A DNA stretch of 64,000 nt from Sphingomonas tagetis (GTDB lineage Bacteria; Pseudomonadota; Alphaproteobacteria; Sphingomonadales; Sphingomonadaceae), in the NCBI RefSeq assembly GCF_024211275.1, contig NZ_JAMLDX010000015.1:1-64000 (forward strand), given 5' to 3'. The notes under the pieces are model-generated. The model was not told the DNA's origin. It saw nothing but the letters and a program-made list of their open reading frames with translations, and ran no database searches. Both the position numbers and the translations under genes were made by a program. Shown piece after piece: positions 1-64,000 of the stretch. The first letter of the stretch is position 1; the number at the start of each line of letters is the position of its first letter.

Positions 1-119
1 ACGTACGGCCTTGTGAGACCCGATACAGCACCACCGACCCTCAGGCCGGCGAGTGCGGACAGATCCTTGAGACCCTCAAGGGACAACCGCCAAGCGGATG
101 CAAATTACAGATCCTGACC
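1..119. other. Non-coding left edge
   Basis: I see no convincing gene here. The stretch ends within a base or two of the stop codon of the crotonase gene, and AGATCC occurs twice (71-76 and 108-113). It could be the edge of an insertion sequence abutting the gene, but only one end is visible, so this is a guess. Confidence 0.2.
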
Positions 120-929
120 CTAGCGATGGGTCGTCTCGGAGTCGAAGACAGGCTGCCGCTTTTCGACAAAGGCCGCCACGCCCTCCTGACCATGGGCCGA
201 CATGATGTTGTTCGCGATCCGTCGCGCCTCGTGCTCCAGATGGACTTCCACACTCTCGCCATAGCTGCCCAGCAGAAGGTCGCGGGTAGCGGCAAAGGCG
301 CCGGTCGGACCATGCGCCAGGCGCGTCGCCCCGTCCAAGGCCACTTGCATGAGCGATGCATCATCGACGACCTGCGTCACGAGGCCGATTTCGACTGCCT
401 CGCGCGCCGAGACCTTCTGGTTTTCGAAAATCAATGCCTGCGCGCGCCTTAGACCGACCAGACGCGGCAACAGCCAGCTCGCGCCCCCGTCGGGGCTCAG
501 TCCGATCCGCGTATATGCCATCGTGAAGTTAGCTGCCTGTCCGGCGATCACGATGTCACCCATCATTGCCAGGCTCATGCCCGCACCGGCAGCGGGGGCA
601 TGCACCGCAACCACGAGCGGCTTGTCCATCCGCAGCAGACGGGACACCGCCGCGTGAAGGAAAGCGATCTCTTCGAGAATAAGCGTCCCCACTGAATCGC
701 CTGCATTGGCGAAGGCCATGACATCACCCCCGACGCAGAACATCGGCCCGTCCGCTCGAAGCAGCACGGCCCCGATCGCCTGATCCTGATCGCATGCGAT
801 CGCCGCCAGCAGCAGGTCGCGGGCCATCGCCAGATTGATGGCATTGCCGACGTCCGGGCGGTTTAAAGACAGGACGGCGACGGCACCCTCGCGTTCCAGC
901 CGCAATGTGTCAAACTTCGGAAAGCTCAT
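120..929 (-). CDS. Enoyl-CoA hydratase/isomerase, PaaG-like
   Basis: A 269-residue crotonase-fold protein, expected to hydrate or isomerise an enoyl-CoA thioester in the cytoplasm. The CoA/oxyanion segments are visible: GGDVMAF near residue 62 and AGAGMSLAMMGDI near residue 100. The stretch GLSPDGGASWLLPRLVG resembles the PaaG branch (ring-opening isomerase), which has Asp instead of the second hydratase Glu. The ATG at 929 starts the protein at the family N-terminus (MSFPKFDTLRLE); the longer open frame upstream is out of family. It is the last gene of a minus-strand acyl-CoA cluster, after a broken paralogue. The substrate is unknown. Confidence 0.88.
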   Translation of the reverse strand: MSFPKFDTLRLEREGAVAVLSLNRPDVGNAINLAMARDLLLAAIACDQDQAIGAVLLRADGPMFCVGGDVMAFANAGDSVGTLILEEIAFLHAAVSRLLRMDKPLVVAVHAPAAGAGMSLAMMGDIVIAGQAANFTMAYTRIGLSPDGGASWLLPRLVGLRRAQALIFENQKVSAREAVEIGLVTQVVDDASLMQVALDGATRLAHGPTGAFAATRDLLLGSYGESVEVHLEHEARRIANNIMSAHGQEGVAAFVEKRQPVFDSETTHR

Positions 930-1053
930 CGTACGGTGCCTCACTGTTTTTTGGTCCTGATTGCGTGCCGACGGATCGATCCGAATGCGCTGCCCGCCGC
1001 GCAGCCACCGGCTCCCGTCGAACGCGGCATGGGAAGCTGTGACGCTGCGAACG

Positions 1054-1821
1054 TCACCGCCCTTTCCAGTTGGGCGCGCGCTTTTCGATGAAGGCTCGTG
1101 GACCCTCCGCAAAATCCTCGGTTTGCAGGATGCGGTCCTGCGCCTTGAGCCCGAGCATGAACAATGCCTCGTCGGCCATGCCGAAGGCGCGTCGCGCGAC
1201 GCCAAGGCTCTCGCGCACTGCGATTGGTGCTTTCCCCGCGATCTTCACCGCCAACTCGATCGCTCCTTCGACAGCTTTGCCCGACCGCGTCACGCCGTTG
1301 ACCATGTTCCGCCGCGCGCTGCGCGCTCAGCCGGTCTCCGGTCGCCAGTAATTCCATCGCGATCGCGCGCGGCATGGCCGGGACAAGACGGTACACTCCG
1401 CCGGCAGCGGCGATCAGGCCACGCATCACTTCGGGCAGCGCGAAGACCGAATTTTCCCACGCGACAATCATGTCACAGCTCAGCGCGATTTCGCAGCCGC
1501 CGGCCATCGCGTAACAATCCACCGCCGCGATCCATACTTTGCGCCGGTGATGCTGTACGGAGCCTGCGAACTGGCCGTCGCGGGTGAACAGATCCTGCAT
1601 GCGACCAGCCGCAACTTCCTTAAGGTCGGCCCCGGCGCAAAAGGCGACGCCCCCTCGCCGGCCAACACGGCACTCCAGATATGCGGGTCGAGTTCGATCT
1701 GCTTGACCGCGGCATCCAACGCGCGGGCGACAGCCCCATCAACCGCGTTACACGCCGCTGGGCGGCGGATGGTGATCAGCGCTACATGCGGCGCGGCAAT
1801 TTCGACGGTGACGACGTTCAT
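1054..1821 (-). pseudogene. Enoyl-CoA hydratase pseudogene, two frameshifts
   Basis: A second crotonase in three reading frames. The N-terminal part (MNVVTVEIAAPHVALITIRRP, start 1821) runs to about 1640, where a missing base breaks the expected AFCAGADLKE motif. The middle part, with AGGCEIALSCDMIVA, continues in another frame to about 1310. A second missing base there separates the C-terminal part (VNGVTRSGKAVEGA to the stop at 1054). All three pieces join collinearly into one full-length enoyl-CoA hydratase, so this is a decayed gene (or carries sequencing errors) rather than separate ORFs. It lies between an intact paralogue and an SDR. Confidence 0.85.
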
Positions 1822-1949
1822 GGGTTGTACCCTTTGCTCAGAAAATTTCGGATGCGCTCGCGATGCCCAAGGCCACGCGCGTGGCGCGCTCGACGGCATG
1901 GCCGGCACGGATCGCGGGTTGTGCGTTGCGGCCCGGCCCGGTTCGAGCA

Positions 1950-2792
1950 TCACGGAATGGCGTTACCATCGGCGGCAACGAAGATGTCGATCTCGAGATC
2001 GGAAAGCGGATCGTAGCGATAGCTGCCGAAGTCGGTGACGCCCTCCTCGCGCAGCACGTCGTCATCCAGCACGAAGTTGCCGGTATAGGCCTTGGCATCG
2101 CGCAGGAAAATCGCGTGGGCAGCGTCAGCCATGACCTCCGGCCGGCGCGATCGCCGCATCAGCGCTTCACCACCGAGGGCGAACTCGACTGCGGCGGTCG
2201 CCACCGTCGTACGCGGCCACAGCGCGTTGAACGCGATCCCGGCGTCGCGAAATTCCTCGGCCATACCGTACATCACCATCGACATGCCGTATTTGCTGAG
2301 CGTGTAGGGCAGATGCTGCGCGAACCAGTCGGCGCGCATCGTCAGCGGAGGCGACAGCGACAGGACATGCGGGTTGGCGGCCCGGCGAAGATGCGGCACG
2401 CATGTCCGCGATACCAGAAACGTCCCGCGCATGTTGATCTGCTGGATCAGGTCGAAGCGCTTGACCTCGATATCTTCGGTCGTCGCCAAGTTGATTGCCG
2501 AGGCATTGTTCACACAGATATCGATTCCGCCGAAATGCTGCGCCGCCTGTGCCACCGCGGCCTCGATCGCGTCGATGTCGCGCACATTCAACAGCAGCGG
2601 GAGCGCCTTGCCGCCCGCTGCCTCGATCGTTTCGGCGGCAGTGTAGATCGTACCTGGGAGTTTGGGATGCGGATCTGCGGTCTTCGCCGCGATCACGACG
2701 TTCGCGCCATCGCGTGCCACGCGTTCAGCGATGGCAAGTCCGATGCCGCGACTGCCGCCGGTGATGAAAACCGTCTTACCCGTGAGCATCAT
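1950..2792 (-). CDS. SDR family oxidoreductase, HSDL2/AtuG-like
   Basis: A 280-residue short-chain dehydrogenase. TGGSRGIG (residues 11-18) is the Rossmann cofactor loop, NNAS the structural Asn motif, and YTLSKYG the catalytic Tyr/Lys. The sequence ISKGlike middle (AADPHPKLPGTI) and the long C-terminal segment resemble the hydroxysteroid-dehydrogenase-like 2 and terpenoid (citronellol) catabolism branch rather than FabG. The active-site Ser region reads LSLSPP, a known variant in that branch. It is expected to oxidise a hydroxyl or hydroxyacyl intermediate. It sits between acyl-CoA dehydrogenase and crotonase genes on the same strand, which fits beta-oxidation of a branched or cyclic compound. 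Confidence 0.85.
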   Translation of the reverse strand: MMLTGKTVFITGGSRGIGLAIAERVARDGANVVIAAKTADPHPKLPGTIYTAAETIEAAGGKALPLLLNVRDIDAIEAAVAQAAQHFGGIDICVNNASAINLATTEDIEVKRFDLIQQINMRGTFLVSRTCVPHLRRAANPHVLSLSPPLTMRADWFAQHLPYTLSKYGMSMVMYGMAEEFRDAGIAFNALWPRTTVATAAVEFALGGEALMRRSRRPEVMADAAHAIFLRDAKAYTGNFVLDDDVLREEGVTDFGSYRYDPLSDLEIDIFVAADGNAIP

Positions 2793-2808
2793 CGCTCCCT
2801 CCCCATCG

Positions 2809-3947
2809 TTAGAATTCGTCGCTCGGTGCCTCGAGCACCAGCGTCGAGCCGGTCAGCACCGCCCCCAGCCACACCGCCACCTGCGGCAGCTCCACCTCCG
2901 CGAAATAGCGACAGGCGCCAATGCGGCCATCAAGGAACGATCGCTCGAAAAGCGCATCGCCAGCAGCGGCGAGCGCCTCGGCCGCCAACGCCTGATCAAG
3001 CCAGAGCCACCTGACGACAAGATGCCCAAATGCCGTCAGCACCGTGGTGCCATGCGCCTGCGCCTTGCGTTCGTCAGCTTCGGCAAGCAGCATCGCGACG
3101 GCCCGCTCGAACAGATGCAACTGCCGCTGAACCCCGTCCGCGACCTGCCCAAGCTGCGATCGAGAATTCGTCCGACCAATGGTCTCGCGGATGTCCGAGG
3201 CGAGACGCGCAAAGGCAGCCCCTCGGTCGCTCCGCAATTTGCGGCTGACCAGATCGATACCCTGGATGCCGGTCGTACCTTCATAGATCGGGTTCAGGCG
3301 ATTGTCCCGATAGAGCTGCTCAATCTCGAAATCGCGTGTGTATCCAGCGCCGCCATGGATCTGCAGCGCCAGATGGAGCGAATGCTGCGCCCATTCCCAT
3401 GGCCAGGTCTTGGTCGCCGGGGTCAGCAGCGCGAGCAGAGCGGAGGCCGCCTCACGCGCCTCGGCCGTTTCCGCCGTATTCTCGTCGTCAAGCAACCGCG
3501 CCGAGAACATTACCAGCCCCAGCGCACCTTGCGCGATCGCCTTCTGGGCGATCAGCATCCGGCGCACATCGGCATGCTCGATGATCGGCCGCTGCCCACC
3601 ACCCGTCACGCCCGCCGGTCGCCCTTGCGTACGTTCGAGCGCATAATCGCGCGACATGATATAGCCTCGGTTGGCCAGCATCGCGGCGGCCAGACCAACC
3701 GAAATCCGCACTTCGTTCATCATCTGGAACATCTGCGGCAGTCCCTGCACTGCCGCGCCAGGTCGGAGGCGCTAAGATGGGTCGCGAACTCGGCTTTGCC
3801 GATCTGCGCCGTCAGCTCGACGACCACGTCGACCACCTGCCGGTCACGCTGGGGAAATTGCGGCCGTGAAAGCAATCCGTCGAGATCGAGCCAATCAAAC
3901 AGGATATTGATGTCGCGCTTGTCGATAACCATCCTGAGATCCGTCAT
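2809..3947 (-). pseudogene. Acyl-CoA dehydrogenase pseudogene, internal deletion
   Basis: The N-terminal about 65 residues (MTDLRMVIDKRDINILFDW to ATHLSASDL) and the C-terminal about 310 residues (GLPQMFQMMNEVRISVGLAAAM to the end) belong to the long, about 600-residue acyl-CoA dehydrogenase family with an extra C-terminal domain. They meet near 3745-3780 in different frames, and about 200 residues are missing, including the acyl-CoA dehydrogenase middle beta domain. The remaining C-terminal frame keeps QIHGGAGYTRDFEIEQLYRD and is open to 2809. The product cannot be a working flavoenzyme. This is deletion plus frameshift, not a simple start misannotation. Confidence 0.85.
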
Positions 3948-3989
3948 TATCGTCATACGTTTTTGCACGACGATCCGTCAGGGTCAAGC

Positions 3990-4879
3990 GTCTCGGGTAC
4001 GCGCAGCGCCCTTCGCTGGATCGTGCGGTCACGGTCTTGGGAGGTCGGACAAGATCTCGACCTGTCGCGGCACCTTGTATCCGGCCAGCTCGCCCCGGCA
4101 GTGCTCGATCAGAGGGCGCGGTTCGAGCGTCGCGCCGGGCTTCAGCGAGACGAAAGTCTTGGCCGACTCTCCTCGATACGCGTCGGCAACCCCACGACAG
4201 CCGCTTCGCGGATCGCAGGATGCCGATAGATGGCGTCCTCTACCGACAAGGTAGAATCAGCCATTCTCGTCTTGGAAGGCGACGTCGCCGCTGTGCATCC
4301 AGCCGTCGCGGAGCGTAGCGGCCGTCTCCTCCGGCTTGCGCCAATAGCCGACGCAGATCTGAGGGCGGCGCATCACCAGTTCGCCCGTCTCGCGGTGCGG
4401 CAGCTCTTCCCCGTCGTCGCCGACGACCTTGGCCTCGGTATTGCGCATGACGATACCGATCGACAATGCGCCCGATTTCGGATCGATCGGGCTGTCGTGT
4501 TGACACAGCAAAGCGGAGGGCTCATAATCCCCGAAAACGCGCGCGAGTTCGCCCCGCCGACACATGGGATTGCCGGGCAGCGGAATGACACCAACCTTCT
4601 AGGTCGCAACCATCCTCATCACGAACTGCGGCACGTTCTGGAGCACCAGGCCGACGCGGTCTCCGCGTCCCACCCCGCGCGCCGCGAGCTAGACCGCTAA
4701 TGCATCGCTGGCTCGATCCAGCTCGTCATAGGTCACCGCGCCATCGAAATAGAGCAACGCCGGATGCGGGCCACGCGCATGCGCCGCAGCGCGGAACGTG
4801 CTCAGCACGTCGGTGATTCCTGTTGCGGCGCGGACGTGGTGGCCACGCCTGCCTTCACGATGCGGGTCGTCGAGTTCAT
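3990..4879 (-). pseudogene. Acyl-CoA synthetase pseudogene, stops and deletion
   Basis: Remnant of an AMP-forming acyl-CoA ligase. The N-terminus (from ATG 4879; LLYFDGAVTYDELDRASDAL) hits in-frame stops near 4692 and 4600. The sequence then jumps from an early segment (GELARVFGDYEPSALL) straight to the late A8 region (TGELVMRRPQICVGYWRKPEETAATLRDGWMHSGD), losing the P-loop and about half of the adenylation domain. The C-terminal domain (AYRGESAKTFVSLKPG, GYKVPRQVEIL) is split by further frameshifts. The start overlaps the stop of the phosphotransferase gene (ATGA), so it was once translationally coupled to it. The 3' limit is approximate. Confidence 0.82.
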
Positions 4880-6009
4880 GCCCGTCCGTTCTCCCGGTCT
4901 TGTCTAACGGCCAGTTGCGACTCGGATGGCGGATCGCCCTGGGCGATGCGCCATCCGATCTCGGCCAGAGGGTGCGACTTGGCCCCGACGACGCCGGCAT
5001 CCACCGCACTCGCCTGCCCGTCCTGTGCCCGTTTCCACACGCCCTGCAGGATCGCGCCCACGCGGAACAGGCTGAAGGCGAGGTAGAAGTTCCAGTGGTC
5101 GATGCGGTCGAGACCCGTCCGCTCGCAATAGCGGCCGACATACTCGTCCTCCTGAGGAATACCGAGCGCCGGCCGATCAAGATCGTCGAAACCGCGAAAG
5201 AGGTCCGCCCCAACCCGCCACGCCATCGCATGATACGCAAAATCGGCCAGCGGATCGCCGATCGTCGATAGTTCCCAATCAAGCAGCGCGATGACGCGCG
5301 GCTCGGTCGGATGAAAGATCATGTTGTCCAGCCGCAGATCGCCGTGAAAGATGCGCGGCAGTTGATCCGACGGCAGATGTTGCGGCAGCCATTCGATCAG
5401 CCGTTCCATCGCCTCGCACCGCTCGCCCTCGCTGGCACGATATTGGCGCGTCCACAGCTGGACCTGTCGCTCCAAGAAGCGCTCCGGACGACCATAGTCG
5501 GACAGGCCGATCTGTGTCGGGTCCGCACTGTGCAGACTCGCGACGGCGGCGTTCATCGCGTCGAAGATCGCGGCGCGCTCGCCGGCGTCCAGTCCGGGCA
5601 GCCGCTGGTCGTAGAAGATTCGCCCTTCGACAAAATCCATCACATAGAAGGCGGCACCCAGCAGCGTGACGTTTTCGCACAGGCAATGGACGCGCGGCAC
5701 GGGCACGCCGCTGTCGCGCAGTGCGTCGAGCACGCGGAACTCGCGTTCGATCGCATGTGCCTTGGGCAACAACGGCCCGAACGGCTTGCGGCGAAGCACA
5801 TAGTCGCCCGATGCCGCCCGCAGGCGGTAGGTCGGATTGGACTGCCCGAAGCCGAATTTGTGGAGCGTGCCGGGGCCTTCATAGCCAGCAACATGGGTCG
5901 CCAACCATTGCTCGACCGCTGCCGGCAGCGCTTCGCCATGCTCAACGTCGTCGCTTTTGGCCTTGATCGCCACTCGCCTCTCCATCCGCTGACCGGCAAC
6001 GGCCGTCAC
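4876..6009 (-). CDS. Phosphotransferase family protein (APH/ACAD10-like)
   Basis: A 377-residue protein of the aminoglycoside-phosphotransferase/choline-kinase fold, of the type found beside acyl-CoA dehydrogenases (N-terminal kinase-like domain of ACAD10/11). Visible motifs are [10 protein letters not shown] (nucleotide loop), the catalytic [12 protein letters not shown] and the metal-binding [18 protein letters not shown]. In ACAD10/11-type systems the kinase phosphorylates a hydroxyacyl-CoA before elimination, so a role in catabolism of 4-hydroxy or branched acids is plausible. The GTG at 6009 is chosen because AAGGGGAAGG lies directly upstream; ATG 5985 is an alternative. It is divergent from the acyl-CoA dehydrogenase at 6083 and overlaps the dead ligase gene downstream. 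Confidence 0.87.
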
Positions 6010-6082
6010 GCCTTCCCCTTTTAGCTTGTTTCTTTCGTACGATATAGTAGGACGATCTTCAAGAAGATTTGGGAGCGGATGG

Positions 6083-7393
6083 GTGATCGAACCAAGCGCG
6101 CGGAGCAGTGAACTGGCCGAACGCCTGAAGGCGTTCATGTCCGAACACATCTATCCGAATGAACGCCGCTATTATCTTGAGGCCGAGCGTCTGGGCCCAT
6201 GGGTGGTATATCCGATCGTCGAGGAGCTGAAGCCGAAGGCGCGCGCCTCCGGACTGTGGAACCTGTTCATGCCTATCCATGAGGATCCGGCCGGCCTGTC
6301 CAATGTCGATTACGCGCCGCTGTGCGAGATCATGGGCCGCAGTCTCTTCGCGCCGGAAGTGTTCAATTGCTCCGCCCCGGACACCGGTAATATGGAAACG
6401 ATCCTGCGCTACGGCACGACCGAACAGCGGGCGGCATGGCTGAAGCCATTGCTGGACGGCGAAATCCGGTCCGCCTTCGCGATGACCGAACCGGAAGCCG
6501 CATCGTCCGACGCGACCAATATCGGCAGCTCGATCGTCCGTGACGGCGACGAATATGTGATCAACGGCCGCAAATGGTACACCACCAACGCGACCAGCCC
6601 GGCGTGCAAGGTCATCATCTTCATGGGCAAGAACCAGCCCGAAGGTGACGATCCCTATCGCCGCCAGTCGATGATCCTGGTCCCGCGTGAAACCCCCGGC
6701 GTGCGCGTGATCCGCTCGCTTCCGGTCATGGGATTCTATGGCGTCCCCGATCGCGCGGCAGAGGTGGCGTTCGACAATGTCCGCATTCCGGCGACCAACA
6801 TGCTGCTGGGCGAGGGTCGCGGGTTCGAGATCGCGCAGGGCCGCCTCGGGCCGGGCCGCATCCATCACTGCATGCGGCTGATCGGCCTGTGCGAGCGCAT
6901 CTTGGAACGGATGTGCCGCCGCGCCGATCTGCGCACACCGTTCGGCAGGACGCTGGCCGATCAGACCATCACGCTGGAGCGTATCGCAGAGGCGCGCATC
7001 CTGATCGACCAGGCCCGCCTGCTGACGATGAAAGCAGCGTGGATGATGGACACCGTCGGCAACAAGGAAGCGCGCCGCGAGATCGCGATGGTCAAGGTCG
7101 CCGCGCCGTTGATGGCACAACAGGTGATCGACTGGGCGATCCAGATGTTCGGCGGCGGCGGCACCTGCAACGACCATCTGCTCACCGCCGCCTTCGCCAC
7201 CGCACGTCTGTTGCGGCTCGCCGACGGACCCGACGAGGTGCATCGCAACCAGATCGGCCGGCTCGAGATCAAGCGCTATCGCGGCGTCGATCCCGACCTG
7301 ACCGGCGGCCATGCCGATGTGCTGGCGCTTGACGAGGCGGACCGAATGGCGCGCGAAGGGCTGTGGCCGTGCCCCGAGGGCTTCAACGCGTGA
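6083..7393 (+). CDS. Acyl-CoA dehydrogenase
   Basis: A 436-residue FAD-dependent acyl-CoA dehydrogenase. It carries the flavin/substrate motif [16 protein letters not shown], the beta-domain [10 protein letters not shown], and the C-terminal helical segments [39 protein letters not shown]. This architecture is shared by the ACAD10/11 subgroup, matching the divergent phosphotransferase gene. The GTG start at 6083 ([15 protein letters not shown]) follows GGGAGCGGATG; an upstream in-frame ATG at 6026 would add residues with no family similarity. It is the first gene of a plus-strand run (ACAD, SDR, SDR, hydroxyacyl-CoA dehydrogenase), and its stop overlaps the GTG start of the next gene. Confidence 0.92.
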
Positions 7394-8166
7394 GCGGACG
7401 GCTGGCCGGCAAGAAAGCGATCGTCACGGGTGCAGCGCAAGGCCTTGGGGCCGCGACGGCACATGCCCTGGCGCGCGAAGGCGCGCGCGTGCTGCTCACC
7501 GACCTGAACGAGGATGGCGCGATCGCAACGGCTGCGGCAATCGATGCCGAACTTGGAGGCGGCACGGCCTATGCGGCCCGACATGACGTCGCGAGCGAGG
7601 CGGATTGGCAAGGCATGATCGCACTGGCCGGCGAGAAGCTGGGCGGCCTCTCCGTGCTGGTCAACAATGCCGGGATCGTGCTGACCGGCTCGATCGAGGA
7701 TTTCACGCTCGAACAATGGCGGCACGGCGGCGCGGTCAATGTCGATAGCGTCTTTCTGGGGACGAAGGCGGCGCTGCCGTTGATGCGCGAGCACCAGCCG
7801 GGATCGATCGTCAACCTTTCGTCGATTGCGGGTCTGATCGCCTCCCACAACTTCGCCAACTACAATGCGACCAAGGCGGCGGTCTGGCTGCTCAGCAAGT
7901 CGATCGCCCTGCATTGCGCGCGCGGCGGATGGGACATCCGCTGCAACTCAGTCCACCCGACCTTCATTAAGACGCCGATCCTCAACGATCTGGTCGGCGA
8001 CCGCGACGAGGCGACGGTGATAGCCAAGCTTGCCAAGCAAGTGCCGCTCGGTCGCCTGGGTGAAGCGGACGAGGTCGCGCATGCGGTCGTCTATCTGGCA
8101 TCCGACGAAAGTCGCTTCATGACCGGTGCCGAGCTCAAGCTCGACGGCGGCATTTCAGCAATGTGA
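7390..8166 (+). CDS. SDR family NAD(P)-dependent oxidoreductase
   Basis: A 258-residue classical SDR: cofactor motif TGAAQGLG (13-20), Asp in LLTDLN favouring NAD, NNAG, catalytic Ser in NLSSIAG and the Tyr/Lys pair in YNATKAA, with C-terminal [10 protein letters not shown]. The closest functional theme is a 3-beta/17-beta- or 3-alpha-hydroxysteroid-type or alicyclic alcohol dehydrogenase, but sequence alone does not fix the substrate. The GTG start overlaps the ACAD stop by four bases (GTGA), indicating translational coupling. An upstream in-frame ATG at 7363 lies inside the ACAD gene and is less likely. Confidence 0.9.
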
Positions 8167-8176
8167 GGCAGCACCT

Positions 8177-8959
8177 ATGACGATTCCAATGTTCGATATT
8201 TCCGGTCGAGGCGCCATCGTGACCGGCTCTTCGCGCGGCATCGGCAAAGCGATCGCCGAAGCGCTGGCGGCACATGGGGCCAACGTCATCATCTCCTCCC
8301 GCAAGCAACCCGCTTGTGACCAAGTGGCCGCCGCGATCGACGCACGCGGCGCGGGCCGGGCTACGCCGATCGCCGCCAATGTCGGGACGAAAAGCGATCT
8401 GGAACGGTTGGTCGATCGCGCGCGGTCGGTGCTCGGCAGCATCGACATTCTGGTCTGCAACGCGGCTTCCAATCCGTATTATGGTCCGATGGCCGGGATC
8501 ACCGACGAGCAGTTTGAAAAGATCCTGCGCAACAACCTGCTGTCGAGTCATTGGCTGACGACGTTGGTCGCACCCGAAATGATCGACCGTGGCAGCGGCT
8601 CCATTATCCTTGTTTCTTCGATGGGTGGGATGCGAGGCTCGCCAACGATCGGCGCCTACAACATCTCGAAAGCTGCCGACTTCCAGCTCGCCCGCAATCT
8701 GGCGGTGGAATATGGGGCTAGCGGAGTGCGCGTGAACTGCATTGCGCCCGGCCTGATCAAGACCGACTTCGCCCGCGCACTTTGGGAGGATCCGGCCAAT
8801 CTCGCTCGGGCGCTCAGCGGTACGCCGTTGGCCCGGATCGGCGAACCCGACGAGATCGCCGGGGCTGCCATGTTCCTAGCGTCCGACGCCTCCCGCTACG
8901 TCACCGGCCAGACGATCATCGTCGATGGCGGCGCGACGGTGACCGTCGGCGGTGTGTGA
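8177..8959 (+). CDS. SDR family oxidoreductase
   Basis: A 260-residue classical SDR with TGSSRGIG (16-23), CNAA in place of NNAG, catalytic Ser in LVSSMGG, YNISKAAD as the Tyr/Lys motif, and a C-terminal TGQTIIVDGGATVTVGGV strand. The family mostly oxidises secondary alcohols of fatty acyl, alicyclic or steroid substrates; FabG-like proteins look similar, so the specificity is open. The ATG at 8177 follows GTGAGG and lies 10 bases after the previous stop. It is the third gene of the 6083-9923 operon and is followed by the frameshifted hydroxyacyl-CoA dehydrogenase. Confidence 0.9.
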   Translation: MTIPMFDISGRGAIVTGSSRGIGKAIAEALAAHGANVIISSRKQPACDQVAAAIDARGAGRATPIAANVGTKSDLERLVDRARSVLGSIDILVCNAASNPYYGPMAGITDEQFEKILRNNLLSSHWLTTLVAPEMIDRGSGSIILVSSMGGMRGSPTIGAYNISKAADFQLARNLAVEYGASGVRVNCIAPGLIKTDFARALWEDPANLARALSGTPLARIGEPDEIAGAAMFLASDASRYVTGQTIIVDGGATVTVGGV

Positions 8960-8983
8960 TTCTGATCGGACCGGAGACATGAA

Positions 8984-9923
8984 TTGAAAAATAAAATCGG
9001 TCTCGTCGGCGCGGGATTGATGGGTGCCGAGATCGCGCTCGTCTTTGCGTTCGCCGGTCACGACGTCCTGCTGAACGATCGCGACCAGGCCAGCCTCGAC
9101 CGCGCGCTGACCCGCCTGCGCACCTTGATGGAAAAGGGCGTGGGGCGCGGCTTCTATACCGCCGAGGGGGTCGATCCGACGCTGGCCCGCATCCGCACGA
9201 CCATCGACCTCACGGCCTTCGCCGACCGCGACATCGTGACCGAAGCGGTGTTCGAGACGATCGAGGTGAAATCAGCGGTGCTCAAGGCGCTCGACGGCAT
9301 CTGGGGGGCCGATTGCCTGATCGCATCGAATACCTCGACCATCCCCATCTCGACGCTGGCTGCGGAACTGTGGGTCGAGCGGCGTCCGCGCTTCATCAGC
9401 ACGCATTATTTCTCGCCGGTTTCCCGCATGAAGCTGGTCGAGGTCATTCCCGGCTTCGACGACCGATGCGACCACCGACGCGGCGATGGCAGTGATGACC
9501 GCGATCGGCAAGACGCCGATCCGCGTCAAGGATATCGCCGGTTTCGCCGTCAATCGCATGCTGCACATGTTCATCATCGAAGCGCTCAAACTGGTCGAGG
9601 AAGGCGTCGCCACGCCCGAGCATCTCGACACCGCCTGTCGCCTTGGCCTGGGTCATCCGATCGGCCCGTTCGCACTGATGGACGCGGTGACGTCGAACCT
9701 GTGCGTGCAGGCGCAGGAGATCATGCAGGAATCCTATAGCGAACGCTTCCGCCCGCCCCCGCTGCTCAAGCAGCGTGTGCGCGCCGGCTATGGCGGCGGC
9801 AAGGGCAAGCCGACACGCCCTGCCCCTGTCGGCATACCCTCCCGCATACGCGACACCGCCCGTAGGCGGCGATCTGCCGCGCATGCCTCAACGACATTGT
9901 CAGCGACGATCGCAGACGTTTAG
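8984..9923 (+). pseudogene. 3-Hydroxyacyl-CoA dehydrogenase, frameshifted
   Basis: The N-terminal half (TTG start at 8984) carries the NAD motif GLVGAGLMGAEIA and the catalytic-domain motif THYFSPVSRMKLVEVIPG. The frame breaks near 9463, just after PGFD. The C-terminal half continues in another frame from about 9470: AVMTAIGKTPIRVKDIAGFAVNRM, then a GLGHPIGPFALMD motif. The usual last segment after GYGGGKGK diverges into unrelated residues, so the 3' end may also be altered. Either a real inactivating frameshift or a sequencing error explains it. As the last catabolic gene of the operon it would have oxidised a 3-hydroxyacyl-CoA. Confidence 0.82.
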
Positions 9924-9934
9924 AAGTTGGATCC

Positions 9935-10696
9935 GTGACCCAGGTCAGCCCCATGAGTGAGCATCTTGTTTTGAACGCGCGAATAACTGTTGGCCGCGAT
10001 GAAGCGGATGCCGGGATGACGCCGTTCGAGGGTGTGTACCGAAGTATCTTGCGCGCGCTTTACGAGGGACGCTACGTCCCTGGGCAGCGGTTGGCGGCAC
10101 CGGATTTGATGCGCGAGTTTGACGTTGGACGCGGCACGATCCGCGAGGTGCTTCAGCGTCTGGCATCGACGGGTGCCGTGACGATCCAGCCCCACAAGGG
10201 CGCGCAGGTCCGCAGGCTGTCCCGCACCGAAGTCACCGGCGTGCTTGAGGTCGTTGAGGTGCTGCTCGGCCTGGCGGCGCGGGGCGCCGCGACTGCCGTC
10301 GCGTCCACGGCGATCCGCGACGGCCTCGGTGCACGCTACGCCGAGATGTGTCGGATCGCGGCGGAGGTCGATTTCAATCGCTTCCTGGCGGCCAGGGAAA
10401 GCTACTACCGCTTTCTGGTCGCCGCATCCGACAATCACGAATTGCGCCGGGTATTCCCGGACATTCAGGTACAAATCATGCGGGTCCAGCTGCGATCATT
10501 TGACAGGGCCGCGGATTCAACGGTGATGGGCGATTACACTGAATTGCACGCCGCAGTTCTGTCGGGTGAGCCGACGCTGGCCGAGCAGGCTGGTCGTACT
10601 CATGTCCGAAAGACGATGGACCGGGTTTACGCGCTGCCCGATCGCGCGTTCGAACCCGATCCCGCCCCCTTGCCGAGCGGCGACGCCTACCTCTGA
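9935..10696 (+). CDS. GntR family regulator, FadR/FCD type
   Basis: A 253-residue transcription factor. The N-terminal winged helix includes LRALYEGRYVPGQRLAAPDLMREFDVGRGTIREVLQRLASTGAVTIQPHKGAQVRRL (about residues 35-95), followed by an all-helical FCD ligand-binding domain with a conserved His near the C-terminus (HVRKTMDRV). Such proteins usually repress acid or acyl-CoA catabolic operons and are released by a carboxylic acid. It lies 11 bases after the frameshifted dehydrogenase on the same strand, so it may control region 1. The start may be GTG 9935 or ATG 9953; the DNA-binding domain is unaffected. The target site is not evident. Confidence 0.88.
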   Translation: MTQVSPMSEHLVLNARITVGRDEADAGMTPFEGVYRSILRALYEGRYVPGQRLAAPDLMREFDVGRGTIREVLQRLASTGAVTIQPHKGAQVRRLSRTEVTGVLEVVEVLLGLAARGAATAVASTAIRDGLGARYAEMCRIAAEVDFNRFLAARESYYRFLVAASDNHELRRVFPDIQVQIMRVQLRSFDRAADSTVMGDYTELHAAVLSGEPTLAEQAGRTHVRKTMDRVYALPDRAFEPDPAPLPSGDAYL

Positions 10697-10731
10697 TCCG
10701 TGATGCTTCGCCGCCTGCCTGCCGACTGACC

Positions 10732-11325
10732 TCAAGGCAATCGTCGACGGGTATAGATATGGACCATATGATAATTCAGCGAGCTGCCCTTATCCGCAAA
10801 GGTCTGATGCCAAGTTGAGGGCGGTACGAGAATGATATCACCGGCTTTGACAGGGCGGCTTGTCCCGCCCTTCAGCGGCCCGGCATCGGAGAACCGGTGC
10901 CCATCGCCTCCATCGCGCCAGACGTCCGGCGTACCGCCAAGAACCGCGGTTCCACTGCCGGCCAGAATGAAATAGATCTGGGTATGATCCTGATGGAATT
11001 CCGCACCGACCTTGCCCGCGTCGAGATAAGGCCGCTGAACCAGCATCAATCGATATTCAGTGCTCGCGGCATAGATGCCGCCACGCAGGACATCGACGTT
11101 GCCGCCGAAAGCCTGTTGCAGTTTTTCGCCGGACCAGATCATGCCTGTTCCATCCTTGGCTAACGGTGCCTCAGGCGGCGGCGGTTTGGCCCCCTCGGGA
11201 TATTCGATGATCTTGGGCAATGGGGCATCGATCGGATTCGCCCCCGATTGCGCGATCGCGGGTGTCGACCCAGCTCCAGATACGATCGCGGCAAGGGGTA
11301 ATGCTGCCGATATCCAGATTTTCAT
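10732..11325 (-). CDS. Exported cupin-domain protein
   Basis: A 197-residue protein with a Sec signal peptide (MKIWISAALPLAAIVSGAGSTPAIAQS, cleavage after AIA-Q or nearby), so it acts in the periplasm or outside. The cupin core shows the metal-binding set HQDHTQIYFILAGSG and a second strand ending in VPPSTWHQTFAD. Single-domain cupins bind a divalent metal and catalyse isomerisation, oxygenation or lyase steps; the reaction here is unknown. The ATG at 11325 follows AGGAGTGAAGTG. It is the last gene of a three-gene minus-strand operon with an esterase and another cupin, opposite a TonB receptor, which suggests processing of an imported compound. Confidence 0.85.
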   Translation of the reverse strand: MKIWISAALPLAAIVSGAGSTPAIAQSGANPIDAPLPKIIEYPEGAKPPPPEAPLAKDGTGMIWSGEKLQQAFGGNVDVLRGGIYAASTEYRLMLVQRPYLDAGKVGAEFHQDHTQIYFILAGSGTAVLGGTPDVWRDGGDGHRFSDAGPLKGGTSRPVKAGDIILVPPSTWHQTFADKGSSLNYHMVHIYTRRRLP

Positions 11326-11341
11326 CGTCACTTCACTCCTT

Positions 11342-12331
11342 TTATGCGGCTCGACGGTCATGTTCGCGGACGCCCGCGGCGCGCGCCAGTGCATTGAACG
11401 AATCGCGATTGGCGGATCTAGTCACGTCAGCCTCGCCGATCAGGTGAAAACCGTGCGGCGCGCCTGCATAGACATGCAGTTCAGTGGGCACGCCGGCACA
11501 GATCAGCTTCCGCGCGTATGCAACATTCTCGACGATGAAGAGATCAATGGCACCACAGGCGATGAAAGCCGGCGGCAGGCCTGAAACGTCGGTTGCCCGT
11601 GCAGGCGCGGCGTAGGGCGATGGCGACATCGACGCGGGGTCGTCGCCCAGCAACGATTGCCACGCGAACACGTTAGCCTCCGGTGTCCACACATATTCCC
11701 CGGTACACGCCGGCGCGACACCCGGCATGCCGCTGCGGTCGTCCAGCATCGGATAGATCAGATGCTGAAAGTGGATCTGAAACTCGCCTCGATCCCTGGC
11801 GAGCAGCGCCAGCCCGGCAGCCAGTCCGCCGCCCGCGCTCGCACCGCTGACCATGACGCGGGACAAATCCGCATCCCAAGCGCCACCCTGACAATAGACC
11901 CAGCGCAGCGCCGCATAGCAATCCTCCAGTGCGCCGGGAAAGCGAGTCATCGGTGATAGCCGATAGTCGATCGAGATCACGAGCGCATCTAGCTCCCGTG
12001 CAAGGTGGAGATGCGACGCCTCGCCCATCTCTGCCGATCCCTGCAGGTAACCACCGCCATGCATGTACAGGATGACCGGGTTCAACCCGGTGCGGGCCTT
12101 GCGCCGATAGATCAGGCATCGCACCTGACGGTCCGGCTGGCTGGCGTCGATGAACACTTCGTGCTTCTCGACATCCTCAGCCGCTGGCACCGGCTTCGCC
12201 ATGAGCGCTTCGATCATCGCCGACGGGGCCGTCGCGAGCGCCGTCGAACGCGGTCTAAATTCTGCGAGTGCCGCAAGCTGCGGGTCGAGCAAATGGCCCC
12301 ATCGCGACGCCTGCGCGGCAGCCGCGGTCAC
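11342..12331 (-). CDS. Alpha/beta hydrolase, hormone-sensitive-lipase family
   Basis: A 329-residue carboxylesterase of the HSL (family IV) group. The oxyanion motif HGGG lies at residues 91-94, the nucleophile Ser165 in GASAGG, the acid in GAIDLFIVE and the catalytic His in GAPHGFH near residue 292. No signal peptide is seen, so it is likely cytoplasmic. Its GTG start overlaps the stop of the upstream cupin gene (positions 12328-12331). In this operon it could cleave an ester that enters through the divergent TonB receptor and MFS transporter; that link is inference. Confidence 0.9.
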   Translation of the reverse strand: MTAAAAQASRWGHLLDPQLAALAEFRPRSTALATAPSAMIEALMAKPVPAAEDVEKHEVFIDASQPDRQVRCLIYRRKARTGLNPVILYMHGGGYLQGSAEMGEASHLHLARELDALVISIDYRLSPMTRFPGALEDCYAALRWVYCQGGAWDADLSRVMVSGASAGGGLAAGLALLARDRGEFQIHFQHLIYPMLDDRSGMPGVAPACTGEYVWTPEANVFAWQSLLGDDPASMSPSPYAAPARATDVSGLPPAFIACGAIDLFIVENVAYARKLICAGVPTELHVYAGAPHGFHLIGEADVTRSANRDSFNALARAAGVREHDRRAA

Positions 12332-12837
12332 TCAGCCGCCCCTTCCCCGCGCTGCTGCACGGCCGAATCCGCCATCGCCGCATACGCTTCGCGAGTCGAA
12401 CGCTCGTCGACGCGTGAGCCGTCGGATCCACGCGCCGCCTGACCGAGCGCAAGCTGATGCTCCGCCGTGTAGAGATAGTCGGTTCGGATGGGTGCAAAGA
12501 ACTCCATCAAACGGACTTTCTGGCCACCGGATGGTCGACCGCCGTGCGACACGTTAGCGGGAATATAAATGAAATGATCGCGATCGAGGTGATGCCATTT
12601 GCCATCGACCAGAAAGTCCACCGCGCCGTCGATCACGTACAGAAACATGTCGAATGGGTGCGAATGACACAGCGGATTGCCGTCCCCATCGAGCGCGTCG
12701 CCGAATGCATCCGGCTCCAGCCACAGGAAACTCATATTGGCCGAATCCATCACCAACCCGGTGCGGTGGTACCGGTTGCCGAACCGCGTTTCGCGAGGAA
12801 GGTCCGAAATAGATCCGCTATAAACCTGACTTGGCAT
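12328..12837 (-). CDS. Cupin-domain protein
   Basis: A 169-residue cytoplasmic cupin. Metal-binding residues are in CHSHPFDMFLYVIDGAVDF (HxH with a downstream acidic position) and the second motif in YIPANVSHGGRP. Proteins of this type are annotated as cupin or acetate-kinase-like and often act as isomerases or dioxygenases in aromatic pathways; no specific reaction can be assigned. The ATG at 12837 follows GGAGAG. It is the first gene of the minus-strand operon, and its stop overlaps the esterase start. Its promoter region, shared with the divergent TonB receptor, contains the palindrome at 12976-12993. Confidence 0.82.
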   Translation of the reverse strand: MPSQVYSGSISDLPRETRFGNRYHRTGLVMDSANMSFLWLEPDAFGDALDGDGNPLCHSHPFDMFLYVIDGAVDFLVDGKWHHLDRDHFIYIPANVSHGGRPSGGQKVRLMEFFAPIRTDYLYTAEHQLALGQAARGSDGSRVDERSTREAYAAMADSAVQQRGEGAAE

Positions 12838-12975
12838 CCATCGCTCTCCACATGTAACGACCCGCCCGTATCGCCTCGGGCAAACCCGCCGCAGATGCTG
12901 CGCAGCTATCTTCCGAGCTGCATCCTGCACTGCGGTCTCAAACGCTCAATAGACAGGATTGACAGCGATTGAAAG

Positions 12976-12993
12976 ACGTATGTAGATATACGT
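12976..12993. promoter_or_regulatory. Operator-like palindrome, ACGTAT-N6-ATACGT
   Basis: Perfect 6-bp arms separated by 6 bases, in the 283-bp region between the divergent cupin operon and TonB receptor gene. The same ACGTRT-N6-ATACGT pattern sits inside the large palindrome at 21722-21761 before the oxidoreductase gene. A shared GntR (HutC-type) regulator encoded at 16.6 or 17.6 kb is a reasonable candidate. Confidence 0.55.
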
Positions 12994-13120
12994 TTATCAG
13001 TTATCGGCGACGCAGTCCGAACCGATGCTGAACGGTCGAGATGCATTCAGGAACCGACCTGCGGTCCGACCAACCATGAAAGATGGGGCACATGCTCCAC
13101 GTCATTTCGGAGGAGGGGAT

Positions 13121-15343
13121 ATGTTGCACGATAGTTCGAGCCGCCGCACGTGGCGCGTCGTTTGGATGGTGCGCACGGGGGCCTTGGCGTGCGCCATGGC
13201 ATGCCATGCGCAAGCATTTGCGCAAACGGCGGCCGATGAAAAGCCGGTTGCACAGGACGATGCCGATCGCCTCAACGATATCGTCGTGACTGCCAATCGG
13301 CGTGAGGAAAACCTGCAGAAAGTCCCGATCACAGTCACCGCCTTGCCCGCTGAAGATCTCCAGAATGCGGTGATCACCTCGGCGATCGATCTGCAGCAGT
13401 TGGTGCCTGGCCTCACGATGGACCAGAAGCTCGTGAACCCCGCCCCGTTCATCCGCGGCCTCGGAACCGCCACCGCGCAGATCGGACTTGAATCGGAAGT
13501 GGCGACCTATATCGACGATGTATATCAACCCACGCCGGTCGGGAGCAGCTTCCTGCTGAACAGCATCAGTCGGATCGAAGTGCTGAAGGGGCCACAAGGT
13601 ACACTGTTCGGTCGCAATTCCAGTGGTGGCGTCATCGCCGTTCACACGCGCGATCCCAGGTTCACCGGCCCCGCGGTCGACGCCGACTTCGGTATCGGCA
13701 GCTATGAAACCGGGACGACCCATGGCTATATCAACCTGCCGTTTTCCGATTCCGTGGCGCTGAACGTCGCCGGATATTACAGCATCCAGAACGATGGCTG
13801 GGGCCGTAACCTTTTCGACGGCTCCGAATTCCGCAAGGGGTGGGAAAGCAGCCTGCGCGCGAAATTGCGCTTTCAACCGACCGAGGACCTCGAGATAATC
13901 TTTGCTGGCTGGTACAGCAGCTTCTTCCGGACGAATGCAGCGACGACCATGGTGCCGGGCGCCGTCGTCCGCATTCCGGGCGTGACCCCGTCAACCTATG
14001 TGTGCACGAATTGCGGCACCTACGATATCAACACCAATGATCCCTATGGAACGCGGGGCCGCGCGACTGGCGGCTCGGCGAAACTGACCTATCAATTGCC
14101 ATGGGCAACGCTCATCAACATCGCGTCGTATCAGACATCGCGAACCAACTATTTCCAGGACATCGATATGACGCCGGTCAACCGGCAATTTTTCGATTCG
14201 ATGCAACCCGATCGCACCTTTACGAACGAAATCCGCCTGGCGTCGCCGAGCGGGTCGGCGATTGCGTGGCAGTTGGGCCTCTATTATCTGGATGAGCGCA
14301 GCCAGTTTCGTCAGACGCAAACCGGGCCGGCCGTGCCCGCGGGATCCGTCATCAGCAGCCGCATCAAGACGCGATCGATCGCGCCCTTTGCGCAGGTCAC
14401 CATCCCGCTCGGCGAGAAGACGCGTGTGACCGGGGGCCTGCGCTACACTGCGGACCGACGCGAGATCGAAGGCTTTACAGGTCCGCTGAACGGCGCGCCG
14501 ACGACCGTCGTGAACCCGAAACGCGCCAGCTATGGCGAGATCACCTACAAAGCTTCGATCGATCATGACTTCGCGCCGGATGTGCTCGGATTCCTGTCCT
14601 ATTCGCGGGGGTTCAAGTCCGGCGTGTTCAGCGTAGCAGCGCCCGCGGCATCAGCGCTGACCCCCGAGAATGTCGACTCATACGAGGCCGGCCTCAAGAC
14701 GCGCTTCTTCGATCGCCGTGTTCAGCTCAATGCCTCGCTTTTTTATTACAACGTCACGGACCTTCAGCTTCGCGCATTCCTGCCAAATTCCGTTATCACG
14801 ACCTTCACCAATGCAGGCGATGCCCGGGGCTGGGGCATTGATGTCGATATGCAGGTGGCGATCGGCGGAGGCTTCAAGATCAGCGGCGGCGCAGAATATC
14901 TCGATGCGAAGTTCACACGCAATCCGCTCTGTCCGACGGTGACCGTAAACCCGCCCAGCGTAGGCGGCACGACAAGCGCGGTGCGCAATTGCGCTGGCAA
15001 TCGTCTGCCGATGTCATCCGCCTTCACGCCCAATGCAACCTTGGCGTATAATGGTGACTTGAAGGACGGCAGCAGCGTCGATGCTTCGGTCAGCTTGTCA
15101 TACAAGTCTAAATTCTTTTTCGAACAGGACAACTTTTTTTCGCAACCGGGCTATGCGCTGGCGAACGCGCAGATCGTATGGAATGCACCTGAGGATCGCT
15201 GGTCGCTCGCCTTCTGGGCAAAGAACCTTTTCGACAAGCGCTATCTGGTCGAAGCGCTGGCAATTCCCGCGACACCCATCCAGACGCCTGGCGCGCCGCG
15301 TACCTTCGGGGTTCGGCTCGGGTTCAAGTTCGGGGCGAACTGA
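13121..15343 (+). CDS. TonB-dependent outer-membrane receptor
   Basis: A 740-residue outer-membrane transporter. An N-terminal signal peptide ends at ACHAQAFAQ. A TonB box-like segment (DIVVTANRREENLQKVPITVTA) precedes the plug domain (IRGLG, then IEVLKGPQGTLFGRNSSGGVI). A 22-strand beta-barrel follows and ends with the typical C-terminal strand LFDKRY...TFGVRLGFKF. The ATG at 13121 follows a strong AGGAGGGG; upstream in-frame ATGs lack a signal-peptide fit. The family in sphingomonads imports aromatic or terpenoid compounds and oligosaccharides as well as siderophores. Overlap of one base with the MFS gene (TGATG) suggests a two-step uptake route through both membranes. Confidence 0.93.
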   Translation: MLHDSSSRRTWRVVWMVRTGALACAMACHAQAFAQTAADEKPVAQDDADRLNDIVVTANRREENLQKVPITVTALPAEDLQNAVITSAIDLQQLVPGLTMDQKLVNPAPFIRGLGTATAQIGLESEVATYIDDVYQPTPVGSSFLLNSISRIEVLKGPQGTLFGRNSSGGVIAVHTRDPRFTGPAVDADFGIGSYETGTTHGYINLPFSDSVALNVAGYYSIQNDGWGRNLFDGSEFRKGWESSLRAKLRFQPTEDLEIIFAGWYSSFFRTNAATTMVPGAVVRIPGVTPSTYVCTNCGTYDINTNDPYGTRGRATGGSAKLTYQLPWATLINIASYQTSRTNYFQDIDMTPVNRQFFDSMQPDRTFTNEIRLASPSGSAIAWQLGLYYLDERSQFRQTQTGPAVPAGSVISSRIKTRSIAPFAQVTIPLGEKTRVTGGLRYTADRREIEGFTGPLNGAPTTVVNPKRASYGEITYKASIDHDFAPDVLGFLSYSRGFKSGVFSVAAPAASALTPENVDSYEAGLKTRFFDRRVQLNASLFYYNVTDLQLRAFLPNSVITTFTNAGDARGWGIDVDMQVAIGGGFKISGGAEYLDAKFTRNPLCPTVTVNPPSVGGTTSAVRNCAGNRLPMSSAFTPNATLAYNGDLKDGSSVDASVSLSYKSKFFFEQDNFFSQPGYALANAQIVWNAPEDRWSLAFWAKNLFDKRYLVEALAIPATPIQTPGAPRTFGVRLGFKFGAN

Positions 15344-16626
15344 TGGCTGATCGGGCCGATCCTGCAAATGGCGGCGACCATGGATCAGGCTATGTCATCG
15401 TCGTCATCGCCATCCTGGCGATGGCGACGGTGCTCAATTATTATGATCGCAATCTGATCGGCATCCTTGTTCAGGGCATCAAGCTGGAACTGGGGCTGAG
15501 CGATGGCCAGATCGGGCTGCTGAGCGGTCTGGCCTTTGCGCTTGTGTACAGTGTGGTGGGCATTCCGATCGCCTTCTACGCCGACCGATCCCGCCGCGTT
15601 AGCGTGCTCGGAGTCAGTCTCCTTTTCTGGTCGATCGCGACGGCGCTTTGCGGCGCAGCAACCAGCTTCGCGACGCTATATGCGGCACGGCTCGCCGTGG
15701 GCGTGGGCGAAGCGGGAGGGTCGCCAACGATCCATGCTTTGACTTCGGCATATGCCAAGCCCCAGTGGCGCGCCCGCGCCATGGCGGCGATCGCGGTCGC
15801 AAGCGGCCTGGGCATTTCGCTCGCCGCCGCTGTGGGCGGCTATGTCGCGGAGCATTGCGGGTGGCGCGCCGCCTTCGTCGTTGCGGCGATCCCGGGCATT
15901 GGAGTCGGCGCGCTGGTGCTGCTCGTCATACGCGAACCGGTCGTTCCCGGGCTATCGGCAACGTCCGACATGGCTTCGATGCGACACGACCTTGCGGCGT
16001 TATGGCGCGTGCCGGCCTTTCGCCTGTTGTGCATCGGGTATGCGACGGTATCTGTTGCGGTCTATGCGACCCTCGCCTGGACGCCCGCATTTCTGATGCG
16101 GGCATTCGCGCTCTCACCCGGCCAAGTCGGTGCCGCCTATGGCACGATCAGCGCGCTTGGCTATGTCGCAGGTGGGCTGGGCGGCGGCGTGCTTTCCGAT
16201 CTATTGGCCCGCAGGGATGCGCGTTGGCCGCTCTGGCTGTTGACGGCGACTTTCGTCGCCGCAATTCCATCATCCTTTCTGCTGTATGGCGCGCGCGATC
16301 TCACCATGGCGCTGATGATGCTGGCGTTGCATATGGTTCTGTCGCTGCTGTGGGCAGCCCCGATGCATAGCATGGTGCAGAACCTCGCAGGCGACCGATT
16401 GCGCGCGCTTGCCGCATCGCTGGCTGGCGCGCTCAGCGTGTTGGTCGGCTTTGGATTGGGGCCGTATCTTGCGGGCTTGCTGAGTGACCATCTGACGCCG
16501 GCTCACGGCGCGCGCGCACTCGGCCTTGCAATGATTGCCATGTCCGTTTTCTATGCGGCGGGCGCGGCCTTCATCTTCCGGGCCGCACATCACCTGGAGG
16601 CGAAGCCGAAATCGACCGACCGCTGA
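15343..16626 (+). CDS. MFS transporter, spinster-like
   Basis: A 427-residue inner-membrane protein with about 12 hydrophobic helices. The first helix is followed by NYYDRNLIGILVQGIKLELGLSDGQIGLLSG, and the loop 2-3 motif appears as FYADRSRRVSVLG. Both are typical of the spinster-like branch that in sphingomonads accompanies TonB receptors. The substrate is unknown; an organic acid or aromatic compound is likely from context. It starts inside the stop of the receptor gene and ends 7 bases before the convergent GntR gene, so the pair is a compact transport operon. Confidence 0.9.
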   Translation: MADRADPANGGDHGSGYVIVVIAILAMATVLNYYDRNLIGILVQGIKLELGLSDGQIGLLSGLAFALVYSVVGIPIAFYADRSRRVSVLGVSLLFWSIATALCGAATSFATLYAARLAVGVGEAGGSPTIHALTSAYAKPQWRARAMAAIAVASGLGISLAAAVGGYVAEHCGWRAAFVVAAIPGIGVGALVLLVIREPVVPGLSATSDMASMRHDLAALWRVPAFRLLCIGYATVSVAVYATLAWTPAFLMRAFALSPGQVGAAYGTISALGYVAGGLGGGVLSDLLARRDARWPLWLLTATFVAAIPSSFLLYGARDLTMALMMLALHMVLSLLWAAPMHSMVQNLAGDRLRALAASLAGALSVLVGFGLGPYLAGLLSDHLTPAHGARALGLAMIAMSVFYAAGAAFIFRAAHHLEAKPKSTDR

Positions 16627-16633
16627 TCGGCAT

Positions 16634-17353
16634 TTAATCGTCATGTGGCATGTCGAAGCGGAACACGAACGAATCACCGTGAAAATACAGATTGAATGCG
16701 CCGATCGCACGGCCATGCGCATCATAGGTCACGGAATTTAGCGAGAGCACCGATGCAAGCGGATCGATGCCCAGATGCTGCGCACAATCCGATGAAGCAC
16801 CCGTGGCCATCACGTCGAAATGGGACCGCGTGCTGCGAAGTCCGCACTGCTCATCGAGGATCCGGTAAAGCGGGAAGCGACGCAGAAGCGGCGTCGTTAC
16901 CGCGGCCGCATACTCCTTATCGAAATAGAGCGTACCGTATACCCATGGGCGGCCGTCCTGGAAGGCCAGTCGCTTTACGAAAGCGAGCTCGACCTGATTG
17001 CTGAAAACCGTCTGTAGCGACGGTGGCGTGGACACGATGCCGCGCTCCAATACTTGCGCCCGCTTTTCGAACTCCGCGGTAAACAATTGCTGGATTGGCG
17101 TGACGACCTGCTGACGACCGCGTGCAGCTTCGCTCACGAACGTACCGCGACCGCGTTGCCGGACGATCAACTCTTCTTCCTCCAGCACGCGCAACGCCTG
17201 CCGGACCGGAATGACGCTCACGCCGAATTGCCTTGCCAGCTCGAGTTCCGGCTGAACCGAATCGCCTGGGCCGCGCCCGCCGCTCAGGATTTCCGACCGC
17301 AGCAGCGCGGCAATCTGATGCCAAAGCGGGAGTCTCTTGGAAAATCGTTGCAT
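16634..17353 (-). CDS. GntR family regulator, HutC/UTRA type
   Basis: A 239-residue regulator with an N-terminal winged helix (LPLWHQIAALLRSEILSGG ... QPELELARQFGVSVIPVRQALRVLEEEELIVRQRGRGTFV, residues 8-72) and a C-terminal UTRA ligand-binding domain (SLNSVTYDAHGRAIGAFNLYFHGDSFVF). It is paralogous along its whole length to the divergent neighbour at 17560. HutC-type members usually bind short palindromes and respond to a small-molecule effector. The gene converges on the MFS gene with 7 bases between stops. Palindromes at 12976 and 21722 are candidate targets for one or both paralogues. Confidence 0.9.
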   Translation of the reverse strand: MQRFSKRLPLWHQIAALLRSEILSGGRGPGDSVQPELELARQFGVSVIPVRQALRVLEEEELIVRQRGRGTFVSEAARGRQQVVTPIQQLFTAEFEKRAQVLERGIVSTPPSLQTVFSNQVELAFVKRLAFQDGRPWVYGTLYFDKEYAAAVTTPLLRRFPLYRILDEQCGLRSTRSHFDVMATGASSDCAQHLGIDPLASVLSLNSVTYDAHGRAIGAFNLYFHGDSFVFRFDMPHDD

Positions 17354-17559
17354 TATGCACCCCTTGCCGACCCATGTGCCACATCATCGGCCATCGCCAA
17401 AGTGCGACGCACACTAAACCCGGTTCCCGGCGCGAGGAGAAGGATCGGTCACGGTGCAGTCGAGACAGCCAGCAACCAATGACGCCGCAGTTTGACCCAA
17501 GCCATCACGGCGCGCACAGTCCGCGCGATCATGCACAAAACCACGGCCTGCCCGACCCG

Positions 17560-18273
17560 ATGACCCGATTTTCCGGAAATCTGCCGATCTGGTATCAGCT
17601 GGCACAGGCGTTGCGAGCGGACATCACGAGCTCACGTCTGCGTCCAGGCCAACGTATCATGCCGGAATTGGCGCTCGCCGAGCAGCATGGCATCAGCGTG
17701 ATGCCGGTTCGACAGGCATTGCGCGCGTTGGAAGCAGAGGGTCTGATCGTCCGCCGACGGGGAAGCGGCACCTATGTCAGCGAAACATTACCGTTGAGCG
17801 TCGCGGGCGCAACGTCGCTCGAGGCGCTTTACTCGCGCGAATTCGCCACGCCCGCATCCATCCTCGAACGCGGCAATACGGCTGTGCCGCCGATGCTCGC
17901 CAAGCATTTTCCGGGCATGGAAACGCTGTCATTCATACGCAGGCTCGCCTTTCGCGGCGAGACGCCCTGGTCCTATGGGACACTGTACGTCCCGGCGCGG
18001 TTTGCTGCCCAGCTGACGACCGATCTTTTGACCCGGTATCCGATCTATCGCTTGCTGGCCGAGCGATGCGGCGCCGAAATTGCGCGGTCGCATTTCGAGG
18101 TCAAGGCGGCACCCGCCGGAAGCGAGGTCGCGCATTATTTGGCGATCGAGCCGGTTTCACCCGCACTGGCGCTGATGTGCGTGACATTCGACAAGCAAGG
18201 CAAAGCGGTCGGTGCGTTCGATATGCATTTCCCCGCCGATCCCTTTTTCTTCAGCTTTGAGACCCCGCACTGA
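17560..18273 (+). CDS. GntR family regulator, HutC/UTRA type (paralogue)
   Basis: A 237-residue regulator with the same layout as the protein at 16634-17353: LPIWYQLAQALRADITSSRLRPGQRIMPELALAEQHGISVMPVRQALRALEAEGLIVRRRGSGTYV, then a UTRA domain. I chose the ATG at 17560 because MTRFSGNLPIWYQ aligns with the paralogue's N-terminus; ATG 17479 in the same frame would add 27 residues without similarity. The two genes are divergent and look like a duplication followed by inversion. The 3' end overlaps the convergent oxidoreductase gene by 23 bases (18251-18273), so the transcripts are antisense to each other there. Confidence 0.88.
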   Translation: MTRFSGNLPIWYQLAQALRADITSSRLRPGQRIMPELALAEQHGISVMPVRQALRALEAEGLIVRRRGSGTYVSETLPLSVAGATSLEALYSREFATPASILERGNTAVPPMLAKHFPGMETLSFIRRLAFRGETPWSYGTLYVPARFAAQLTTDLLTRYPIYRLLAERCGAEIARSHFEVKAAPAGSEVAHYLAIEPVSPALALMCVTFDKQGKAVGAFDMHFPADPFFFSFETPH

Positions 18274-21200
18274 CCGAACGCGCTGGCATGACAGGGACCG
18301 GCGGCGCATCGACATAGTCGGCGATCGCCGTGACGATCGCAGCTTCATATGTGGCGATCGCCGCCTCCTTGACATGACCGTAACCGCGAATCTCCTCGGC
18401 CATGGCAGCGATCCGAACGGCAGTCCCGATGGTGGCCGGCCCAAGCCCCGCGAGCAGGGTATCGACCAGCCGTTCATAATCGACGATCAGGCTCCGCTCC
18501 TTGCGGCGCTCAGCCGAGTAGCCGAACGGATCGAAGGGCGATCCGCGCAACCGCCGTCCCCGGGCAAGCACGGGCAATACCCTAGCAAGCCAGCCGCCGA
18601 ATGCTCGTTTGCGAAGGTGTCCGCTGACTTCGTCGCGACGCGCGAAAGCGGGCGGCGCGAGGTGGAAGGTCAAGCTGAAGTCGCCCTCGAAATTATCCTT
18701 CAGCGCCGCAGCAAATGAGCCATCGGTATAAAGTCGCGCAACCTCATATTCGTCCTTGTAGGCCATCAGCCGAAACAGGCTCCGGCTTACCGCGCGTGTC
18801 AGTTCGCCGCCGGTGCCGATCGCCGCTTCCGCATCGGCAACGCGATCGACCGTGGCCAGATAACGGGCGGCATAGGCCTGGTTTTGATAGTTGGTGAGGA
18901 ACGCGGCGCGTCGAGCGATCGGATCCTCATTGGTAGGCAACGCGTCCAAGTCGGCCGCGCGGAGTACCTGGTCGGGCGCTTCGGCAAGCTGTCGACCGAT
19001 CGCGAGCGCCGCGCGATTGCTCTCGACCGCCGTTCCGTTGAGTACAATCGCGCCATCGATCGCGGCAAGATCGACGCCAAGCCAACCCTTCTGAGCGGCG
19101 AAGCCCACCATCATGAGGTTGGAACCTATCGCATCGCCGAGCAAACGGTCCGCGAGCTGCGTGAAGGGATAGGCCGCTAGGCGGCCCTCCCCCACTCGGT
19201 CGCGCAGCCGGCGGGTCAGAAACGACGTGTCAGGCCGCGCATCGCGATCGCGCACGAAATCGCCGGTGATCGAAACGTCGGTATTGACCAGCACATGCGT
19301 AGCATCGCGTCTGACGGCCGCCATCACATCGCGGCTGTTGCCGACGATCTCGTCGCATATCAAGATCAGGCCAGCCCCCTCCGGTTCGATCCGCAAAGCG
19401 GCGATCTGCGAATCCGCTACGCGCACATGGCTCACCACGGCACCGCCCTTCTGCGCCATGCCGACTTGGTCCAGCATCCCGACCTGCTTGCCGAGCAGAT
19501 GTCCTGACATGCCCAGCAGGGCACTGATCGTCACCACGCCGGTGCCACCTACGCCCGCGACCATTATGCGTTCATCTGCAATTGCGGCCTGTCGAGGTCG
19601 AGGGAGCTTCCCGTCAAACTCGAATGCGGCCGGAGCGGGAGGCTTTAACCGGCCACCCTTCACCGTCACGAAGCTGGGGCAAAAGCCGGTGACGCAGCTC
19701 TGATCCTTGTTGCAACTGGACTGGTTGATCTTCCGTTTGACGCCGAACTCGGTTTCGACAGGTTCGACCGACAGGCAGTTGGACTTGACGGAACAGTCGC
19801 CGCATCCCTCGCAAACCAGTTCGTTGATGAACACGCGCGGCGCCGTGTCCGCCATCCGTCCGCGCTTGCGCAAGCGGCGCTTTTCCGTCGCGCACATCTG
19901 CTCGTAGATGATGACGCTCACGCCCGGCAGGTCGCGCATTTCGAGTTGCAGCGCCTCGAAATCGTCACGGTGCACAAGCTTCGCGACCTTGCGCGCGTCG
20001 ACTGCGTCGCGTCGGCGATCAGAGTCGTCGGACGCGATCGCGATGGTGCCGACGCCTTCCGCTGCAAGCTGATCGATCAATCGATCGACCGACAGATCGC
20101 CATCGACCGACTGCCCGCCCGTCATCGCGACGGCATCATTGTACAACAATTTAAAGGTGATGTTCAGCCGCGCCGCAACCGCCTGACGAACCGCCAGCAG
20201 GCCGGAATGGAAGTAGGTCCCATCGCCCATATTGGCGAAGATGTGCTGCTCGCTCGTAAACGGTGAAAGGCCCATCCAGTGGACGCCCTCCCCGCCCATC
20301 TGCGCGAAACTCCCTGTGAAGGGCCGGTTATAAGCGGCCAGACCGTGGCATCCGATACCGGCCGTTGCCCGACTGCCAACGGGCAGCGCGGTAGACCGGT
20401 TATGCGGACAACCCGAACAGAAAAACGGTTTACGGATCGCAGGCGGGTTCGTGAAGCGCGCCTGCGCCTCAAGCAACCGCTGCGTGTCAGCGGCCGCGGC
20501 GCGTAACGCGACATCGCCGGTCAGCGCCGCCACCAGCGTGCCGACAGCATGAGCAATATCCTCCGGCGTGAGATCTCCGGTCGCGGATAGCCACGTGCGC
20601 CCGTCTGGACCTTGCTTGCCATAGATCGCCGGTCCGTTGGATCGATTGTACAGGATCTGCTTCGCCTGCCCCTCGACGAACCCATCCTTCTCCTCAACGA
20701 CCAGCAGCGTTCCGAGGCCATCTGCAAACTCGGCCAGCCCCTCTGCCTCCAGCGGCCAGATCAGCGCTGGCTTGTAGAGCGCGATGCCCAATGCGGTCAG
20801 GCGGGCGTCGGTCAGACCGAGCAACTCCAACGCTGAACGCAGATCGTGCCAACTCTTGCCGCTTGCGATCAGGCCGATCCGCGCATTCGGCGGCTTCGAA
20901 ATGATCCGGTCCAGTCGATTCGCCCTCACATAAGCGGCAACGGCCGGCAGTCTCAACCGAACCTGTCGCTCCTCCTGTTCGAGCGGCGTCTCTGGCCAGC
21001 GATTGTGGTAGCCCAGGGGATGATCGTCCCGCTCCGGCAAGATCGGGTCGATGGCCACCGTCGCTGCATCGATCGCACGTGTGGAATCGGCGACTTCGGT
21101 GATGATCTTGAGCGCCGCGTAACTTCCCGAATATCGTGACATCGCAAATGCGTGCAGACCCAGCTCGATGATCTCTGCAGGGTCTGCCGGATAGAAAAGC

Positions 21201-21706
21201 GGAATTGCCAGCGCGGCGGCGATCTCGTCCGATCGGCAGATGATCGAGGATGATTTTGCGACATGATCGTCGCCGATGGCCAACACCACGCCGCCGTGTT
21301 CGGACGTGCCCTGATAATTGCCATGCCGCAAAGCATCCGATGCGCGATCGAAGCCTGGCCCTTTGCCATACCAGAGCGAAAATACGCCCTGCACTTGCGC
21401 GCCTGAGGTCTGCGCGATCTGCTGCGAGCCGGCAACGGCAGTCGCGGCAAGTTCCTCGTTCACCGCCGGCTGCACGATGATGCCCCGCGATGCGGCCTGG
21501 GTCGCTGCCGATGCGAAGGCCGTATCGAGCGTACCGAGCGGCGATCCGCGATAGCCGGATACATAGCCGCCGGTCTCGACGCCTTGGGCCTGATCGCGCT
21601 CCGCCTGCAGCAGCATCAACCGGACCAGCGCCTGCACGCCGCTGATGAGAATTCGGCCGTCGCGCTTATCGTAACGGTCCATCAACGATATCGACACAGC
21701 GCTCAC
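18251..21706 (-). CDS. Indolepyruvate:ferredoxin oxidoreductase-type 2-oxoacid oxidoreductase
   Basis: A single 1151-residue fusion of the alpha-type (pyrimidine/TPP-binding), ferredoxin-like and gamma-type domains. N-terminal features are GYRGSPLGTLD and PAVNEELAATAV; the TPP region includes GRATAGIGCHGLAAYN and ANMGDGTYFHSGLLA. A cysteine cluster around residues 630-665 (CEGCGDCSVKSNC and SSCNKDQSCVTGFCPSF) suits [4Fe-4S] binding. The gamma domain begins at MVAGVGGTGVVTISALLGMSG. It should oxidatively decarboxylate a 2-oxoacid to an acyl-CoA with ferredoxin. A homologous large 2-oxoacid oxidoreductase (edcC) acts in oestrogen degradation in Sphingomonas KC8, so a ring-catabolism role is possible. 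The promoter carries a 40-bp palindrome. Confidence 0.93.
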   Translation of the reverse strand: MSAVSISLMDRYDKRDGRILISGVQALVRLMLLQAERDQAQGVETGGYVSGYRGSPLGTLDTAFASAATQAASRGIIVQPAVNEELAATAVAGSQQIAQTSGAQVQGVFSLWYGKGPGFDRASDALRHGNYQGTSEHGGVVLAIGDDHVAKSSSIICRSDEIAAALAIPLFYPADPAEIIELGLHAFAMSRYSGSYAALKIITEVADSTRAIDAATVAIDPILPERDDHPLGYHNRWPETPLEQEERQVRLRLPAVAAYVRANRLDRIISKPPNARIGLIASGKSWHDLRSALELLGLTDARLTALGIALYKPALIWPLEAEGLAEFADGLGTLLVVEEKDGFVEGQAKQILYNRSNGPAIYGKQGPDGRTWLSATGDLTPEDIAHAVGTLVAALTGDVALRAAAADTQRLLEAQARFTNPPAIRKPFFCSGCPHNRSTALPVGSRATAGIGCHGLAAYNRPFTGSFAQMGGEGVHWMGLSPFTSEQHIFANMGDGTYFHSGLLAVRQAVAARLNITFKLLYNDAVAMTGGQSVDGDLSVDRLIDQLAAEGVGTIAIASDDSDRRRDAVDARKVAKLVHRDDFEALQLEMRDLPGVSVIIYEQMCATEKRRLRKRGRMADTAPRVFINELVCEGCGDCSVKSNCLSVEPVETEFGVKRKINQSSCNKDQSCVTGFCPSFVTVKGGRLKPPAPAAFEFDGKLPRPRQAAIADERIMVAGVGGTGVVTISALLGMSGHLLGKQVGMLDQVGMAQKGGAVVSHVRVADSQIAALRIEPEGAGLILICDEIVGNSRDVMAAVRRDATHVLVNTDVSITGDFVRDRDARPDTSFLTRRLRDRVGEGRLAAYPFTQLADRLLGDAIGSNLMMVGFAAQKGWLGVDLAAIDGAIVLNGTAVESNRAALAIGRQLAEAPDQVLRAADLDALPTNEDPIARRAAFLTNYQNQAYAARYLATVDRVADAEAAIGTGGELTRAVSRSLFRLMAYKDEYEVARLYTDGSFAAALKDNFEGDFSLTFHLAPPAFARRDEVSGHLRKRAFGGWLARVLPVLARGRRLRGSPFDPFGYSAERRKERSLIVDYERLVDTLLAGLGPATIGTAVRIAAMAEEIRGYGHVKEAAIATYEAAIVTAIADYVDAPPVPVMPARSVSAGSQS

Positions 21707-21721
21707 TCCGACTGCCGTTCA

Positions 21722-21761
21722 CTCCGAACATTACGTGTAATATTATACGTAATGTTCGGAG
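21722..21761. promoter_or_regulatory. 40-bp near-perfect palindrome upstream of the oxidoreductase
   Basis: Positions 21722-21741 pair with 21742-21761 with a single mismatch (G37/T46 of the 217xx numbering). It lies 16 bases upstream of the oxidoreductase start at 21706, so a bound regulator would block initiation. The inner part, ACGTGT-N6-ATACGT, matches the palindrome at 12976-12993. The nearby HutC-type GntR proteins are candidate binders. Confidence 0.65.
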
Positions 21762-21870
21762 GTGCAAGCTGTAGCCTGCCATGTCGGCGCGGCGGTATCG
21801 TTGCGCGCCGACGCTCACCCGAGACCGCGCACATCGTGTCGGAATTTGGCGAGCCCGGTGCGCACCTAGA

Positions 21871-22930
21871 TGTGAGCTTTCAGGAGGTTGTTCATCCGGT
21901 GTGACCGGGCAAGACTGATGTTGCGACCCGTCAGCTTGCGAGGAACGACCGGATGAACATCCACAAGAATGCCCGAACCACGCCCTACAGTCGAGCCGAG
22001 ATCGTCCGGCGGGTGGTCCTGCTTGGCGAGACACCGAGTGCGGTCGCGACCGCACTCGGTGTCTCGTGCCGAACCGTGGCCAAGTGGCTGGCGCGCTACC
22101 GACGCGAAGGCGCAACCGGGCTTGCCGAGCGCAGCTCACGGCCACGCCGGATGCCTTATGCCACACCTGCCGATATCGTCGAGCAGGTCATCGCGCTGCG
22201 TCGTCAACGCCTCGTCGGCAAGCAGATCGCGGCGGCGCTGACGCTCTCGTCGGCAACCGTCAGCCGCATCCTGCGCAAGGCGCACCTCAGCCGGGCGCGC
22301 GACCTCGATCCGCCCGAACCGGTGCGCCGCTACGAACGCAATCACCCCGGCGAGCTCATCCACATCGACATCAAGAAGCTCGGCCGCTTCGAACGTGTCG
22401 GCCACCCGCTTCACTCGGGAGCGCACCAGGCAGGCGAACCACCGCGGCTACGGGGATGGCCAACGCTATGGCGTCGGCTGGGAGTATGTCCATGTCTGCA
22501 TCGACGACGCCTAGCGCATCGCCTTAAGCCAGGTGCTCGCCGACGAGAAGGCAGCCAGCGCTGTTCCGTTCCTTCACGCCGCCGTCGCCTATTATGCCAG
22601 CCTTGGCATCACCGTCACACGCGTCATGACCGATAACGGATCATGCTACAAAAGCTTCGCCGTCCGCGACGCCTGCAAGGCGCTCGGCCTCAAGCATATC
22701 CGCACCAGACCCTACACTCCCAAGACCAACGGCAAGGCCGGACGCTTCATCCAGACCTCCCTGCGCGAATGGGCATACGCTCAAGCCTATCCCACCTCAG
22801 AACACCGCAAGGCCGCCCTCCAACCTTGGGCTCCACAACTATAACTGGCATCGACCACACGGCAGCCTACAATCCATGACACCCATCAGCCGACTCCCTC
22901 AGCCGATGAACAACCTGTTGAGGCTCCACA
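21871..22930 (+). mobile_element. IS481-family insertion sequence, degenerate
   Basis: A 1060-bp element. The ends are imperfect inverted repeats: the left begins TGTGAGCTTTCAGGAGG and the right, read inward, begins TGTGGAGCCTCAACAGG. Both continue into an identical AGGTTGTTCATC. CCTAGA occurs immediately outside each end (21865-21870 and 22931-22936), a 6-bp target-site duplication that fixes the borders. The internal gene resembles IS481 transposases but is broken. The right end lies on the 3' end of the FAD oxidase gene without removing residues. Confidence 0.85.
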
Positions 22931-22935
22931 CCTAG
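21953..22935 (+). pseudogene. IS481-family transposase, broken
   Basis: The N-terminus (MNIHKNARTTPYSRAEIVRRVVLLGETPSAVATALGVS) carries two helix-turn-helix segments, and the next part has the first DDE Asp region (GELIHIDIKKLGRF). The frame shifts near 22405. A TAG interrupts the restored frame at about 22513, just after the CIDDA motif. Later pieces keep VTRVMTDNGSCY and RTRPYTPKTNGKA, where the usual Glu of NGKAE is replaced by Gly (NGKAGRF). Another shift occurs near 22830, and the C-terminal LLRLHT ends at a TAG inside the target duplication. The element cannot move on its own. Confidence 0.85.
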
Positions 22936-24335
22936 AGCGCGAATATCTTCCCGGGGTTGAGGATGGTATGGGGATCGAGTGCATGTTTCACGCGGCGCAT
23001 CACTTCGATGGCCGGCTCGCCGAGTTCCTGCTTCAGCCACTCCTGCTTGCCCAGGCCGACGCCATGCTCGCCCGTACAAGTGCCGTCCATGCTGAGCGCG
23101 CGGGCGACCAGACGCGCGTTGATCGCTTCCACTTCCTCCATCTCCTTCGGATTGGTGGGATCGATCGAAAAGATCACATGGAAATTGCCGTCGCCGACAT
23201 GGCCCAGGATCGTCGCGGGGACGCTGGCCGTCGCCAGATCCGCCTTCGTTTCGGTGATGCAGGCCGGCAATGCACTGATCGGCACACATACGTCGGTCGC
23301 CCAGCCAATCGCGCCGTGCCGCAGGTTGACTGCGGCATAATAGGCCTCGTGGCGCGCCTTCCACAGCCGAGAGCGCTCTTCCGCCGTGGTCGCCCATTCG
23401 AAATTGCCGCCGCCATTTTCGCGCGCAACCCCGCTCACCATCTCGGCCTGGTCCGCAACGGATGCGGTCGACCCGTGAAATTCGAAGAAAAGCGTCGTCA
23501 CTTCGGGAAGTTCGAGCTTCGACCAGCGATTGACTGCCCGGATCTGCATGTCATCCAGGATTTCCACGCGCGCCATCGGGATGCCAAGCTGGATCGACTG
23601 CACGACGGTGTCCACAGCCCCCTGCAACGTCGCGAAACCGCAAACCGCCGCCGAGATTGCTTCGGGGATCGGATGAAGGCGCAGCGTCACTTCGGTGATG
23701 ATGCCAAGTGTTCCTTCGGACCCGACATACAAGCGGCTGAGGTCATAGCCTGCGGCCGATTTGCGCGCGCGCCGGGCAGTGCGGATCACCTCGCCCTGCG
23801 CAGTGACGACGGTCAGCGCCAGCACGGCGTCACGCATGGTGCCATAACGGACCGCGTTCGTGCCGCTCGCCCGCGTCGACGCCATGCCACCGATCGTGGC
23901 GTTCGCGCCGGGATCGATCGGGAAGAACAGGCCGGTATCGCGCAGGAACTGATTAAGCTCCTCACGGCACACCCCCGCCTCCACGGTGCAATCGAAATCC
24001 TCGGCATTCACAGCCAAGATTGCGTTCATACGCGAGAGGTCGAGACTGACGCCGCCGCAAACCGGCAGCGCATTGCCTTCCATCGAAGTTCCAGCGCCAA
24101 ACGGGACGACCGGAACCTCGTTGGCGGCACACAGAATGACCAGATCCACGACATCCTGTGTCGATGTGGCGAACACCACGGCATCCGGGAGCGCAGGCGC
24201 GAAATGCGATTCACTGCTGCCATGTAGACGACACACGGCTTCGCCAGTCTGCGCACGATCCCCGAACCGTTGCCGCAAAGCTTCCAGGAACTGCGGCTCA
24301 ACGGCAGCGCGGCGGAACTCGACTGGACTGTTCAT
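22932..24335 (-). CDS. FAD-binding oxidase, GlcD/D-lactate dehydrogenase family
   Basis: A 467-residue flavoprotein. The PCMH FAD-binding domain includes VVPFGAGTSMEGNALPVCGGVSLDLSRM and IDPGANATIGGMASTRASGTNAVRYGTM. The C-terminal FAD-oxidase domain has the conserved HVGDGNFHVIFSIDP and CTGEHGVGLGK motifs, which hold metal-binding His residues. It should oxidise a D-2-hydroxy acid to the 2-oxo acid, passing electrons to a quinone or electron-transfer protein. The ATG at 24335 gives the family N-terminus; the longer frame is not supported. The stop lies in the IS target duplication, but the protein is complete. A copy of the regulon palindrome lies about 100 bases upstream. Confidence 0.9.
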   Translation of the reverse strand: MNSPVEFRRAAVEPQFLEALRQRFGDRAQTGEAVCRLHGSSESHFAPALPDAVVFATSTQDVVDLVILCAANEVPVVPFGAGTSMEGNALPVCGGVSLDLSRMNAILAVNAEDFDCTVEAGVCREELNQFLRDTGLFFPIDPGANATIGGMASTRASGTNAVRYGTMRDAVLALTVVTAQGEVIRTARRARKSAAGYDLSRLYVGSEGTLGIITEVTLRLHPIPEAISAAVCGFATLQGAVDTVVQSIQLGIPMARVEILDDMQIRAVNRWSKLELPEVTTLFFEFHGSTASVADQAEMVSGVARENGGGNFEWATTAEERSRLWKARHEAYYAAVNLRHGAIGWATDVCVPISALPACITETKADLATASVPATILGHVGDGNFHVIFSIDPTNPKEMEEVEAINARLVARALSMDGTCTGEHGVGLGKQEWLKQELGEPAIEVMRRVKHALDPHTILNPGKIFAL

Positions 24336-24433
24336 GTATGGACCCAAATAGCAGAGCAATCGCCGACATGCGCACTTGCGCTGCTGCAGCCGACGCAAAC
24401 CTGCTACAGAGCGTGCCAATCGATGTCCACGAA

Positions 24434-24449
24434 ATCTTCCGCGAAAGAT
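24434..24449. promoter_or_regulatory. Regulon palindrome A
   Basis: ATCTTCCGCGAAAGAT, one arm position off the consensus ATCTTCCNNGGAAGAT; the symmetry extends to 22 bp. It lies just past the MarR stop and about 100 bases upstream of the FAD oxidase start (24335), so it probably controls that gene. Confidence 0.6.
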
Positions 24450-24450
24450 T

Positions 24451-25023
24451 TCAATTACCCGCACGGGTCTTGGAGCCAGCGACAGCAACGGCCTGCAAGT
24501 CGTTCAACGGCTCGAGCTCTTTGAGCATCGCATAGACGAACTGGGTCCCCGCCGCCCGCTCCTCGGCGGACATTTCGCCCATTGCGGGCGCCAAGCGGGA
24601 TTCGGTCGCTAAGGCCTCTGTCGCGCTGTTCGCGACGCGGAGCCCCTTGCGGGTCAGCCGGACCATCGTCCGTCCGCTTCCGGCCAATCCCCAACGTTCG
24701 ACCAACCCCTTTTCCTCAAGGCGATCGACCTGTTTGGTGATCGCGCCGGAAGTGACCAGCAACGCCTTGAACAAGTCGGTCGGCCGCAGCGCATATGGCT
24801 TGCCAGATCGTCGCAACGCGAACAGCACGCGCATGTCCGATCCAGACACGCCGAAGCGCTCGGTACACAAGCGCTCATGAAAATCTTCCAGAATACGGCC
24901 GATGCGCATCACGACAATGGACAGCAAAAATGCGTCGAGATCGAGATCCGGCCGCTGCTCCAGCCAGGAGTCGATCAGATTCTTCATTTGCGGCTGAAAC
25001 TGTGGTTTGGAACGTGCCGCCAT
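24451..25023 (-). CDS. MarR family transcriptional regulator
   Basis: A 190-residue regulator. The winged helix is seen at RPTDLFKALLVTSGAITKQVDRLEEKGLVERWGLAGSGRTMVRLTRKGLRVA (about residues 80-132), with dimerisation helices at both ends. MarR proteins bind 16-20-bp palindromes as dimers and often sense aromatic ligands. The gene is at the edge of the catabolic regulon and is the best local candidate to bind the repeated ATCTTCCNNGGAAGAT sites, although its own upstream region (25024-25160) has no copy. The ATG at 25023 gives a full-length family protein. Confidence 0.9.
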   Translation of the reverse strand: MAARSKPQFQPQMKNLIDSWLEQRPDLDLDAFLLSIVVMRIGRILEDFHERLCTERFGVSGSDMRVLFALRRSGKPYALRPTDLFKALLVTSGAITKQVDRLEEKGLVERWGLAGSGRTMVRLTRKGLRVANSATEALATESRLAPAMGEMSAEERAAGTQFVYAMLKELEPLNDLQAVAVAGSKTRAGN

Positions 25024-25160
25024 CGATTACCGCTCTCGGGACCGACCCCAACGCCGGAGCCTAGCCAAAGCTAGTAGCAATCATCGACGAAGGAAAGCGT
25101 ATGACGCGTACTGCCCCGGCGATGCCCATCGAGCACCGATGAATGCGAGCGAGCCGAGCC

Positions 25161-25988
25161 CTATTCGCCCCGCGACGCTGCGCCGAAAGAGAGCGGCGGC
25201 AACGCGGACTTCACGACCATGCCGCCATCCGCCGGAAGGATCACGCCGGTAACATGCGAAGCAAGGCCTGAGGACAGGAACAATAATGCCGACGCGATCT
25301 CCGATGGATCGGCACTGCGGCCACTCGGACTGGCGCCGTCAAGGGCCTGCCACCCCCCGTCGCCGAGCAGATCCAGCATGCGAGGTGTGCGGATGAAGCC
25401 GGGCGCGACAGCGTTGATGCGAATCCCGCGTGCGCCGAGCTCTGCCGCTGCACCTCGTACCAGCTGGTTCAGCGCGGCCTTTGCCGAACCGTACAGCACC
25501 TGATTCTCGACATAGCGCTCCCCCGCCAGTGAACTCACGAACGCCATCGTTCCGCCGTCGACCATCGCCTTTGCACCCGCGGCGATCGCGTACAGCGCGT
25601 GGCGATAGACGATGTCGAGCTGCCACGAAATATCCTGCGGCGACATGTCGACGATGGGTTTGATCCGCGCCATGCCGATCACATCGACCAGCCCATCAAC
25701 CCCGCCTAACCTGCGTGCGGCCTCGGTAAAGGCGGCCTCGACCTGAACCGGATCGGTCACGTCCGCGACAAAGGCAGTGCCTCCGATTTCCTCGGCGATG
25801 CGCTTCGCACGATCGCCGTCGATATCAACGCACAACAGCCGTGCCCCGCACTGCGCGAGCGCGTGTGACACCTGAATCCCGATGCCCTCGCCGGCGCCCA
25901 GCACCACGAACCTGCGTCCGTGCAGGTCCAGCATCGATCGAAAGTCGGGAATGTGCATTTTTGCCGTCATCGTACGTGCCTTCAGCAT
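25161..25988 (-). CDS. SDR family oxidoreductase
   Basis: A 275-residue SDR with an atypical cofactor loop, LGAGEGIG (about residues 31-38) instead of TGxxxGIG. Asp in LCVDID indicates NAD. The catalytic set is SSLAGERY with YGSAKAALNQL, and the C-terminus holds GVILPADGGMVV. The usual NNAG is replaced by DVIGMA, so this is a divergent member. The start overlaps the stop of the Rieske oxygenase gene by one base (TGATG), so the two are translationally coupled. It may dehydrogenate the diol or alcohol product of that oxygenase, as cis-dihydrodiol dehydrogenases do; this is inference from coupling. Confidence 0.87.
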   Translation of the reverse strand: MLKARTMTAKMHIPDFRSMLDLHGRRFVVLGAGEGIGIQVSHALAQCGARLLCVDIDGDRAKRIAEEIGGTAFVADVTDPVQVEAAFTEAARRLGGVDGLVDVIGMARIKPIVDMSPQDISWQLDIVYRHALYAIAAGAKAMVDGGTMAFVSSLAGERYVENQVLYGSAKAALNQLVRGAAAELGARGIRINAVAPGFIRTPRMLDLLGDGGWQALDGASPSGRSADPSEIASALLFLSSGLASHVTGVILPADGGMVVKSALPPLSFGAASRGE

Positions 25989-27313
25989 CAGTCCACAGAA
26001 GCCGCGTTCGCAACCTCACCTTGCTGTCGTGCCGTCGCACCAAACGGGATCAGCGAACGCCAATCGACGCCGGGCGCGACGAGGGTATCGAACGCCGCAA
26101 GATCAGTACAGTCGGCATAGTTTGCGCCCCGCGCGTCGTGGCCCGCCGCAACGTCGTCCGCCGCGCCGAGCAACAGCTTTCGAACGCGCGCGACCGAAAC
26201 GTCGGCCGCAACCAGATGCTCGCGGGTGCGGTCGGCGATGCTGCCGGCAGCAACGCCCATAACCGCGTCTTCGAAAGCGACGCCGGGAAGGCCGGTCCAA
26301 TGCACCTTCATCTTGTCTCGATCCTGGCCCATGCCGTTCGACCAATTGGCCCGGAACTCGTTATCCTCGTCCGACCAGTAGCGCGGATCATTCAATCCCA
26401 GCAGGCGCTTCAGATGTCCACGATCGACCGGCTGCTCTCCGTGAATAACGAAGAACGTCGCCGTCGTCGTATCATCCATGGGCACTTCAAACACGGTGAA
26501 CAACACCTTTGGCGCGGGAATGAAGCGAATGGTCGGCATCAGAAACGGATAGACCCGCGCATGCCGTTCGCGCGTCTCGTCAAACTTCCCGTCCACGCGG
26601 TCGGACTGGCGGAAAGCGACATATTGGAAGCCGTACTCGGTGTCCTCCAGCTCCATCGCCGGAGCATTGTCCTCGACCGCGAATGCCGCCGGGTTCATGG
26701 TGTCGGCACTGGGCGTAAACGTCTTCTCCAGCCAGCCCGGGCGCGCATTGTCGCTGTGCAGGATGCCGACATGCGAACTGTCGGACCCCTGCTCGACCAA
26801 CTGCAGGTAATTGCAGCGCTGAACGACTCGAAAGATCGTACGATGCGAATCCGGCACGTCTATGAATGCGAAATGCCGGAATGGCGGCACCCGGTCCTGC
26901 GGCCCCAGATAAGCCCACAGCATCCCGCCCGCTTCATGAGTCTTGTACGCCGGCGCTTTCATGCGCGCTTTGAACCGCGCGTCGCAATGGTTCGGCGTCT
27001 CCTGGATGGTACCGTCCGCGCCGAACTTCCACCCATGATACAGACACCGGATACCGTTATCCTCGACCCGTCCTAGTGCAAGCGACACGCCCCGATGCAT
27101 GCACATCTCTTCGAGCAGACCAACCTGGCCGTCGCTGTTTCGGAACGCCACCAGGTTTTCGCCGAACAAACGGATGCGAATCGGCCGACAATCGGGCTCG
27201 GGCAAGTCGGACGACAGCGCGAACGGCATCCAATAGCGGCGCATGACGGCACCCATCGGCGTCCCCGAACCGACCTCACACAGTTTCTTGTTCTCGGCAG
27301 CAGTGACCATCAT
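25988..27313 (-). CDS. Rieske aromatic-ring oxygenase, alpha subunit
   Basis: A 441-residue terminal oxygenase resembling phthalate 4,5-dioxygenase and related O-demethylases. The Rieske [2Fe-2S] ligands are complete: Cys71, His73 (CMHRG) and Cys90, His93 (CLYHGWKF). The mononuclear iron site is in EQGSDSSHVGILH, followed by the long catalytic domain. It should insert oxygen into an aromatic ring, or demethylate one, using electrons from the reductase at 36829. No beta subunit is nearby, consistent with the homo-oligomeric group. The regulon palindrome lies 12-27 bases upstream of the ATG, overlapping the expected leader. A downstream SDR is coupled. Confidence 0.93.
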   Translation of the reverse strand: MMVTAAENKKLCEVGSGTPMGAVMRRYWMPFALSSDLPEPDCRPIRIRLFGENLVAFRNSDGQVGLLEEMCMHRGVSLALGRVEDNGIRCLYHGWKFGADGTIQETPNHCDARFKARMKAPAYKTHEAGGMLWAYLGPQDRVPPFRHFAFIDVPDSHRTIFRVVQRCNYLQLVEQGSDSSHVGILHSDNARPGWLEKTFTPSADTMNPAAFAVEDNAPAMELEDTEYGFQYVAFRQSDRVDGKFDETRERHARVYPFLMPTIRFIPAPKVLFTVFEVPMDDTTTATFFVIHGEQPVDRGHLKRLLGLNDPRYWSDEDNEFRANWSNGMGQDRDKMKVHWTGLPGVAFEDAVMGVAAGSIADRTREHLVAADVSVARVRKLLLGAADDVAAGHDARGANYADCTDLAAFDTLVAPGVDWRSLIPFGATARQQGEVANAASVD

Positions 27314-27324
27314 CGTTCCTCTAA

Positions 27325-27340
27325 TTCTTCCATGGAAGAT
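27325..27340. promoter_or_regulatory. Regulon palindrome B
   Basis: TTCTTCCATGGAAGAT, 15 of 16 positions as in the full ATCTTCCATGGAAGAT form. It lies directly upstream of the Rieske oxygenase start at 27313. Confidence 0.7.
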
Positions 27341-27405
27341 ACTGGTACGAGGTCCGGTGTGTCAAGCGCCAGCGTTCCGACATCCGCTTTCGCTCGACTG
27401 GCGCC

Positions 27406-28293
27406 CTACTGCGCCACCCAGCTTGACGCGCCGACGATGGCGTCGAAAAAGGACCGCACGATCTTCCCCGGACGATCATCGCCCAGACCGATGCCCAGCA
27501 CCGGCGAGACGTGATTGTGCCCTTCGAGCCATGCCAGCTGCGGCGGCCGCCCATCGACCGCGTTCAATTCCATCGCGAGGCGCAACGTCTGATGCGCAAC
27601 CTCGGCCGGATCGAGTTCCGCCAGCGTCAGGAGCAGTTCGACATGGCCGGGCGCAATGTGGTTCAAGGGCGAGCGATCGGTCCAAACGCCAGGGTCTTCA
27701 CCGAAATAGGCGGCAGGCGTTCCAACGACGTCCGCCGTCATCTCGTAAAAGCCACTGAGCAACGCTGCCGCGCGTAGTCCGGCAGGCGCCCCGAAGCGCT
27801 GATCGAAGATCGCGCCGGCCGCATGCGCAGCACCGGCCGACTGGGCCAGCAGCACGATGCGCTGGGGGTCGCCGCCATACTCGCTGCCATGCGTCGCAAG
27901 CCAGGCCAGCGCAGTAGCCACGTCCTCGCTCCCGCTCGGCCATGGCGCCTCTGGCGCCAGCCGATAGTTCATGCAGACGGCAGCATAGCCGTGATGCGCG
28001 AAATATCGGCCGACATTGCCATAAAAGACGCCGTCGCCGTCCTTGTCGCCCGCTACGAAGCCGCCGCCGTGCACGAACAGCAGCAGCGGCGCGTCTGCTC
28101 GCGACGTTCGAAAGAAATCCAGCACATGACGTGCCGCTGGACCGTACCGCAGGTCGCGAATGGGCTGAATCCCTGCCCAAGGCGCTTGCTTGGCGCCAAT
28201 CGCGAAGAGTTCGCGCGTCTGGGCCAGGACGGCCGGGTCGAAACGGGCGCCCATCGCCCGCAGACGCTCCGAAAACAGATTGGCTTGCGTCAC
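27406..28293 (-). CDS. Alpha/beta hydrolase
   Basis: A 295-residue hydrolase related to the HSL/kynurenine-formamidase-like esterases. The oxyanion HGGG is at residues 75-78. The nucleophile is Ser152 in AQSAG, with Ala in place of the first Gly of GxSxG. The catalytic His is in WLEGHNHVSPV near the C-terminus. No export signal is seen. It should hydrolyse an ester, amide or lactone made in the aromatic pathway. It follows the DUF1330 gene on the minus strand, both divergent from the NmrA-like gene across palindrome C. Confidence 0.88.
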   Translation of the reverse strand: MTQANLFSERLRAMGARFDPAVLAQTRELFAIGAKQAPWAGIQPIRDLRYGPAARHVLDFFRTSRADAPLLLFVHGGGFVAGDKDGDGVFYGNVGRYFAHHGYAAVCMNYRLAPEAPWPSGSEDVATALAWLATHGSEYGGDPQRIVLLAQSAGAAHAAGAIFDQRFGAPAGLRAAALLSGFYEMTADVVGTPAAYFGEDPGVWTDRSPLNHIAPGHVELLLTLAELDPAEVAHQTLRLAMELNAVDGRPPQLAWLEGHNHVSPVLGIGLGDDRPGKIVRSFFDAIVGASSWVAQ

Positions 28294-28348
28294 GTCAATC
28301 CTCGCGCGTTATTGACCTTCGCCCGCAGCGTGCCCATGCATGCGCCGA

Positions 28349-28654
28349 TCATGCCGAGAGAACGGCGATCCGCACGTCCATCGCCCGATCACGCAGGGTG
28401 CGCAGCGGGCGATAGGTTTCGCTGTCCTGCCATTCGCGAAACGCGGCGCGCGATGGCCATCGTTGCACGACTAAGGTCGCAAAGGACGGATCGCCGAACA
28501 CCGTCTCGGCATCGCGACCGATCACCTCGCCGCCGAACTGCGACATATGCTTGCGCACCCCAAGCTGGTACGCGCGCATCGCTTCGGCGTCGTGGATTTC
28601 CCGAATCTCGACCACCACGATCGCCGGCCTCGCGGATACGTCATCGTCAGCCAC
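28349..28654 (-). CDS. DUF1330/dimeric alpha-beta-barrel protein
   Basis: A 101-residue protein with the ferredoxin-like dimeric alpha-beta barrel pattern: AIVVVEIREIHDAEAMRAYQLGVRKHMSQFGGEVIGRDA, then LVVQRWPSRAAFREWQDSETYRPL. This matches the DUF1330 and antibiotic-biosynthesis-monooxygenase-like group. Such small proteins occur in aromatic catabolic clusters, where some act on quinones or peroxides; the role is unproven. It is the first gene of the short minus-strand unit with the hydrolase at 27406, and the regulon palindrome C lies 21 bases upstream. Confidence 0.8.
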   Translation of the reverse strand: MADDDVSARPAIVVVEIREIHDAEAMRAYQLGVRKHMSQFGGEVIGRDAETVFGDPSFATLVVQRWPSRAAFREWQDSETYRPLRTLRDRAMDVRIAVLSA

Positions 28655-28674
28655 ATCGCCTCCTGCTCAATTAT

Positions 28675-28690
28675 TTCTTCCACGGAAGGA
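28675..28690. promoter_or_regulatory. Regulon palindrome C
   Basis: TTCTTCCACGGAAGGA keeps the CTTCC-NN-GGAAG core. It is located between the divergent DUF1330 gene (start 28654) and the NmrA-like gene (start 28738), so it can control both. Confidence 0.65.
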
Positions 28691-28737
28691 AATGGGCGAC
28701 TATGCTTCGTTAGTCAATCAATTTGGAGGGATGCCTT

Positions 28738-29595
28738 GTGACGGTTCTGGTGATCGGCGGCACCGGTAAGGTGGGCACGCTTTTGGTAACGACGCTTGCC
28801 GCAAACGGCGCGAAGGTGCGCGTCCTGGTCCGCAGTGAAGACCGCGTGGCACTGCTACCGACAGGCGTCGATCCAGCCGTCGTTTCCATCGTCGACGATC
28901 CGGACGGCGCGCAGGCCGCCTTCGACGGGATCGACCAGGTCTTCATGTTGAACCGCCCCGTCGCGACGGAGGTCGTCGAAGGTGTGCTGGCGGTATTGCT
29001 GGCGCGGCGTGCCGGGGTGCGTCGGTTCGTATATCAATCGGTCTTCCACGCCGAAGCGCATGCGCATCTGCCGCATGTCGCCTCCAAGGTCGCGATCGGA
29101 ACCGCCGTGCGAAATTCCGGCATGGCCTGGACGCTGTTGTCGCCGAATCACTTCTTCCAGAACGATTGGATGACCCGCGAGGCGCTCTCGGACGGTCGCT
29201 ACGTGGTCCCGATCGGGGGCGTCGGTTGTTCCGGAATCGACGCGCAGGACATCGCCGCGGCAGCCGCCCGAGTCCTTTCCAGCGACGGCCATGACGGCAT
29301 GGATTATCCGATCGTCGGCCGGCAGGTATTGAACGGTGCCGCATGCGCAGCCGCTTGGAGCGAGGTACTTCGGCGACCGGTCACCTACGATACCGATCCG
29401 GCGCGCTGGCGAGCGAGCTCGCCCATGCCGGCCTGGCTGGGGCTGGACCTGATGACGATGTACGAGACGTTCGGGCGCGACGGATACATCGCTTCGGAAC
29501 GTGAGATGGACAGCACGGTCCGACTGCTGGGCCGTCAACCCGTCGATTATGCCGACTATGTGACACGCACCGCCGCACAATGGGGTCTGAGCTGA
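28738..29595 (+). CDS. NmrA-like NAD(P)-binding protein
   Basis: A 285-residue atypical SDR. The Rossmann motif VIGGTGKVG lies at the very N-terminus, followed by VRVLVRSEDR, suggesting NADP. The middle motif RRFVYQSVFHAEAHAHLPHVASKVAIG replaces the classic YxxxK. Members include quinone oxidoreductases, isoflavone-reductase-like enzymes and redox sensors, so function is open. The GTG at 28738 is used because GGAGGG lies seven bases before it; TTG 28723 overlaps that ribosome-binding site. It is divergent from the DUF1330/hydrolase unit and ends in a strong hairpin at 29603. Confidence 0.85.
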   Translation: MTVLVIGGTGKVGTLLVTTLAANGAKVRVLVRSEDRVALLPTGVDPAVVSIVDDPDGAQAAFDGIDQVFMLNRPVATEVVEGVLAVLLARRAGVRRFVYQSVFHAEAHAHLPHVASKVAIGTAVRNSGMAWTLLSPNHFFQNDWMTREALSDGRYVVPIGGVGCSGIDAQDIAAAAARVLSSDGHDGMDYPIVGRQVLNGAACAAAWSEVLRRPVTYDTDPARWRASSPMPAWLGLDLMTMYETFGRDGYIASEREMDSTVRLLGRQPVDYADYVTRTAAQWGLS

Positions 29596-29602
29596 ACGCA
29601 AA

Positions 29603-29634
29603 GCGCGTCGGAGCGGCCGGACCGCCCGACGCGC
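29603..29634. terminator. Hairpin between convergent genes
   Basis: GCGCGTCGG (29603-29611) pairs with CCGACGCGC (29626-29634), and an inner GCGG/CCGC pair extends the stem. It lies between the convergent NmrA-like gene and the Rieske pseudogene. There is no T-run, so termination is likely but not certain. Confidence 0.5.
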
Positions 29635-29655
29635 CCGACCGATAATGGCAACTGA

Positions 29656-30973
29656 CTACTCCGCAGCCTGCTGAACGGCGGGAGCCTGACCGAAATCGGG
29701 AAGCAGTTGTCGCCAGTCCTCGCCGGCGTCCAGGTCCACTTCGGTGACGAAGATCGCGGCCGATCCGCCAGGAACGGAACCGTCAAGCCCGACGGGCGGC
29801 TTGCCTTCGGCGACTCGTGTCGCACAGTCGCGAAGTACCTTGCGCATCCCGGCGATTCCGATGTCGGCCGACACAAGATGTTCTTTGGTACGGTCGCAGA
29901 TCGGGGTCATTGACGTGGTGATCGCGATATCCTCGGGCAGGAACAGCGGCAGCCCAGTCCAGCTTTCGCCCGATTCCATCTTGTCGCGATCCTGGTGGAA
30001 GTGATTTTCCAGTCGCGCGCGGTCTGACCGATGTTGCGTTTCGCGGGTGCAGCTTATGCGTTCCAGCGTTTTCCGGATCGACCCCCTGAAAGGACCGGAT
30101 CGCGGCCCTCTTCGGCTCGAGGCCGATATCTTCCTCAAGATTCCAGTTACCAAGAAAGAATAATGTCTTGTGATCGTCGATCGGCAGGACCTGTGCCCAC
30201 GAATCGCGTGACGGAGCACCACCGGTCACTGCGACGGTCGAAGGCGCCATATAGGCTGGCACCCGCCAGCGGTTGCGGCCCGGCTTCAGCTCTCGCGACG
30301 CGGCCGCGAACAGGCCGAACCATGACGGCTCGACATAGATTTCGGGCGCGAGCATGCTGATGACGTTGTCGAGGTCCTGACTGCCGAAATCAGTCGTGTC
30401 GCGATGGAAGGCCGACGCATGCAGAATACCAAGGTGCGAGCTATCGCCCCCCCCTTCTGTCGCCTGAAGATAATTGCAGTGGACGATGAAAGGCGTGACA
30501 ACGCGATGCCGCTCCGGTGCGGTCAGCTACATGAAGTCGGCTCGGGCGGCATGTGTGCAGGATCGCCGAAAAAGCCCCACACGACGCCACCGACCTCGCG
30601 CACCGGAAGGACGGCTGGCGGTAATTGGCCATGATCTTTTCGGCCGACCGGATGTTCGGCATGTCGACCAACGTACCGTCCGTGTCGAACTTCCAGCCAT
30701 GATACAGGAAGCGGACTCCGTCGCCTTCCAAACGACCGAGGCAGAGCGACGCGCCACGACGACAACATTGTTCATCCAGCAACCCCAACTTGCCGGCCGA
30801 GTCGCGAAATAGACATAGTTTTCGCCGAGTGCGCGAACGCGCAACGGCGTCCGACCCACCGAGGCGATCTCCTCGCACGATGCAATCGGTTGCCAATAAC
30901 GCCGAAAGACTTCGCCCATCGGCGTACCTTTCCCGACACGGCAGAGGAACTCGTTTTCCTCTTTTTTCATCAT
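29656..30973 (-). pseudogene. Rieske oxygenase pseudogene
   Basis: Reads from MMKKEENEFLCRVGKGTPMGEVFRRYW (start 30973) through at least four frame changes (near 30820, 30540, 30300 and 30050) to the stop at 29656. Even where the frame is restored, the iron-sulfur site is lost: the expected CxH reads CCRRG (His to Arg) and the expected CxxH reads FLYHGWKF (Cys to Phe). The paralogue just upstream (31005-32309) keeps all four ligands. It lies in the same operon as that paralogue, so it is probably a dead duplicate or former isoenzyme. Confidence 0.87.
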
Positions 30974-31004
30974 CTCACTCCACCTGACGCATCTCGAGCG
31001 TCCG

Positions 31005-32309
31005 TCAGGATGCGCTCGCCAGCGCGGGTTCCGAACCCATCAATTTCTTGAGGTTGCTCGGATCAATATTGGGCAGCGCGCTGCTTTCGCCGAGCATGCC
31101 GGGCAGGTCTTGCCACCGCATGTCGGGACCGATCACGCCCTGCGCCTGGCCCAGCACCATTTCTGGCCCAAGCCCCCGTGCAGGCTGGCCGGCCATCACG
31201 CCTTCGCAGTTGGCGATCATCGCGCGTCGCATGCGCACGATCCCGATGTCAGAGGGCACCAGCGATTCATATTCCCGGGCATCCAGCCGCAACATCGACG
31301 CGGTAACGGCGGCATCCTCGCCGATCACCGGGTACAGCCCGCTGAACGTCTCGCGCCGGCGCATTGCCTCACGGTCCTGCAGGAAGTTGTTCTCACGCAT
31401 TGCCGTCCCCGGCTTGCCATGATGTTCCCGCCCGAGGCCGAACGTCTTCGCGCCATATTCGTCCAGACCGAAAAAGGCATCGCGCTGCGCCTTGTCGACC
31501 GGAGCCTCCATGCTCCAGAAAATGTGATAGAAGATCGTCCGGCTATTATCGATCGGCACCGCATAAAGTAGACCACCTCCGCCCGGAACCGCGCACACTG
31601 ACGGGAACTGGAAGTTGGTAACACGCGCGACCTCGTGCATCTTGCCGTCCGCGCCACGGACGTCGCGGATCGCCGCATAGCGGCAGCCATATTCGGTTTC
31701 CTCGGCCTCGAACCGCGGCGCAAGATCCCGGCCGACTGCGGCGCTGCCGAATGCCTGATGAAGGATGGCGAGGTGCGAAGAGTCGAGTCCGCTTTCGATC
31801 ACCTGGATGAAATTGGCCTCGAACATCGGCGCGCCGATATACACATGGCTTTCGGGCACGTCGAAGAACGACCAGTGAAGGAATGGCGGCTCATGTTCGG
31901 CCGGGCCGAGATAGACCCAAATCATGCCGCCCGCTTCGCGAACGGGGAAGGCCGGCTGGCGATATTTGTCGGTGAACCGTTCGGGATTGCGGCAGTTCAA
32001 CATCTCAAGCACCGTGCCGTCCGGCGCAAATTTCCAGCCATGATAAATGCAGCGGATGCCGCCGTCTTCGACACGACCTAACAGGAGCGAGGCACCGCGA
32101 TGGCAGCATTGCTCGCGCATGACCGCAACTTGCCCCACGGTATTGCGGAACATGACATAGTCCTGGCCAAGCAAGGTGATCGGCTTGGGATCGGAATCGG
32201 GTTCGGGAAGGTCCGAGCTCAGGCCACAAGGCAGCCAATAGCGCTTGACCGTGTCGTGCATCGGTGCGCCCGGCTCGATATCGCACAACAGCTTCGCTTT
32301 ATCAATCAT
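31005..32309 (-). CDS. Rieske aromatic-ring oxygenase, alpha subunit
   Basis: A 434-residue terminal oxygenase of the phthalate-dioxygenase/O-demethylase group. Rieske ligands are Cys68, His70 (CCHRG) and Cys87, His90 (CIYHGWKF). The non-haem iron site is in ESGLDSSHLAILHQ. It shares the layout YWLPCGLSSDLPEPD with the oxygenase at 25988 but is clearly a separate paralogue, so the two likely act on different substrates or positions. It is first in its operon, ahead of the Rieske pseudogene. A perfect regulon palindrome lies 88 bases upstream of the start, and electrons probably come from the reductase at 36829. Confidence 0.93.
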   Translation of the reverse strand: MIDKAKLLCDIEPGAPMHDTVKRYWLPCGLSSDLPEPDSDPKPITLLGQDYVMFRNTVGQVAVMREQCCHRGASLLLGRVEDGGIRCIYHGWKFAPDGTVLEMLNCRNPERFTDKYRQPAFPVREAGGMIWVYLGPAEHEPPFLHWSFFDVPESHVYIGAPMFEANFIQVIESGLDSSHLAILHQAFGSAAVGRDLAPRFEAEETEYGCRYAAIRDVRGADGKMHEVARVTNFQFPSVCAVPGGGGLLYAVPIDNSRTIFYHIFWSMEAPVDKAQRDAFFGLDEYGAKTFGLGREHHGKPGTAMRENNFLQDREAMRRRETFSGLYPVIGEDAAVTASMLRLDAREYESLVPSDIGIVRMRRAMIANCEGVMAGQPARGLGPEMVLGQAQGVIGPDMRWQDLPGMLGESSALPNIDPSNLKKLMGSEPALASAS

Positions 32310-32396
32310 CTCAGACCCTCACTCTATTGCCTCGGGCGCAAACGACGCGACGCAAGGTTGGCGCAGCCGCCCATCGTCGGCGATCATAACATGTTT

Positions 32397-32412
32397 ATCT
32401 TCCTAGGAAGAT
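32397..32412. promoter_or_regulatory. Regulon palindrome D
   Basis: ATCTTCCTAGGAAGAT, a perfect palindrome. It lies between the Rieske gene (start 32309) and the end of the TonB receptor gene, all on the minus strand, so it controls the Rieske operon. Confidence 0.75.
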
Positions 32413-32467
32413 ATCCGGATTTGGCCGGCGATGTCAACGTCGCTGCTGACATCGCCAGCTTCTCCGT

Positions 32468-34747
32468 TCAGAAGCGGTAGGCGGCGCGCAGACCAAAGAC
32501 GCGCGGCGTACCGGGATAGTCAATCACGGTCGGGCCGGCAGCCAGGATCGTACGGCGATAATAGGTCTTCGTGGCGTTGTTGACATAGGCAGTGACGGTA
32601 AACCGGTCGATTTCCAGCGACGCGCGAAGGTCCAGCAGGCCATAGCCGGGCTCGCGCGAAAGGACGGCGGCACCGCCGAACTCCTGGCGCCCCTCGCCCG
32701 GTTCATGATACAGGGTGCTCAGCAACGCGTAATTGCCGCCGAGCGAGAACCACCGCCGATCGCCGATCGGCACACGCCACTCGCCATTCACGTTGATCGA
32801 ATGTTCGGGACTACGCACCATCCGCGTGCCTGAGAAGTTGGTCGCCGCATCGAAAATATAATCGTCGTACCTAGCATCCAGATAGCCATAGGTGAAATTG
32901 AAGGTCAACGTATCAGTGGGCTTCAGGCCAAGTTCGAAGTCGACCCCCTTGACCGTGCTGGATGCTGCGTTCGAGATAATATTGATAATAGGCACACCCG
33001 GACGCGAAATGAATCTCGATACCTGAAGATCCTGATAGTCATATTGGAAGGCCGAGATATTCAACTTCAAACGACGGCCCAGCCATTCACTGCGAAACCC
33101 GACTTCATACGCAGTAATCTTTTCCGGATTGAATAGCTGGTTGGCCTGCGCGGCGGAAATCGCCGCGTTCTGGAAACCACCGCTCTTGAAGCCGCGACTG
33201 AAGCTCGCATAGACTGAAACATCGCGCGAAATTTTGTAGTCGAGCACGAAGCGAGGGTCGAACGAGGAATAGTCGGCTGCATTGGTCACGTCGAACGGCG
33301 CGGGAATGAGCGGCACACCTGGCGAGGTGGTTTCGCCCCGCTGGCGCGCGCTCTTCTTGTCGTGAGTGTAGCGTGCACCGACGGTGAAATCCAAGGCGTC
33401 GGTGATGTGCCAGGTGAACTGGCCAAACGCCGCATAGCTCTTGACCTTGTAGTTGCCGAAAATGCCCTGAACCTGCGTCGCGCCAGTAAGCGCGAAAGCA
33501 GTGCTTCCCACGCCTACGTTGTAGAGGTCGGAGCGCGCGCTGTCGTCGTGATAATAGAAGCCCCCGATGATCCAATCGAGCGCGCCCTCAAACGACGCAG
33601 GGCCGGTCGGGTTCGACGTGATGCGGAATTCTTGCGTAAACTGCTGCGTCTGTTCCCCGGTCATATGATAGAGCGCATCGACCGACGTACCGTCCAGATC
33701 GCGGGCTTCGGCCAGCTTCTGGTCGCGATACGCGGAAATGGAAGTCAGCGTCGCGAAACCCGCATCATACTCAATCCGGCCGATATAGGTCTGAACGTCA
33801 CGATCGGATGACGGGTCGTGCGTCATATAGCCTTCGTACCGCCCGCCGGGATACGCGATCGGCACCTGCCCTGGCCGACCAAAGAATACCAGGGAGGGAT
33901 TGGCCGGCGTTGTCGCTGTGGGGCCGCTGCCACGACCGAATCCGGCAAACGCGGCTTCATTACCGTCCTTGCCATACTCTGCGGTCAGGTCGATCTTGAA
34001 TTCGGGTGTCGCTTCCCAGGTAAGGCGTAATCGCCCGCCCCAATTGTCCACGCCTTGGAAGGTCGTGCCCGTCGTCAGGTTGGTCAGATAGCCATCACGA
34101 TAGCTTCGCCACCCCGCCGCCCGAAACTTCAGCGACCCGTCGCCCGTCAAGGGCCCGCCGACCGCCGCCACGCCCTCATAACCACCATAGTTGGAAACAC
34201 CCACTTCGAAGTCGCCGGTGAAATCCGACGTCGGCGCCTTCGAAATCACGTTTACAGCGCCGCCGATCGTGTTCCGGCCATACAGGGTTCCCTGCGGACC
34301 GCGCAGAACCTCGATACGTTCGATATCACGCAAGGCATTGAACGAGCCAGCGGCACGGCCGAGATACACGTCATCGACAAACACGCCGATCGAGCTTTCC
34401 GAGCCGGGATCGAACGAGCGCGTTCCTATGCCGCGGATATACATCTGCGGGCGCGATGCGCCGGCACTGCCGAAGTAGAAACTTGGAACCTGGGGCGCGA
34501 CGCTATCCAGGCTGACAATGCCGGCGCGCTCCAGCGACTCGGAGCCTAGCGCTGAAATTGCTGCCGGAATATCCTGAATACGTTCCGCCCGCCGTTGCGC
34601 GGTGACCAGGATCTCGCCCTCCGCTATAACAGGCGATGCCGACGCCGGCTCGCTTGTCGCCTGCTGAGCATTCGCGCCAACGGGGCTGATCGCCACCATC
34701 AGCGCCATCGAAACGCCCGAACAGTACAGTCCACGGCTTACACGCAT
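32468..34747 (-). CDS. TonB-dependent outer-membrane receptor
   Basis: A 759-residue outer-membrane transporter. The signal peptide runs to SPVGANAQQ. The TonB box region is EILVTAQRRAERIQDIPAAISAL, and the plug holds YIRGIGTRSFDPGSESS and IEVLRGPQGTLYGRNTIGGAVNVIS. The barrel ends with TPRVFGLRAAYRF. The ATG at 34747 follows GGAGGGGAGC; an upstream ATG at 34777 falls inside the operator region and is not preferred. It sits under regulon palindrome E with the oxygenase genes, so it probably imports the aromatic substrate or a precursor rather than iron. Confidence 0.93.
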   Translation of the reverse strand: MRVSRGLYCSGVSMALMVAISPVGANAQQATSEPASASPVIAEGEILVTAQRRAERIQDIPAAISALGSESLERAGIVSLDSVAPQVPSFYFGSAGASRPQMYIRGIGTRSFDPGSESSIGVFVDDVYLGRAAGSFNALRDIERIEVLRGPQGTLYGRNTIGGAVNVISKAPTSDFTGDFEVGVSNYGGYEGVAAVGGPLTGDGSLKFRAAGWRSYRDGYLTNLTTGTTFQGVDNWGGRLRLTWEATPEFKIDLTAEYGKDGNEAAFAGFGRGSGPTATTPANPSLVFFGRPGQVPIAYPGGRYEGYMTHDPSSDRDVQTYIGRIEYDAGFATLTSISAYRDQKLAEARDLDGTSVDALYHMTGEQTQQFTQEFRITSNPTGPASFEGALDWIIGGFYYHDDSARSDLYNVGVGSTAFALTGATQVQGIFGNYKVKSYAAFGQFTWHITDALDFTVGARYTHDKKSARQRGETTSPGVPLIPAPFDVTNAADYSSFDPRFVLDYKISRDVSVYASFSRGFKSGGFQNAAISAAQANQLFNPEKITAYEVGFRSEWLGRRLKLNISAFQYDYQDLQVSRFISRPGVPIINIISNAASSTVKGVDFELGLKPTDTLTFNFTYGYLDARYDDYIFDAATNFSGTRMVRSPEHSINVNGEWRVPIGDRRWFSLGGNYALLSTLYHEPGEGRQEFGGAAVLSREPGYGLLDLRASLEIDRFTVTAYVNNATKTYYRRTILAAGPTVIDYPGTPRVFGLRAAYRF

Positions 34748-34768
34748 ATGCTCCCCTCCGATCTTATT

Positions 34769-34784
34769 ATCTTCCATGGAAGTT
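34769..34784. promoter_or_regulatory. Regulon palindrome E
   Basis: ATCTTCCATGGAAGTT, 15 of 16 consensus positions. It lies in the 247-bp region between the divergent TonB receptor (start 34747) and class II aldolase (start 34995); a further GGAAGAT half-site follows at about 34795. Confidence 0.7.
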
Positions 34785-34994
34785 ATTATGACGTGGAAGA
34801 TTTCATGTCAATGCGCGTCGCGGCATGGTATGGATTACCTCGCATGGTGCAAGGCGGGGCTAGGCATGCCGGTCGATCAGACGCCCCGCAATAGCCAAGC
34901 AAGGGCTTTCGCATTGGATCAACCATCAGAGATTGACCACGAAGACACTGCCGACCTTCCGAGGAAGACTCGGCGCATATGAAGGAGAGTTAAC

Positions 34995-35789
34995 ATGTCA
35001 CATTCAATGCCCCGCTTGGTTCGTCGCGGCGCAGCGGCCTCCACTCCTTCCGAGATGAGTCGGGATGAATGGCAGGCGCGGGTCGATCTGGCTGCCTGTT
35101 ACCGGCTGATCGCGCATTTCGGGCTTAACGAACTGACGTACAATCACATCTCACTTCGCATCCCTGGCGACCGCGAGGAAATTTTGATCAATTCCTTCGG
35201 CCTGATGTTCGAAGAAGTTTGCGCATCGAACCTGGTAAAGATTGACCTGTATGGCCGCATACTGAACGATCCCGTCGGCAATGGTATCAACGAAGCAGGC
35301 TATGTGATCCATGGCGCGATCCACGAGGCCCGCCCCGACATAGCCTGCGTGATTCACAATCATACGCCAGCTGGCATGGCCGTATCCGCGCAACGTCATG
35401 GCCTTTTGCCGCTCAGCCAGACCGCCATGCTGTTTCACGGACAAATCGGCTATCATGACTATGAAGGCATAGCGATCAGCATGGACGAGCGCGCTCGACT
35501 GGTCGAAAATCTGGGCAACGGCGTTGCGATGATCCTGCGCAACCACGGTCTGCTTTCGACCGGACGTTCGGTGGCGGAAGCGTTCAACGCCATGGTTTAT
35601 CTCGAGCGGGCGTGCGAAGCGCAGGTCAAGGCGCTCGCGGCAGGGTGGGACAATCTTTGCTTTCCAGCGACCGAGGCGATCGAGATGACGGCTCAGGTCT
35701 ACCGCGAGAACAGCTATGCTGCGGCCGAGCGCGATTGGCCGACACTGCGCCGGATGGTCGATCGATTGGACGAAAGCTACAAGAACTAG
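34995..35789 (+). CDS. Class II aldolase/adducin family protein
   Basis: A 264-residue zinc-dependent aldolase-fold protein. The metal-binding HNH lies in ACVIHNHTPAG and a third His in LRNHGLLSTG; the N-terminal NHISLRIPG and INSFG segments contact substrate in the family. Members cleave fuculose/rhamnulose phosphates or decarboxylate/lyse aromatic and aliphatic hydroxyacids. In aromatic clusters related proteins act as decarboxylases or C-C lyases, which fits here. The ATG at 34995 follows AAGGAGAG. It is the only plus-strand gene between the TonB receptor and the reductase operon, ending at a strong hairpin. Confidence 0.88.
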   Translation: MSHSMPRLVRRGAAASTPSEMSRDEWQARVDLAACYRLIAHFGLNELTYNHISLRIPGDREEILINSFGLMFEEVCASNLVKIDLYGRILNDPVGNGINEAGYVIHGAIHEARPDIACVIHNHTPAGMAVSAQRHGLLPLSQTAMLFHGQIGYHDYEGIAISMDERARLVENLGNGVAMILRNHGLLSTGRSVAEAFNAMVYLERACEAQVKALAAGWDNLCFPATEAIEMTAQVYRENSYAAAERDWPTLRRMVDRLDESYKN

Positions 35790-35812
35790 GCCTCACGGTA
35801 AGTGGGCCGCCG

Positions 35813-35850
35813 ATGTCCGAGCGCCGGCGAACCGCCGGTCTCTCGGACAT
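35813..35850. terminator. Bidirectional hairpin between convergent genes
   Basis: ATGTCCGAG (35813-35821) pairs with CTCGGACAT (35842-35850), with an inner CGCCGG-type arm continuing the stem. It is placed between the convergent class II aldolase and D-2-hydroxyacid dehydrogenase genes, so it can stop both transcripts. Confidence 0.6.
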
Positions 35851-35860
35851 TGGCGACCGC

Positions 35861-36787
35861 TCAAACAATCCGGTTAGATGGTGCCAACCCGTCGAAGAAC
35901 CGGTCCAGATTGTCACGCATAACGGCAGTCATACCGACCGCGTTACCCTTGGTCGCCCCAGCGATATGCGGGGTCGCTAGCAGATTAGGTATGCCTGCCC
36001 AGCGATCCGCCGGGGTCGGCTCTACTTCGAACACGTCAAGTGCGGCTGCACCCAGGCGCCCTTCACACAGGGCGTTGCGCAATGCATCCTCATCGACCAG
36101 TTGACCGCGCGCGACATTGACCAGCAGTCCGGTCGGCCCCAGCGCATCCAAGGCGGCACGCGACACCATATGACGATTGGTTTCGTCGGATCGCGCGCAC
36201 AGCGCCAGCACATCGCATTGCGCTGCAAGCTCCAGCAACGTCGCCATCCGGGGCGTCGAGATTTCCGGCTTGGCCCTGGGGCCCCACCAGTGCACGGACA
36301 TGCCCAACACGTCCGCCTTCGCCGCCAGAGCTCGCCCAATGGCACCCATGCCCACGATGCCCAGCTTCAGTTCGGGCAAGCCACGGCCCAGTCGAATCGG
36401 CCCATCGCCCCAATGACCGGCATGCACCAGGGCATTGCCCCACGCCACGTTCCTTGTGGACGCCAGGATCAGCGCCAGAGCAAACTCAGCGACGGGTTCA
36501 GCGGCGGCCTCTCCGGCATTGCACACGACGATGTTGCGTTCGCGCAACGCCGCCAGATCGATCGCGTCATAGCCCGCGGTAAAGCATGCCACCATCGCCA
36601 GATCGGTTAGGCGATCAAGCATATGCAGTGGGTGATGTCCCATGCAGACCAGCGCCTTCACGCGCTGCAGCAGCTCGTTTGGCGGCGCTTCCCACCAGCG
36701 CACGACATCGTATCGCTCCAACAGCGCTGGTGCGGCGAAATCAAGTTGCGGTGTCGTCAAGAGAACGAGCGGTCGGGACATCGGCAT
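35861..36787 (-). CDS. D-isomer-specific 2-hydroxyacid dehydrogenase
   Basis: A 308-residue NAD(P)-dependent dehydrogenase. The cofactor motif is GIVGMGAIGRALA. The catalytic triad is visible: Arg in VNVARGQLVDEDAL, Glu in DVFEVEP and His in LLATPHIAGAT. WWGPRAKPE, without the Asp usual for NAD, may favour NADPH, as in glyoxylate/hydroxypyruvate reductases. It would reduce a 2-oxo acid made by ring cleavage, or run in the reverse direction. It is downstream of the reductase gene on the same strand with a 41-base gap, so it probably shares palindrome F. Confidence 0.9.
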   Translation of the reverse strand: MPMSRPLVLLTTPQLDFAAPALLERYDVVRWWEAPPNELLQRVKALVCMGHHPLHMLDRLTDLAMVACFTAGYDAIDLAALRERNIVVCNAGEAAAEPVAEFALALILASTRNVAWGNALVHAGHWGDGPIRLGRGLPELKLGIVGMGAIGRALAAKADVLGMSVHWWGPRAKPEISTPRMATLLELAAQCDVLALCARSDETNRHMVSRAALDALGPTGLLVNVARGQLVDEDALRNALCEGRLGAAALDVFEVEPTPADRWAGIPNLLATPHIAGATKGNAVGMTAVMRDNLDRFFDGLAPSNRIV

Positions 36788-36828
36788 CTCCTGGTCGTCA
36801 TCGCACCCGCGCGCACGGCCAAAGCTTC

Positions 36829-37791
36829 TTAAAGGTCGATAACGAGTTCGTCGGATAGCGCGCCCGAACAGCAGATCAGCATCGTCTCATTCGACGCCCG
36901 CTCGGCATCAGACAGGATCATGTCGCGATGGTCCGGCACCCCCGACAAAACCTTGACCTCGCATGCGCCGCAAATGCCCTGCTGACAGGAATAGGGCACC
37001 GTCACGCCCGCCGCACCGAGCGCTTCGAGAATGGTGTTGCCGGGCGGAATGTTGATCCGCCGTCCGCTCTTGGCCAGCACCACATCGAAACCACCTTCGC
37101 TCGCCAGGCCCGCATCGGAAGCGAAATATTCGAAATGGACTCGATCGGGCGGCAGGTTGGCGCATATGTCGCGATACGCCGCCAGCATTCCCGAAGGACC
37201 GCAGCAATACAGATGGTCGTCCGGCCCGACGGCACCGACAATCCCGCGAATGTCCAACAGCCGCCCGTCCGCCTCGTCGTCAAAATGAAATTCGACACGC
37301 CCGCCGCCATCGACCGCCAGCCGCTGGAGGGTGTCCATGAAAGCCGCGCGGCTCCGATTGCGGCAACTATAGTACAGCGTCCAAGCATGACCTCGCGCGT
37401 TCAACGCGGCCGCCATCGCGATGAAAGGCGTCACGCCGATACCGCCTGCAAAGAACACGCTATGTTCACCACCCTCATGCAGGGCGAAATTGTTGCGTGG
37501 GGGATCGATACGCAGCAACTGACCGACCCGCAAGTGATCATGGATATATTTGCTGCCGCCTTCGCTGCCCGGGTCACGGAATACGCCGATTCTGTAGCTG
37601 TCTCGCTCCTGTGGGCTATTCATCAGCGAGTAACTGCGAACCAGTCCATTTCCGAGATGCAGGTCGATATGCGATCCCGGTGAGATTTCAGGCAGCGTGC
37701 CGGCGCAAGGCGTGAGCTCGATCGACAGGACTTCCTCAGCTTCCCGTCGCATGCCGCGGACCTGGAATTCGCGAGGTATGGAATCGGACAC
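36829..37791 (-). CDS. Rieske oxygenase reductase, phthalate dioxygenase reductase type
   Basis: A 320-residue flavin/iron-sulfur reductase with class IA domain order. The flavin domain has RSYSLMNSP, the NAD domain has FFAGGIGVTPFIAMAAAL and YCCGPSGML, and the C-terminal plant-type ferredoxin has PYSCQQGICGACEVKVLSG plus a late Cys in ICCSGAL. It transfers electrons from NAD(P)H to Rieske oxygenases and is the only reductase in the window, so it probably serves both intact oxygenases. The GTG at 37791 follows GGAG by five bases. The in-frame ATG at 37821 lies inside the operator and is unlikely to be the true start. Confidence 0.92.
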   Translation of the reverse strand: MSDSIPREFQVRGMRREAEEVLSIELTPCAGTLPEISPGSHIDLHLGNGLVRSYSLMNSPQERDSYRIGVFRDPGSEGGSKYIHDHLRVGQLLRIDPPRNNFALHEGGEHSVFFAGGIGVTPFIAMAAALNARGHAWTLYYSCRNRSRAAFMDTLQRLAVDGGGRVEFHFDDEADGRLLDIRGIVGAVGPDDHLYCCGPSGMLAAYRDICANLPPDRVHFEYFASDAGLASEGGFDVVLAKSGRRINIPPGNTILEALGAAGVTVPYSCQQGICGACEVKVLSGVPDHRDMILSDAERASNETMLICCSGALSDELVIDL

Positions 37792-37812
37792 GAGCACTCC
37801 AATCAACAATAA

Positions 37813-37828
37813 ATCTTCCATGGAAGAT
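37813..37828. promoter_or_regulatory. Regulon palindrome F
   Basis: ATCTTCCATGGAAGAT, a perfect copy. It lies in the 57-base gap between the binding-protein-like gene (ending 37849) and the reductase start at 37791. Confidence 0.75.
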
Positions 37829-37848
37829 TATGTGTCGCGCGCTGATTG

Positions 37849-38508
37849 TCAACCCGTGCCGGCTGTGGCGCATCGCGGAAGCGCACCCGAATTCGTGCGC
37901 AGCGCGTGTTCGAGCGCAGCGATCGATTCGATATGGTCGCGCCGCACCGCCAGCGCGTGTTCGACATGTGCGAAGGTGCCGTCCAGAACACGCAGGTCGC
38001 TGCCCGACGCGACCTTGTGCAGCGCAGCCGTCAATCCAACGGCTACATCGATCTCGCCGCGCAAGAGGGCTTCAAGCGTCTCCCCGGCGGATCCGAATTC
38101 GACAAATGCGGCATGCCGAAGCGACTGGCGTACCGATGTGAGATACGCGCCTTTCGCGCAGCCTATTCGCATCCCGGGACGATCGACCTGGTCGATACGA
38201 TCCAACTGCGATTGGCTGCGCGCAAGCCCGCCGACCGCGAGCGTGAGATAAGGCTGCGTAAAAGCGACCGTTTCGCGTCGAGCGGGATCGATCGCAAGAA
38301 AGGCGACATCCCATGTCCCTTCACCGGCGTTCAGGATATCCGCGGCGGTCGCAAATGGCAGTAGTATGGCACGCTTGCCGATCGCGCTGGCGACGCGGTC
38401 TGCAACCTCGGGCGCCATTCCAGTCATACGCCCATGATCGTCCATCGCAACCAGCGCAGCGTTGCTCAGGTTCACGGCAAAGCGGCAGTTCACGTCCGTC
38501 GTTTTCAC
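37849..38508 (-). CDS. Solute-binding-protein family 3 domain, no signal peptide
   Basis: A 219-residue protein with the fold of extracellular solute-binding proteins of family 3: FAVNLSNAALVAMDDHGRMTGMAPEVADRVASAIG, WDVAFLAIDPARRETVAFTQPYL and IGCAKGAYLTSVRQSL. It lacks any N-terminal export signal when started at GTG 38508, which overlaps the stop of the aldolase gene. Longer frames run into the aldolase and give no signal peptide either. It may be a cytoplasmic ligand-binding or enzymatic derivative of the fold, or a truncated binding protein with no permease nearby. The function is unknown. Confidence 0.7.
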   Translation of the reverse strand: MKTTDVNCRFAVNLSNAALVAMDDHGRMTGMAPEVADRVASAIGKRAILLPFATAADILNAGEGTWDVAFLAIDPARRETVAFTQPYLTLAVGGLARSQSQLDRIDQVDRPGMRIGCAKGAYLTSVRQSLRHAAFVEFGSAGETLEALLRGEIDVAVGLTAALHKVASGSDLRVLDGTFAHVEHALAVRRDHIESIAALEHALRTNSGALPRCATAGTG

Positions 38509-39278
38509 AAAGGTTCGCGTCCGAACCGCCTTGCAAGAGCGTCCGCCCCGCGCGCAAGAATACCCGCGTCGATCCCGACGGCAACAAATGTGGCACCCAG
38601 CGCCAAACAACGGTCGGCAAAGGCCGGGTCGCCAGTGAGAATACCGGCTGGTTTTCCGATCTCGACGATCCGTTCAATCGCGGATTCGACCGCATGCATG
38701 ACATCCGGGTGATTGAGCTTTCCGATATGCCCCAGGCTTGCGGCCAGGTCCCCCGGCCCGATGAAGACGCCGTCGACGCCCTCGACCGATGCGATCTCCT
38801 CTATGGCGTCCAGAGCGGGCCTGCTTTCGATCTGCACAAGCAGGCACAGCTCCCGCTCGACATGATCAGGATAATCGGTGACTCGACCGAACGCAGTTGC
38901 GCGGGTCAGCGCAGACACGCCCCGAATGCCTGCAGGCGGATAGCGGGTTGCGGCAACCGCGGCCTGCGCCTGTTCCGCGGTCTCGACATAGGGGATCAGC
39001 AGGCTTTGGACGCCGATATCCAAATATCGCTTGATCAGCACCGGATCATTGACCGCCGGCCGGACAACGGGCGACGAGCCGTGGCCGCCCAGCGCCTGCA
39101 GTTGCCCAAGCACGGTCAGTACGTCGCCCGGTGAGTGTTCCGTATCCAGCAACAGCCAGTCGAAACCAGCGTCCGCGACTACCTCTGCTGTGAACGCGCT
39201 CGACAGCGTGCACCACAGGCCAATCTGGGCGACACCGTCAATCAAGGCATGGCGAAAGGCGTTATGCGGAATCTTCAT
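38505..39278 (-). CDS. HpcH/HpaI-family class II aldolase
   Basis: A 257-residue metal-dependent pyruvate aldolase resembling 4-hydroxy-2-oxoheptanedioate aldolase. Conserved segments are GLWCTLSSAFTAEVVADAGFDWLLLDTEHSP, IPYVETAEQAQAAVAATRYPPAGIRGVS, QIESRPALDAIEEIASVEGVDGVFIGPGDLAASLG. It should split a 4-hydroxy-2-oxo acid into pyruvate and an aldehyde, the last step of a ring-cleavage pathway. It overlaps by four bases both the upstream hydratase gene (39275-39278) and the downstream binding-protein-like gene (38505-38508), indicating tight translational coupling. Confidence 0.92.
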   Translation of the reverse strand: MKIPHNAFRHALIDGVAQIGLWCTLSSAFTAEVVADAGFDWLLLDTEHSPGDVLTVLGQLQALGGHGSSPVVRPAVNDPVLIKRYLDIGVQSLLIPYVETAEQAQAAVAATRYPPAGIRGVSALTRATAFGRVTDYPDHVERELCLLVQIESRPALDAIEEIASVEGVDGVFIGPGDLAASLGHIGKLNHPDVMHAVESAIERIVEIGKPAGILTGDPAFADRCLALGATFVAVGIDAGILARGADALARRFGREPL

Positions 39279-40060
39279 GCGACGATCTCGAGCGAAAGGC
39301 TGCCCAATGGACCATAGTCGGCATGAACCACGTCACCCGCCGCAACATCGATCGGTCGCGTGAATGACCCGCCAAGGACGATTTCGCCCTTTCTCAAGCA
39401 ATCGCCCACCTCGTGGAGCTTGTTCACCAGCCAGGCGACACCAGCCGCCGGATGCCCCATGATCGCGGCCGAGACCCCGGATTCCTCAATGACGCCGTTC
39501 TTTGACAAGGTTGCGCCGACCCATCGCACATCGATATCGTAGGGTCGCACCGGTCGACCGCCGACCACGATCGCGCCGAATGCCGCATTGTCGGCGATCG
39601 TGTCGACGATCGAGCGGGGTACCTCGGTACGATAGTCGATAATCTCGAGCGCGGGCACGACCACCTCGGTCGCTCGCATCACATCATAGATGCGCTTGCC
39701 CGGTCCGCCCAGGTCTTCAGCCAGGACAAAGGCCAGTTCGACCTCCAGTCGCGGCTTCAGAAAGCGAGCCGCGCTGACCTTCGCGCCGTCATTATAAAGA
39801 GCGTCGTCCAGGATCCGGCCATAGTCTGGCTCGGTCATCTTGGAAGCAATCTGCATGGCGCGGCTGGTCAGCCCGATCTTGTGACCGACCACCGTGGCAC
39901 CCGCAGCGATGCGCGCATCGGCCCACAGGTCTTGGACTCGATAAGCATCGGCAAGCGTCATGTCGGGGAACATCTTGCTGATCTGCGGCGTCGCAATTCG
40001 CGTTCGTTCAGCCGCCAGGATCGCCTCGGCTGCCTGCCGATGCTGTTCGTCCGTCGCCAT
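39275..40060 (-). CDS. 2-Oxo-hepta-ene-dioate/2-oxopent-4-enoate hydratase (HpaH/MhpD-like)
   Basis: A 261-residue hydratase of the fumarylacetoacetate-hydrolase-like fold: VGHKIGLTSRAMQIASKMTEPDYGRILDDALY, the metal-binding RLEVELAFVLAEDL and ALEIIDYR, and C-terminal GDCLRKGEIVLGGSFTRPIDVAAGD. It adds water to a 2-oxo-4-enoic acid, giving the 4-hydroxy-2-oxo substrate of the coupled HpaI-type aldolase. The ISKMFPDMTLADAY region suits HpaH over catechol meta-pathway DmpE, but the two cannot be separated firmly by eye. It is the second gene after the intradiol dioxygenase, under palindrome G. Confidence 0.92.
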   Translation of the reverse strand: MATDEQHRQAAEAILAAERTRIATPQISKMFPDMTLADAYRVQDLWADARIAAGATVVGHKIGLTSRAMQIASKMTEPDYGRILDDALYNDGAKVSAARFLKPRLEVELAFVLAEDLGGPGKRIYDVMRATEVVVPALEIIDYRTEVPRSIVDTIADNAAFGAIVVGGRPVRPYDIDVRWVGATLSKNGVIEESGVSAAIMGHPAAGVAWLVNKLHEVGDCLRKGEIVLGGSFTRPIDVAAGDVVHADYGPLGSLSLEIVA

Positions 40061-40087
40061 GTTTCAGCCCCTGCGCTTGCCGTTGGA

Positions 40088-40984
40088 TCAGTCGATTGGC
40101 GCCCGGGGCAGTACGGCATCCCCGGGTTCCATCGTCAGCGTGAAATCGAGCGAGTGCCAAGGACCGTCGATGCCGTCGCGCGGTTCCTCGTGCCGGACAT
40201 ATTCGGCAGTCAGCGCGCTGGTGACGGCGAACTGCACGTCACTGTCGATGTTCGGATCGGCCGGGTCATAGATCTGGCTGATCAGAACCTTGAACCCCTG
40301 CTTGACGACCAATGCGTGAAGATGAGCCGGGCGGAACGGGTGCCGTTTCTGGGCGCCCAGCAATTCACCCACGACGCCACCGGTCGGAATGGGATAGCCG
40401 ACCGTACGCACGGTCCAGAAATCGACGATCCCCGTCGCATCGGTCGTCAGCTTGCCGCGTAGATTGTGATCGGCCTGTGCATCATCCTGATTTTCATAAA
40501 GACCTGTCGGGGCCGCCTGCCACACATCGACCTCTGCGCCAGCGACCGGCCGCCCTTCGGGGTCCACCACCCGCAATCGGACGTAGACGGGATCACCGGG
40601 TGTTTCGCTGCGGACGATGCTGCCACCGTTAGGAGTCACCGGCGAATGCATCCGCCAGAACGGACCCAGCAGCGATTGCGACGTCTCGGTCTGGCCGGCA
40701 TTCCCGTTGTTGAGAAGGCAGACCAGCGCGGACACTCCCAGCGACCCGGCCATCAGCACCGCTTCGTTATGCCGTGCATTGGAAAGCTGGCCGATTCGGT
40801 TGATCAATGCCGTCGCCGTTCGGAATTCCGCTTCGGTGAGGCCCACCTCTCGCACGAACCCGTGAAGATGCTTGATCAGCGCAACCATCAATTCCCGCAG
40901 GCGAGGGTCCGGCGTCGCCTGCATCACGCGCAGCACATTTCCGGTGATGTCGTCGGGACCCTTGACTGGCTGTAGCTTGATCAT
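40088..40984 (-). CDS. Intradiol ring-cleavage dioxygenase (catechol/hydroxyquinol type)
   Basis: A 298-residue non-haem Fe(III) dioxygenase. The N-terminal dimerisation domain (residues 1-100) is of the catechol/hydroxyquinol 1,2-dioxygenase type. The catalytic beta-sandwich carries the two Tyr and two His ligands: Tyr in PTGLYENQ, Tyr in TVGYPIP and both His in FRPAHLHALV. ETSQSLLGPFW is the usual entry to the catalytic domain. It would cleave a catechol, or more likely a hydroxyquinol, between the hydroxyls. It heads an operon with HpaH/HpaI-type genes, an unusual pairing since those normally follow extradiol cleavage. Confidence 0.92.
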   Translation of the reverse strand: MIKLQPVKGPDDITGNVLRVMQATPDPRLRELMVALIKHLHGFVREVGLTEAEFRTATALINRIGQLSNARHNEAVLMAGSLGVSALVCLLNNGNAGQTETSQSLLGPFWRMHSPVTPNGGSIVRSETPGDPVYVRLRVVDPEGRPVAGAEVDVWQAAPTGLYENQDDAQADHNLRGKLTTDATGIVDFWTVRTVGYPIPTGGVVGELLGAQKRHPFRPAHLHALVVKQGFKVLISQIYDPADPNIDSDVQFAVTSALTAEYVRHEEPRDGIDGPWHSLDFTLTMEPGDAVLPRAPID

Positions 40985-40996
40985 ACTGCTCCATTT

Positions 40997-41012
40997 ATCT
41001 TCTGTGGAAGAT
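40997..41012. promoter_or_regulatory. Regulon palindrome G
   Basis: ATCTTCTGTGGAAGAT, 15 of 16 consensus positions, with symmetric flanks TTT/AAA. It lies 13 bases upstream of the intradiol dioxygenase start at 40984. Confidence 0.75.
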
Positions 41013-41054
41013 AAATCAACCCGCTGCCTGCGTGTGTTGATCCCGGCACGCTAC

Positions 41055-42365
41055 CTATGCGGCGAACAGCAATGCCGGGGTCTCCAGCAGCTTCTTCACC
41101 GCCTGGACATAGCTTGCCGCGTCCCAGCCATCGACCACGCGATGGTCGCAACTGATCGACAGGTTCATCAGCTTCGCGCGGACGATGTCCTCACCCAGGA
41201 ACACGGGACGCTCGACGATCTTGTTCGGCCCGATGATCGCGACTTCCGGCTTGTTGATCACTGGCGTCGTCGCGATGCCGCCCAGCGGCCCGAGCGAGGT
41301 GACGGTGATGGTCGAACCCGACAGCTGCTCGCTCTTCGCCTTGCCGGTCCGCGCGGCGTCGGCAAGGCGCGTGATCTCGCTCGCCAGCTGCCACACATTC
41401 TTGTCCTGCGCGTCGCGCAGCACCGGCACCATCAGCCCGGCATCGGTCTGTGTCGCCATGCCCATATGCACACGCCCGTGCCGCGTCACCACGCCGGCCT
41501 CGTCGTCATAGTGCGCGTTGAGCAAAGGGAAATCGGGCAGCGTGCGGCAGATCGCGACGATCAGGAACGGCAGCATGGTGAGCTTGGGCCGAGCGCCGCG
41601 ATTGGCGTTGAGGTCCGCGCGCATCGCCTCCAATGCCGTGACGTCGATCTCGTCGACATAGGTGAAGTGCGGGATCGCGCGCTTTGACGCCGCCATATTC
41701 TCGGCGATGCGGCGGCGCATGCCAATCACCTTAACCGGCACGTCCTCGCGCGCGCGGCTGGCATGCGGTGCGTGATAGCCTTGGCCCGAGCCATAGCGCA
41801 GGAACGCGTCGAGGTCGGCGTGCCGCACGCGGTCGCCATCCGCCTTGACCTGCGCCAGGTCGACGCCGAGGTCCTTCGCGCGCTGCCGCACCGCGGGTGA
41901 GGCAAGGACGGCGCGATCCGTTTCCCCCATTGTCGCCGGTGCGTCGCTCGGCTGTTCTGCAACGGGCGCGGAATGAACGGCAGGCGAAGGCGCGACCACT
42001 TCCTCGACGCCGGGATTTTCAGCCTCGATCTGTTCCTCGACCGCCTCGCTCACCGGCACCGGCTCAACCGCCATCCCGGCGGCATCGACCGTCGCTTCGG
42101 GCTCGGGCTCCACAGCCACCTCGCCGTCGGTTTCCACCACCATCAGCGCCGAGCCGATCGGCACCAGATCGCCGACCTCGCCCGCCAGCTCGACCACCGT
42201 GCCGGACACCGGCGACTCCATTTCGACCGTCGCCTTGTCGGTCATCATGTCGGCGACCTGCTGGTCTTCCTCGACTCGATCGCCGACCTTGACGTGCCAG
42301 GCGACGACCTCGGCCTCGGCGATGCCTTCGCCGATGTCGGGCAGACGAAAGGTGAAACGTGGCAT
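41055..42365 (-). CDS. Branched-chain 2-oxoacid dehydrogenase E2, lipoyl acyltransferase
   Basis: A 436-residue acyltransferase. The N-terminal lipoyl domain has Lys44 in DKATVEM as the lipoylation site. An acidic, Pro/Ala/Glu-rich linker (about 85-150) follows, then the E3/E1-binding domain (LASPAVRQRAKDLGVDL) and the catalytic domain ending with DHRVVDGWDAASYV, where His and Asp are catalytic. It transfers the acyl group from E1 to CoA. The ATG at 42365 is one base past the E1beta stop. E1alpha, E1beta and E2 form one operon; no E3 (dihydrolipoamide dehydrogenase) gene is present, so E3 must be supplied from elsewhere. Confidence 0.94.
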   Translation of the reverse strand: MPRFTFRLPDIGEGIAEAEVVAWHVKVGDRVEEDQQVADMMTDKATVEMESPVSGTVVELAGEVGDLVPIGSALMVVETDGEVAVEPEPEATVDAAGMAVEPVPVSEAVEEQIEAENPGVEEVVAPSPAVHSAPVAEQPSDAPATMGETDRAVLASPAVRQRAKDLGVDLAQVKADGDRVRHADLDAFLRYGSGQGYHAPHASRAREDVPVKVIGMRRRIAENMAASKRAIPHFTYVDEIDVTALEAMRADLNANRGARPKLTMLPFLIVAICRTLPDFPLLNAHYDDEAGVVTRHGRVHMGMATQTDAGLMVPVLRDAQDKNVWQLASEITRLADAARTGKAKSEQLSGSTITVTSLGPLGGIATTPVINKPEVAIIGPNKIVERPVFLGEDIVRAKLMNLSISCDHRVVDGWDAASYVQAVKKLLETPALLFAA

Positions 42366-42366
42366 C

Positions 42367-43380
42367 CTAAACCTCGATAATCTGTCGGATGGCGCGAGCG
42401 ACGCGCGCCGGACCAGGGAAATACTCCCACTCGAACGCGTGCGGGTACGGCGTGTCCCATCCCGTGACTCGCATGACTGGCGCCTCCAGCGCATAGAAGC
42501 AATGTTCCTGCACCAGCGCCGCCAGTTCTGCGCCAAAGCCACAGGTGCGCGTCGCTTCATGGACGACGATACACCGCCCCGTCTTTTCAACCGATGTCGT
42601 GATCGTTTGCAGGTCGAGCGGGATGAGCGTGCGCAGGTCGATCACCTCGACGTCCACGCCGGCTTCCTGTGCCGCTGCCAGCGCGACATGCACCATCGTG
42701 CCATAAGCGAGCATCGTGAGCGCCTCGCCGGGACGAGCTATTTTCGCTTTCCCAAGCTCGATGCGATAATGTTCAGCGGGAACAGCACTGGCCGGATGGC
42801 CCGCCCATGACTGTACCGGTCGGTCGTGATGACCGTCGAACGGACCGTTATACAGCCGCTTGGGTTCAAAAAAGAGAACCGGGTCATCGTCCTCGATCGC
42901 CGCGATCAGCAACCCCTTCGCGTCATGCGGATTCGAAGGGATGACTGTCTTCAACCCGGCGACATGTGTGAAAATGCCTTCGGGCGACTGACTGTGCGTT
43001 TGCCCACCGTAAATTCCGCCGCCATAGGGCGAGCGCACGGTGATCGGAGACCACCACTCGCCCCCCGTGCGATAGCGCATCCGTGCAGCTTCCGAGATCA
43101 GCTGATCGGTGGCGGGATAGATATAGTCGGCGAACTGAATCTCGACGACCGGCCGCTTGCCATATGCGCCCATGCCCACGGCCGCCGCGACGATGCCGGC
43201 TTCGGTTATCGGTGCGTCGAACACCCGATCCCGGCCATGCTTGCGCTGCAAGCCATCGGTCGCCCTGAACACGCCGCCGAAATAGCCCACGTCCTGGCCG
43301 AAGATGAGGACGTTCCTATCGCTTGCCAGCACGCAGTCGAGTGCGGAATTGATCGCTTCGATCATGTTCATCTGCGGCAT
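42367..43380 (-). CDS. Branched-chain 2-oxoacid dehydrogenase E1 beta
   Basis: A 337-residue transketolase-like subunit: MNMIEAINSALDCVLASDRNVLIFGQDVGYFGGVFRATDGLQ, the TPP-side motif FDAPITEAGIVAAAVGMGAYG, and the C-terminal transketolase domain with VEVIDLRTLIPLDLQTI and HEATRTCGFGAELAALV. With E1alpha it decarboxylates a branched-chain 2-oxo acid. It fits the BkdA2-type length. It starts 4 bases after the E1alpha stop and ends one base before E2. Placement in an aromatic regulon suggests that the complex handles a 2-oxo acid arising from ring or side-chain breakdown as well as, or instead of, amino-acid catabolism. Confidence 0.94.
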   Translation of the reverse strand: MPQMNMIEAINSALDCVLASDRNVLIFGQDVGYFGGVFRATDGLQRKHGRDRVFDAPITEAGIVAAAVGMGAYGKRPVVEIQFADYIYPATDQLISEAARMRYRTGGEWWSPITVRSPYGGGIYGGQTHSQSPEGIFTHVAGLKTVIPSNPHDAKGLLIAAIEDDDPVLFFEPKRLYNGPFDGHHDRPVQSWAGHPASAVPAEHYRIELGKAKIARPGEALTMLAYGTMVHVALAAAQEAGVDVEVIDLRTLIPLDLQTITTSVEKTGRCIVVHEATRTCGFGAELAALVQEHCFYALEAPVMRVTGWDTPYPHAFEWEYFPGPARVARAIRQIIEV

Positions 43381-43384
43381 GGGG

Positions 43385-45669
<2,285 letters not shown>

Positions 45670-45701
45670 TGCATCTCTCCTACGCCGGATATCTAGCAAT
45701 A

Positions 45702-45717
45702 ATCTTCCTTGGAAACT
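45702..45717. promoter_or_regulatory. Regulon palindrome H
   Basis: ATCTTCCTTGGAAACT; the left arm is perfect and the right arm is partly degenerate. It lies between the divergent leucine-dehydrogenase homologue (start 45669) and the Lrp-type regulator (start 45764). Confidence 0.6.
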
Positions 45718-45763
45718 TTTCCTTTTTGGGTCAGTCGTACAGCGCAATGGAAAGGATCTTTCG

Positions 45764-46270
45764 GTGAGGCAGCCACAACGGCATAAATCTAGCGCCACGC
45801 TTGACCGCTTCGAGCACAAACTGCTCGGGCTGCTTCAGCAAGATTCGACACGTTCGAACGCCGAATTGGCGGAGCTTGTCGGATTGTCCGAGGCACCATG
45901 CTGGCGGCGCGTCCAACGCCTGAAGCGAGACGGCTATATTAGGGAGCAAGTCAGCTTGCTGGACCGGCGAAAGCTCGGCCTGAACACACAGGTGTTCGCA
46001 CAGATCAAATTGACAGCGGTTGGTCGGTCGAACCTGAACGAGTTCGCCGATGCCATCAAGGCATTCCCCGAGGTGCTGGATTGCTATGTACTGATGGGAT
46101 CAGCTGATTTCATGCTGCGGATCGTGACGCAGGATATCGAGGCTTACGAACGTTTTTTCTTCGAAAAGCTGTCAAAGGTTGCAGGGATCCAAGACGTCAA
46201 CTCGATGGTTGCGCTTTCGGAGATAAAATCGACGACCGCCTTGCCGCTTGCGAACCTTGCCGACGATTGA
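45764..46270 (+). CDS. Lrp/AsnC family regulator
   Basis: A 168-residue regulator. The N-terminal helix-turn-helix is in FEHKLLGLLQQDSTRSNAELAELVGLSEAPCWRRVQRLKRDGYI (about residues 16-60), with a C-terminal RAM ligand-binding domain: VFAQIKLTAVGRSNLNEFADAIKAFPEVLDCYVLMGSADFMLRIV. Lrp-type proteins sense amino acids, which fits the divergent leucine-dehydrogenase/2-oxoacid dehydrogenase operon as its target. The GTG at 45764 is the probable start. Being local, it could act together with the factor that binds palindrome H. Confidence 0.92.
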   Translation: MRQPQRHKSSATLDRFEHKLLGLLQQDSTRSNAELAELVGLSEAPCWRRVQRLKRDGYIREQVSLLDRRKLGLNTQVFAQIKLTAVGRSNLNEFADAIKAFPEVLDCYVLMGSADFMLRIVTQDIEAYERFFFEKLSKVAGIQDVNSMVALSEIKSTTALPLANLADD

Positions 46271-46281
46271 AATGTGCCGCT

Positions 46282-47553
46282 TCAACGGGCTGGAGGTTGC
46301 GGCGCTGATCGACCAAAGCGCGGCTCGCCCAGTGTGGCAATCGCGATACCCGTCGCGGCAGAAATGGCCATCGTAACGATCAGGAATAGCGCATAGCTGC
46401 CGAACTGGTCGTAAAACGCACCGGCAATCAGTGGCCCCAGCGCAGCCCCCAGCGATAGCGCGCCGACCATCGCGCCGAATAAAACGCCGAAACTTTTGAG
46501 CCCCATATATCTGGCGCAAAGGAAGGCGATGACATCGACTTCGGCGCCTACCGTCAAACCGAGAAATATGGCGGCGACAACGTTATTGACCGTTCCCCCT
46601 GCCCCCCCGGAGAGCAGCAGCAGGCTGGCGATGATCGGCATCGTGAAGATGCAGGAACCGACGACGCGCCCCGGAAAGCGATCGAGTAGCAGGCCGGTCG
46701 CAAGACGGCCCACGATCGAAAAAATACCGACAAGCGATGCGGTCGAGGCTGCGCTCATCCGGTCGACACCTCGCTCCGACAAGATCGGCACGAAATGGAC
46801 CATCAGCCCCATCAGTCCGAACATGAACAAGCCGCTTGCCCCGACCAGCTTGTAGAAAGACAAGGAACGCAGTCCCTCCGCTACGCTAAATCCCTCGACA
46901 ACCATGAGGCTGTCCGTTGCTTCTTCGCTGCGGGCATGCGGCGCAGAGCGAAACCACGGCAGGACGACCGCCAGCACGATTGCCACCCAAATCGCAGCGA
47001 GGCCCCAGAATGCAGTTCGCCACCCATATGATTCGATCAACCAGCTCCCCAGCAATGGATAAACCGTCGCCCCAACCGATGTACCGGATAGCGTCACCGC
47101 CAGGGCAAGCCCGCGCGATCGCTCGAACCGTGATGCAACAGCCTTGGTCCAGACTGTCGGCTGGCTCAGCAACGCCGCGAGGGCAATGACGGACCATAGC
47201 AACAGCCAGTTCGTCATCGTCCCGCTCGCGGTACTCAACAGTCCAAAAGCCAGGGGGGACAAGACCACGCCCGCCAGCCCGACCTTACGAACACCGACGC
47301 GATCGACCAGCATGCCGACCGGAACGCTCATCGCCGCCCCGACAAGACCGGACAGTGCCGCTCCCGTCGTGATCTCTGTGCGGGACCAGCCGAACTCCTG
47401 TTGCAACGGCTCGATGAACGGACCCATTGCGTACATTTGCAGCACTGAGATTGAACAGCCAAAGGCGGCCGCGAAGGGCAGCGTACCATGATGACGCCAT
47501 TCCGAGGCAGGATTTGAGTCGGGCGATGGCGTCGGGCCGCTAATGGTGTTCAT
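46282..47553 (-). CDS. MFS transporter, monocarboxylate/oxalate-type
   Basis: A 423-residue inner-membrane carrier with 12 predicted helices. The N-terminal GCSISVLQMYAMGPFIEPLQQEFGWSRTEITTGAALSGLVGAAMSVPVGMLVDRVGVRKV is typical of the monocarboxylate/oxalate-formate group. A long cytoplasmic loop (PHARSEEATDSLMVVEGFSVAEG) separates the halves. It probably imports an aromatic or short organic acid. The start ATG 47553 follows AGAGAG; GTG 47559 is an alternative. A regulon palindrome lies about 115 bases upstream, placing this carrier in the oxygenase regulon. It converges on the Lrp gene with 11 bases between. Confidence 0.92.
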   Translation of the reverse strand: MNTISGPTPSPDSNPASEWRHHGTLPFAAAFGCSISVLQMYAMGPFIEPLQQEFGWSRTEITTGAALSGLVGAAMSVPVGMLVDRVGVRKVGLAGVVLSPLAFGLLSTASGTMTNWLLLWSVIALAALLSQPTVWTKAVASRFERSRGLALAVTLSGTSVGATVYPLLGSWLIESYGWRTAFWGLAAIWVAIVLAVVLPWFRSAPHARSEEATDSLMVVEGFSVAEGLRSLSFYKLVGASGLFMFGLMGLMVHFVPILSERGVDRMSAASTASLVGIFSIVGRLATGLLLDRFPGRVVGSCIFTMPIIASLLLLSGGAGGTVNNVVAAIFLGLTVGAEVDVIAFLCARYMGLKSFGVLFGAMVGALSLGAALGPLIAGAFYDQFGSYALFLIVTMAISAATGIAIATLGEPRFGRSAPQPPAR

Positions 47554-47666
47554 TTTCACTCTCTATGCACGAACGATCATGTTCTGGACGGCAAGTGGCG
47601 CTCGATCTAGGTGCCAACCGGGGACAGTCACATTTCAACCACAGGTGCACTCGTTCGCAAAACGAA

Positions 47667-47682
47667 ATCTTCCTCGGAAGCA
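47667..47682. promoter_or_regulatory. Regulon palindrome I
   Basis: ATCTTCCTCGGAAGCA; CTTCC-NN-GGAAG is intact. It is the last copy of the series, upstream of the MFS gene (start 47553). Confidence 0.65.
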
Positions 47683-47822
47683 AATTGAGCAGCGGCGGCA
47701 GGTGCGCGGCGATCTTTTTTGACATGTCTCGACGGCGCGCGATGTCTTAGCACCGACACCTCCCGTAGGGGTCACCACCGGGTGACTTTCAAGAGCACAT
47801 CTGGCATGGTCGCCAATAGATC

Positions 47823-48077
47823 ATGAGAAGGCGCCTCTCTACGATAACGCGCACGGTGCTTGAGGACGCCGGCCTGACGGCCGGCGAGCTCGACGCTGAA
47901 CTCGACGCGCGAGTTCCATCACGTGCGGGTCTCATGCTGCGTAAACACCACCCAATGCTTACTCGGATAAGTAACGCCTCAGGGGTGAATGTCGCCCAGG
48001 TATGCCGAAAGCCGCGCTATCTGCCGCTCCAGATCGAAGCCATGAAAGAGAATCGAGCACATTGGCTGTATCGCTAG
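47823..48077 (+). CDS. Hypothetical protein, uncertain
   Basis: An 84-residue open frame in the otherwise empty 47.7-48.17 kb stretch. The N-terminal half (STITRTVLEDAGLTAGELDAELDARVPSRAGLML) looks helical and protein-like. I do not recognise a family, and no clear ribosome-binding site precedes the ATG. It could be the remnant of a chromosomal or island gene beside the attachment site. A small inverted repeat (GTCACC/GGTGAC, 47771-47786) lies upstream. Apart from this frame, the 620-bp gap between the MFS gene and the tRNA fragment holds palindrome I and nothing else I can identify. Confidence 0.3.
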   Translation: MRRRLSTITRTVLEDAGLTAGELDAELDARVPSRAGLMLRKHHPMLTRISNASGVNVAQVCRKPRYLPLQIEAMKENRAHWLYR

Positions 48078-48171
48078 TTGGCCCCACGTAAGTGCGTTTT
48101 TTCGTGCCGTAGCGGCTTGAGTGACACATTGAAGCTAGCGCTTGAGGGTAGGTTGCTTGCGGGCTTTATAA

Positions 48172-48220
48172 TGGTGGGCGTGGCAGGGATTGAACTTGCG
48201 AACCCTGCGATGTCAACACA
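48172..48220 (-). tRNA. tRNA-Val(GAC) 3' fragment, attachment-site remnant
   Basis: On the minus strand this reads the 3' half of a tRNA: anticodon GAC (complement of 48212-48214), the T-arm with GGTTCAA-like sequence, the 3' acceptor strand CACGCCC and an encoded CCA (complement of 48172-48174). The 5' half (acceptor strand, D-arm) is missing to the right. Two or three T-arm bases differ from the usual sequence. A 3' tRNA fragment next to an excisionase gene is the classic mark left when an integrative element inserts into a tRNA gene; here the element would lie to the right. Confidence 0.75.
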
Positions 48221-48275
48221 GCGTCCGCAAGACACCGTCAGCAGGTCTCGGTGATTTCTACTCAGCGAAGGTGTA

Positions 48276-48518
48276 TCATCGCCTGTTCCGCTCCACCAAT
48301 CGTTGCAGACTTTCCACAGTAATGAGCGTCGCCGTACCGATCTTCGCCATATCTATCTCGCCTCGCGCGATCAGCTGGTAGAGCTTGGATCGCCCTATCC
48401 CGGTCATCCGGATCGCGGCCGGGATGCGCACGGTGATGGGCAAGATCACCTCATCTTGCGCGGCTTTCGACCTTTGCTCGTCGAGCCGCATCTGCCGGCT
48501 CAGTGCCTTCCGGTCCAT
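48276..48518 (-). CDS. AlpA/MerR-like excisionase-type DNA-binding protein
   Basis: An 80-residue protein. ILPITVRIPAAIRMTGIGRSKLYQLIARGEIDMAKIGTATLITVESLQRLVERNRR is a helix-turn-helix of the helix_turn_helix_17/AlpA group: TGIGRSKLYQLI contains the recognition helix and IGTATLITVESL the wing. Such proteins act as excisionases (recombination directionality factors) or activators of integrase genes. The ATG at 48518 follows a purine-rich AAGGAAGAAG. Its position 55 bases inside the tRNA fragment supports that role. No integrase gene is in the window; it may lie at the other end of the element. Confidence 0.82.
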   Translation of the reverse strand: MDRKALSRQMRLDEQRSKAAQDEVILPITVRIPAAIRMTGIGRSKLYQLIARGEIDMAKIGTATLITVESLQRLVERNRR

Positions 48519-48546
48519 GGGCTTCTTCCTTTCGCTTGGGGTGATG

Positions 48547-50523
48547 TCAGGCAGGGTTGGCAGGTTGCCACAGCTCGTTTGGACGGCTCTGCCGTTGAAC
48601 GGTTTTCCGCTCCTGGCTCCGCGGACTGACGAAAGCCGAGTCCGGCTGGGGCGCGTCGTGGTTATCGGGGCTCTGACCTGCCTCGTCGCGCGCTTCGGGC
48701 GCGCGATCGTTCTGAGGCTCCGGCAACGGCAACACGGACTGTGGAACTTCAACCAGGTCGGCGGTTGCCACCGGTTTTTCGGTTTTCGGTTCATCCTGAA
48801 TTCGCTTCGGCAGCGTTGTCCGCTTGATGAACGCAGGCTCCCGAACGGGCGCGTTGCGATACTTGCAGCGGAACCGGATCACCGGCAGATCGCGCCCGAA
48901 CCGCAGGTAGCCGGTGAGGTTGGGCAGGTTGACGATCTCGGTCGGCATGACCAGCGGCCGGGTGACCTGCTGGCGCGAGAGGTTGACCCCATCACGCATG
49001 TCGCTAACCCCATATGACATGCCTTCATTGGCCTCCACCTGCTCGACCTGCCCCAGGTTCTCGGAGACGTGGCGCGCAGTCGGCGTGTCGTTGGCGCGCA
49101 GCGCCACCCAGGTCGAACAATAGCCGGTGATCGCGGCGGCTTCCTGGACACCGTAGGTTGCCTCAAGCTGCGGATAGGACTGGAACCCGAGGATGCCGCA
49201 CCCGCCATATTTGCGGGCACGCGCGAGGAAGTCGCCGAGTGAGGGGAGCCGCTGGAGCGAGGGGAGTTCGTCGATCACGCAGTAGAGCCGGCGACACTGG
49301 TGAGGCGCCATGCTCATGATCGCGCTGATCGCGATATCGAGCCACATGGTGATCAGCGGGCGGAGCGTCGGCAGCTGGTCGGCCTTGACCGTGATGAACA
49401 GCCAGCTGTCGTCATCTTCGTTGGTGACCCAGTCGCGGATCGACAGGCCGCGATCGCTGTCGTCGAGATAGCGGAACCCGCGCAGGACTGAGGCGAGCTC
49501 GGCCTGGATGCCCGCCGAGGTACGCTCGCCCTCCTGCGAGATGAACGCCGCGCCCTCGGTGTTCTGCACGAACGCCGACAGCCCCTTGAGCCCCGAGCGG
49601 GTGAGGATGTCCATCAGCACCGACACCCGCATGCGGTCCTTATGGACCAGCGTGCGCATTACCGCGACCAGCGTGCCGCGCGCCGCCTTGGCCCAGAACG
49701 GGTCCTTGCCGGTATCCGGCACGACCGACTCCGCGATCTGATCGTAGTGATATTCTTCGGGGACATCGGCCCACGGCGTCCAGAGCGCCGAACGCTCGTC
49801 GAGCGGGTTGAGCAGCACGTCCCGGCCGGGGCGATAGAACCGCTCCACGAATGAGCCGGCGGTGTCATAGACGATCGCCCGCCTGCCCTGTTGGCGGATA
49901 CCGTCGAGCATGATGTTGATGAGGTTGGTCTTGCCGGTGCCGGGCGCGCCGCTGACGAGGATATGCTCGGGCTCGAACGCCGCCGGCATCGGCACGCCGC
50001 CAATCCTGAAGCTGCCGCGTTTCTTCCATCGAAGCTGCCAGCGCAGCCCGCGCGCGGTGCCGAACCTCGCCCCGCGCAGATACTGGTTGGAGCCGAGCCC
50101 CTTGCCGGTGCGGGTGAAGTAGAACCACGCGCCCACCATCACGAGGAACGCGAACAGCCCCGACAGGATCGCCCCGCGCACGAGATGCTGCTCGGCCGCC
50201 TTGAGCGCATTTTCCGCGACACCCGAGCCCAGCATCGCCTTTGCGCTGGTCCAGTACTTCATGCCCCAGGGCGTCTCGAACAGGAGCGGCGCACTCGTGC
50301 CCGGCACCCCCGATTTAAGGTAGGCTTCGGCGACCTTGGCCAGCACGTAGCGCTGGTATTCGCTAAGCTGCTCATAGGCGTACCACAGGGTGCAGCCGGC
50401 CCAGATCACCCCGCTGGCCAGCAGGGTCTGGAAGAACACCTGCGTGGTCATGCGGATGTTGTGGACGATCGCCTGACCGCCCCGCGTCCAGGAGCCGACC
50501 GTGTTGTTGCGGAAGATGCTCAT
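48547..50523 (-). CDS. traD: Type IV coupling protein TraD
   Basis: A 658-residue conjugation ATPase that couples the relaxosome to the mating channel. Two N-terminal membrane helices lie at about 28-50 and 116-136. Walker A GAPGTGKT is at residues 192-199, and Walker B is in RLYCVIDELPSLQRLPSL. The QSYPQLEATYG motif and the C-terminal proline-rich tail suit F-type TraD. It overlaps by four bases the upstream ribbon-helix-helix gene (ATGA). Together with the oriT candidate at 51148 it marks a conjugative element. A relaxase gene is not in the window. Confidence 0.93.
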   Translation of the reverse strand: MSIFRNNTVGSWTRGGQAIVHNIRMTTQVFFQTLLASGVIWAGCTLWYAYEQLSEYQRYVLAKVAEAYLKSGVPGTSAPLLFETPWGMKYWTSAKAMLGSGVAENALKAAEQHLVRGAILSGLFAFLVMVGAWFYFTRTGKGLGSNQYLRGARFGTARGLRWQLRWKKRGSFRIGGVPMPAAFEPEHILVSGAPGTGKTNLINIMLDGIRQQGRRAIVYDTAGSFVERFYRPGRDVLLNPLDERSALWTPWADVPEEYHYDQIAESVVPDTGKDPFWAKAARGTLVAVMRTLVHKDRMRVSVLMDILTRSGLKGLSAFVQNTEGAAFISQEGERTSAGIQAELASVLRGFRYLDDSDRGLSIRDWVTNEDDDSWLFITVKADQLPTLRPLITMWLDIAISAIMSMAPHQCRRLYCVIDELPSLQRLPSLGDFLARARKYGGCGILGFQSYPQLEATYGVQEAAAITGYCSTWVALRANDTPTARHVSENLGQVEQVEANEGMSYGVSDMRDGVNLSRQQVTRPLVMPTEIVNLPNLTGYLRFGRDLPVIRFRCKYRNAPVREPAFIKRTTLPKRIQDEPKTEKPVATADLVEVPQSVLPLPEPQNDRAPEARDEAGQSPDNHDAPQPDSAFVSPRSQERKTVQRQSRPNELWQPANPA

Positions 50524-50816
50524 CGGGCCGGCTCCTCGAGCAGGCCGCGCTCGGCGAGGAGCTTGCGCGCTTCCTCGAGACCCTTGCCGCAGATGTCCGG
50601 CGACTGTTCACGCGCCAGTGTGGAGAGCAGCGCGAAGGTATGGATCTGGATGCCCAGCAGCTCGTCCATGACGGTGATGGTCGCCTTGCCATCGGGCGAC
50701 ACGGCGCGCTCGATCGCGGGCCGCAGAAATTTTGAGAAGCTCAGATCAGCGCTGTAGGCGCATAGCTTGAGCTGGCGGTAAAGCGCTTCGTCCATGCGGA
50801 CCGAGACCGTGGGCAT
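50520..50816 (-). CDS. Ribbon-helix-helix accessory transfer protein
   Basis: A 98-residue protein. MPTVSVRMDEALYRQLKLCAYSADLSFSKFLRPAIERAV is a ribbon-helix-helix DNA-binding domain (one strand, two helices), followed by a helical tail (MDELLGIQIHTFALLSTLAREQSPDICGKGLEEARKLLAERGLLEE). In F-like systems small proteins at this place (TraM, TraY, MobC type) bind repeats at oriT and contact TraD. It is coupled to traD by overlap, and the repeats at 50987-51125 lie directly upstream, making them likely binding sites for transfer control and autoregulation. Confidence 0.82.
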   Translation of the reverse strand: MPTVSVRMDEALYRQLKLCAYSADLSFSKFLRPAIERAVSPDGKATITVMDELLGIQIHTFALLSTLAREQSPDICGKGLEEARKLLAERGLLEEPAR

Positions 50817-50986
50817 GACAAGACTCCTGTTCCTGTCCGCCCGCCAAGGCGCGAACCGCTGTAACCGCTGAGTGTGGGCTGCGCATGGGTCGGGGCATTG
50901 AGATGCCGGAGCGACCGGGATTGCGCCTACGGCTTGCGGATCGAGCCCGCCCGGGACGAACGGCAAAATGTCTGTCACAGCCGCCT

Positions 50987-51125
50987 GATGACGCCCGATG
51001 ACGCAAGCGGTGACGCCGTCATCGCCGGAAATATTCAGCAATATCAGTGATATACCATTGGCCATTACCCTGCCGCGGTGACACCGTCATCGAAATTCAC
51101 GGCGCGTTCGATGACGCCGTCATCG
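50987..51125. repeat. Direct and inverted repeats upstream of the RHH-traD operon
   Basis: GATGACGC occurs at 50987 and 50997. TGACGCCGTCATCG appears at 51011-51024 and 51112-51125, and TGACACCGTCATCG at 51080-51093. CGATGACGCCGTCATCG (51109-51125) is a perfect odd palindrome. The arrangement looks like binding sites for the adjacent ribbon-helix-helix protein next to oriT. Confidence 0.65.
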
Positions 51126-51147
51126 CGTATAACCCGTTGAACTGAAT

Positions 51148-51190
51148 GCGGATTTTATCCGCAGCACGCGTGCGTACGGTGCATTACAAA
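51148..51190. other. Candidate oriT with nic-like sequence
   Basis: A perfect hairpin (GCGGAT at 51148-51153, TTT loop, ATCCGC at 51157-51162) is followed by GCGTGCGTACGGTGCATT. In the F plasmid, a hairpin with a TTT loop is followed by GCGTGGGGTGTGGTGC around the nick. Order, spacing and the GCGTG...GGTGC words are similar. Location beside traD and the RHH gene supports an origin of transfer; the nick position is not established. Confidence 0.5.
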
Positions 51191-51610
51191 CGCCCCTGCG
51201 GCGTGCGTCCTGCCTTCGCAGCGCTCTCGCGCGCTGCGCCGCCTCGACCTGGCAAGGGCGGGGCGCCCCCGCAGGGGGCATCTTCTTCTGATGCCGGCGC
51301 CAGCCGGCCTCCGCTTCATCGACATTGCGGCAACTCCGAAGCCATGCAAAATTCGCGCTAGCGGGCAGACGGCACCGCCTCGATCGCCGCGCTCAAGGTC
51401 CTGTCCGCAGCCCCCGTTTAACATCGAACTCGCCCCGAAGGGGCGGCCCTGCGACGAGCACGGCGGAGCCGCGCGCAGGAGGCCTGCATCCCTCTGACGG
51501 GGGATGCAGCATCGCCCCGCGACGGACCCCGCAGGGGTTCCTGAGCGGGGCGACCTCCACCCCCAAAAAAAGGGGACCGGCCCGGACAATCCGGACCGGT
51601 TCCCATATCC
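51191..51610. other. GC-rich gap without a gene
   Basis: I see no supported gene in these 420 bases. Open frames on both strands are arginine/proline-rich products of GC-rich non-coding DNA without similarity to anything I know. The stretch has several short GC-rich inverted repeats and a run of seven A (51566-51572) that could end transcription entering from the left. Confidence 0.5.
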
Positions 51611-52588
51611 TCACGCCACCGCGCGCCGCTGGCCACCGAGCGTGAAGAAGTGCGCCGGTACCCCTTCCGCCCGCACCAGCCGCGCGAGATGCGATTGCAG
51701 TCCCGACCCTTCGCAGACCACCGCCTCGACCGGCCGCAGCGCGAGAAGCTGCTCGTTGCGGGCAAACCCGGCGCGCTGTCCGAGCTTGTGATTGAGCGTG
51801 AACGCAATGAGCGGCGTGCCTGTCCGCGCTGCCCATGAGGCTGCAATGGCATCGCACCCCTTGGACTGTGCGGTGGTTGCCAGCACCATCGTCGGAACAC
51901 GCTGGCGGATCGCGTCGAGCGCGTCGGTCAGCTGGCGATGATCCTCCCAGGCTTGCCCGCCCGAGAAGATCACGACCGGCCCTTGCGGCGCATGCGCGTC
52001 GATCCGCCGCTGGCGGCGCGCGGCCAGAAAATCCGACGCCGCGACCACCGAGGCGGTGCGCTTGCTCGACACCAGCGACCCCCGTGGCGCGGACCAGGGC
52101 CGTCCGGTCTCGCTATGGTAAGTCGCGGCGGCATGATCGCGGATGCAAGCCGCTGCCTCATGCGCCTCGTCGAGCGACTGACAGGCGAGCTGCGCCTCCT
52201 CCAGTTCGGCGGTCATCACCTCGCTGCCATCGGCATCGCGGATCAGGTCCTTGACCCGAAGCGCCGCCCGATCGGCCTCGGTCTCGAGCTGCCCCGCGAC
52301 CCGATGGAACCCCTGCACGATGCCCCAGGCGAACCGGTCGGAGAGGGTCTCGAGCCGCGTGTCGCGCAACACGTCGAACAGCGTTCGTACCACCATCTCG
52401 GTGGCGAGCTGCACCTCCAGTGGGTCCGGCATCGCAGCATCGGTTACGTCCGCCCCGGCATCGATTCGGAACCCGTCAATGGTCTCGGTGAACGCCCCGG
52501 CAAAAGCATCGTTCGGGCTCGCCGTCTCCTCGGCGATGAGTCCGGCGATCTCGCTGAAGCTGCGGATGGAACGAGTGATGTTGGTCAT
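51611..52588 (-). CDS. DUF2493 (YspA-like SLOG) protein
   Basis: A 325-residue protein. An N-terminal all-helical region precedes a C-terminal Rossmann-like DUF2493 domain of the SLOG superfamily: GPVVIFSGGQAWEDHRQLTDALDAIRQRVPTMVLATTAQSKGCDAIAASWAARTGTPLIAFTLNHKLGQRAGFARNEQLL. SLOG domains bind nucleotide-derived ligands, so a sensor or nucleotide-processing role is possible. The final GSGLQSHLARLVRAEGVPAHF is shared with the paralogue at 53784. The ATG at 52588 follows AAAAAGGAGG. Such proteins are common in alphaproteobacterial conjugative elements, but their task there is unknown. Confidence 0.83.
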   Translation of the reverse strand: MTNITRSIRSFSEIAGLIAEETASPNDAFAGAFTETIDGFRIDAGADVTDAAMPDPLEVQLATEMVVRTLFDVLRDTRLETLSDRFAWGIVQGFHRVAGQLETEADRAALRVKDLIRDADGSEVMTAELEEAQLACQSLDEAHEAAACIRDHAAATYHSETGRPWSAPRGSLVSSKRTASVVAASDFLAARRQRRIDAHAPQGPVVIFSGGQAWEDHRQLTDALDAIRQRVPTMVLATTAQSKGCDAIAASWAARTGTPLIAFTLNHKLGQRAGFARNEQLLALRPVEAVVCEGSGLQSHLARLVRAEGVPAHFFTLGGQRRAVA

Positions 52589-53039
52589 TGGAACCTCCTT
52601 TTTCTGAAGAGGTCCCTTCCCCGGCACGGGCTCCGAGCGGCGGGGTCAAGGATCGCGGACCGCAGGGCCGCGACCGCGCAGCGGCGGTGGGGGTCACGAT
52701 TTTCTCTGGCGGCCACCACGCCCGCGAGGATCCCCACCGTCCGCTCCGCCAGGGAAAATGGTGGGGCCCCGCCGTCCTTGAGGCCGCCGCGCCCCCGTGC
52801 CACCCTAAGACGACTTGAGAGAAGAAGACTGGCTGGCCTGGCGGGGGCTCGATGCCCCCGCCAGCCATTTCCGCCACGCCCTCGAGCGTCCCCTTCCCCA
52901 CCCATGAAAACAGGCCTCTCGCTCGCGCGAGAGACCCGTTGCGACGAACCGCGCAGGAATCGATTGTCGCGGCCCCCGCATCTTCCAAAAAGCATTCGGG
53001 GTCGGGGGTAGACGGCCCTGAAGACAGGGGTGTCTTTGC
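52589..53039. other. Intergenic region with an imperfect inverted repeat
   Basis: No convincing gene. TTTTCTCTGGCGG (52700-52712) pairs with CCGCCAGGGAAAA (52746-52758) with one mismatch, giving a long-loop hairpin. The region holds the divergent promoters of the DUF2493 gene (minus) and the SRPBCC gene (plus). Confidence 0.45.
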
Positions 53040-53516
53040 GTGACCATCGAACTGGCCGAGGCGCGGGTGCATAGCGCCTCGCGCGTCATTCTTGCCTCGC
53101 CGCGGACCCTGTTCCGGGCGTTCGTCGATCCCGAGATGATGGTCTCGTGGCGCGCGCCCGACGGCATGTCCGCGCGAATGCAGGCGTTCGATCCGCGAGT
53201 CGGCGGCGGCTATCGCATGACCCTGACCTATGCCGACGCCACGGATCAGCCCGGCAAGACGACCGCCAACAGCGATACTGTCGAGGTCAGCTTCGCCGAG
53301 CTCGCCGCCGAGGAGCGCGTGGTCGAGCTGGTACGGTTCGAGAGCGACGATCCCGCCTTTGCCGGGGAGATGCGCCTCACCACCAGCTTCGCGCCGGTGG
53401 CCGATGGCTCCCGAGTCACGATGACCGCCGAGCAGGTCCCGTCCGGCATCGGCAAGGACGAACACGAGTCCGGCATCGCCGCCTCGTTGCGCAAGCTCGC
53501 GCTCCTCACCGAATAA
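53040..53516 (+). CDS. SRPBCC/AHSA1-domain protein
   Basis: A 158-residue START-like protein: HSASRVILASPRTLFRAFVDPEMMVSWRAPDGMSARMQAFDPRVGGGYRMTLTY at the N-terminal half, then RVVELVRFESDDPAFAGEMRLTTSFAPVADGSRVTMTAEQVPSGIGKDEHESGIAASLRKLALL. AHSA1-like domains have a hydrophobic cavity and bind lipids, chaperones or small ligands. The GTG at 53040 is the start. It is one of only two plus-strand genes of the conjugative block and looks like cargo rather than a transfer gene. It converges on the DUF6117-like gene with no gap. Confidence 0.83.
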   Translation: MTIELAEARVHSASRVILASPRTLFRAFVDPEMMVSWRAPDGMSARMQAFDPRVGGGYRMTLTYADATDQPGKTTANSDTVEVSFAELAAEERVVELVRFESDDPAFAGEMRLTTSFAPVADGSRVTMTAEQVPSGIGKDEHESGIAASLRKLALLTE

Positions 53517-53768
53517 TCACCCCGGCGGCGGTGCCGGCGCTTCGAGCCGCGACCCGCCGGGCGGCACATAGGCCTCATAGGGGTTGCCGTCATGGAGATG
53601 ACCGAACGGGGTCATCACATAGTCGTTACCCTGCAACGACACCGCGCACAGCACATAGCGCGGCTCGCCAGTGACCGTGTCGGCGCACTCCATCAGCGCC
53701 AGCGCACCCGCCTCGGCGGCGCGCATCATCGTGCGGAAGTTCGCGATATAGGCTTCGGGGATCGCCAT
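53517..53768 (-). CDS. Small conserved protein (DUF6117-like)
   Basis: An 83-residue protein, MAIPEAYIANFRTMMRAAEAGALALMECADTVTGEPRYVLCAV followed by DYVMTPFGHLHDGNPYEAYVPP. The pattern fits a small family I know as DUF6117 from alphaproteobacterial plasmids and integrative elements; the family name is from memory. The GEPRYVLCAV strand and the FGHL turn suggest a compact alpha-beta domain. The stop lies directly against that of the SRPBCC gene. It is just downstream of the second DUF2493 gene (15-base gap), likely in its operon. Function unknown. Confidence 0.65.
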   Translation of the reverse strand: MAIPEAYIANFRTMMRAAEAGALALMECADTVTGEPRYVLCAVSLQGNDYVMTPFGHLHDGNPYEAYVPPGGSRLEAPAPPPG

Positions 53769-53783
53769 CTCGCCCTCCCCCGC

Positions 53784-54788
53784 TCAGGCCGCGACGCGGG
53801 CACGCGCCCGCGGCAGCGCCGGTGCCGACTCGGCCTGGTCCGCCTTCTTGAAGGCGTGGATCGGCACCCCGGCATCGCGCAGCAGCTGGTAGAGATTGGC
53901 CTGCAACCCCGACCCCTCGCACAACACCGCCTCGACCGGCTTGAGCTCGACCAGCTTGCGGTTGCGCGTGAACGCCACCTTCCGGCCCGAGCCATAAAGC
54001 CCATAGGCGACCACCGGCACGTTGACGCCCGGCCGCGCCGCCCAGGCGGCGGCAATCGCATCGGCGCCCTTGCGCTGCCCGGTGGTGACCAGGGTCATGT
54101 GCGGCACCCGCGCCATGATCTGGTCGAGCCGCGCCCAGAGCGCTTCCCAGTCGTGCCATTGCGCAGGACCGGAGAACACCACGATCGGCCCCTGCGGGAG
54201 ATGCCGGTCGCGCTGCTCGAGCGCCCGCGCGCGCAGAAAATCCTGCGCCGCGATCTGGCTCGCCGACGAGGCGGTCGATGCCCGCGTGCCGCGCGCCGGG
54301 GACCAGGGCCAGCCCGAACAGGCACGGTACATTTCGGCGGCATAATCGCGCATGCACTCGATCGCCTCGCGCTGCTCGGCGAGCGACTGGCAGAGCAGCT
54401 GCTTCTCCTCGAGCTCGACCGTATAGATCTCGCTCAGATCCGGCGCGCGCGCCATCCCGCCAAGCTCCTGCGCGATGCCGTCCTCGCGTCGCTCGAGCTT
54501 CCCCGCCACGAAGTGAAAGGAGTTCACGAACCCCCAGGCGATTTCGGCCGCCAGCGGCTCGAGCCGTGTGCCGCTGAACAGGTCGAAGATGGTGGCGACG
54601 ATGCCCGCGCAATCCGCCTGCACGGCGAGGGGCTCGGGCATCTCATGCTCGGCGGGCGCCTCGCCCGGTTCGACGATCGAGAGCGGCAGCGGGTCTCCAA
54701 AGGCGGCCCGGAATTCGGGGGTCGCGGTGGCTTCGGCGTAAAGCTGCTTGAGGTCGGCGAAGCCGCCGACACTTGAAGGACGGGACAT
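53784..54788 (-). CDS. DUF2493 (YspA-like SLOG) protein, paralogue
   Basis: A 334-residue protein with the same arrangement as that at 51611: a helical N-terminal half containing LAAEIAWGFVNSFHFVAGKLERREDGIAQEL and LLCQSLAEQREAIECMRDYAAEMYRACSGWPWSPARG, then the DUF2493 domain GPIVVFSGPAQWHDWEALWARLDQIMARVPHMTLVTTGQRKGADAIAAAWAARPGVNVPVVAYGLYGSGRKVAFTRNRKLVELKPVEAVLCEGSGLQANL. The two are clearly duplicates but well diverged, so they probably have separate partners. It lies downstream of the DUF736 gene in the same direction. Confidence 0.83.
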   Translation of the reverse strand: MSRPSSVGGFADLKQLYAEATATPEFRAAFGDPLPLSIVEPGEAPAEHEMPEPLAVQADCAGIVATIFDLFSGTRLEPLAAEIAWGFVNSFHFVAGKLERREDGIAQELGGMARAPDLSEIYTVELEEKQLLCQSLAEQREAIECMRDYAAEMYRACSGWPWSPARGTRASTASSASQIAAQDFLRARALEQRDRHLPQGPIVVFSGPAQWHDWEALWARLDQIMARVPHMTLVTTGQRKGADAIAAAWAARPGVNVPVVAYGLYGSGRKVAFTRNRKLVELKPVEAVLCEGSGLQANLYQLLRDAGVPIHAFKKADQAESAPALPRARARVAA

Positions 54789-54857
54789 GACGATGCTCCT
54801 CGGAAAGGGACAAAAAAATGGCCGGGAGCGCGAAGCGCCCCCGGCCCAAAGCGTGCC

Positions 54858-55328
54858 TCAGTAGGGCACGACGTCATCGAGATCCGAGCCGGCACCCGCA
54901 CCGGCGAACGAGCCGTCCAACCCGGCCGTGCTCTCGCCGAACCCGCCCTGACCGGACGGTGCATCATCGCCTCGGCCAGTCCGCACCGACGTGCCGAAGT
55001 CATCGCGACGCTGCGGACGGCGCCAGGCGACGCGATAGCCCTCCTCGTTGTTGCCGAACAACGCGACCGGCAGCGGCTCGGCCAGGCTCGGATCGTCGAT
55101 CGTGCCCTGGTAGAAGACCTCGCCGGTGGTATGCTTGGCGACGGCCTCCCACAGCGCGCCGACCTGCACCCAGCGATTGCCGACATTGAGCGCGACGATC
55201 TCGAAGACCGGCGCGCGGTCGTTGCTGCTCTCGACCGGACGCAGCCCCAGCCGCGGCAGATCGATCGTGCGGGTGGCGATCGAACCCATCAGACGGCCAT
55301 TGCTCTGCTTGAACTCACCGATATTCAT
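54858..55328 (-). CDS. DUF736 family protein
   Basis: A 156-residue protein. The N-terminal 105 residues are DUF736: MNIGEFKQSNGRLMGSIATRTIDLPRLGLRPVESSNDRAPVFEIVALNVGNRWVQVGALWEAVAKHTTGEVFYQGTIDDPSLAEPLPVALFGNNEEGYRVAWRRP. A Gly/Ser/Asp-rich tail ending in DLDDVVPY resembles the acidic C-terminal tails of single-stranded-DNA-binding proteins, so binding to replication or transfer partners is possible; that is inference. DUF736 genes are a regular marker of alphaproteobacterial conjugative elements. The ATG at 55328 follows AAGGAAAATGTC. Confidence 0.85.
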   Translation of the reverse strand: MNIGEFKQSNGRLMGSIATRTIDLPRLGLRPVESSNDRAPVFEIVALNVGNRWVQVGALWEAVAKHTTGEVFYQGTIDDPSLAEPLPVALFGNNEEGYRVAWRRPQRRDDFGTSVRTGRGDDAPSGQGGFGESTAGLDGSFAGAGAGSDLDDVVPY

Positions 55329-55693
55329 GACATTTTCCTTCGACTTGTCGCCGCCTCAGCCAATCCGAAGCGACACAAGCAAAGATCCCTCTCTCCTCTG
55401 CTGCGCCGTCCGCGCCGCACCTCTGCCGACCGCTGGGACGCGCGCCATCAACCACACAAATCAGGGTGTCGCCGGGCGGAAGCCGGGGCGGCCGCGCGGC
55501 ACGCGCGGCGGCGGATGGTGGGACCGGCGCTCCTTCCCGTTCGCGCCCATCCTGCTGCAGCTTTTCACCAGATCCGGCAGCGCCGCGTCCGATTTAAGGG
55601 CGTGGCGCCAAACCGGCGACATCCCAGCCCCACCCCCTCTCCTCCGGCCTGACTCAACGTACGGCGCAAGACCGCTCGCTCCGGCGGGGGTCA
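55329..55693. other. Intergenic region without a clear gene
   Basis: These 365 bases precede the divergent DUF736 (minus) and small hypothetical (plus) genes. Open frames here are low-complexity Arg/Pro products. No repeats, RNA gene or operator could be supported by eye. Confidence 0.4.
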
Positions 55694-55900
55694 ATGGCGT
55701 ATAAAGCCGGGATGGACGCGCCAACGGTTCAAGCCGGGGCCGAGCTGGTCCGCAGACGCGCGGCGCGTAACGGCGCCGACCACGGCGACGGCATGGCGCG
55801 CCTCGGCGCCGAGCGGGCGCTGACCCAGCTGGCGATCGATCTCGAGATCAGCGCGGCCGAGTTCGAGCGGAGACCGGCCCGCCAACGCCGTCCCAGCTGA
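55694..55900 (+). CDS. Small hypothetical protein, uncertain
   Basis: A 68-residue open frame starting MAYKAGMDAPTVQAGAELVRRRAARNG. The second half, MARLGAERALTQLAIDLEISAAEFERRPARQ, reads like a real helical protein and not like a shadow frame. There is no clear ribosome-binding site, and I recognise no family. It is on the opposite strand to its neighbours. The 228 bases downstream (55901-56128) contain no gene I can support. Confidence 0.35.
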   Translation: MAYKAGMDAPTVQAGAELVRRRAARNGADHGDGMARLGAERALTQLAIDLEISAAEFERRPARQRRPS

Positions 55901-56128
55901 GCGCGACCGCCCGCCCAATCCCGCCCGCGCACTTCCCCTGCCGGAAGGTGGGCGTTACCCGCAGGGCCGAGATCCGGCGCAGCCGGAGCTCGGTCGGAGC
56001 GAAGCGGAGATAGCACGCCGGTGCCCGCCGCAGGCGGGCATCCGCCAAATCCAGCTCGGCCCGTGGCTCAATCGCAACCGCCAACCCACCCACCAACCCC
56101 AGCCCGCCACCCCAACCTGCAACCCCCG

Positions 56129-56581
56129 TCAAGCTCGCCCGGCAGCCCCGGGACTTGCCGGTACCATCGTCACCGACACGCCGGTCTCGCCGCCAAGGCT
56201 GTCGAGAAGTCGACCACAAGCGACGGAAAGCGCCTCGACCGTTTCAAAGGCTTCGCTGGTATAAGCACCGCGGGCAAACATGGCGGGATCGGAAGCCAGC
56301 CCGGTATAGGTCTCGGGCCAATGGCACAGCAGAAGATACGGCCAACCCGACTCCGGCGGCGAATAGCTGGCGAAGGTGATGTTGCGCGCACGAAGTGCGC
56401 TCGGGCGCCGATCGAACAGGTCGGGGCGGACGGGCGCATCGCGCGGGGCGGCAAGATATGCCTCGAGTTCGGTGCGCTCGGCCCCGGTCTCGACAAGGAT
56501 CGGATCATAGCGGCCCAGCAAAAGGCTCGGATGCGCGAACCGCGCCGGCACATCGATCAGCAGCACGTCGGGCAAGGTCAA
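56129..56581 (-). CDS. Hypothetical protein
   Basis: A 150-residue protein of no family that I recognise. It starts MTLPDVLLIDVPARFAHPSLLLGRYDPILVETGAERTELEAYLAAPRDAPVRPDLFDRRPSALRARNITFASYSPPESGWPYLLLCHWP and has a balanced, globular composition with codon use like its neighbours. The alternating hydrophobic strands in the first half suggest an alpha-beta fold. It lies downstream of the PP-loop gene on the same strand with a gap of about 185 bases, so it may or may not share its transcript. Confidence 0.6.
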   Translation of the reverse strand: MTLPDVLLIDVPARFAHPSLLLGRYDPILVETGAERTELEAYLAAPRDAPVRPDLFDRRPSALRARNITFASYSPPESGWPYLLLCHWPETYTGLASDPAMFARGAYTSEAFETVEALSVACGRLLDSLGGETGVSVTMVPASPGAAGRA

Positions 56582-56766
56582 CTGTGGACGCGCGTACAGA
56601 GCCGCCGCCGCGCGAGGTCGTCGATCAGGGCGTACATATCGGCACGGATCGCAGGCCTATGCGCGGCCGGTCAATCCGGGCGGCACAACAATGCCTCTCA
56701 CCTGTGATTGAGCATCGTCATTCAGGCGGTAAATTCGAGGCCACACACTGCCAGCTCCGGCTCAAT

Positions 56767-57708
56767 CTAGGCGGCCTCGTCCCGCACGCCGGCGTTGAAG
56801 CGCACCAACCAGTCGTGCATCGAAGGCCGCGCTGCCAGCTCCACCCGCGCCGCCGCCGCCTGAAAACGCAGCAGTTCGGTCGGCGCGGTCGCCACGATCC
56901 GGTCGACTTGCCGTGGCGACAGCAGCCCTTCGTCGCGGATGAATCGAGTCATCGACCCGGGCCGGGGCTGTGCGCCGCCCCGTCCCTTCACGCTCGATCG
57001 CCACAATCCCTCGACCGTTCGAAGCCGGGGTGCGGCGCGGGCCTCGATCAGCACGATCAACCGGAGATAAGCGGGCGGGAGGGAGCGCAGCTCGTCCGGC
57101 TTCATCGCCACGCAGAAGAAGCAGGACGACTTCACGGGCACCGGCAACCCCGCCTCGCGTATCCGTCGCGCGCAGTCGAGCCGGGTCCAACCCCATTCGC
57201 GCAGCGGGTAACGAAACACATATCGCGGATCGTCAAACCCCTCGCGCTCGGCATAGCGCCGGTTATCGGCGGGCGAGCAATCATAGCCGATGAGTTTCAC
57301 CACCTTTTCGCCGCGCCGCCAGGCATCGATCGCGGGCGGCCAGGCTTCGGTCCAGCGGTCCTGTGGCGCGATCTTCCATTTCTGCGAGCAGCTGTGCCGC
57401 CCGAAGCTGATCGAAGGCAACGTGCCATTGGTCAGCAAATTCTCGAGCAGGCTGGCATAGGGCGGCCAATGCTTGAACCGGCGCGGCACATAGCGGACGA
57501 CATGGTTCTCGACACCATGATCATCGAGCCAGTTGCGGAACAATGGGACAAACGCGTCGGTCTCAGGCCGCTCGCTCCCGGTGTCCGCCATCAGCACGAC
57601 ATCGGGCGGCTCGCCACGTGCGACCAGCTCGACGATCATCGCCGTTGAATCGACTCCGGCGCCCCAGGCGGCCACGACCGGCGCGGCAAAAGACCGTGGC
57701 GCCGTCAC
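56767..57708 (-). CDS. PP-loop/PAPS-reductase-like protein
   Basis: A 313-residue adenine-nucleotide alpha-hydrolase-fold protein. AWGAGVDSTAM (residues 14-24) is the PP-loop (SGGxDS type, here GAGVDS), which binds ATP pyrophosphate. LMADTGSERPETDAFVPLFRNWL follows as in PAPS reductases. C-terminal cysteines in SCFFCVAMKP, with an earlier HSCSQKWK, could bind a cluster or carry sulfur. Relatives occur on phages and mobile elements, some near DNA phosphorothioation or base-modification genes. No Dnd/Ssp partner is visible here. The start overlaps the stop of the 62-residue gene upstream (57705-57708). Confidence 0.83.
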   Translation of the reverse strand: MTAPRSFAAPVVAAWGAGVDSTAMIVELVARGEPPDVVLMADTGSERPETDAFVPLFRNWLDDHGVENHVVRYVPRRFKHWPPYASLLENLLTNGTLPSISFGRHSCSQKWKIAPQDRWTEAWPPAIDAWRRGEKVVKLIGYDCSPADNRRYAEREGFDDPRYVFRYPLREWGWTRLDCARRIREAGLPVPVKSSCFFCVAMKPDELRSLPPAYLRLIVLIEARAAPRLRTVEGLWRSSVKGRGGAQPRPGSMTRFIRDEGLLSPRQVDRIVATAPTELLRFQAAAARVELAARPSMHDWLVRFNAGVRDEAA

Positions 57709-57893
57709 AGGACCAGCGCCAGCAACAGGCCGGCGTCCGCATCCAGGTCCGAAGTCACCCGCACCGGCTGAAGCGGGTCGCCGGTGCGGATGACGAACTG
57801 ATCCCGGCCCGTCGCGCCCCGCAATCGCGTCGCCACGGCATAGGCATGTTCGAAGGAAGCGAGCCGCGCCCGCTTGGGTGAAAGCTGTGACAT
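57705..57893 (-). CDS. Small protein coupled to the PP-loop gene
   Basis: A 62-residue protein (MSQLSPKRARLASFEHAYAVATRLRGATGRDQFVIRTGDPLQPVRVTSD, then a hydrophobic LLLALVL end). It overlaps the PP-loop gene start by four bases, so the two are translationally coupled and may function together. FVIRTGDPLQPVRV reads like a beta-strand pair. I do not recognise the family. The ATG at 57893 is the start; a longer frame runs back into the sigma-like gene and is not supported. Confidence 0.6.
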   Translation of the reverse strand: MSQLSPKRARLASFEHAYAVATRLRGATGRDQFVIRTGDPLQPVRVTSDLDADAGLLLALVL

Positions 57894-57927
57894 GACGGAA
57901 AGCCCCGTGAAGAGGTGAAGGCGCGCC

Positions 57928-58149
57928 TCAGCGCGGCGCGTCCAGGGCATCGGAAATCGCGACCAGCGCCAAAGCGAGGAGATGCTCGACCTCGGCGCTC
58001 GGCAGTCCCAGCGCCTCGGCGATAACATCGAGCGGCTGGCCCGCCACCCGATGACGTTGGAACACCTCACGCTGCCGCTCGGGAAGCTGCCCGACCGCGG
58101 ACCGGTAGCGCCGCTTCAGGTCCGCTGTGTCGCCGGCCCGCGCTACCAC
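57928..58149 (-). CDS. Minimal sigma-70 region 4-like protein
   Basis: A 73-residue protein whose core, LKRRYRSAVGQLPERQREVFQRHRVAGQPLDVIAEALGLPSAEVEHLLALALVAIS, is a sigma region 4 helix-turn-helix (LPERQREVFQRHRVAGQPLDVIAEALGLP is the classic region 4 pattern). Region 2 is absent, so it cannot act as a complete sigma factor. It may be a regulator that binds RNA polymerase or DNA in place of region 4. The GTG at 58149 overlaps the stop of the upstream DUF5983-like gene (58143-58149). An element-wide expression switch is possible but unproven. Confidence 0.7.
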   Translation of the reverse strand: MVARAGDTADLKRRYRSAVGQLPERQREVFQRHRVAGQPLDVIAEALGLPSAEVEHLLALALVAISDALDAPR

Positions 58150-58424
58150 GGGAACACCGCAAGTTCGGCGACTTTATCCCCGTCGCAGTCGAGCAGGACA
58201 TAATCGCAGTCATGGGTCCCGCCAAATGCGAGGATCGCACGTAGTTCGGCAGGTAAAGCGGCAGATTCCGCACCCGTCCGCGTCGCGACGAACCAGCCGT
58301 AGGGCGTCAGTGACACAGCTGCTGGCTGCAGATCAGGCGCCAACGCAGCCCATCGGGTCAATTCTTCGGCCGTCGAACAGCGAATATGCGCTGTGCTGAG
58401 CACGACATATCGTCCGAACTCCAT
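58143..58424 (-). CDS. DUF5983-like protein
   Basis: A 93-residue protein, MEFGRYVVLSTAHIRCSTAEELTRWAALAPDLQPAAVSLTPYGWFVATRT, ending in CDYVLLDCDGDKVAELAVFPW. The VVLSTAHI start and the C-terminal strand pair fit the small family DUF5983 found on proteobacterial mobile elements; the name is from memory. The ATG at 58424 follows GGAGGCC. It is downstream of the 34-residue mini-gene and upstream of the sigma-like gene, with an overlap, so these appear to be one transcript. Confidence 0.62.
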   Translation of the reverse strand: MEFGRYVVLSTAHIRCSTAEELTRWAALAPDLQPAAVSLTPYGWFVATRTGAESAALPAELRAILAFGGTHDCDYVLLDCDGDKVAELAVFPW

Positions 58425-58434
58425 GACGGCCTCC

Positions 58435-58539
58435 TCAGGCGGCAAGTTTGAGCAGCGGCAGCGCGGTGACATCGTAGCAACGTCGCGCGCGGTCGAGCAC
58501 AGGACAGGCGCGCATCGTCTGCTGCGAAGAATGAGGCAT
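58435..58539 (-). CDS. 34-residue mini-gene
   Basis: A short frame starting at ATG 58539 (MPHSSQQTMRACPVLDRARR) and ending LPLLKLAA. AGGAGC lies at proper distance before the ATG, and the stop is immediately followed by the ribosome-binding site of the DUF5983-like gene. This leader-peptide-like placement suggests real translation, either as a small protein or to couple translation. Two Cys residues are present. No family is recognised. Confidence 0.42.
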   Translation of the reverse strand: MPHSSQQTMRACPVLDRARRCYDVTALPLLKLAA

Positions 58540-58601
58540 CGCATTGCTCCTGAAACTGGAATGGAACGGCACCGGGCGCGGCCGCCCGGCGCCGAACAGG
58601 G

Positions 58602-59792
58602 TCAGTTGAGCTTCTGGAACAGACGCTTTGCCTTGCTCTCGAGCTCCAGGCGGGCATCCTGATTGGTCTTGGCGCGGGCCACGGCGGTGATGCCCTGCAC
58701 GAAGTCGAACACCGATTCCGGCGGGCGGCCTTCCTCGGCCAGCACCGTGGCGATGATCTTGCCGGTATCCGCCTTGGAGAAACCCTGCGCGCGCAGGAAT
58801 GTCTCGCGGTCCTCGTCCTTGCGGGCGATAATCCGCTCACGCGCGGCCTCGATCCCGCGGACGAAATCCTTCGGCGAGGAGTCGGCAAAATGGGTCAACG
58901 CCGGCGCGGCCTGCTGGGCGAAGCGGTTGGCGGCGAACTTCGAGTGGCGGATGCTGATCTCCTCGAAATTCTCGACGCCCCACAGATTGCGGTTCATGCA
59001 CACCGCGCGGAGATAGAAGGTCGCGATGCCGAGCGTGGTCTTGCCGACCTCGCTGTTCCAGCAATAGAAGCCGCGAAAATAGAGGTCGGGATCGCCGTTC
59101 GGCAGCCGCCCGGCTTCGATCGGATGGGTGTCGTCGACCAGGAACAGGAAGACATCGCGATCGGACGCGTAGAGGGTCGTGGTCTCGGTGCTCACATCGA
59201 CATAGGGATTGTAGACCATCGACCCCCAGTCGAGCACGCCGGGTACCTTCCAGCGTGTATCGCCGGTGCCATTGCCGGCAAAGCGCATCACGGCCTCGAC
59301 CAGCTCATGATCCCAGATGCGGCCATAATCGGGACCGGTGACGGCGCGAAGCTCGGTGCGGCCATCACTGGTTTCGAGCAGTTTCACATGCTCCCCGCGA
59401 TGCGCGATCAGGCCGTGTTGCATGTTGATGCCGGCAAGCGCCGCAGGCAGCTCGCGGAGATAGCCCGCCGGCGCGCCGACCAGACTGGCAAGTTGTCCGA
59501 ACGACCAGTGCGTGGGTACGACCGGTTCGTCGGAATCGGGAACGAGCAGTTGCAGCCGCTCGGCATTGTCGCTGCTGGCCTGAACGCGGATCGCGCGGCT
59601 CTCGACGATTCGGGTGGTGGCACCCTCGGCGCGGGCGCGGACGTGCGCGTAGAGCGCATCGAGCGAAAGGAAGCGTTCGTCATCCGGACGGCTGAACCAT
59701 TCGGACGAGACGCGGCTGATATTGCGGCCGCGGCTGATATCGACCTTGAAGCCGGCCGGCACGGGCCGGTCGACGGTAGCGAGCATGTTCAT
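58602..59792 (-). CDS. DUF932 family protein
   Basis: A 396-residue protein of the DUF932 (phage/plasmid-like) family: FGQLASLVGAPAGYLRELPAALAGINMQHGL, VTGPDYGRIWDHELVEAVMRFAG, VFLFLVDDTHPIEAG, YFRGFYCWNSEVGKTTLGIATFYLRAVCMNRNLWGVENFEEISIRHSKFAANRF. The family is common on plasmids and phages; some members were linked to counter-defence, but no activity is established here. The ATG at 59792 follows AGGAGACCCTCC. A gap of about 125 bases separates it from the toxin gene upstream; it probably heads the run of small genes down to 56.8 kb. Confidence 0.88.
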   Translation of the reverse strand: MNMLATVDRPVPAGFKVDISRGRNISRVSSEWFSRPDDERFLSLDALYAHVRARAEGATTRIVESRAIRVQASSDNAERLQLLVPDSDEPVVPTHWSFGQLASLVGAPAGYLRELPAALAGINMQHGLIAHRGEHVKLLETSDGRTELRAVTGPDYGRIWDHELVEAVMRFAGNGTGDTRWKVPGVLDWGSMVYNPYVDVSTETTTLYASDRDVFLFLVDDTHPIEAGRLPNGDPDLYFRGFYCWNSEVGKTTLGIATFYLRAVCMNRNLWGVENFEEISIRHSKFAANRFAQQAAPALTHFADSSPKDFVRGIEAARERIIARKDEDRETFLRAQGFSKADTGKIIATVLAEEGRPPESVFDFVQGITAVARAKTNQDARLELESKAKRLFQKLN

Positions 59793-59917
59793 GGAGGGTC
59801 TCCTGGACGCTGCAAGATCCGCTCATCGGACCTCGCCCTCCCTCGCTCCCTCCTCTCCACTCAGCTGGGACGGCCAAGCCGCCCGGGCACGAAAACACCG
59901 CATACCCGGATCGGCGC

Positions 59918-60406
59918 TCAATCGTCGCGGTCGACCGGTCGCCCGACGCCGACGGCCAGGATGGCTTTTCGCACGCGCTCGAACAGCCCGGCGGGCAAGA
60001 AGCCATAGCTCACGCCCGGCGCGCCCTTGCGCACCGGCCGGATATCGTAGCCGGGCCAGGTGAATCGGTTCCACTCCGATACAACGATCCACGAGCGCTC
60101 GGCCTTGAGCCGCAGCTGCGCGCGGACCGCGGGCGGCACCTCGATCGCCGTCTGATCCCGGGAAGGCGGACTGGTCGTGAACGGCACGACGAACAGCTGG
60201 TCGAACCCGTCGGCGGACCTGGTGACGATCACCACCGCGACAGGGCGATCCTTCACGCCTTCATCGCGGCCGCCACGATACTCATATTCCCAAAGATAGC
60301 TGTAGTTGATGACCTCGCCAGGCTTAGGAAGCGCCGAGCTTGGCTTCAACGTCGAAGCACTCGGGGGCGGGCTCGACGGCGCGGATGGCTTCGAGGGTTT
60401 CGTCAT
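59918..60406 (-). CDS. PemK/MazF-like toxin
   Basis: A 162-residue protein whose C-terminal 130 residues look like the PemK/MazF SH3-like barrel: LPKPGEVINYSYLWEYEYRGGRDEGVKDRPVAVVIVTRSADGFDQLFVVPFTTSPPSRDQTAIEVPP, then WIVVSEWNRFTWPGYDIRPV. The KDRPVAVV strand and the FVVPFTTS strand are the conserved core. Such toxins are mRNA endonucleases. The N-terminal about 28 residues are Ser/Pro-rich and lie within the antitoxin 3' end (83-base overlap), so the true start may be further in. A TA pair next to conjugation genes fits maintenance of the element. Confidence 0.72.
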   Translation of the reverse strand: MTKPSKPSAPSSPPPSASTLKPSSALPKPGEVINYSYLWEYEYRGGRDEGVKDRPVAVVIVTRSADGFDQLFVVPFTTSPPSRDQTAIEVPPAVRAQLRLKAERSWIVVSEWNRFTWPGYDIRPVRKGAPGVSYGFLPAGLFERVRKAILAVGVGRPVDRDD

Positions 60407-60596
60407 CCAGATCCTCCGTGCGTCCTGCGACTCGCTCACGGCGGCGCAAGCGCTCATATTCTTCGACAGGGACCATGACGAAGCGCACGCGGCCGTTCCT
60501 GCTAACGCCAACCGGGCGAATCATCGCCTCGTCGGAATAGCGACCGAACTGCTTCTGCAGTTCGCCGGAGGCTACGATTTCCATGCTTTTTGCCAT
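60324..60596 (-). CDS. Antitoxin, Phd/YefM- or AbrB-type
   Basis: A 90-residue protein: MAKSMEIVASGELQKQFGRYSDEAMIRPVGVSRNGRVRFVMVPVEEYERLRRRERVAG, then an acidic tail RTEDLDDETLEAIRAVEPAPECFDVEAKL. The N-terminal strand-helix with MIRPVGVSRNGRVRFVMVPVEEYERL is the Phd/YefM pattern (substrate-mimic DNA-binding antitoxin), and the acidic C-terminus would bind the toxin. It precedes and overlaps the PemK-like gene, the usual order. The ATG at 60596 is chosen; the long upstream frame is a G/T-rich tract. Autoregulation is expected, possibly through that tract. Confidence 0.75.
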   Translation of the reverse strand: MAKSMEIVASGELQKQFGRYSDEAMIRPVGVSRNGRVRFVMVPVEEYERLRRRERVAGRTEDLDDETLEAIRAVEPAPECFDVEAKLGAS

Positions 60597-60615
60597 GAGC
60601 GGGTGCTCCAGTTCT

Positions 60616-60716
60616 CGGTTTTCGCAGGTTCTCGAATTCGGATTCGCTGGTTTCTGGATCGGAGGTCTGGTTTCGGAGTTTCGGTCTGTCGGGTTTCGCG
60701 GTTTTGGTGGGTTTTG
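60616..60716. repeat. G/T-rich tract of GGTTT(T/C) words
   Basis: About ten GGTT or GGAT words recur within 100 bases, many about 10 bases apart. It lies immediately upstream of the antitoxin ATG inside a 303-bp gap with no gene. It might be a binding array, a curved promoter or a low-complexity relic. Confidence 0.4.
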
Positions 60717-60805
60717 GAGCTTCAACGGTCCAGTTCAGGCGCCACGGCTTCCTGAAAGAACCAGATAATCCAGTAAATAGGGATTTTCCGGAAATTCCGC
60801 AAGTC

Positions 60806-60821
60806 TTCCGCCAAGGCGGAA
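60806..60821. terminator. Short perfect hairpin
   Basis: TTCCGCC-AA-GGCGGAA. It lies about 80 bases past the stop of the minus-strand gene at 60900 and before the antitoxin gene. It may be a weak terminator or an operator; no T-run follows. Confidence 0.35.
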
Positions 60822-60899
60822 TCCTTGGGACGACGGTGAACAGACAGACACGCAATCGGCGCTTATGCGGAACGTCTCCGGCAAAGCGCGGCGCTCCAA

Positions 60900-61388
60900 T
60901 CAACCAGGTTCGCCCCGCGCCGCGCCGGAGAGCGGGCGACCGTTGCCGTCATAGCTCGTAGGATCGGCACCCGGTACATCCCAGCCAAAGACCGACCCGA
61001 TCTCCATTGCGGCCACCTGAGCAGCCGTCGCGGCAAGGGCGGCATTGAACTGCTCGACGGTCGTCCCTTCGGGCACCGGCCAGTAACCGGATTCGCCGCG
61101 TTTGAGCACGATCGCCTGGCCTGTTTCAACATTGATGGTCGCACACATTACCGGAAGACGATCGAGCAGCGCGATGCGCTTCGCCTGCACGTCGAGCGTC
61201 GCCGGGCGTAGCTTGTAGAGCCAGGTCGGACCCAGGTGATTGCGCACGGCGCGCAGTGAAGCCGAGAAATGCTCGTGTTCGTCGGAGCCCTCCATCCACT
61301 TCAAGCTAAGCGCCTGCTTCCAATAACGTCCATGACGGGCACGGAAGTCGATCAACGCGCGCCACATATCGAGCGTGGGCTCGTCCAC
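60900..61388 (-). CDS. Hypothetical protein
   Basis: A 162-residue protein starting at GTG 61388 (VDEPTLDMWRALIDFRARHGRYWKQALSLKWMEGSDEHEHFSASLRAVRNHLGPTWLYKL) after AAGGAC. The central stretch NVETGQAIVLKRGESGYWPVPEGTTVEQFNAALAATAAQVAAMEIGSVFGWDVPGADP looks well folded. I do not recognise a family; similar small proteins beside helicases are common on alphaproteobacterial elements. The open frame upstream of 61388 is out of register with plausible coding sequence. It is downstream of two other unknown genes on the same strand, likely one transcript. Confidence 0.62.
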   Translation of the reverse strand: MDEPTLDMWRALIDFRARHGRYWKQALSLKWMEGSDEHEHFSASLRAVRNHLGPTWLYKLRPATLDVQAKRIALLDRLPVMCATINVETGQAIVLKRGESGYWPVPEGTTVEQFNAALAATAAQVAAMEIGSVFGWDVPGADPTSYDGNGRPLSGAARGEPG

Positions 61389-61468
61389 GATTTGTCCTTC
61401 ACTCAGACAGACAGGGGCAGGCTTTGGCGACGGGCTTCGGCCCTGATGATCTGCGCCATTTCGGTGCC

Positions 61469-61966
61469 TCAAGACGACGCTTCGGCCATCGCCGATCGCA
61501 GCTGGTCGCGAGTCCAACGCAGCACGATGCGATCGGCGAACACCGCGCACCATCCACCGCCGAACTCGTCGATGCGCTGCCGGGAACACGAAACGCTCCA
61601 CTCGAAGCCGATCGGCCCCTGCGCAAGCGTTTCGTTACAACAGCGCTGAATGAGTTGCGCAACCGCATCGGGCTCAAAGCTCGTTTCCGCCGAGATGATC
61701 GCCTGCCACCGAGTGCCTTCCATTTCGGCGCCTCCGGCAAGGTCGCACCCAAAGTCGGGAAGACTTGAACCCCCGAATAGCGCGCTGAACCCGGCCCACG
61801 GATCGCTGCCGCTCGCCGGAAATAGCGCCATGAACGCCGCGCTGCGTGGCTCGGGCGTGAGTTCAGCGCAGAGATCCAAGCTGAGCGTGAACGCTTCCTG
61901 AAGCAGCGACCATTCGGCGGCAGTACAAGAGAAGACGAAACACGCCTGGATGTAAGTGTCAGCCAT
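61469..61966 (-). CDS. Hypothetical protein
   Basis: A 165-residue protein: MADTYIQACFVFSCTAAEWSLLQEAFTLSLDLCAELTPEPRSAAFMALFPASGSDPWAGFSALF, then GTRWQAIISAETSFEPDAVAQLIQRCCNETLAQGPIGFEWSVSCSRQRIDEFGGGWCAVFADRI. The pattern of helices and a final beta-hairpin suggests a globular cytoplasmic protein, with a high Cys and Trp content. No family recognised. Its ATG overlaps the end of the upstream gene (61959-61966), so translation is coupled. Confidence 0.65.
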   Translation of the reverse strand: MADTYIQACFVFSCTAAEWSLLQEAFTLSLDLCAELTPEPRSAAFMALFPASGSDPWAGFSALFGGSSLPDFGCDLAGGAEMEGTRWQAIISAETSFEPDAVAQLIQRCCNETLAQGPIGFEWSVSCSRQRIDEFGGGWCAVFADRIVLRWTRDQLRSAMAEASS

Positions 61967-62423
61967 GATCGGCCTCCCCGCCCACGAAGCTGAGCGGAGG
62001 GATGACGATCTCGGCCGCAGCGAAATGAGATGCGATCGCCTCCATCGTCCCCAGGTCGCACAGCTCAGCGAAAGTCATCACCACATTGTCGTTCGACGTG
62101 ATGCGGTAGGACCGGGGATCGCCCACGCCGTCGAACACCAGCCGTTCGCCGTCCCAGCCGCCGACATAGGGATCGCAACTGCGCGAGAACGGAAGACCAT
62201 TTTCGACGCAAAACGCCTCGAGCTCCTCGAACGTGCCGCCGCGCACCTGATCCGCCATCAATTCGAGCGGACGATCTGCCGGGATCTCGTCGATCTCGAA
62301 CGGTGCCCCGTCCCATTCAGTCGAGAGGCCTTCCGCTGTGATGATCCGGCACAGTTCGGGGGTGCGACTATGCCGCAGAGCGCCCCCCAAGCGAATCGAT
62401 GCAGAAGCGCGGTCAGCCATCAT
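61959..62423 (-). CDS. Hypothetical protein
   Basis: A 154-residue protein beginning MMADRASASIRLGGALRHSRTPELCRIITAEGLSTEWDGAPF, with a well-formed central part: ELMADQVRGGTFEELEAFCVENGLPFSRSCDPYVGGWDGERLVFDGVGDPRSYRITSNDNVVMTFAELCDL. No family recognised. ATG 62423 or 62420, both after GGAGGCC, can start it. It is the first gene of a three-gene run (62423 to 60900) of unknown proteins, downstream of the helicase gene by about 180 bases that hold no other gene. Confidence 0.65.
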   Translation of the reverse strand: MMADRASASIRLGGALRHSRTPELCRIITAEGLSTEWDGAPFEIDEIPADRPLELMADQVRGGTFEELEAFCVENGLPFSRSCDPYVGGWDGERLVFDGVGDPRSYRITSNDNVVMTFAELCDLGTMEAIASHFAAAEIVIPPLSFVGGEADHG

Positions 62424-62605
62424 GGCCTCCTGTGTTGAGTGAATTGGGAAAATGGAGTGGTCGGTTGCGGTCAGGCGACAGCAGGGCCGATCGGGCGCCG
62501 GATCGGGCATAAGGGCTTTCATCAACACCGAACCGCCAAGCCCAGTCACTCACCCCGCCCCCTCCCCCCTCAGCCTTGAGCCCGGGAAGGACCCCCGCCA
62601 CTCCG

Positions 62606-64000
62606 TCAGGCCGAGCCCAACGGCGCACCAGCGCTTTGGCCAATCGCAGCGACGATCCCCTCGGCTCTGCTGACCGGCACGAACACGCGGGTCTTGTAGG
62701 CAATGATCTCCGTGAAGCAGCCGAGCGACTTCAGCCATTCGAGTCGGGTCGGCGGAAAATCCCGAATCTCGAACCGGACATCGTCATTGACACGAGCGCG
62801 GGCCAGGCGAGCAGGTTCAAGCCCTGGAAGCGGCACTCCCTGCCGTGATCGCGCTGCTTCGACAACCTCGCCAGGCGAGAGCGCGATCGCCACCGACACG
62901 CCAAACGCCGAGGCAAGCTTCTCGAACCCGGCGGGCGACACGATCCGCCCGAGGATGGCGGTGCCGCTCTGATCCGCGATCCGCCAGACGCGCATGTCAT
63001 CATCGGGCAGCCGGTTCCAAACCGGCAGGAGCAGCCCAGTCGCCAAGTTGATGGTCTCGATGTCGAGTCGACCTACGATTTCGTCACATTCCGCCTGCCA
63101 GAGCCGCCGGAAGACCGCCTCATCGACCGGGTGCCAAAGGCTTTCGGCGAGGCGTCCCTCGCGAATACGGTCGCTCGCCGCCGGACGCACGAGCTGCCAG
63201 ACCGGGATCGATCGCCCTTCATCGTCCAGGATCGGCCATGATGGCACCTTGAGCGCGACGCGGCCCGAGCGGCTGTTGCGCAGGAACGCCGTCAATGAAC
63301 TGCGTGCCCAATCCGCGAGCAGCCTCGCCAGGGGCAGCGCTCGACGGCGATGATGAAGCTCCAGGCGGCACAGCTTCGTCTCAGCCCCGGTCACCGGATC
63401 GCGCCGCAGCACCTGCTCTTCGAGCAGTTCAACCCGCTCGGCGCTGATCGTCTCGACGCCGACATCGAGCGTGCCGGCCTCGCGCGCCTCGTCGATCCGC
63501 GCCTCGATCAGCGCTAGATATTCCTCGAAAATCGCATTCTGTGTCGCGATCCGCAACGCGAGCAGCCGATTGAGCCAGCGCTGGATCGGCGGCAGCGATT
63601 CGAGCAAGCCGCCATCCTCGGCGGTCAGTCTGAGACCGGTCATGCGCGTGAACGCGTCGAGCGACGTGCTCTTGAGCTTTCCGCGGTAGAGCAGATGGTA
63701 CCATTGAGCGAGCGCGTCACGGGCATAGTCGCTTTCGAGATTATCGGCCGGATCAAACAGATTCTGCCCACCGGTCTGGCGCTGTCCCCGGGTGAGCGCG
63801 CCGAGACTGTCGAGACGGCGCGCAATCGTGCTGATGAAGCGCCGCTCGCCCCGGCAATCGGTCGTCACCGGGCGGAAGATCGGGGCGCTGGTCTGATTCG
63901 TGCGATTGGAGCGGCCTAATCCTTGGATCGCGCTCGACGCGCGCCAGCCCGGTTCGAGCAGGAAATGCACGCGCCGGCGGTCCGCCGACCCGCAATTGCG
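62606..64000 (-). CDS. Strawberry-notch-type helicase, C-terminal part
   Basis: The open frame continues through the right edge, so the N-terminal part is missing; 464 residues are visible. Its first visible block, VHFLLEPGWRASSAIQGLGRSNRTNQTSAPIFRPVTTDCRGERRFISTIARRLDSLGALTRGQRQTGGQNLFDPADN, holds helicase motif VI (QGLGRSNRTNQ) of strawberry-notch/SNF2-like superfamily 2 proteins. The remainder is a family-specific C-terminal domain. Full-length relatives on alphaproteobacterial plasmids are about 1400 residues and often carry a methyltransferase domain in the N-terminal half. A role in element DNA metabolism or defence avoidance is inference. Confidence 0.85.
   Translation of the reverse strand, partial: RNCGSADRRRVHFLLEPGWRASSAIQGLGRSNRTNQTSAPIFRPVTTDCRGERRFISTIARRLDSLGALTRGQRQTGGQNLFDPADNLESDYARDALAQWYHLLYRGKLKSTSLDAFTRMTGLRLTAEDGGLLESLPPIQRWLNRLLALRIATQNAIFEEYLALIEARIDEAREAGTLDVGVETISAERVELLEEQVLRRDPVTGAETKLCRLELHHRRRALPLARLLADWARSSLTAFLRNSRSGRVALKVPSWPILDDEGRSIPVWQLVRPAASDRIREGRLAESLWHPVDEAVFRRLWQAECDEIVGRLDIETINLATGLLLPVWNRLPDDDMRVWRIADQSGTAILGRIVSPAGFEKLASAFGVSVAIALSPGEVVEAARSRQGVPLPGLEPARLARARVNDDVRFEIRDFPPTRLEWLKSLGCFTEIIAYKTRVFVPVSRAEGIVAAIGQSAGAPLGSA

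Follow-up and report, generated by a model that had tools for sequence, protein, structure and literature searches.

The window analysed here, i.e. the whole stretch of 64,000 bases (bases 1-64000 of the 110166-base contig C7, in a draft genome of 4.68 Mb and 58 contigs), carries a 50-nt 3' fragment of a tRNA-Val(GAC) gene at 48172..48221 on the minus strand. This displaced half of an attachment site corresponds to nt 26-75 of the gene and differs by 2 substitutions from the intact copy at C14:71685-71759 (48/50); shuffling the window 100 times with its dinucleotides preserved never gave a match with 3 or fewer mismatches. The fragment comprises the anticodon arm with the anticodon GAC, the T arm and the CCA, and lacks the 5' strand of the acceptor stem and the D arm. 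An earlier note on this DNA had described a fragment that ends in CCA, keeps the anticodon and has lost its 5' half, all of which is seen in the sequence. The position given there (48172-48220) was correct apart from the true end, which lies at 48221.

The 5' break falls at nt 26, where the anticodon stem begins (the stem spans nt 26-30 and the loop nt 31-37, as read from the ARAGORN drawing), i.e. within the anticodon arm, a known crossover site, while the other end coincides with the 3' end of the tRNA gene (nt 75, CCA included). About 18 bases past the CCA (48153..48171, minus strand) resemble the start of the intact gene's terminator in an alignment read by eye; the similarity to C14 runs 16-17 bases beyond the CCA and then stops, with no second terminator arm visible by eye. 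ARAGORN predicted no complete tRNA in the 64-kb window, and no Rfam match was obtained up to E 1 in the region 47000-49500.

Genes on either side of the fragment

The last recognised gene to the left of the fragment encodes an MFS transporter (46282..47559, minus strand). The block further includes genes for the E1 alpha (43385..44767, minus strand) and E2 (41055-42590) components of a 2-oxoacid dehydrogenase, a catechol-type intradiol dioxygenase (40088..40984, minus strand) and two LigXa-like Rieske oxygenases (31005-32309 and, on the minus strand, 25988..27313), together with acyl-CoA enzymes and TonB receptors. Judging from their predicted products, these genes look suited to the degradation of aromatic compounds. 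No integrase was recognised in the 48 kb left of the fragment, either with PF00589 or with the divergent integrase type found on contig C8 (see below). The mean GC3 of ORFs called by our own script is 0.722 in this block, compared with 0.80 in the first 22 kb to the right and 0.84-0.87 in core-like stretches of contigs C8, C14 and C27. The left block is thus probably accessory too, so that the fragment marks a junction of two accessory blocks and not the edge of the core chromosome.

To the right, the gene nearest the fragment encodes an AlpA-like helix-turn-helix protein of 80 aa (48276..48518, minus strand; Pfam HTH_17, PF12728, 1e-7), possibly an excisionase or a regulator. The gene does lie beside the fragment, as claimed previously, but it was said to start 56 bases inside the element, whereas it is the 3' end that faces the fragment, at a distance of 54 bases, with the start about 300 bases away. 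Neither AlpA nor a small ORF at 47823-48077 has a match in phrogs. The adjacent gene encodes a TraD/TrwB-type coupling protein of 658 aa (48547..50523, minus strand), assigned by profile match and locus comparison to a subtype without an adjoining TrwC relaxase. It is followed, all on the minus strand, by genes for two YAcAr (DUF2493) proteins that are colinear with contig C58 (51611..52627, part of the element backbone, and 53784..54788), a DUF736 protein (54858..55328; domain match), a DUF932-type protein (58602..59792; so named from the annotation of plasmid homologues, having no Pfam match of its own) and a strawberry-notch-type helicase (62606..64000), whose ORF runs on to contig position 66985. 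Beyond the window, contig C7 encodes a ParB-like protein and then the F-type proteins TraE, TraK, TrbI/TraB-like, TraC, TraN, TraF, TraH and TraG, up to position 109306. Both a coupling protein and F-type secretion genes are therefore found on C7 to the right of the fragment. A TrwC-type relaxase was not found on the 110 kb of C7, the far end of the element lies off the contig, and one att-like end is seen. The search for a tyrosine integrase on the 110-kb contig was also negative, both with PF00589, which alone misses the divergent C8 type, and with the C8 integrase as query.

Comparison of the best 80 of 121 TraD relatives in public genomes revealed that the gene right after TraD encodes a TrwC-type relaxase in 77 cases and AlpA, as in the window, in 3. 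The named genomes among these relatives suggest that the host is a sphingomonad. The three alpA loci (L129, L132 and L177) have in common with the window a traD subtype whose C-terminus reads ...NPA, followed by alpA and without an adjacent relaxase. The window and the three loci share the stretches before traD and nothing in the 4 kb after alpA (tblastx, E 1e-6), which makes AlpA the last common gene on that side and would fit either an element terminus or a cargo boundary at this point. The placing of AlpA at an element edge thus gained support, although its position beside a tRNA fragment is not a kept arrangement (0/3 relatives with the same TraD-AlpA order). As the three loci contain no tRNA match, AlpA alone proves little about an att end, and we discarded it as proof of one. 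Among 27 fragment- or tRNA-bearing stretches, AlpA gave, besides C7, only one weak match (E 0.016).

When 47 tRNA sequences predicted from this genome were used as queries, a tRNA or a tRNA fragment was detected in the flank (up to 6 kb) of 12 of the best 80 of 121 traD loci: tRNA-Lys in 7, tRNA-Asn in 4 and tRNA-Glu in 1. All 12 are antisense to traD and none is a tRNA-Val, whereas the fragment in the window has the sense direction; in orientation, then, the related traD loci run counter to the arrangement proposed earlier. A plasmid collection contained homologues of TraD and of the backbone, but no record covering 80% of a query spanning the junction.

tRNA-Val(GAC) fragments in the genus and in this genome

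To place the fragment in a wider context, 71 genomes of the genus, including this one, were surveyed with E up to 1e-9, which yielded 17 partial matches. After removal of one match truncated at the edge of its contig (G006) and one fragment of the CAC gene (G064), 12 in other genomes and 3 in this genome remained; a further fragment of this genome, on contig C34, falls below the cut-off and was taken from a separate comparison. A separate 3' fragment of tRNA-Val(GAC) is therefore present in at least 12 of the 70 other genomes (degenerate fragments fall under the E cut-off, so that the true number may be higher), and in all of them it runs to the 3' end of the gene. It starts at nt 30 in 7 of the 12 and once each at nt 23, 26, 28, 29 and 31, a range that includes the breakpoint seen in the window.

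In 8 of these 12 genomes both copies lie on one contig, and in all 8 the fragment follows the intact gene on the same strand, 5.8 to 47 kb further downstream. Seven of the 8 carry an integrase gene close to the intact copy, no more than about 0.8 kb from its 3' end, and the eighth (G009) retains an integrase remnant. These integrases are of at least three kinds: a relative of the C8 integrase, proteins of 341-350 aa (G060 and G065), and one in G081. Moreover, one pair of genomes represents the occupied and the empty state of the site: the terminator after the fragment of G024 nearly equals that after the intact tRNA of G018, and, with a single additional ORF in between, the same series of genes follows, with 75-99% protein identity. 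An ancestral neighbour of tRNA-Val was not found among the 20 stretches compared in relatives, which have gene runs in common only within the pairs G024/G018 and G005/G014 and otherwise share isolated homologues or the response regulator that precedes the tRNA. The uniform polarity, the integrases and the occupied/empty pair establish that such fragments are scars of site-specific integration, with the element on the 5' side of the fragment.

The 50 bases at 48172-48221 are such an integration scar of a tRNA gene, which is a well-understood kind of structure and nothing new in type. Applied to the window, the polarity rule places the putative inserted element to the right of the scar. The geometry proposed in the earlier note, with the element to the right and the catabolic island outside it, agrees with the polarity in all 8 genomes that carry both copies on one contig. 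An arm-like motif of 17 bases, GGCGGAAATCCGGGCTA, precedes (at least 14/17) the C8 fragment of this genome and five of the 13 fragments in relatives; it was picked by eye from the aligned fragments, so that its score on those sequences is circular. It is absent from the C7 fragment, where the best match (9/17) is equalled by 241 of 500 shuffles, a weak negative since 8 of the 13 relatives also have no motif.

The single intact tRNA-Val(GAC) gene that was sought elsewhere in the genome is the copy at C14:71685-71759. It begins 76 bases after a response-regulator gene, which we take to be cpdR. As it is situated on C14 and the fragment on C7, two contigs that do not meet in the assembly, we infer the pairing of the two. 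No integrase was recognised in the 7.3 kb 3' of the intact gene (PF00589 and the divergent C8 type as query; the adjoining ORFs gave no match), and C14:71910-72941 has no match in phrogs. The integrase expected at the element's other end was thus encountered neither on C7 nor on C14 with these two queries. The GC3 3' of the intact gene is low (0.655) for 3.5 kb and then rises to 0.862 in a core-like block; if the latter is chromosomal, the element is not located there. Part of this core-like block is duplicated on C58. The duplicated segment of 3.4 kb (C14:75437-78875 and C58:186731-190169; 87% identity) encodes a globin, an alternative oxidase, a sensor kinase and a response regulator. It was weighed as a candidate for the distal end of an element like that on C7 and set aside, because no element end is seen around its C58 copy. 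A reading in which the fragment and the intact tRNA bracket one single element could not be closed either, given that the two contigs do not meet.

Three more 3' fragments of tRNA-Val(GAC) are present in this genome. The one at C8:77624 matches perfectly from nt 26 on and has a terminator-like hairpin behind it; those at C27:11532-11576 and C34:245749 match at 91% over 47 and 83% over 48 positions, respectively. The 17-base anticodon arm CTGTGTTGACATCGCAG is unaltered in C7, C8, C14 and C34; in C27 it carries a single change. The C8 fragment delimits a 57-kb island (C8:20499-77673; GC3 0.736), whose other end carries a divergent tyrosine integrase (20794-22236; PF13102, phrog_1). The cargo, as far as five scanned proteins indicate, includes an acyl-CoA dehydrogenase, an FMN-dependent dehydrogenase, a TonB receptor and a carbohydrate kinase, and past the fragment lie the core genes for DnaB and then topoisomerase IV subunit A and SAICAR synthetase. 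tRNA prediction detected no tRNA beside the C8 integrase, which points to a later rearrangement. About 1.8 kb past the intact tRNA of C14 lies a homologue of a small ORF that adjoins this integrase; the two are 74% identical. Homogentisate-dioxygenase and ring-hydroxylating-oxygenase genes occur in the DNA that precedes the C27 fragment, and 2-oxoacid dehydrogenase genes adjoin the C34 fragment. All three fragments are therefore found beside metabolic, partly catabolic, accessory DNA. At C27:11532-15162, a TrwC relaxase gene is preceded by only the last codons of a traD, with the degenerate tRNA-Val fragment 0.64 kb upstream of the relaxase gene.

Taken together, tRNA-Val(GAC) is a much-used insertion site in the genus, with fragments in at least 12 of 70 other genomes and four here, i.e. 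more scars in this genome than in the relatives examined. One might speculate, although we consider it rather unlikely, that this gene has been a serial docking site that built part of the strain's aromatic catabolism: the four scars, each beside accessory metabolic DNA, would have been left by more than one type of recombinase, all sharing one anticodon-arm crossover. If this were true, the recombinase of one element could move its neighbours in trans.

Origin of the scar

The reading that we favour, and regard as somewhat more probable than its opposite, is that the F-type element to the right made this scar and that the left block represents an earlier insertion stacked at the same tRNA. 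A recombinase would have exchanged strands in the anticodon stem-loop of tRNA-Val(GAC); the incoming element would have brought its own copy of the tRNA 3' half, thereby displacing the original 3' part, which would be the 50 bases seen here. The inserted element would extend rightwards from 48222 and comprise AlpA, TraD, the backbone and the F-type secretion genes up to contig position 109306, while the catabolic block would stem from an earlier insertion at the same site. The latter had been offered as a fallback in the earlier note; it fits the accessory DNA on the left, a scar joining two accessory blocks favours stacked insertions, and a stacked older insertion is the simplest account of the left block. 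A right-hand origin of the scar is likely but unproven, since the partner end and the integrase have not been found. The scar would fix one likely end of a large conjugative element beside a catabolic block, and the stacking of islands at one tRNA can be put to the test here on a specific example.

The lack of a recognised integrase on either side of the fragment is also what would be expected if the scar were a genuine tRNA-Val integration scar whose element has been lost or rearranged, the right-hand element and the left block having been joined later by deletion, IS activity or homologous recombination. The three other fragments, two of them degenerate, speak for such decay, as does the C8 island, whose integrase and perfect fragment sit at opposite ends with no tRNA by the integrase, a layout that suggests rearrangement; in addition, just about 18 terminator-like bases follow the CCA in the window. 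Set against this, the fragment is 96% intact and lies exactly where the backbone common to four related elements stops, and we judge this course of events possible but somewhat unlikely. The two substitutions relative to the host gene would suit a foreign attP copy, and it might be asked whether the fragment is the left catabolic block's own copy, brought in when that block inserted at tRNA-Val, with the 5' half split off by the right-hand insertion. The composition of the left DNA (GC3 0.722) is in keeping with such an origin. In relatives, however, the integrase of an occupied site lies no more than about 0.8 kb from the intact gene's 3' end (7/8), and none was recognised in the left 48 kb; this proposal, moreover, still requires a right-hand insertion at the same site and so overlaps with the stacked reading. 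We regard it as improbable.

A different arrangement would place the catabolic block inside one large conjugative element, between TraD on C7 and the orphan TrwC relaxase on C27, with the two tRNA-Val fragments as flanking direct repeats. The numbers of genes would allow it, as there are three TraK genes (C7, C15 and C58) and three relaxases (C27, C1 and C58), and the C27 fragment is in matching orientation, 0.64 kb before the relaxase. In G043, which has the TraD-AlpA order, the only close relative of the relaxase is broken and no traD was seen in the stretch read beside it. The traD remnant on C27 is, however, of another subtype (...ARPA) than the traD of the window (...NPA), and the latter subtype has no adjacent relaxase in 3/3 relatives. 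Furthermore, in G041 and G042 a traD, in some cases broken or cut, lies directly upstream of each of the 7 closely related relaxases read there, so that the TraD-AlpA elements of these genomes have no orphan partner. The C-termini of traD argue against the pairing of C7 with the C27 relaxase, and although G043 leans the other way, we rejected it; a single element of this kind seems highly improbable.

Known systems and other elements of the genome

The tDNA-split islands catalogued by Islander (PMC4383910) are, in the parts of that work considered here, closely comparable: a regenerated tRNA and a displaced fragment mark the ends of the element. Crossovers centred on the anticodon form a class of 2083 of 3919 islands there, and tandem arrays occur as well, 125 of at least two islands and 4 of at least three (PMC4383910). 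That approach differs in demanding an integrase in the island and a tDNA and fragment on one replicon, neither of which could be shown for the window. ICEs of Erythrobacter, as far as the portion of PMC4919336 used here describes them, likewise adjoin tRNA genes, and in two strains a single tRNA has been the target of integration twice. The ICEs at tRNA-Val(CAC) are reported to be inserted in the reverse direction to ICEs at other tRNAs (PMC4919336), which, by analogy, would match the polarity at the scar in the window; their target is tRNA-Val(CAC) and not GAC, and the two cases are likened by the description of the insertion, not by gene order. ICEclc-like aromatic-degradation ICEs (PMC9960961, in the sections drawn on here) are also conjugative, carry genes for aromatic catabolism and are attached at the 3' end of a tRNA gene, and tandem amplification of the clc element is the subject of a paper cited there, as its title indicates. 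They differ from the present case, in which the secretion genes are F-type and the catabolic genes lie, by polarity, outside the element.

A paralogous element on C58 has the same backbone order as C7:48870 to 99746, with about 40 of 51 kb aligned in order at 71-82% DNA identity. Its end differs: there, TraD is followed by a relaxase and a tyrosine integrase, and the fragment at that end is a 3' fragment of tRNA-Thr, not tRNA-Val. tRNA-Thr(TGT) is thus a second tRNA used by this element family. The tRNA-Thr(TGT) 3' fragment (C58:72574-72617) and the intact tRNA-Thr(TGT) gene (C27:15762-15837) each lie shortly after a TrwC relaxase gene, and a 29-base match to the 5' end of a tRNA-Thr gene is found near the intact copy, at C27:16302-16330. 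Finally, C36:806-3176 contains three consecutive integrase genes, a row that presumably resembles a recombinase trio.
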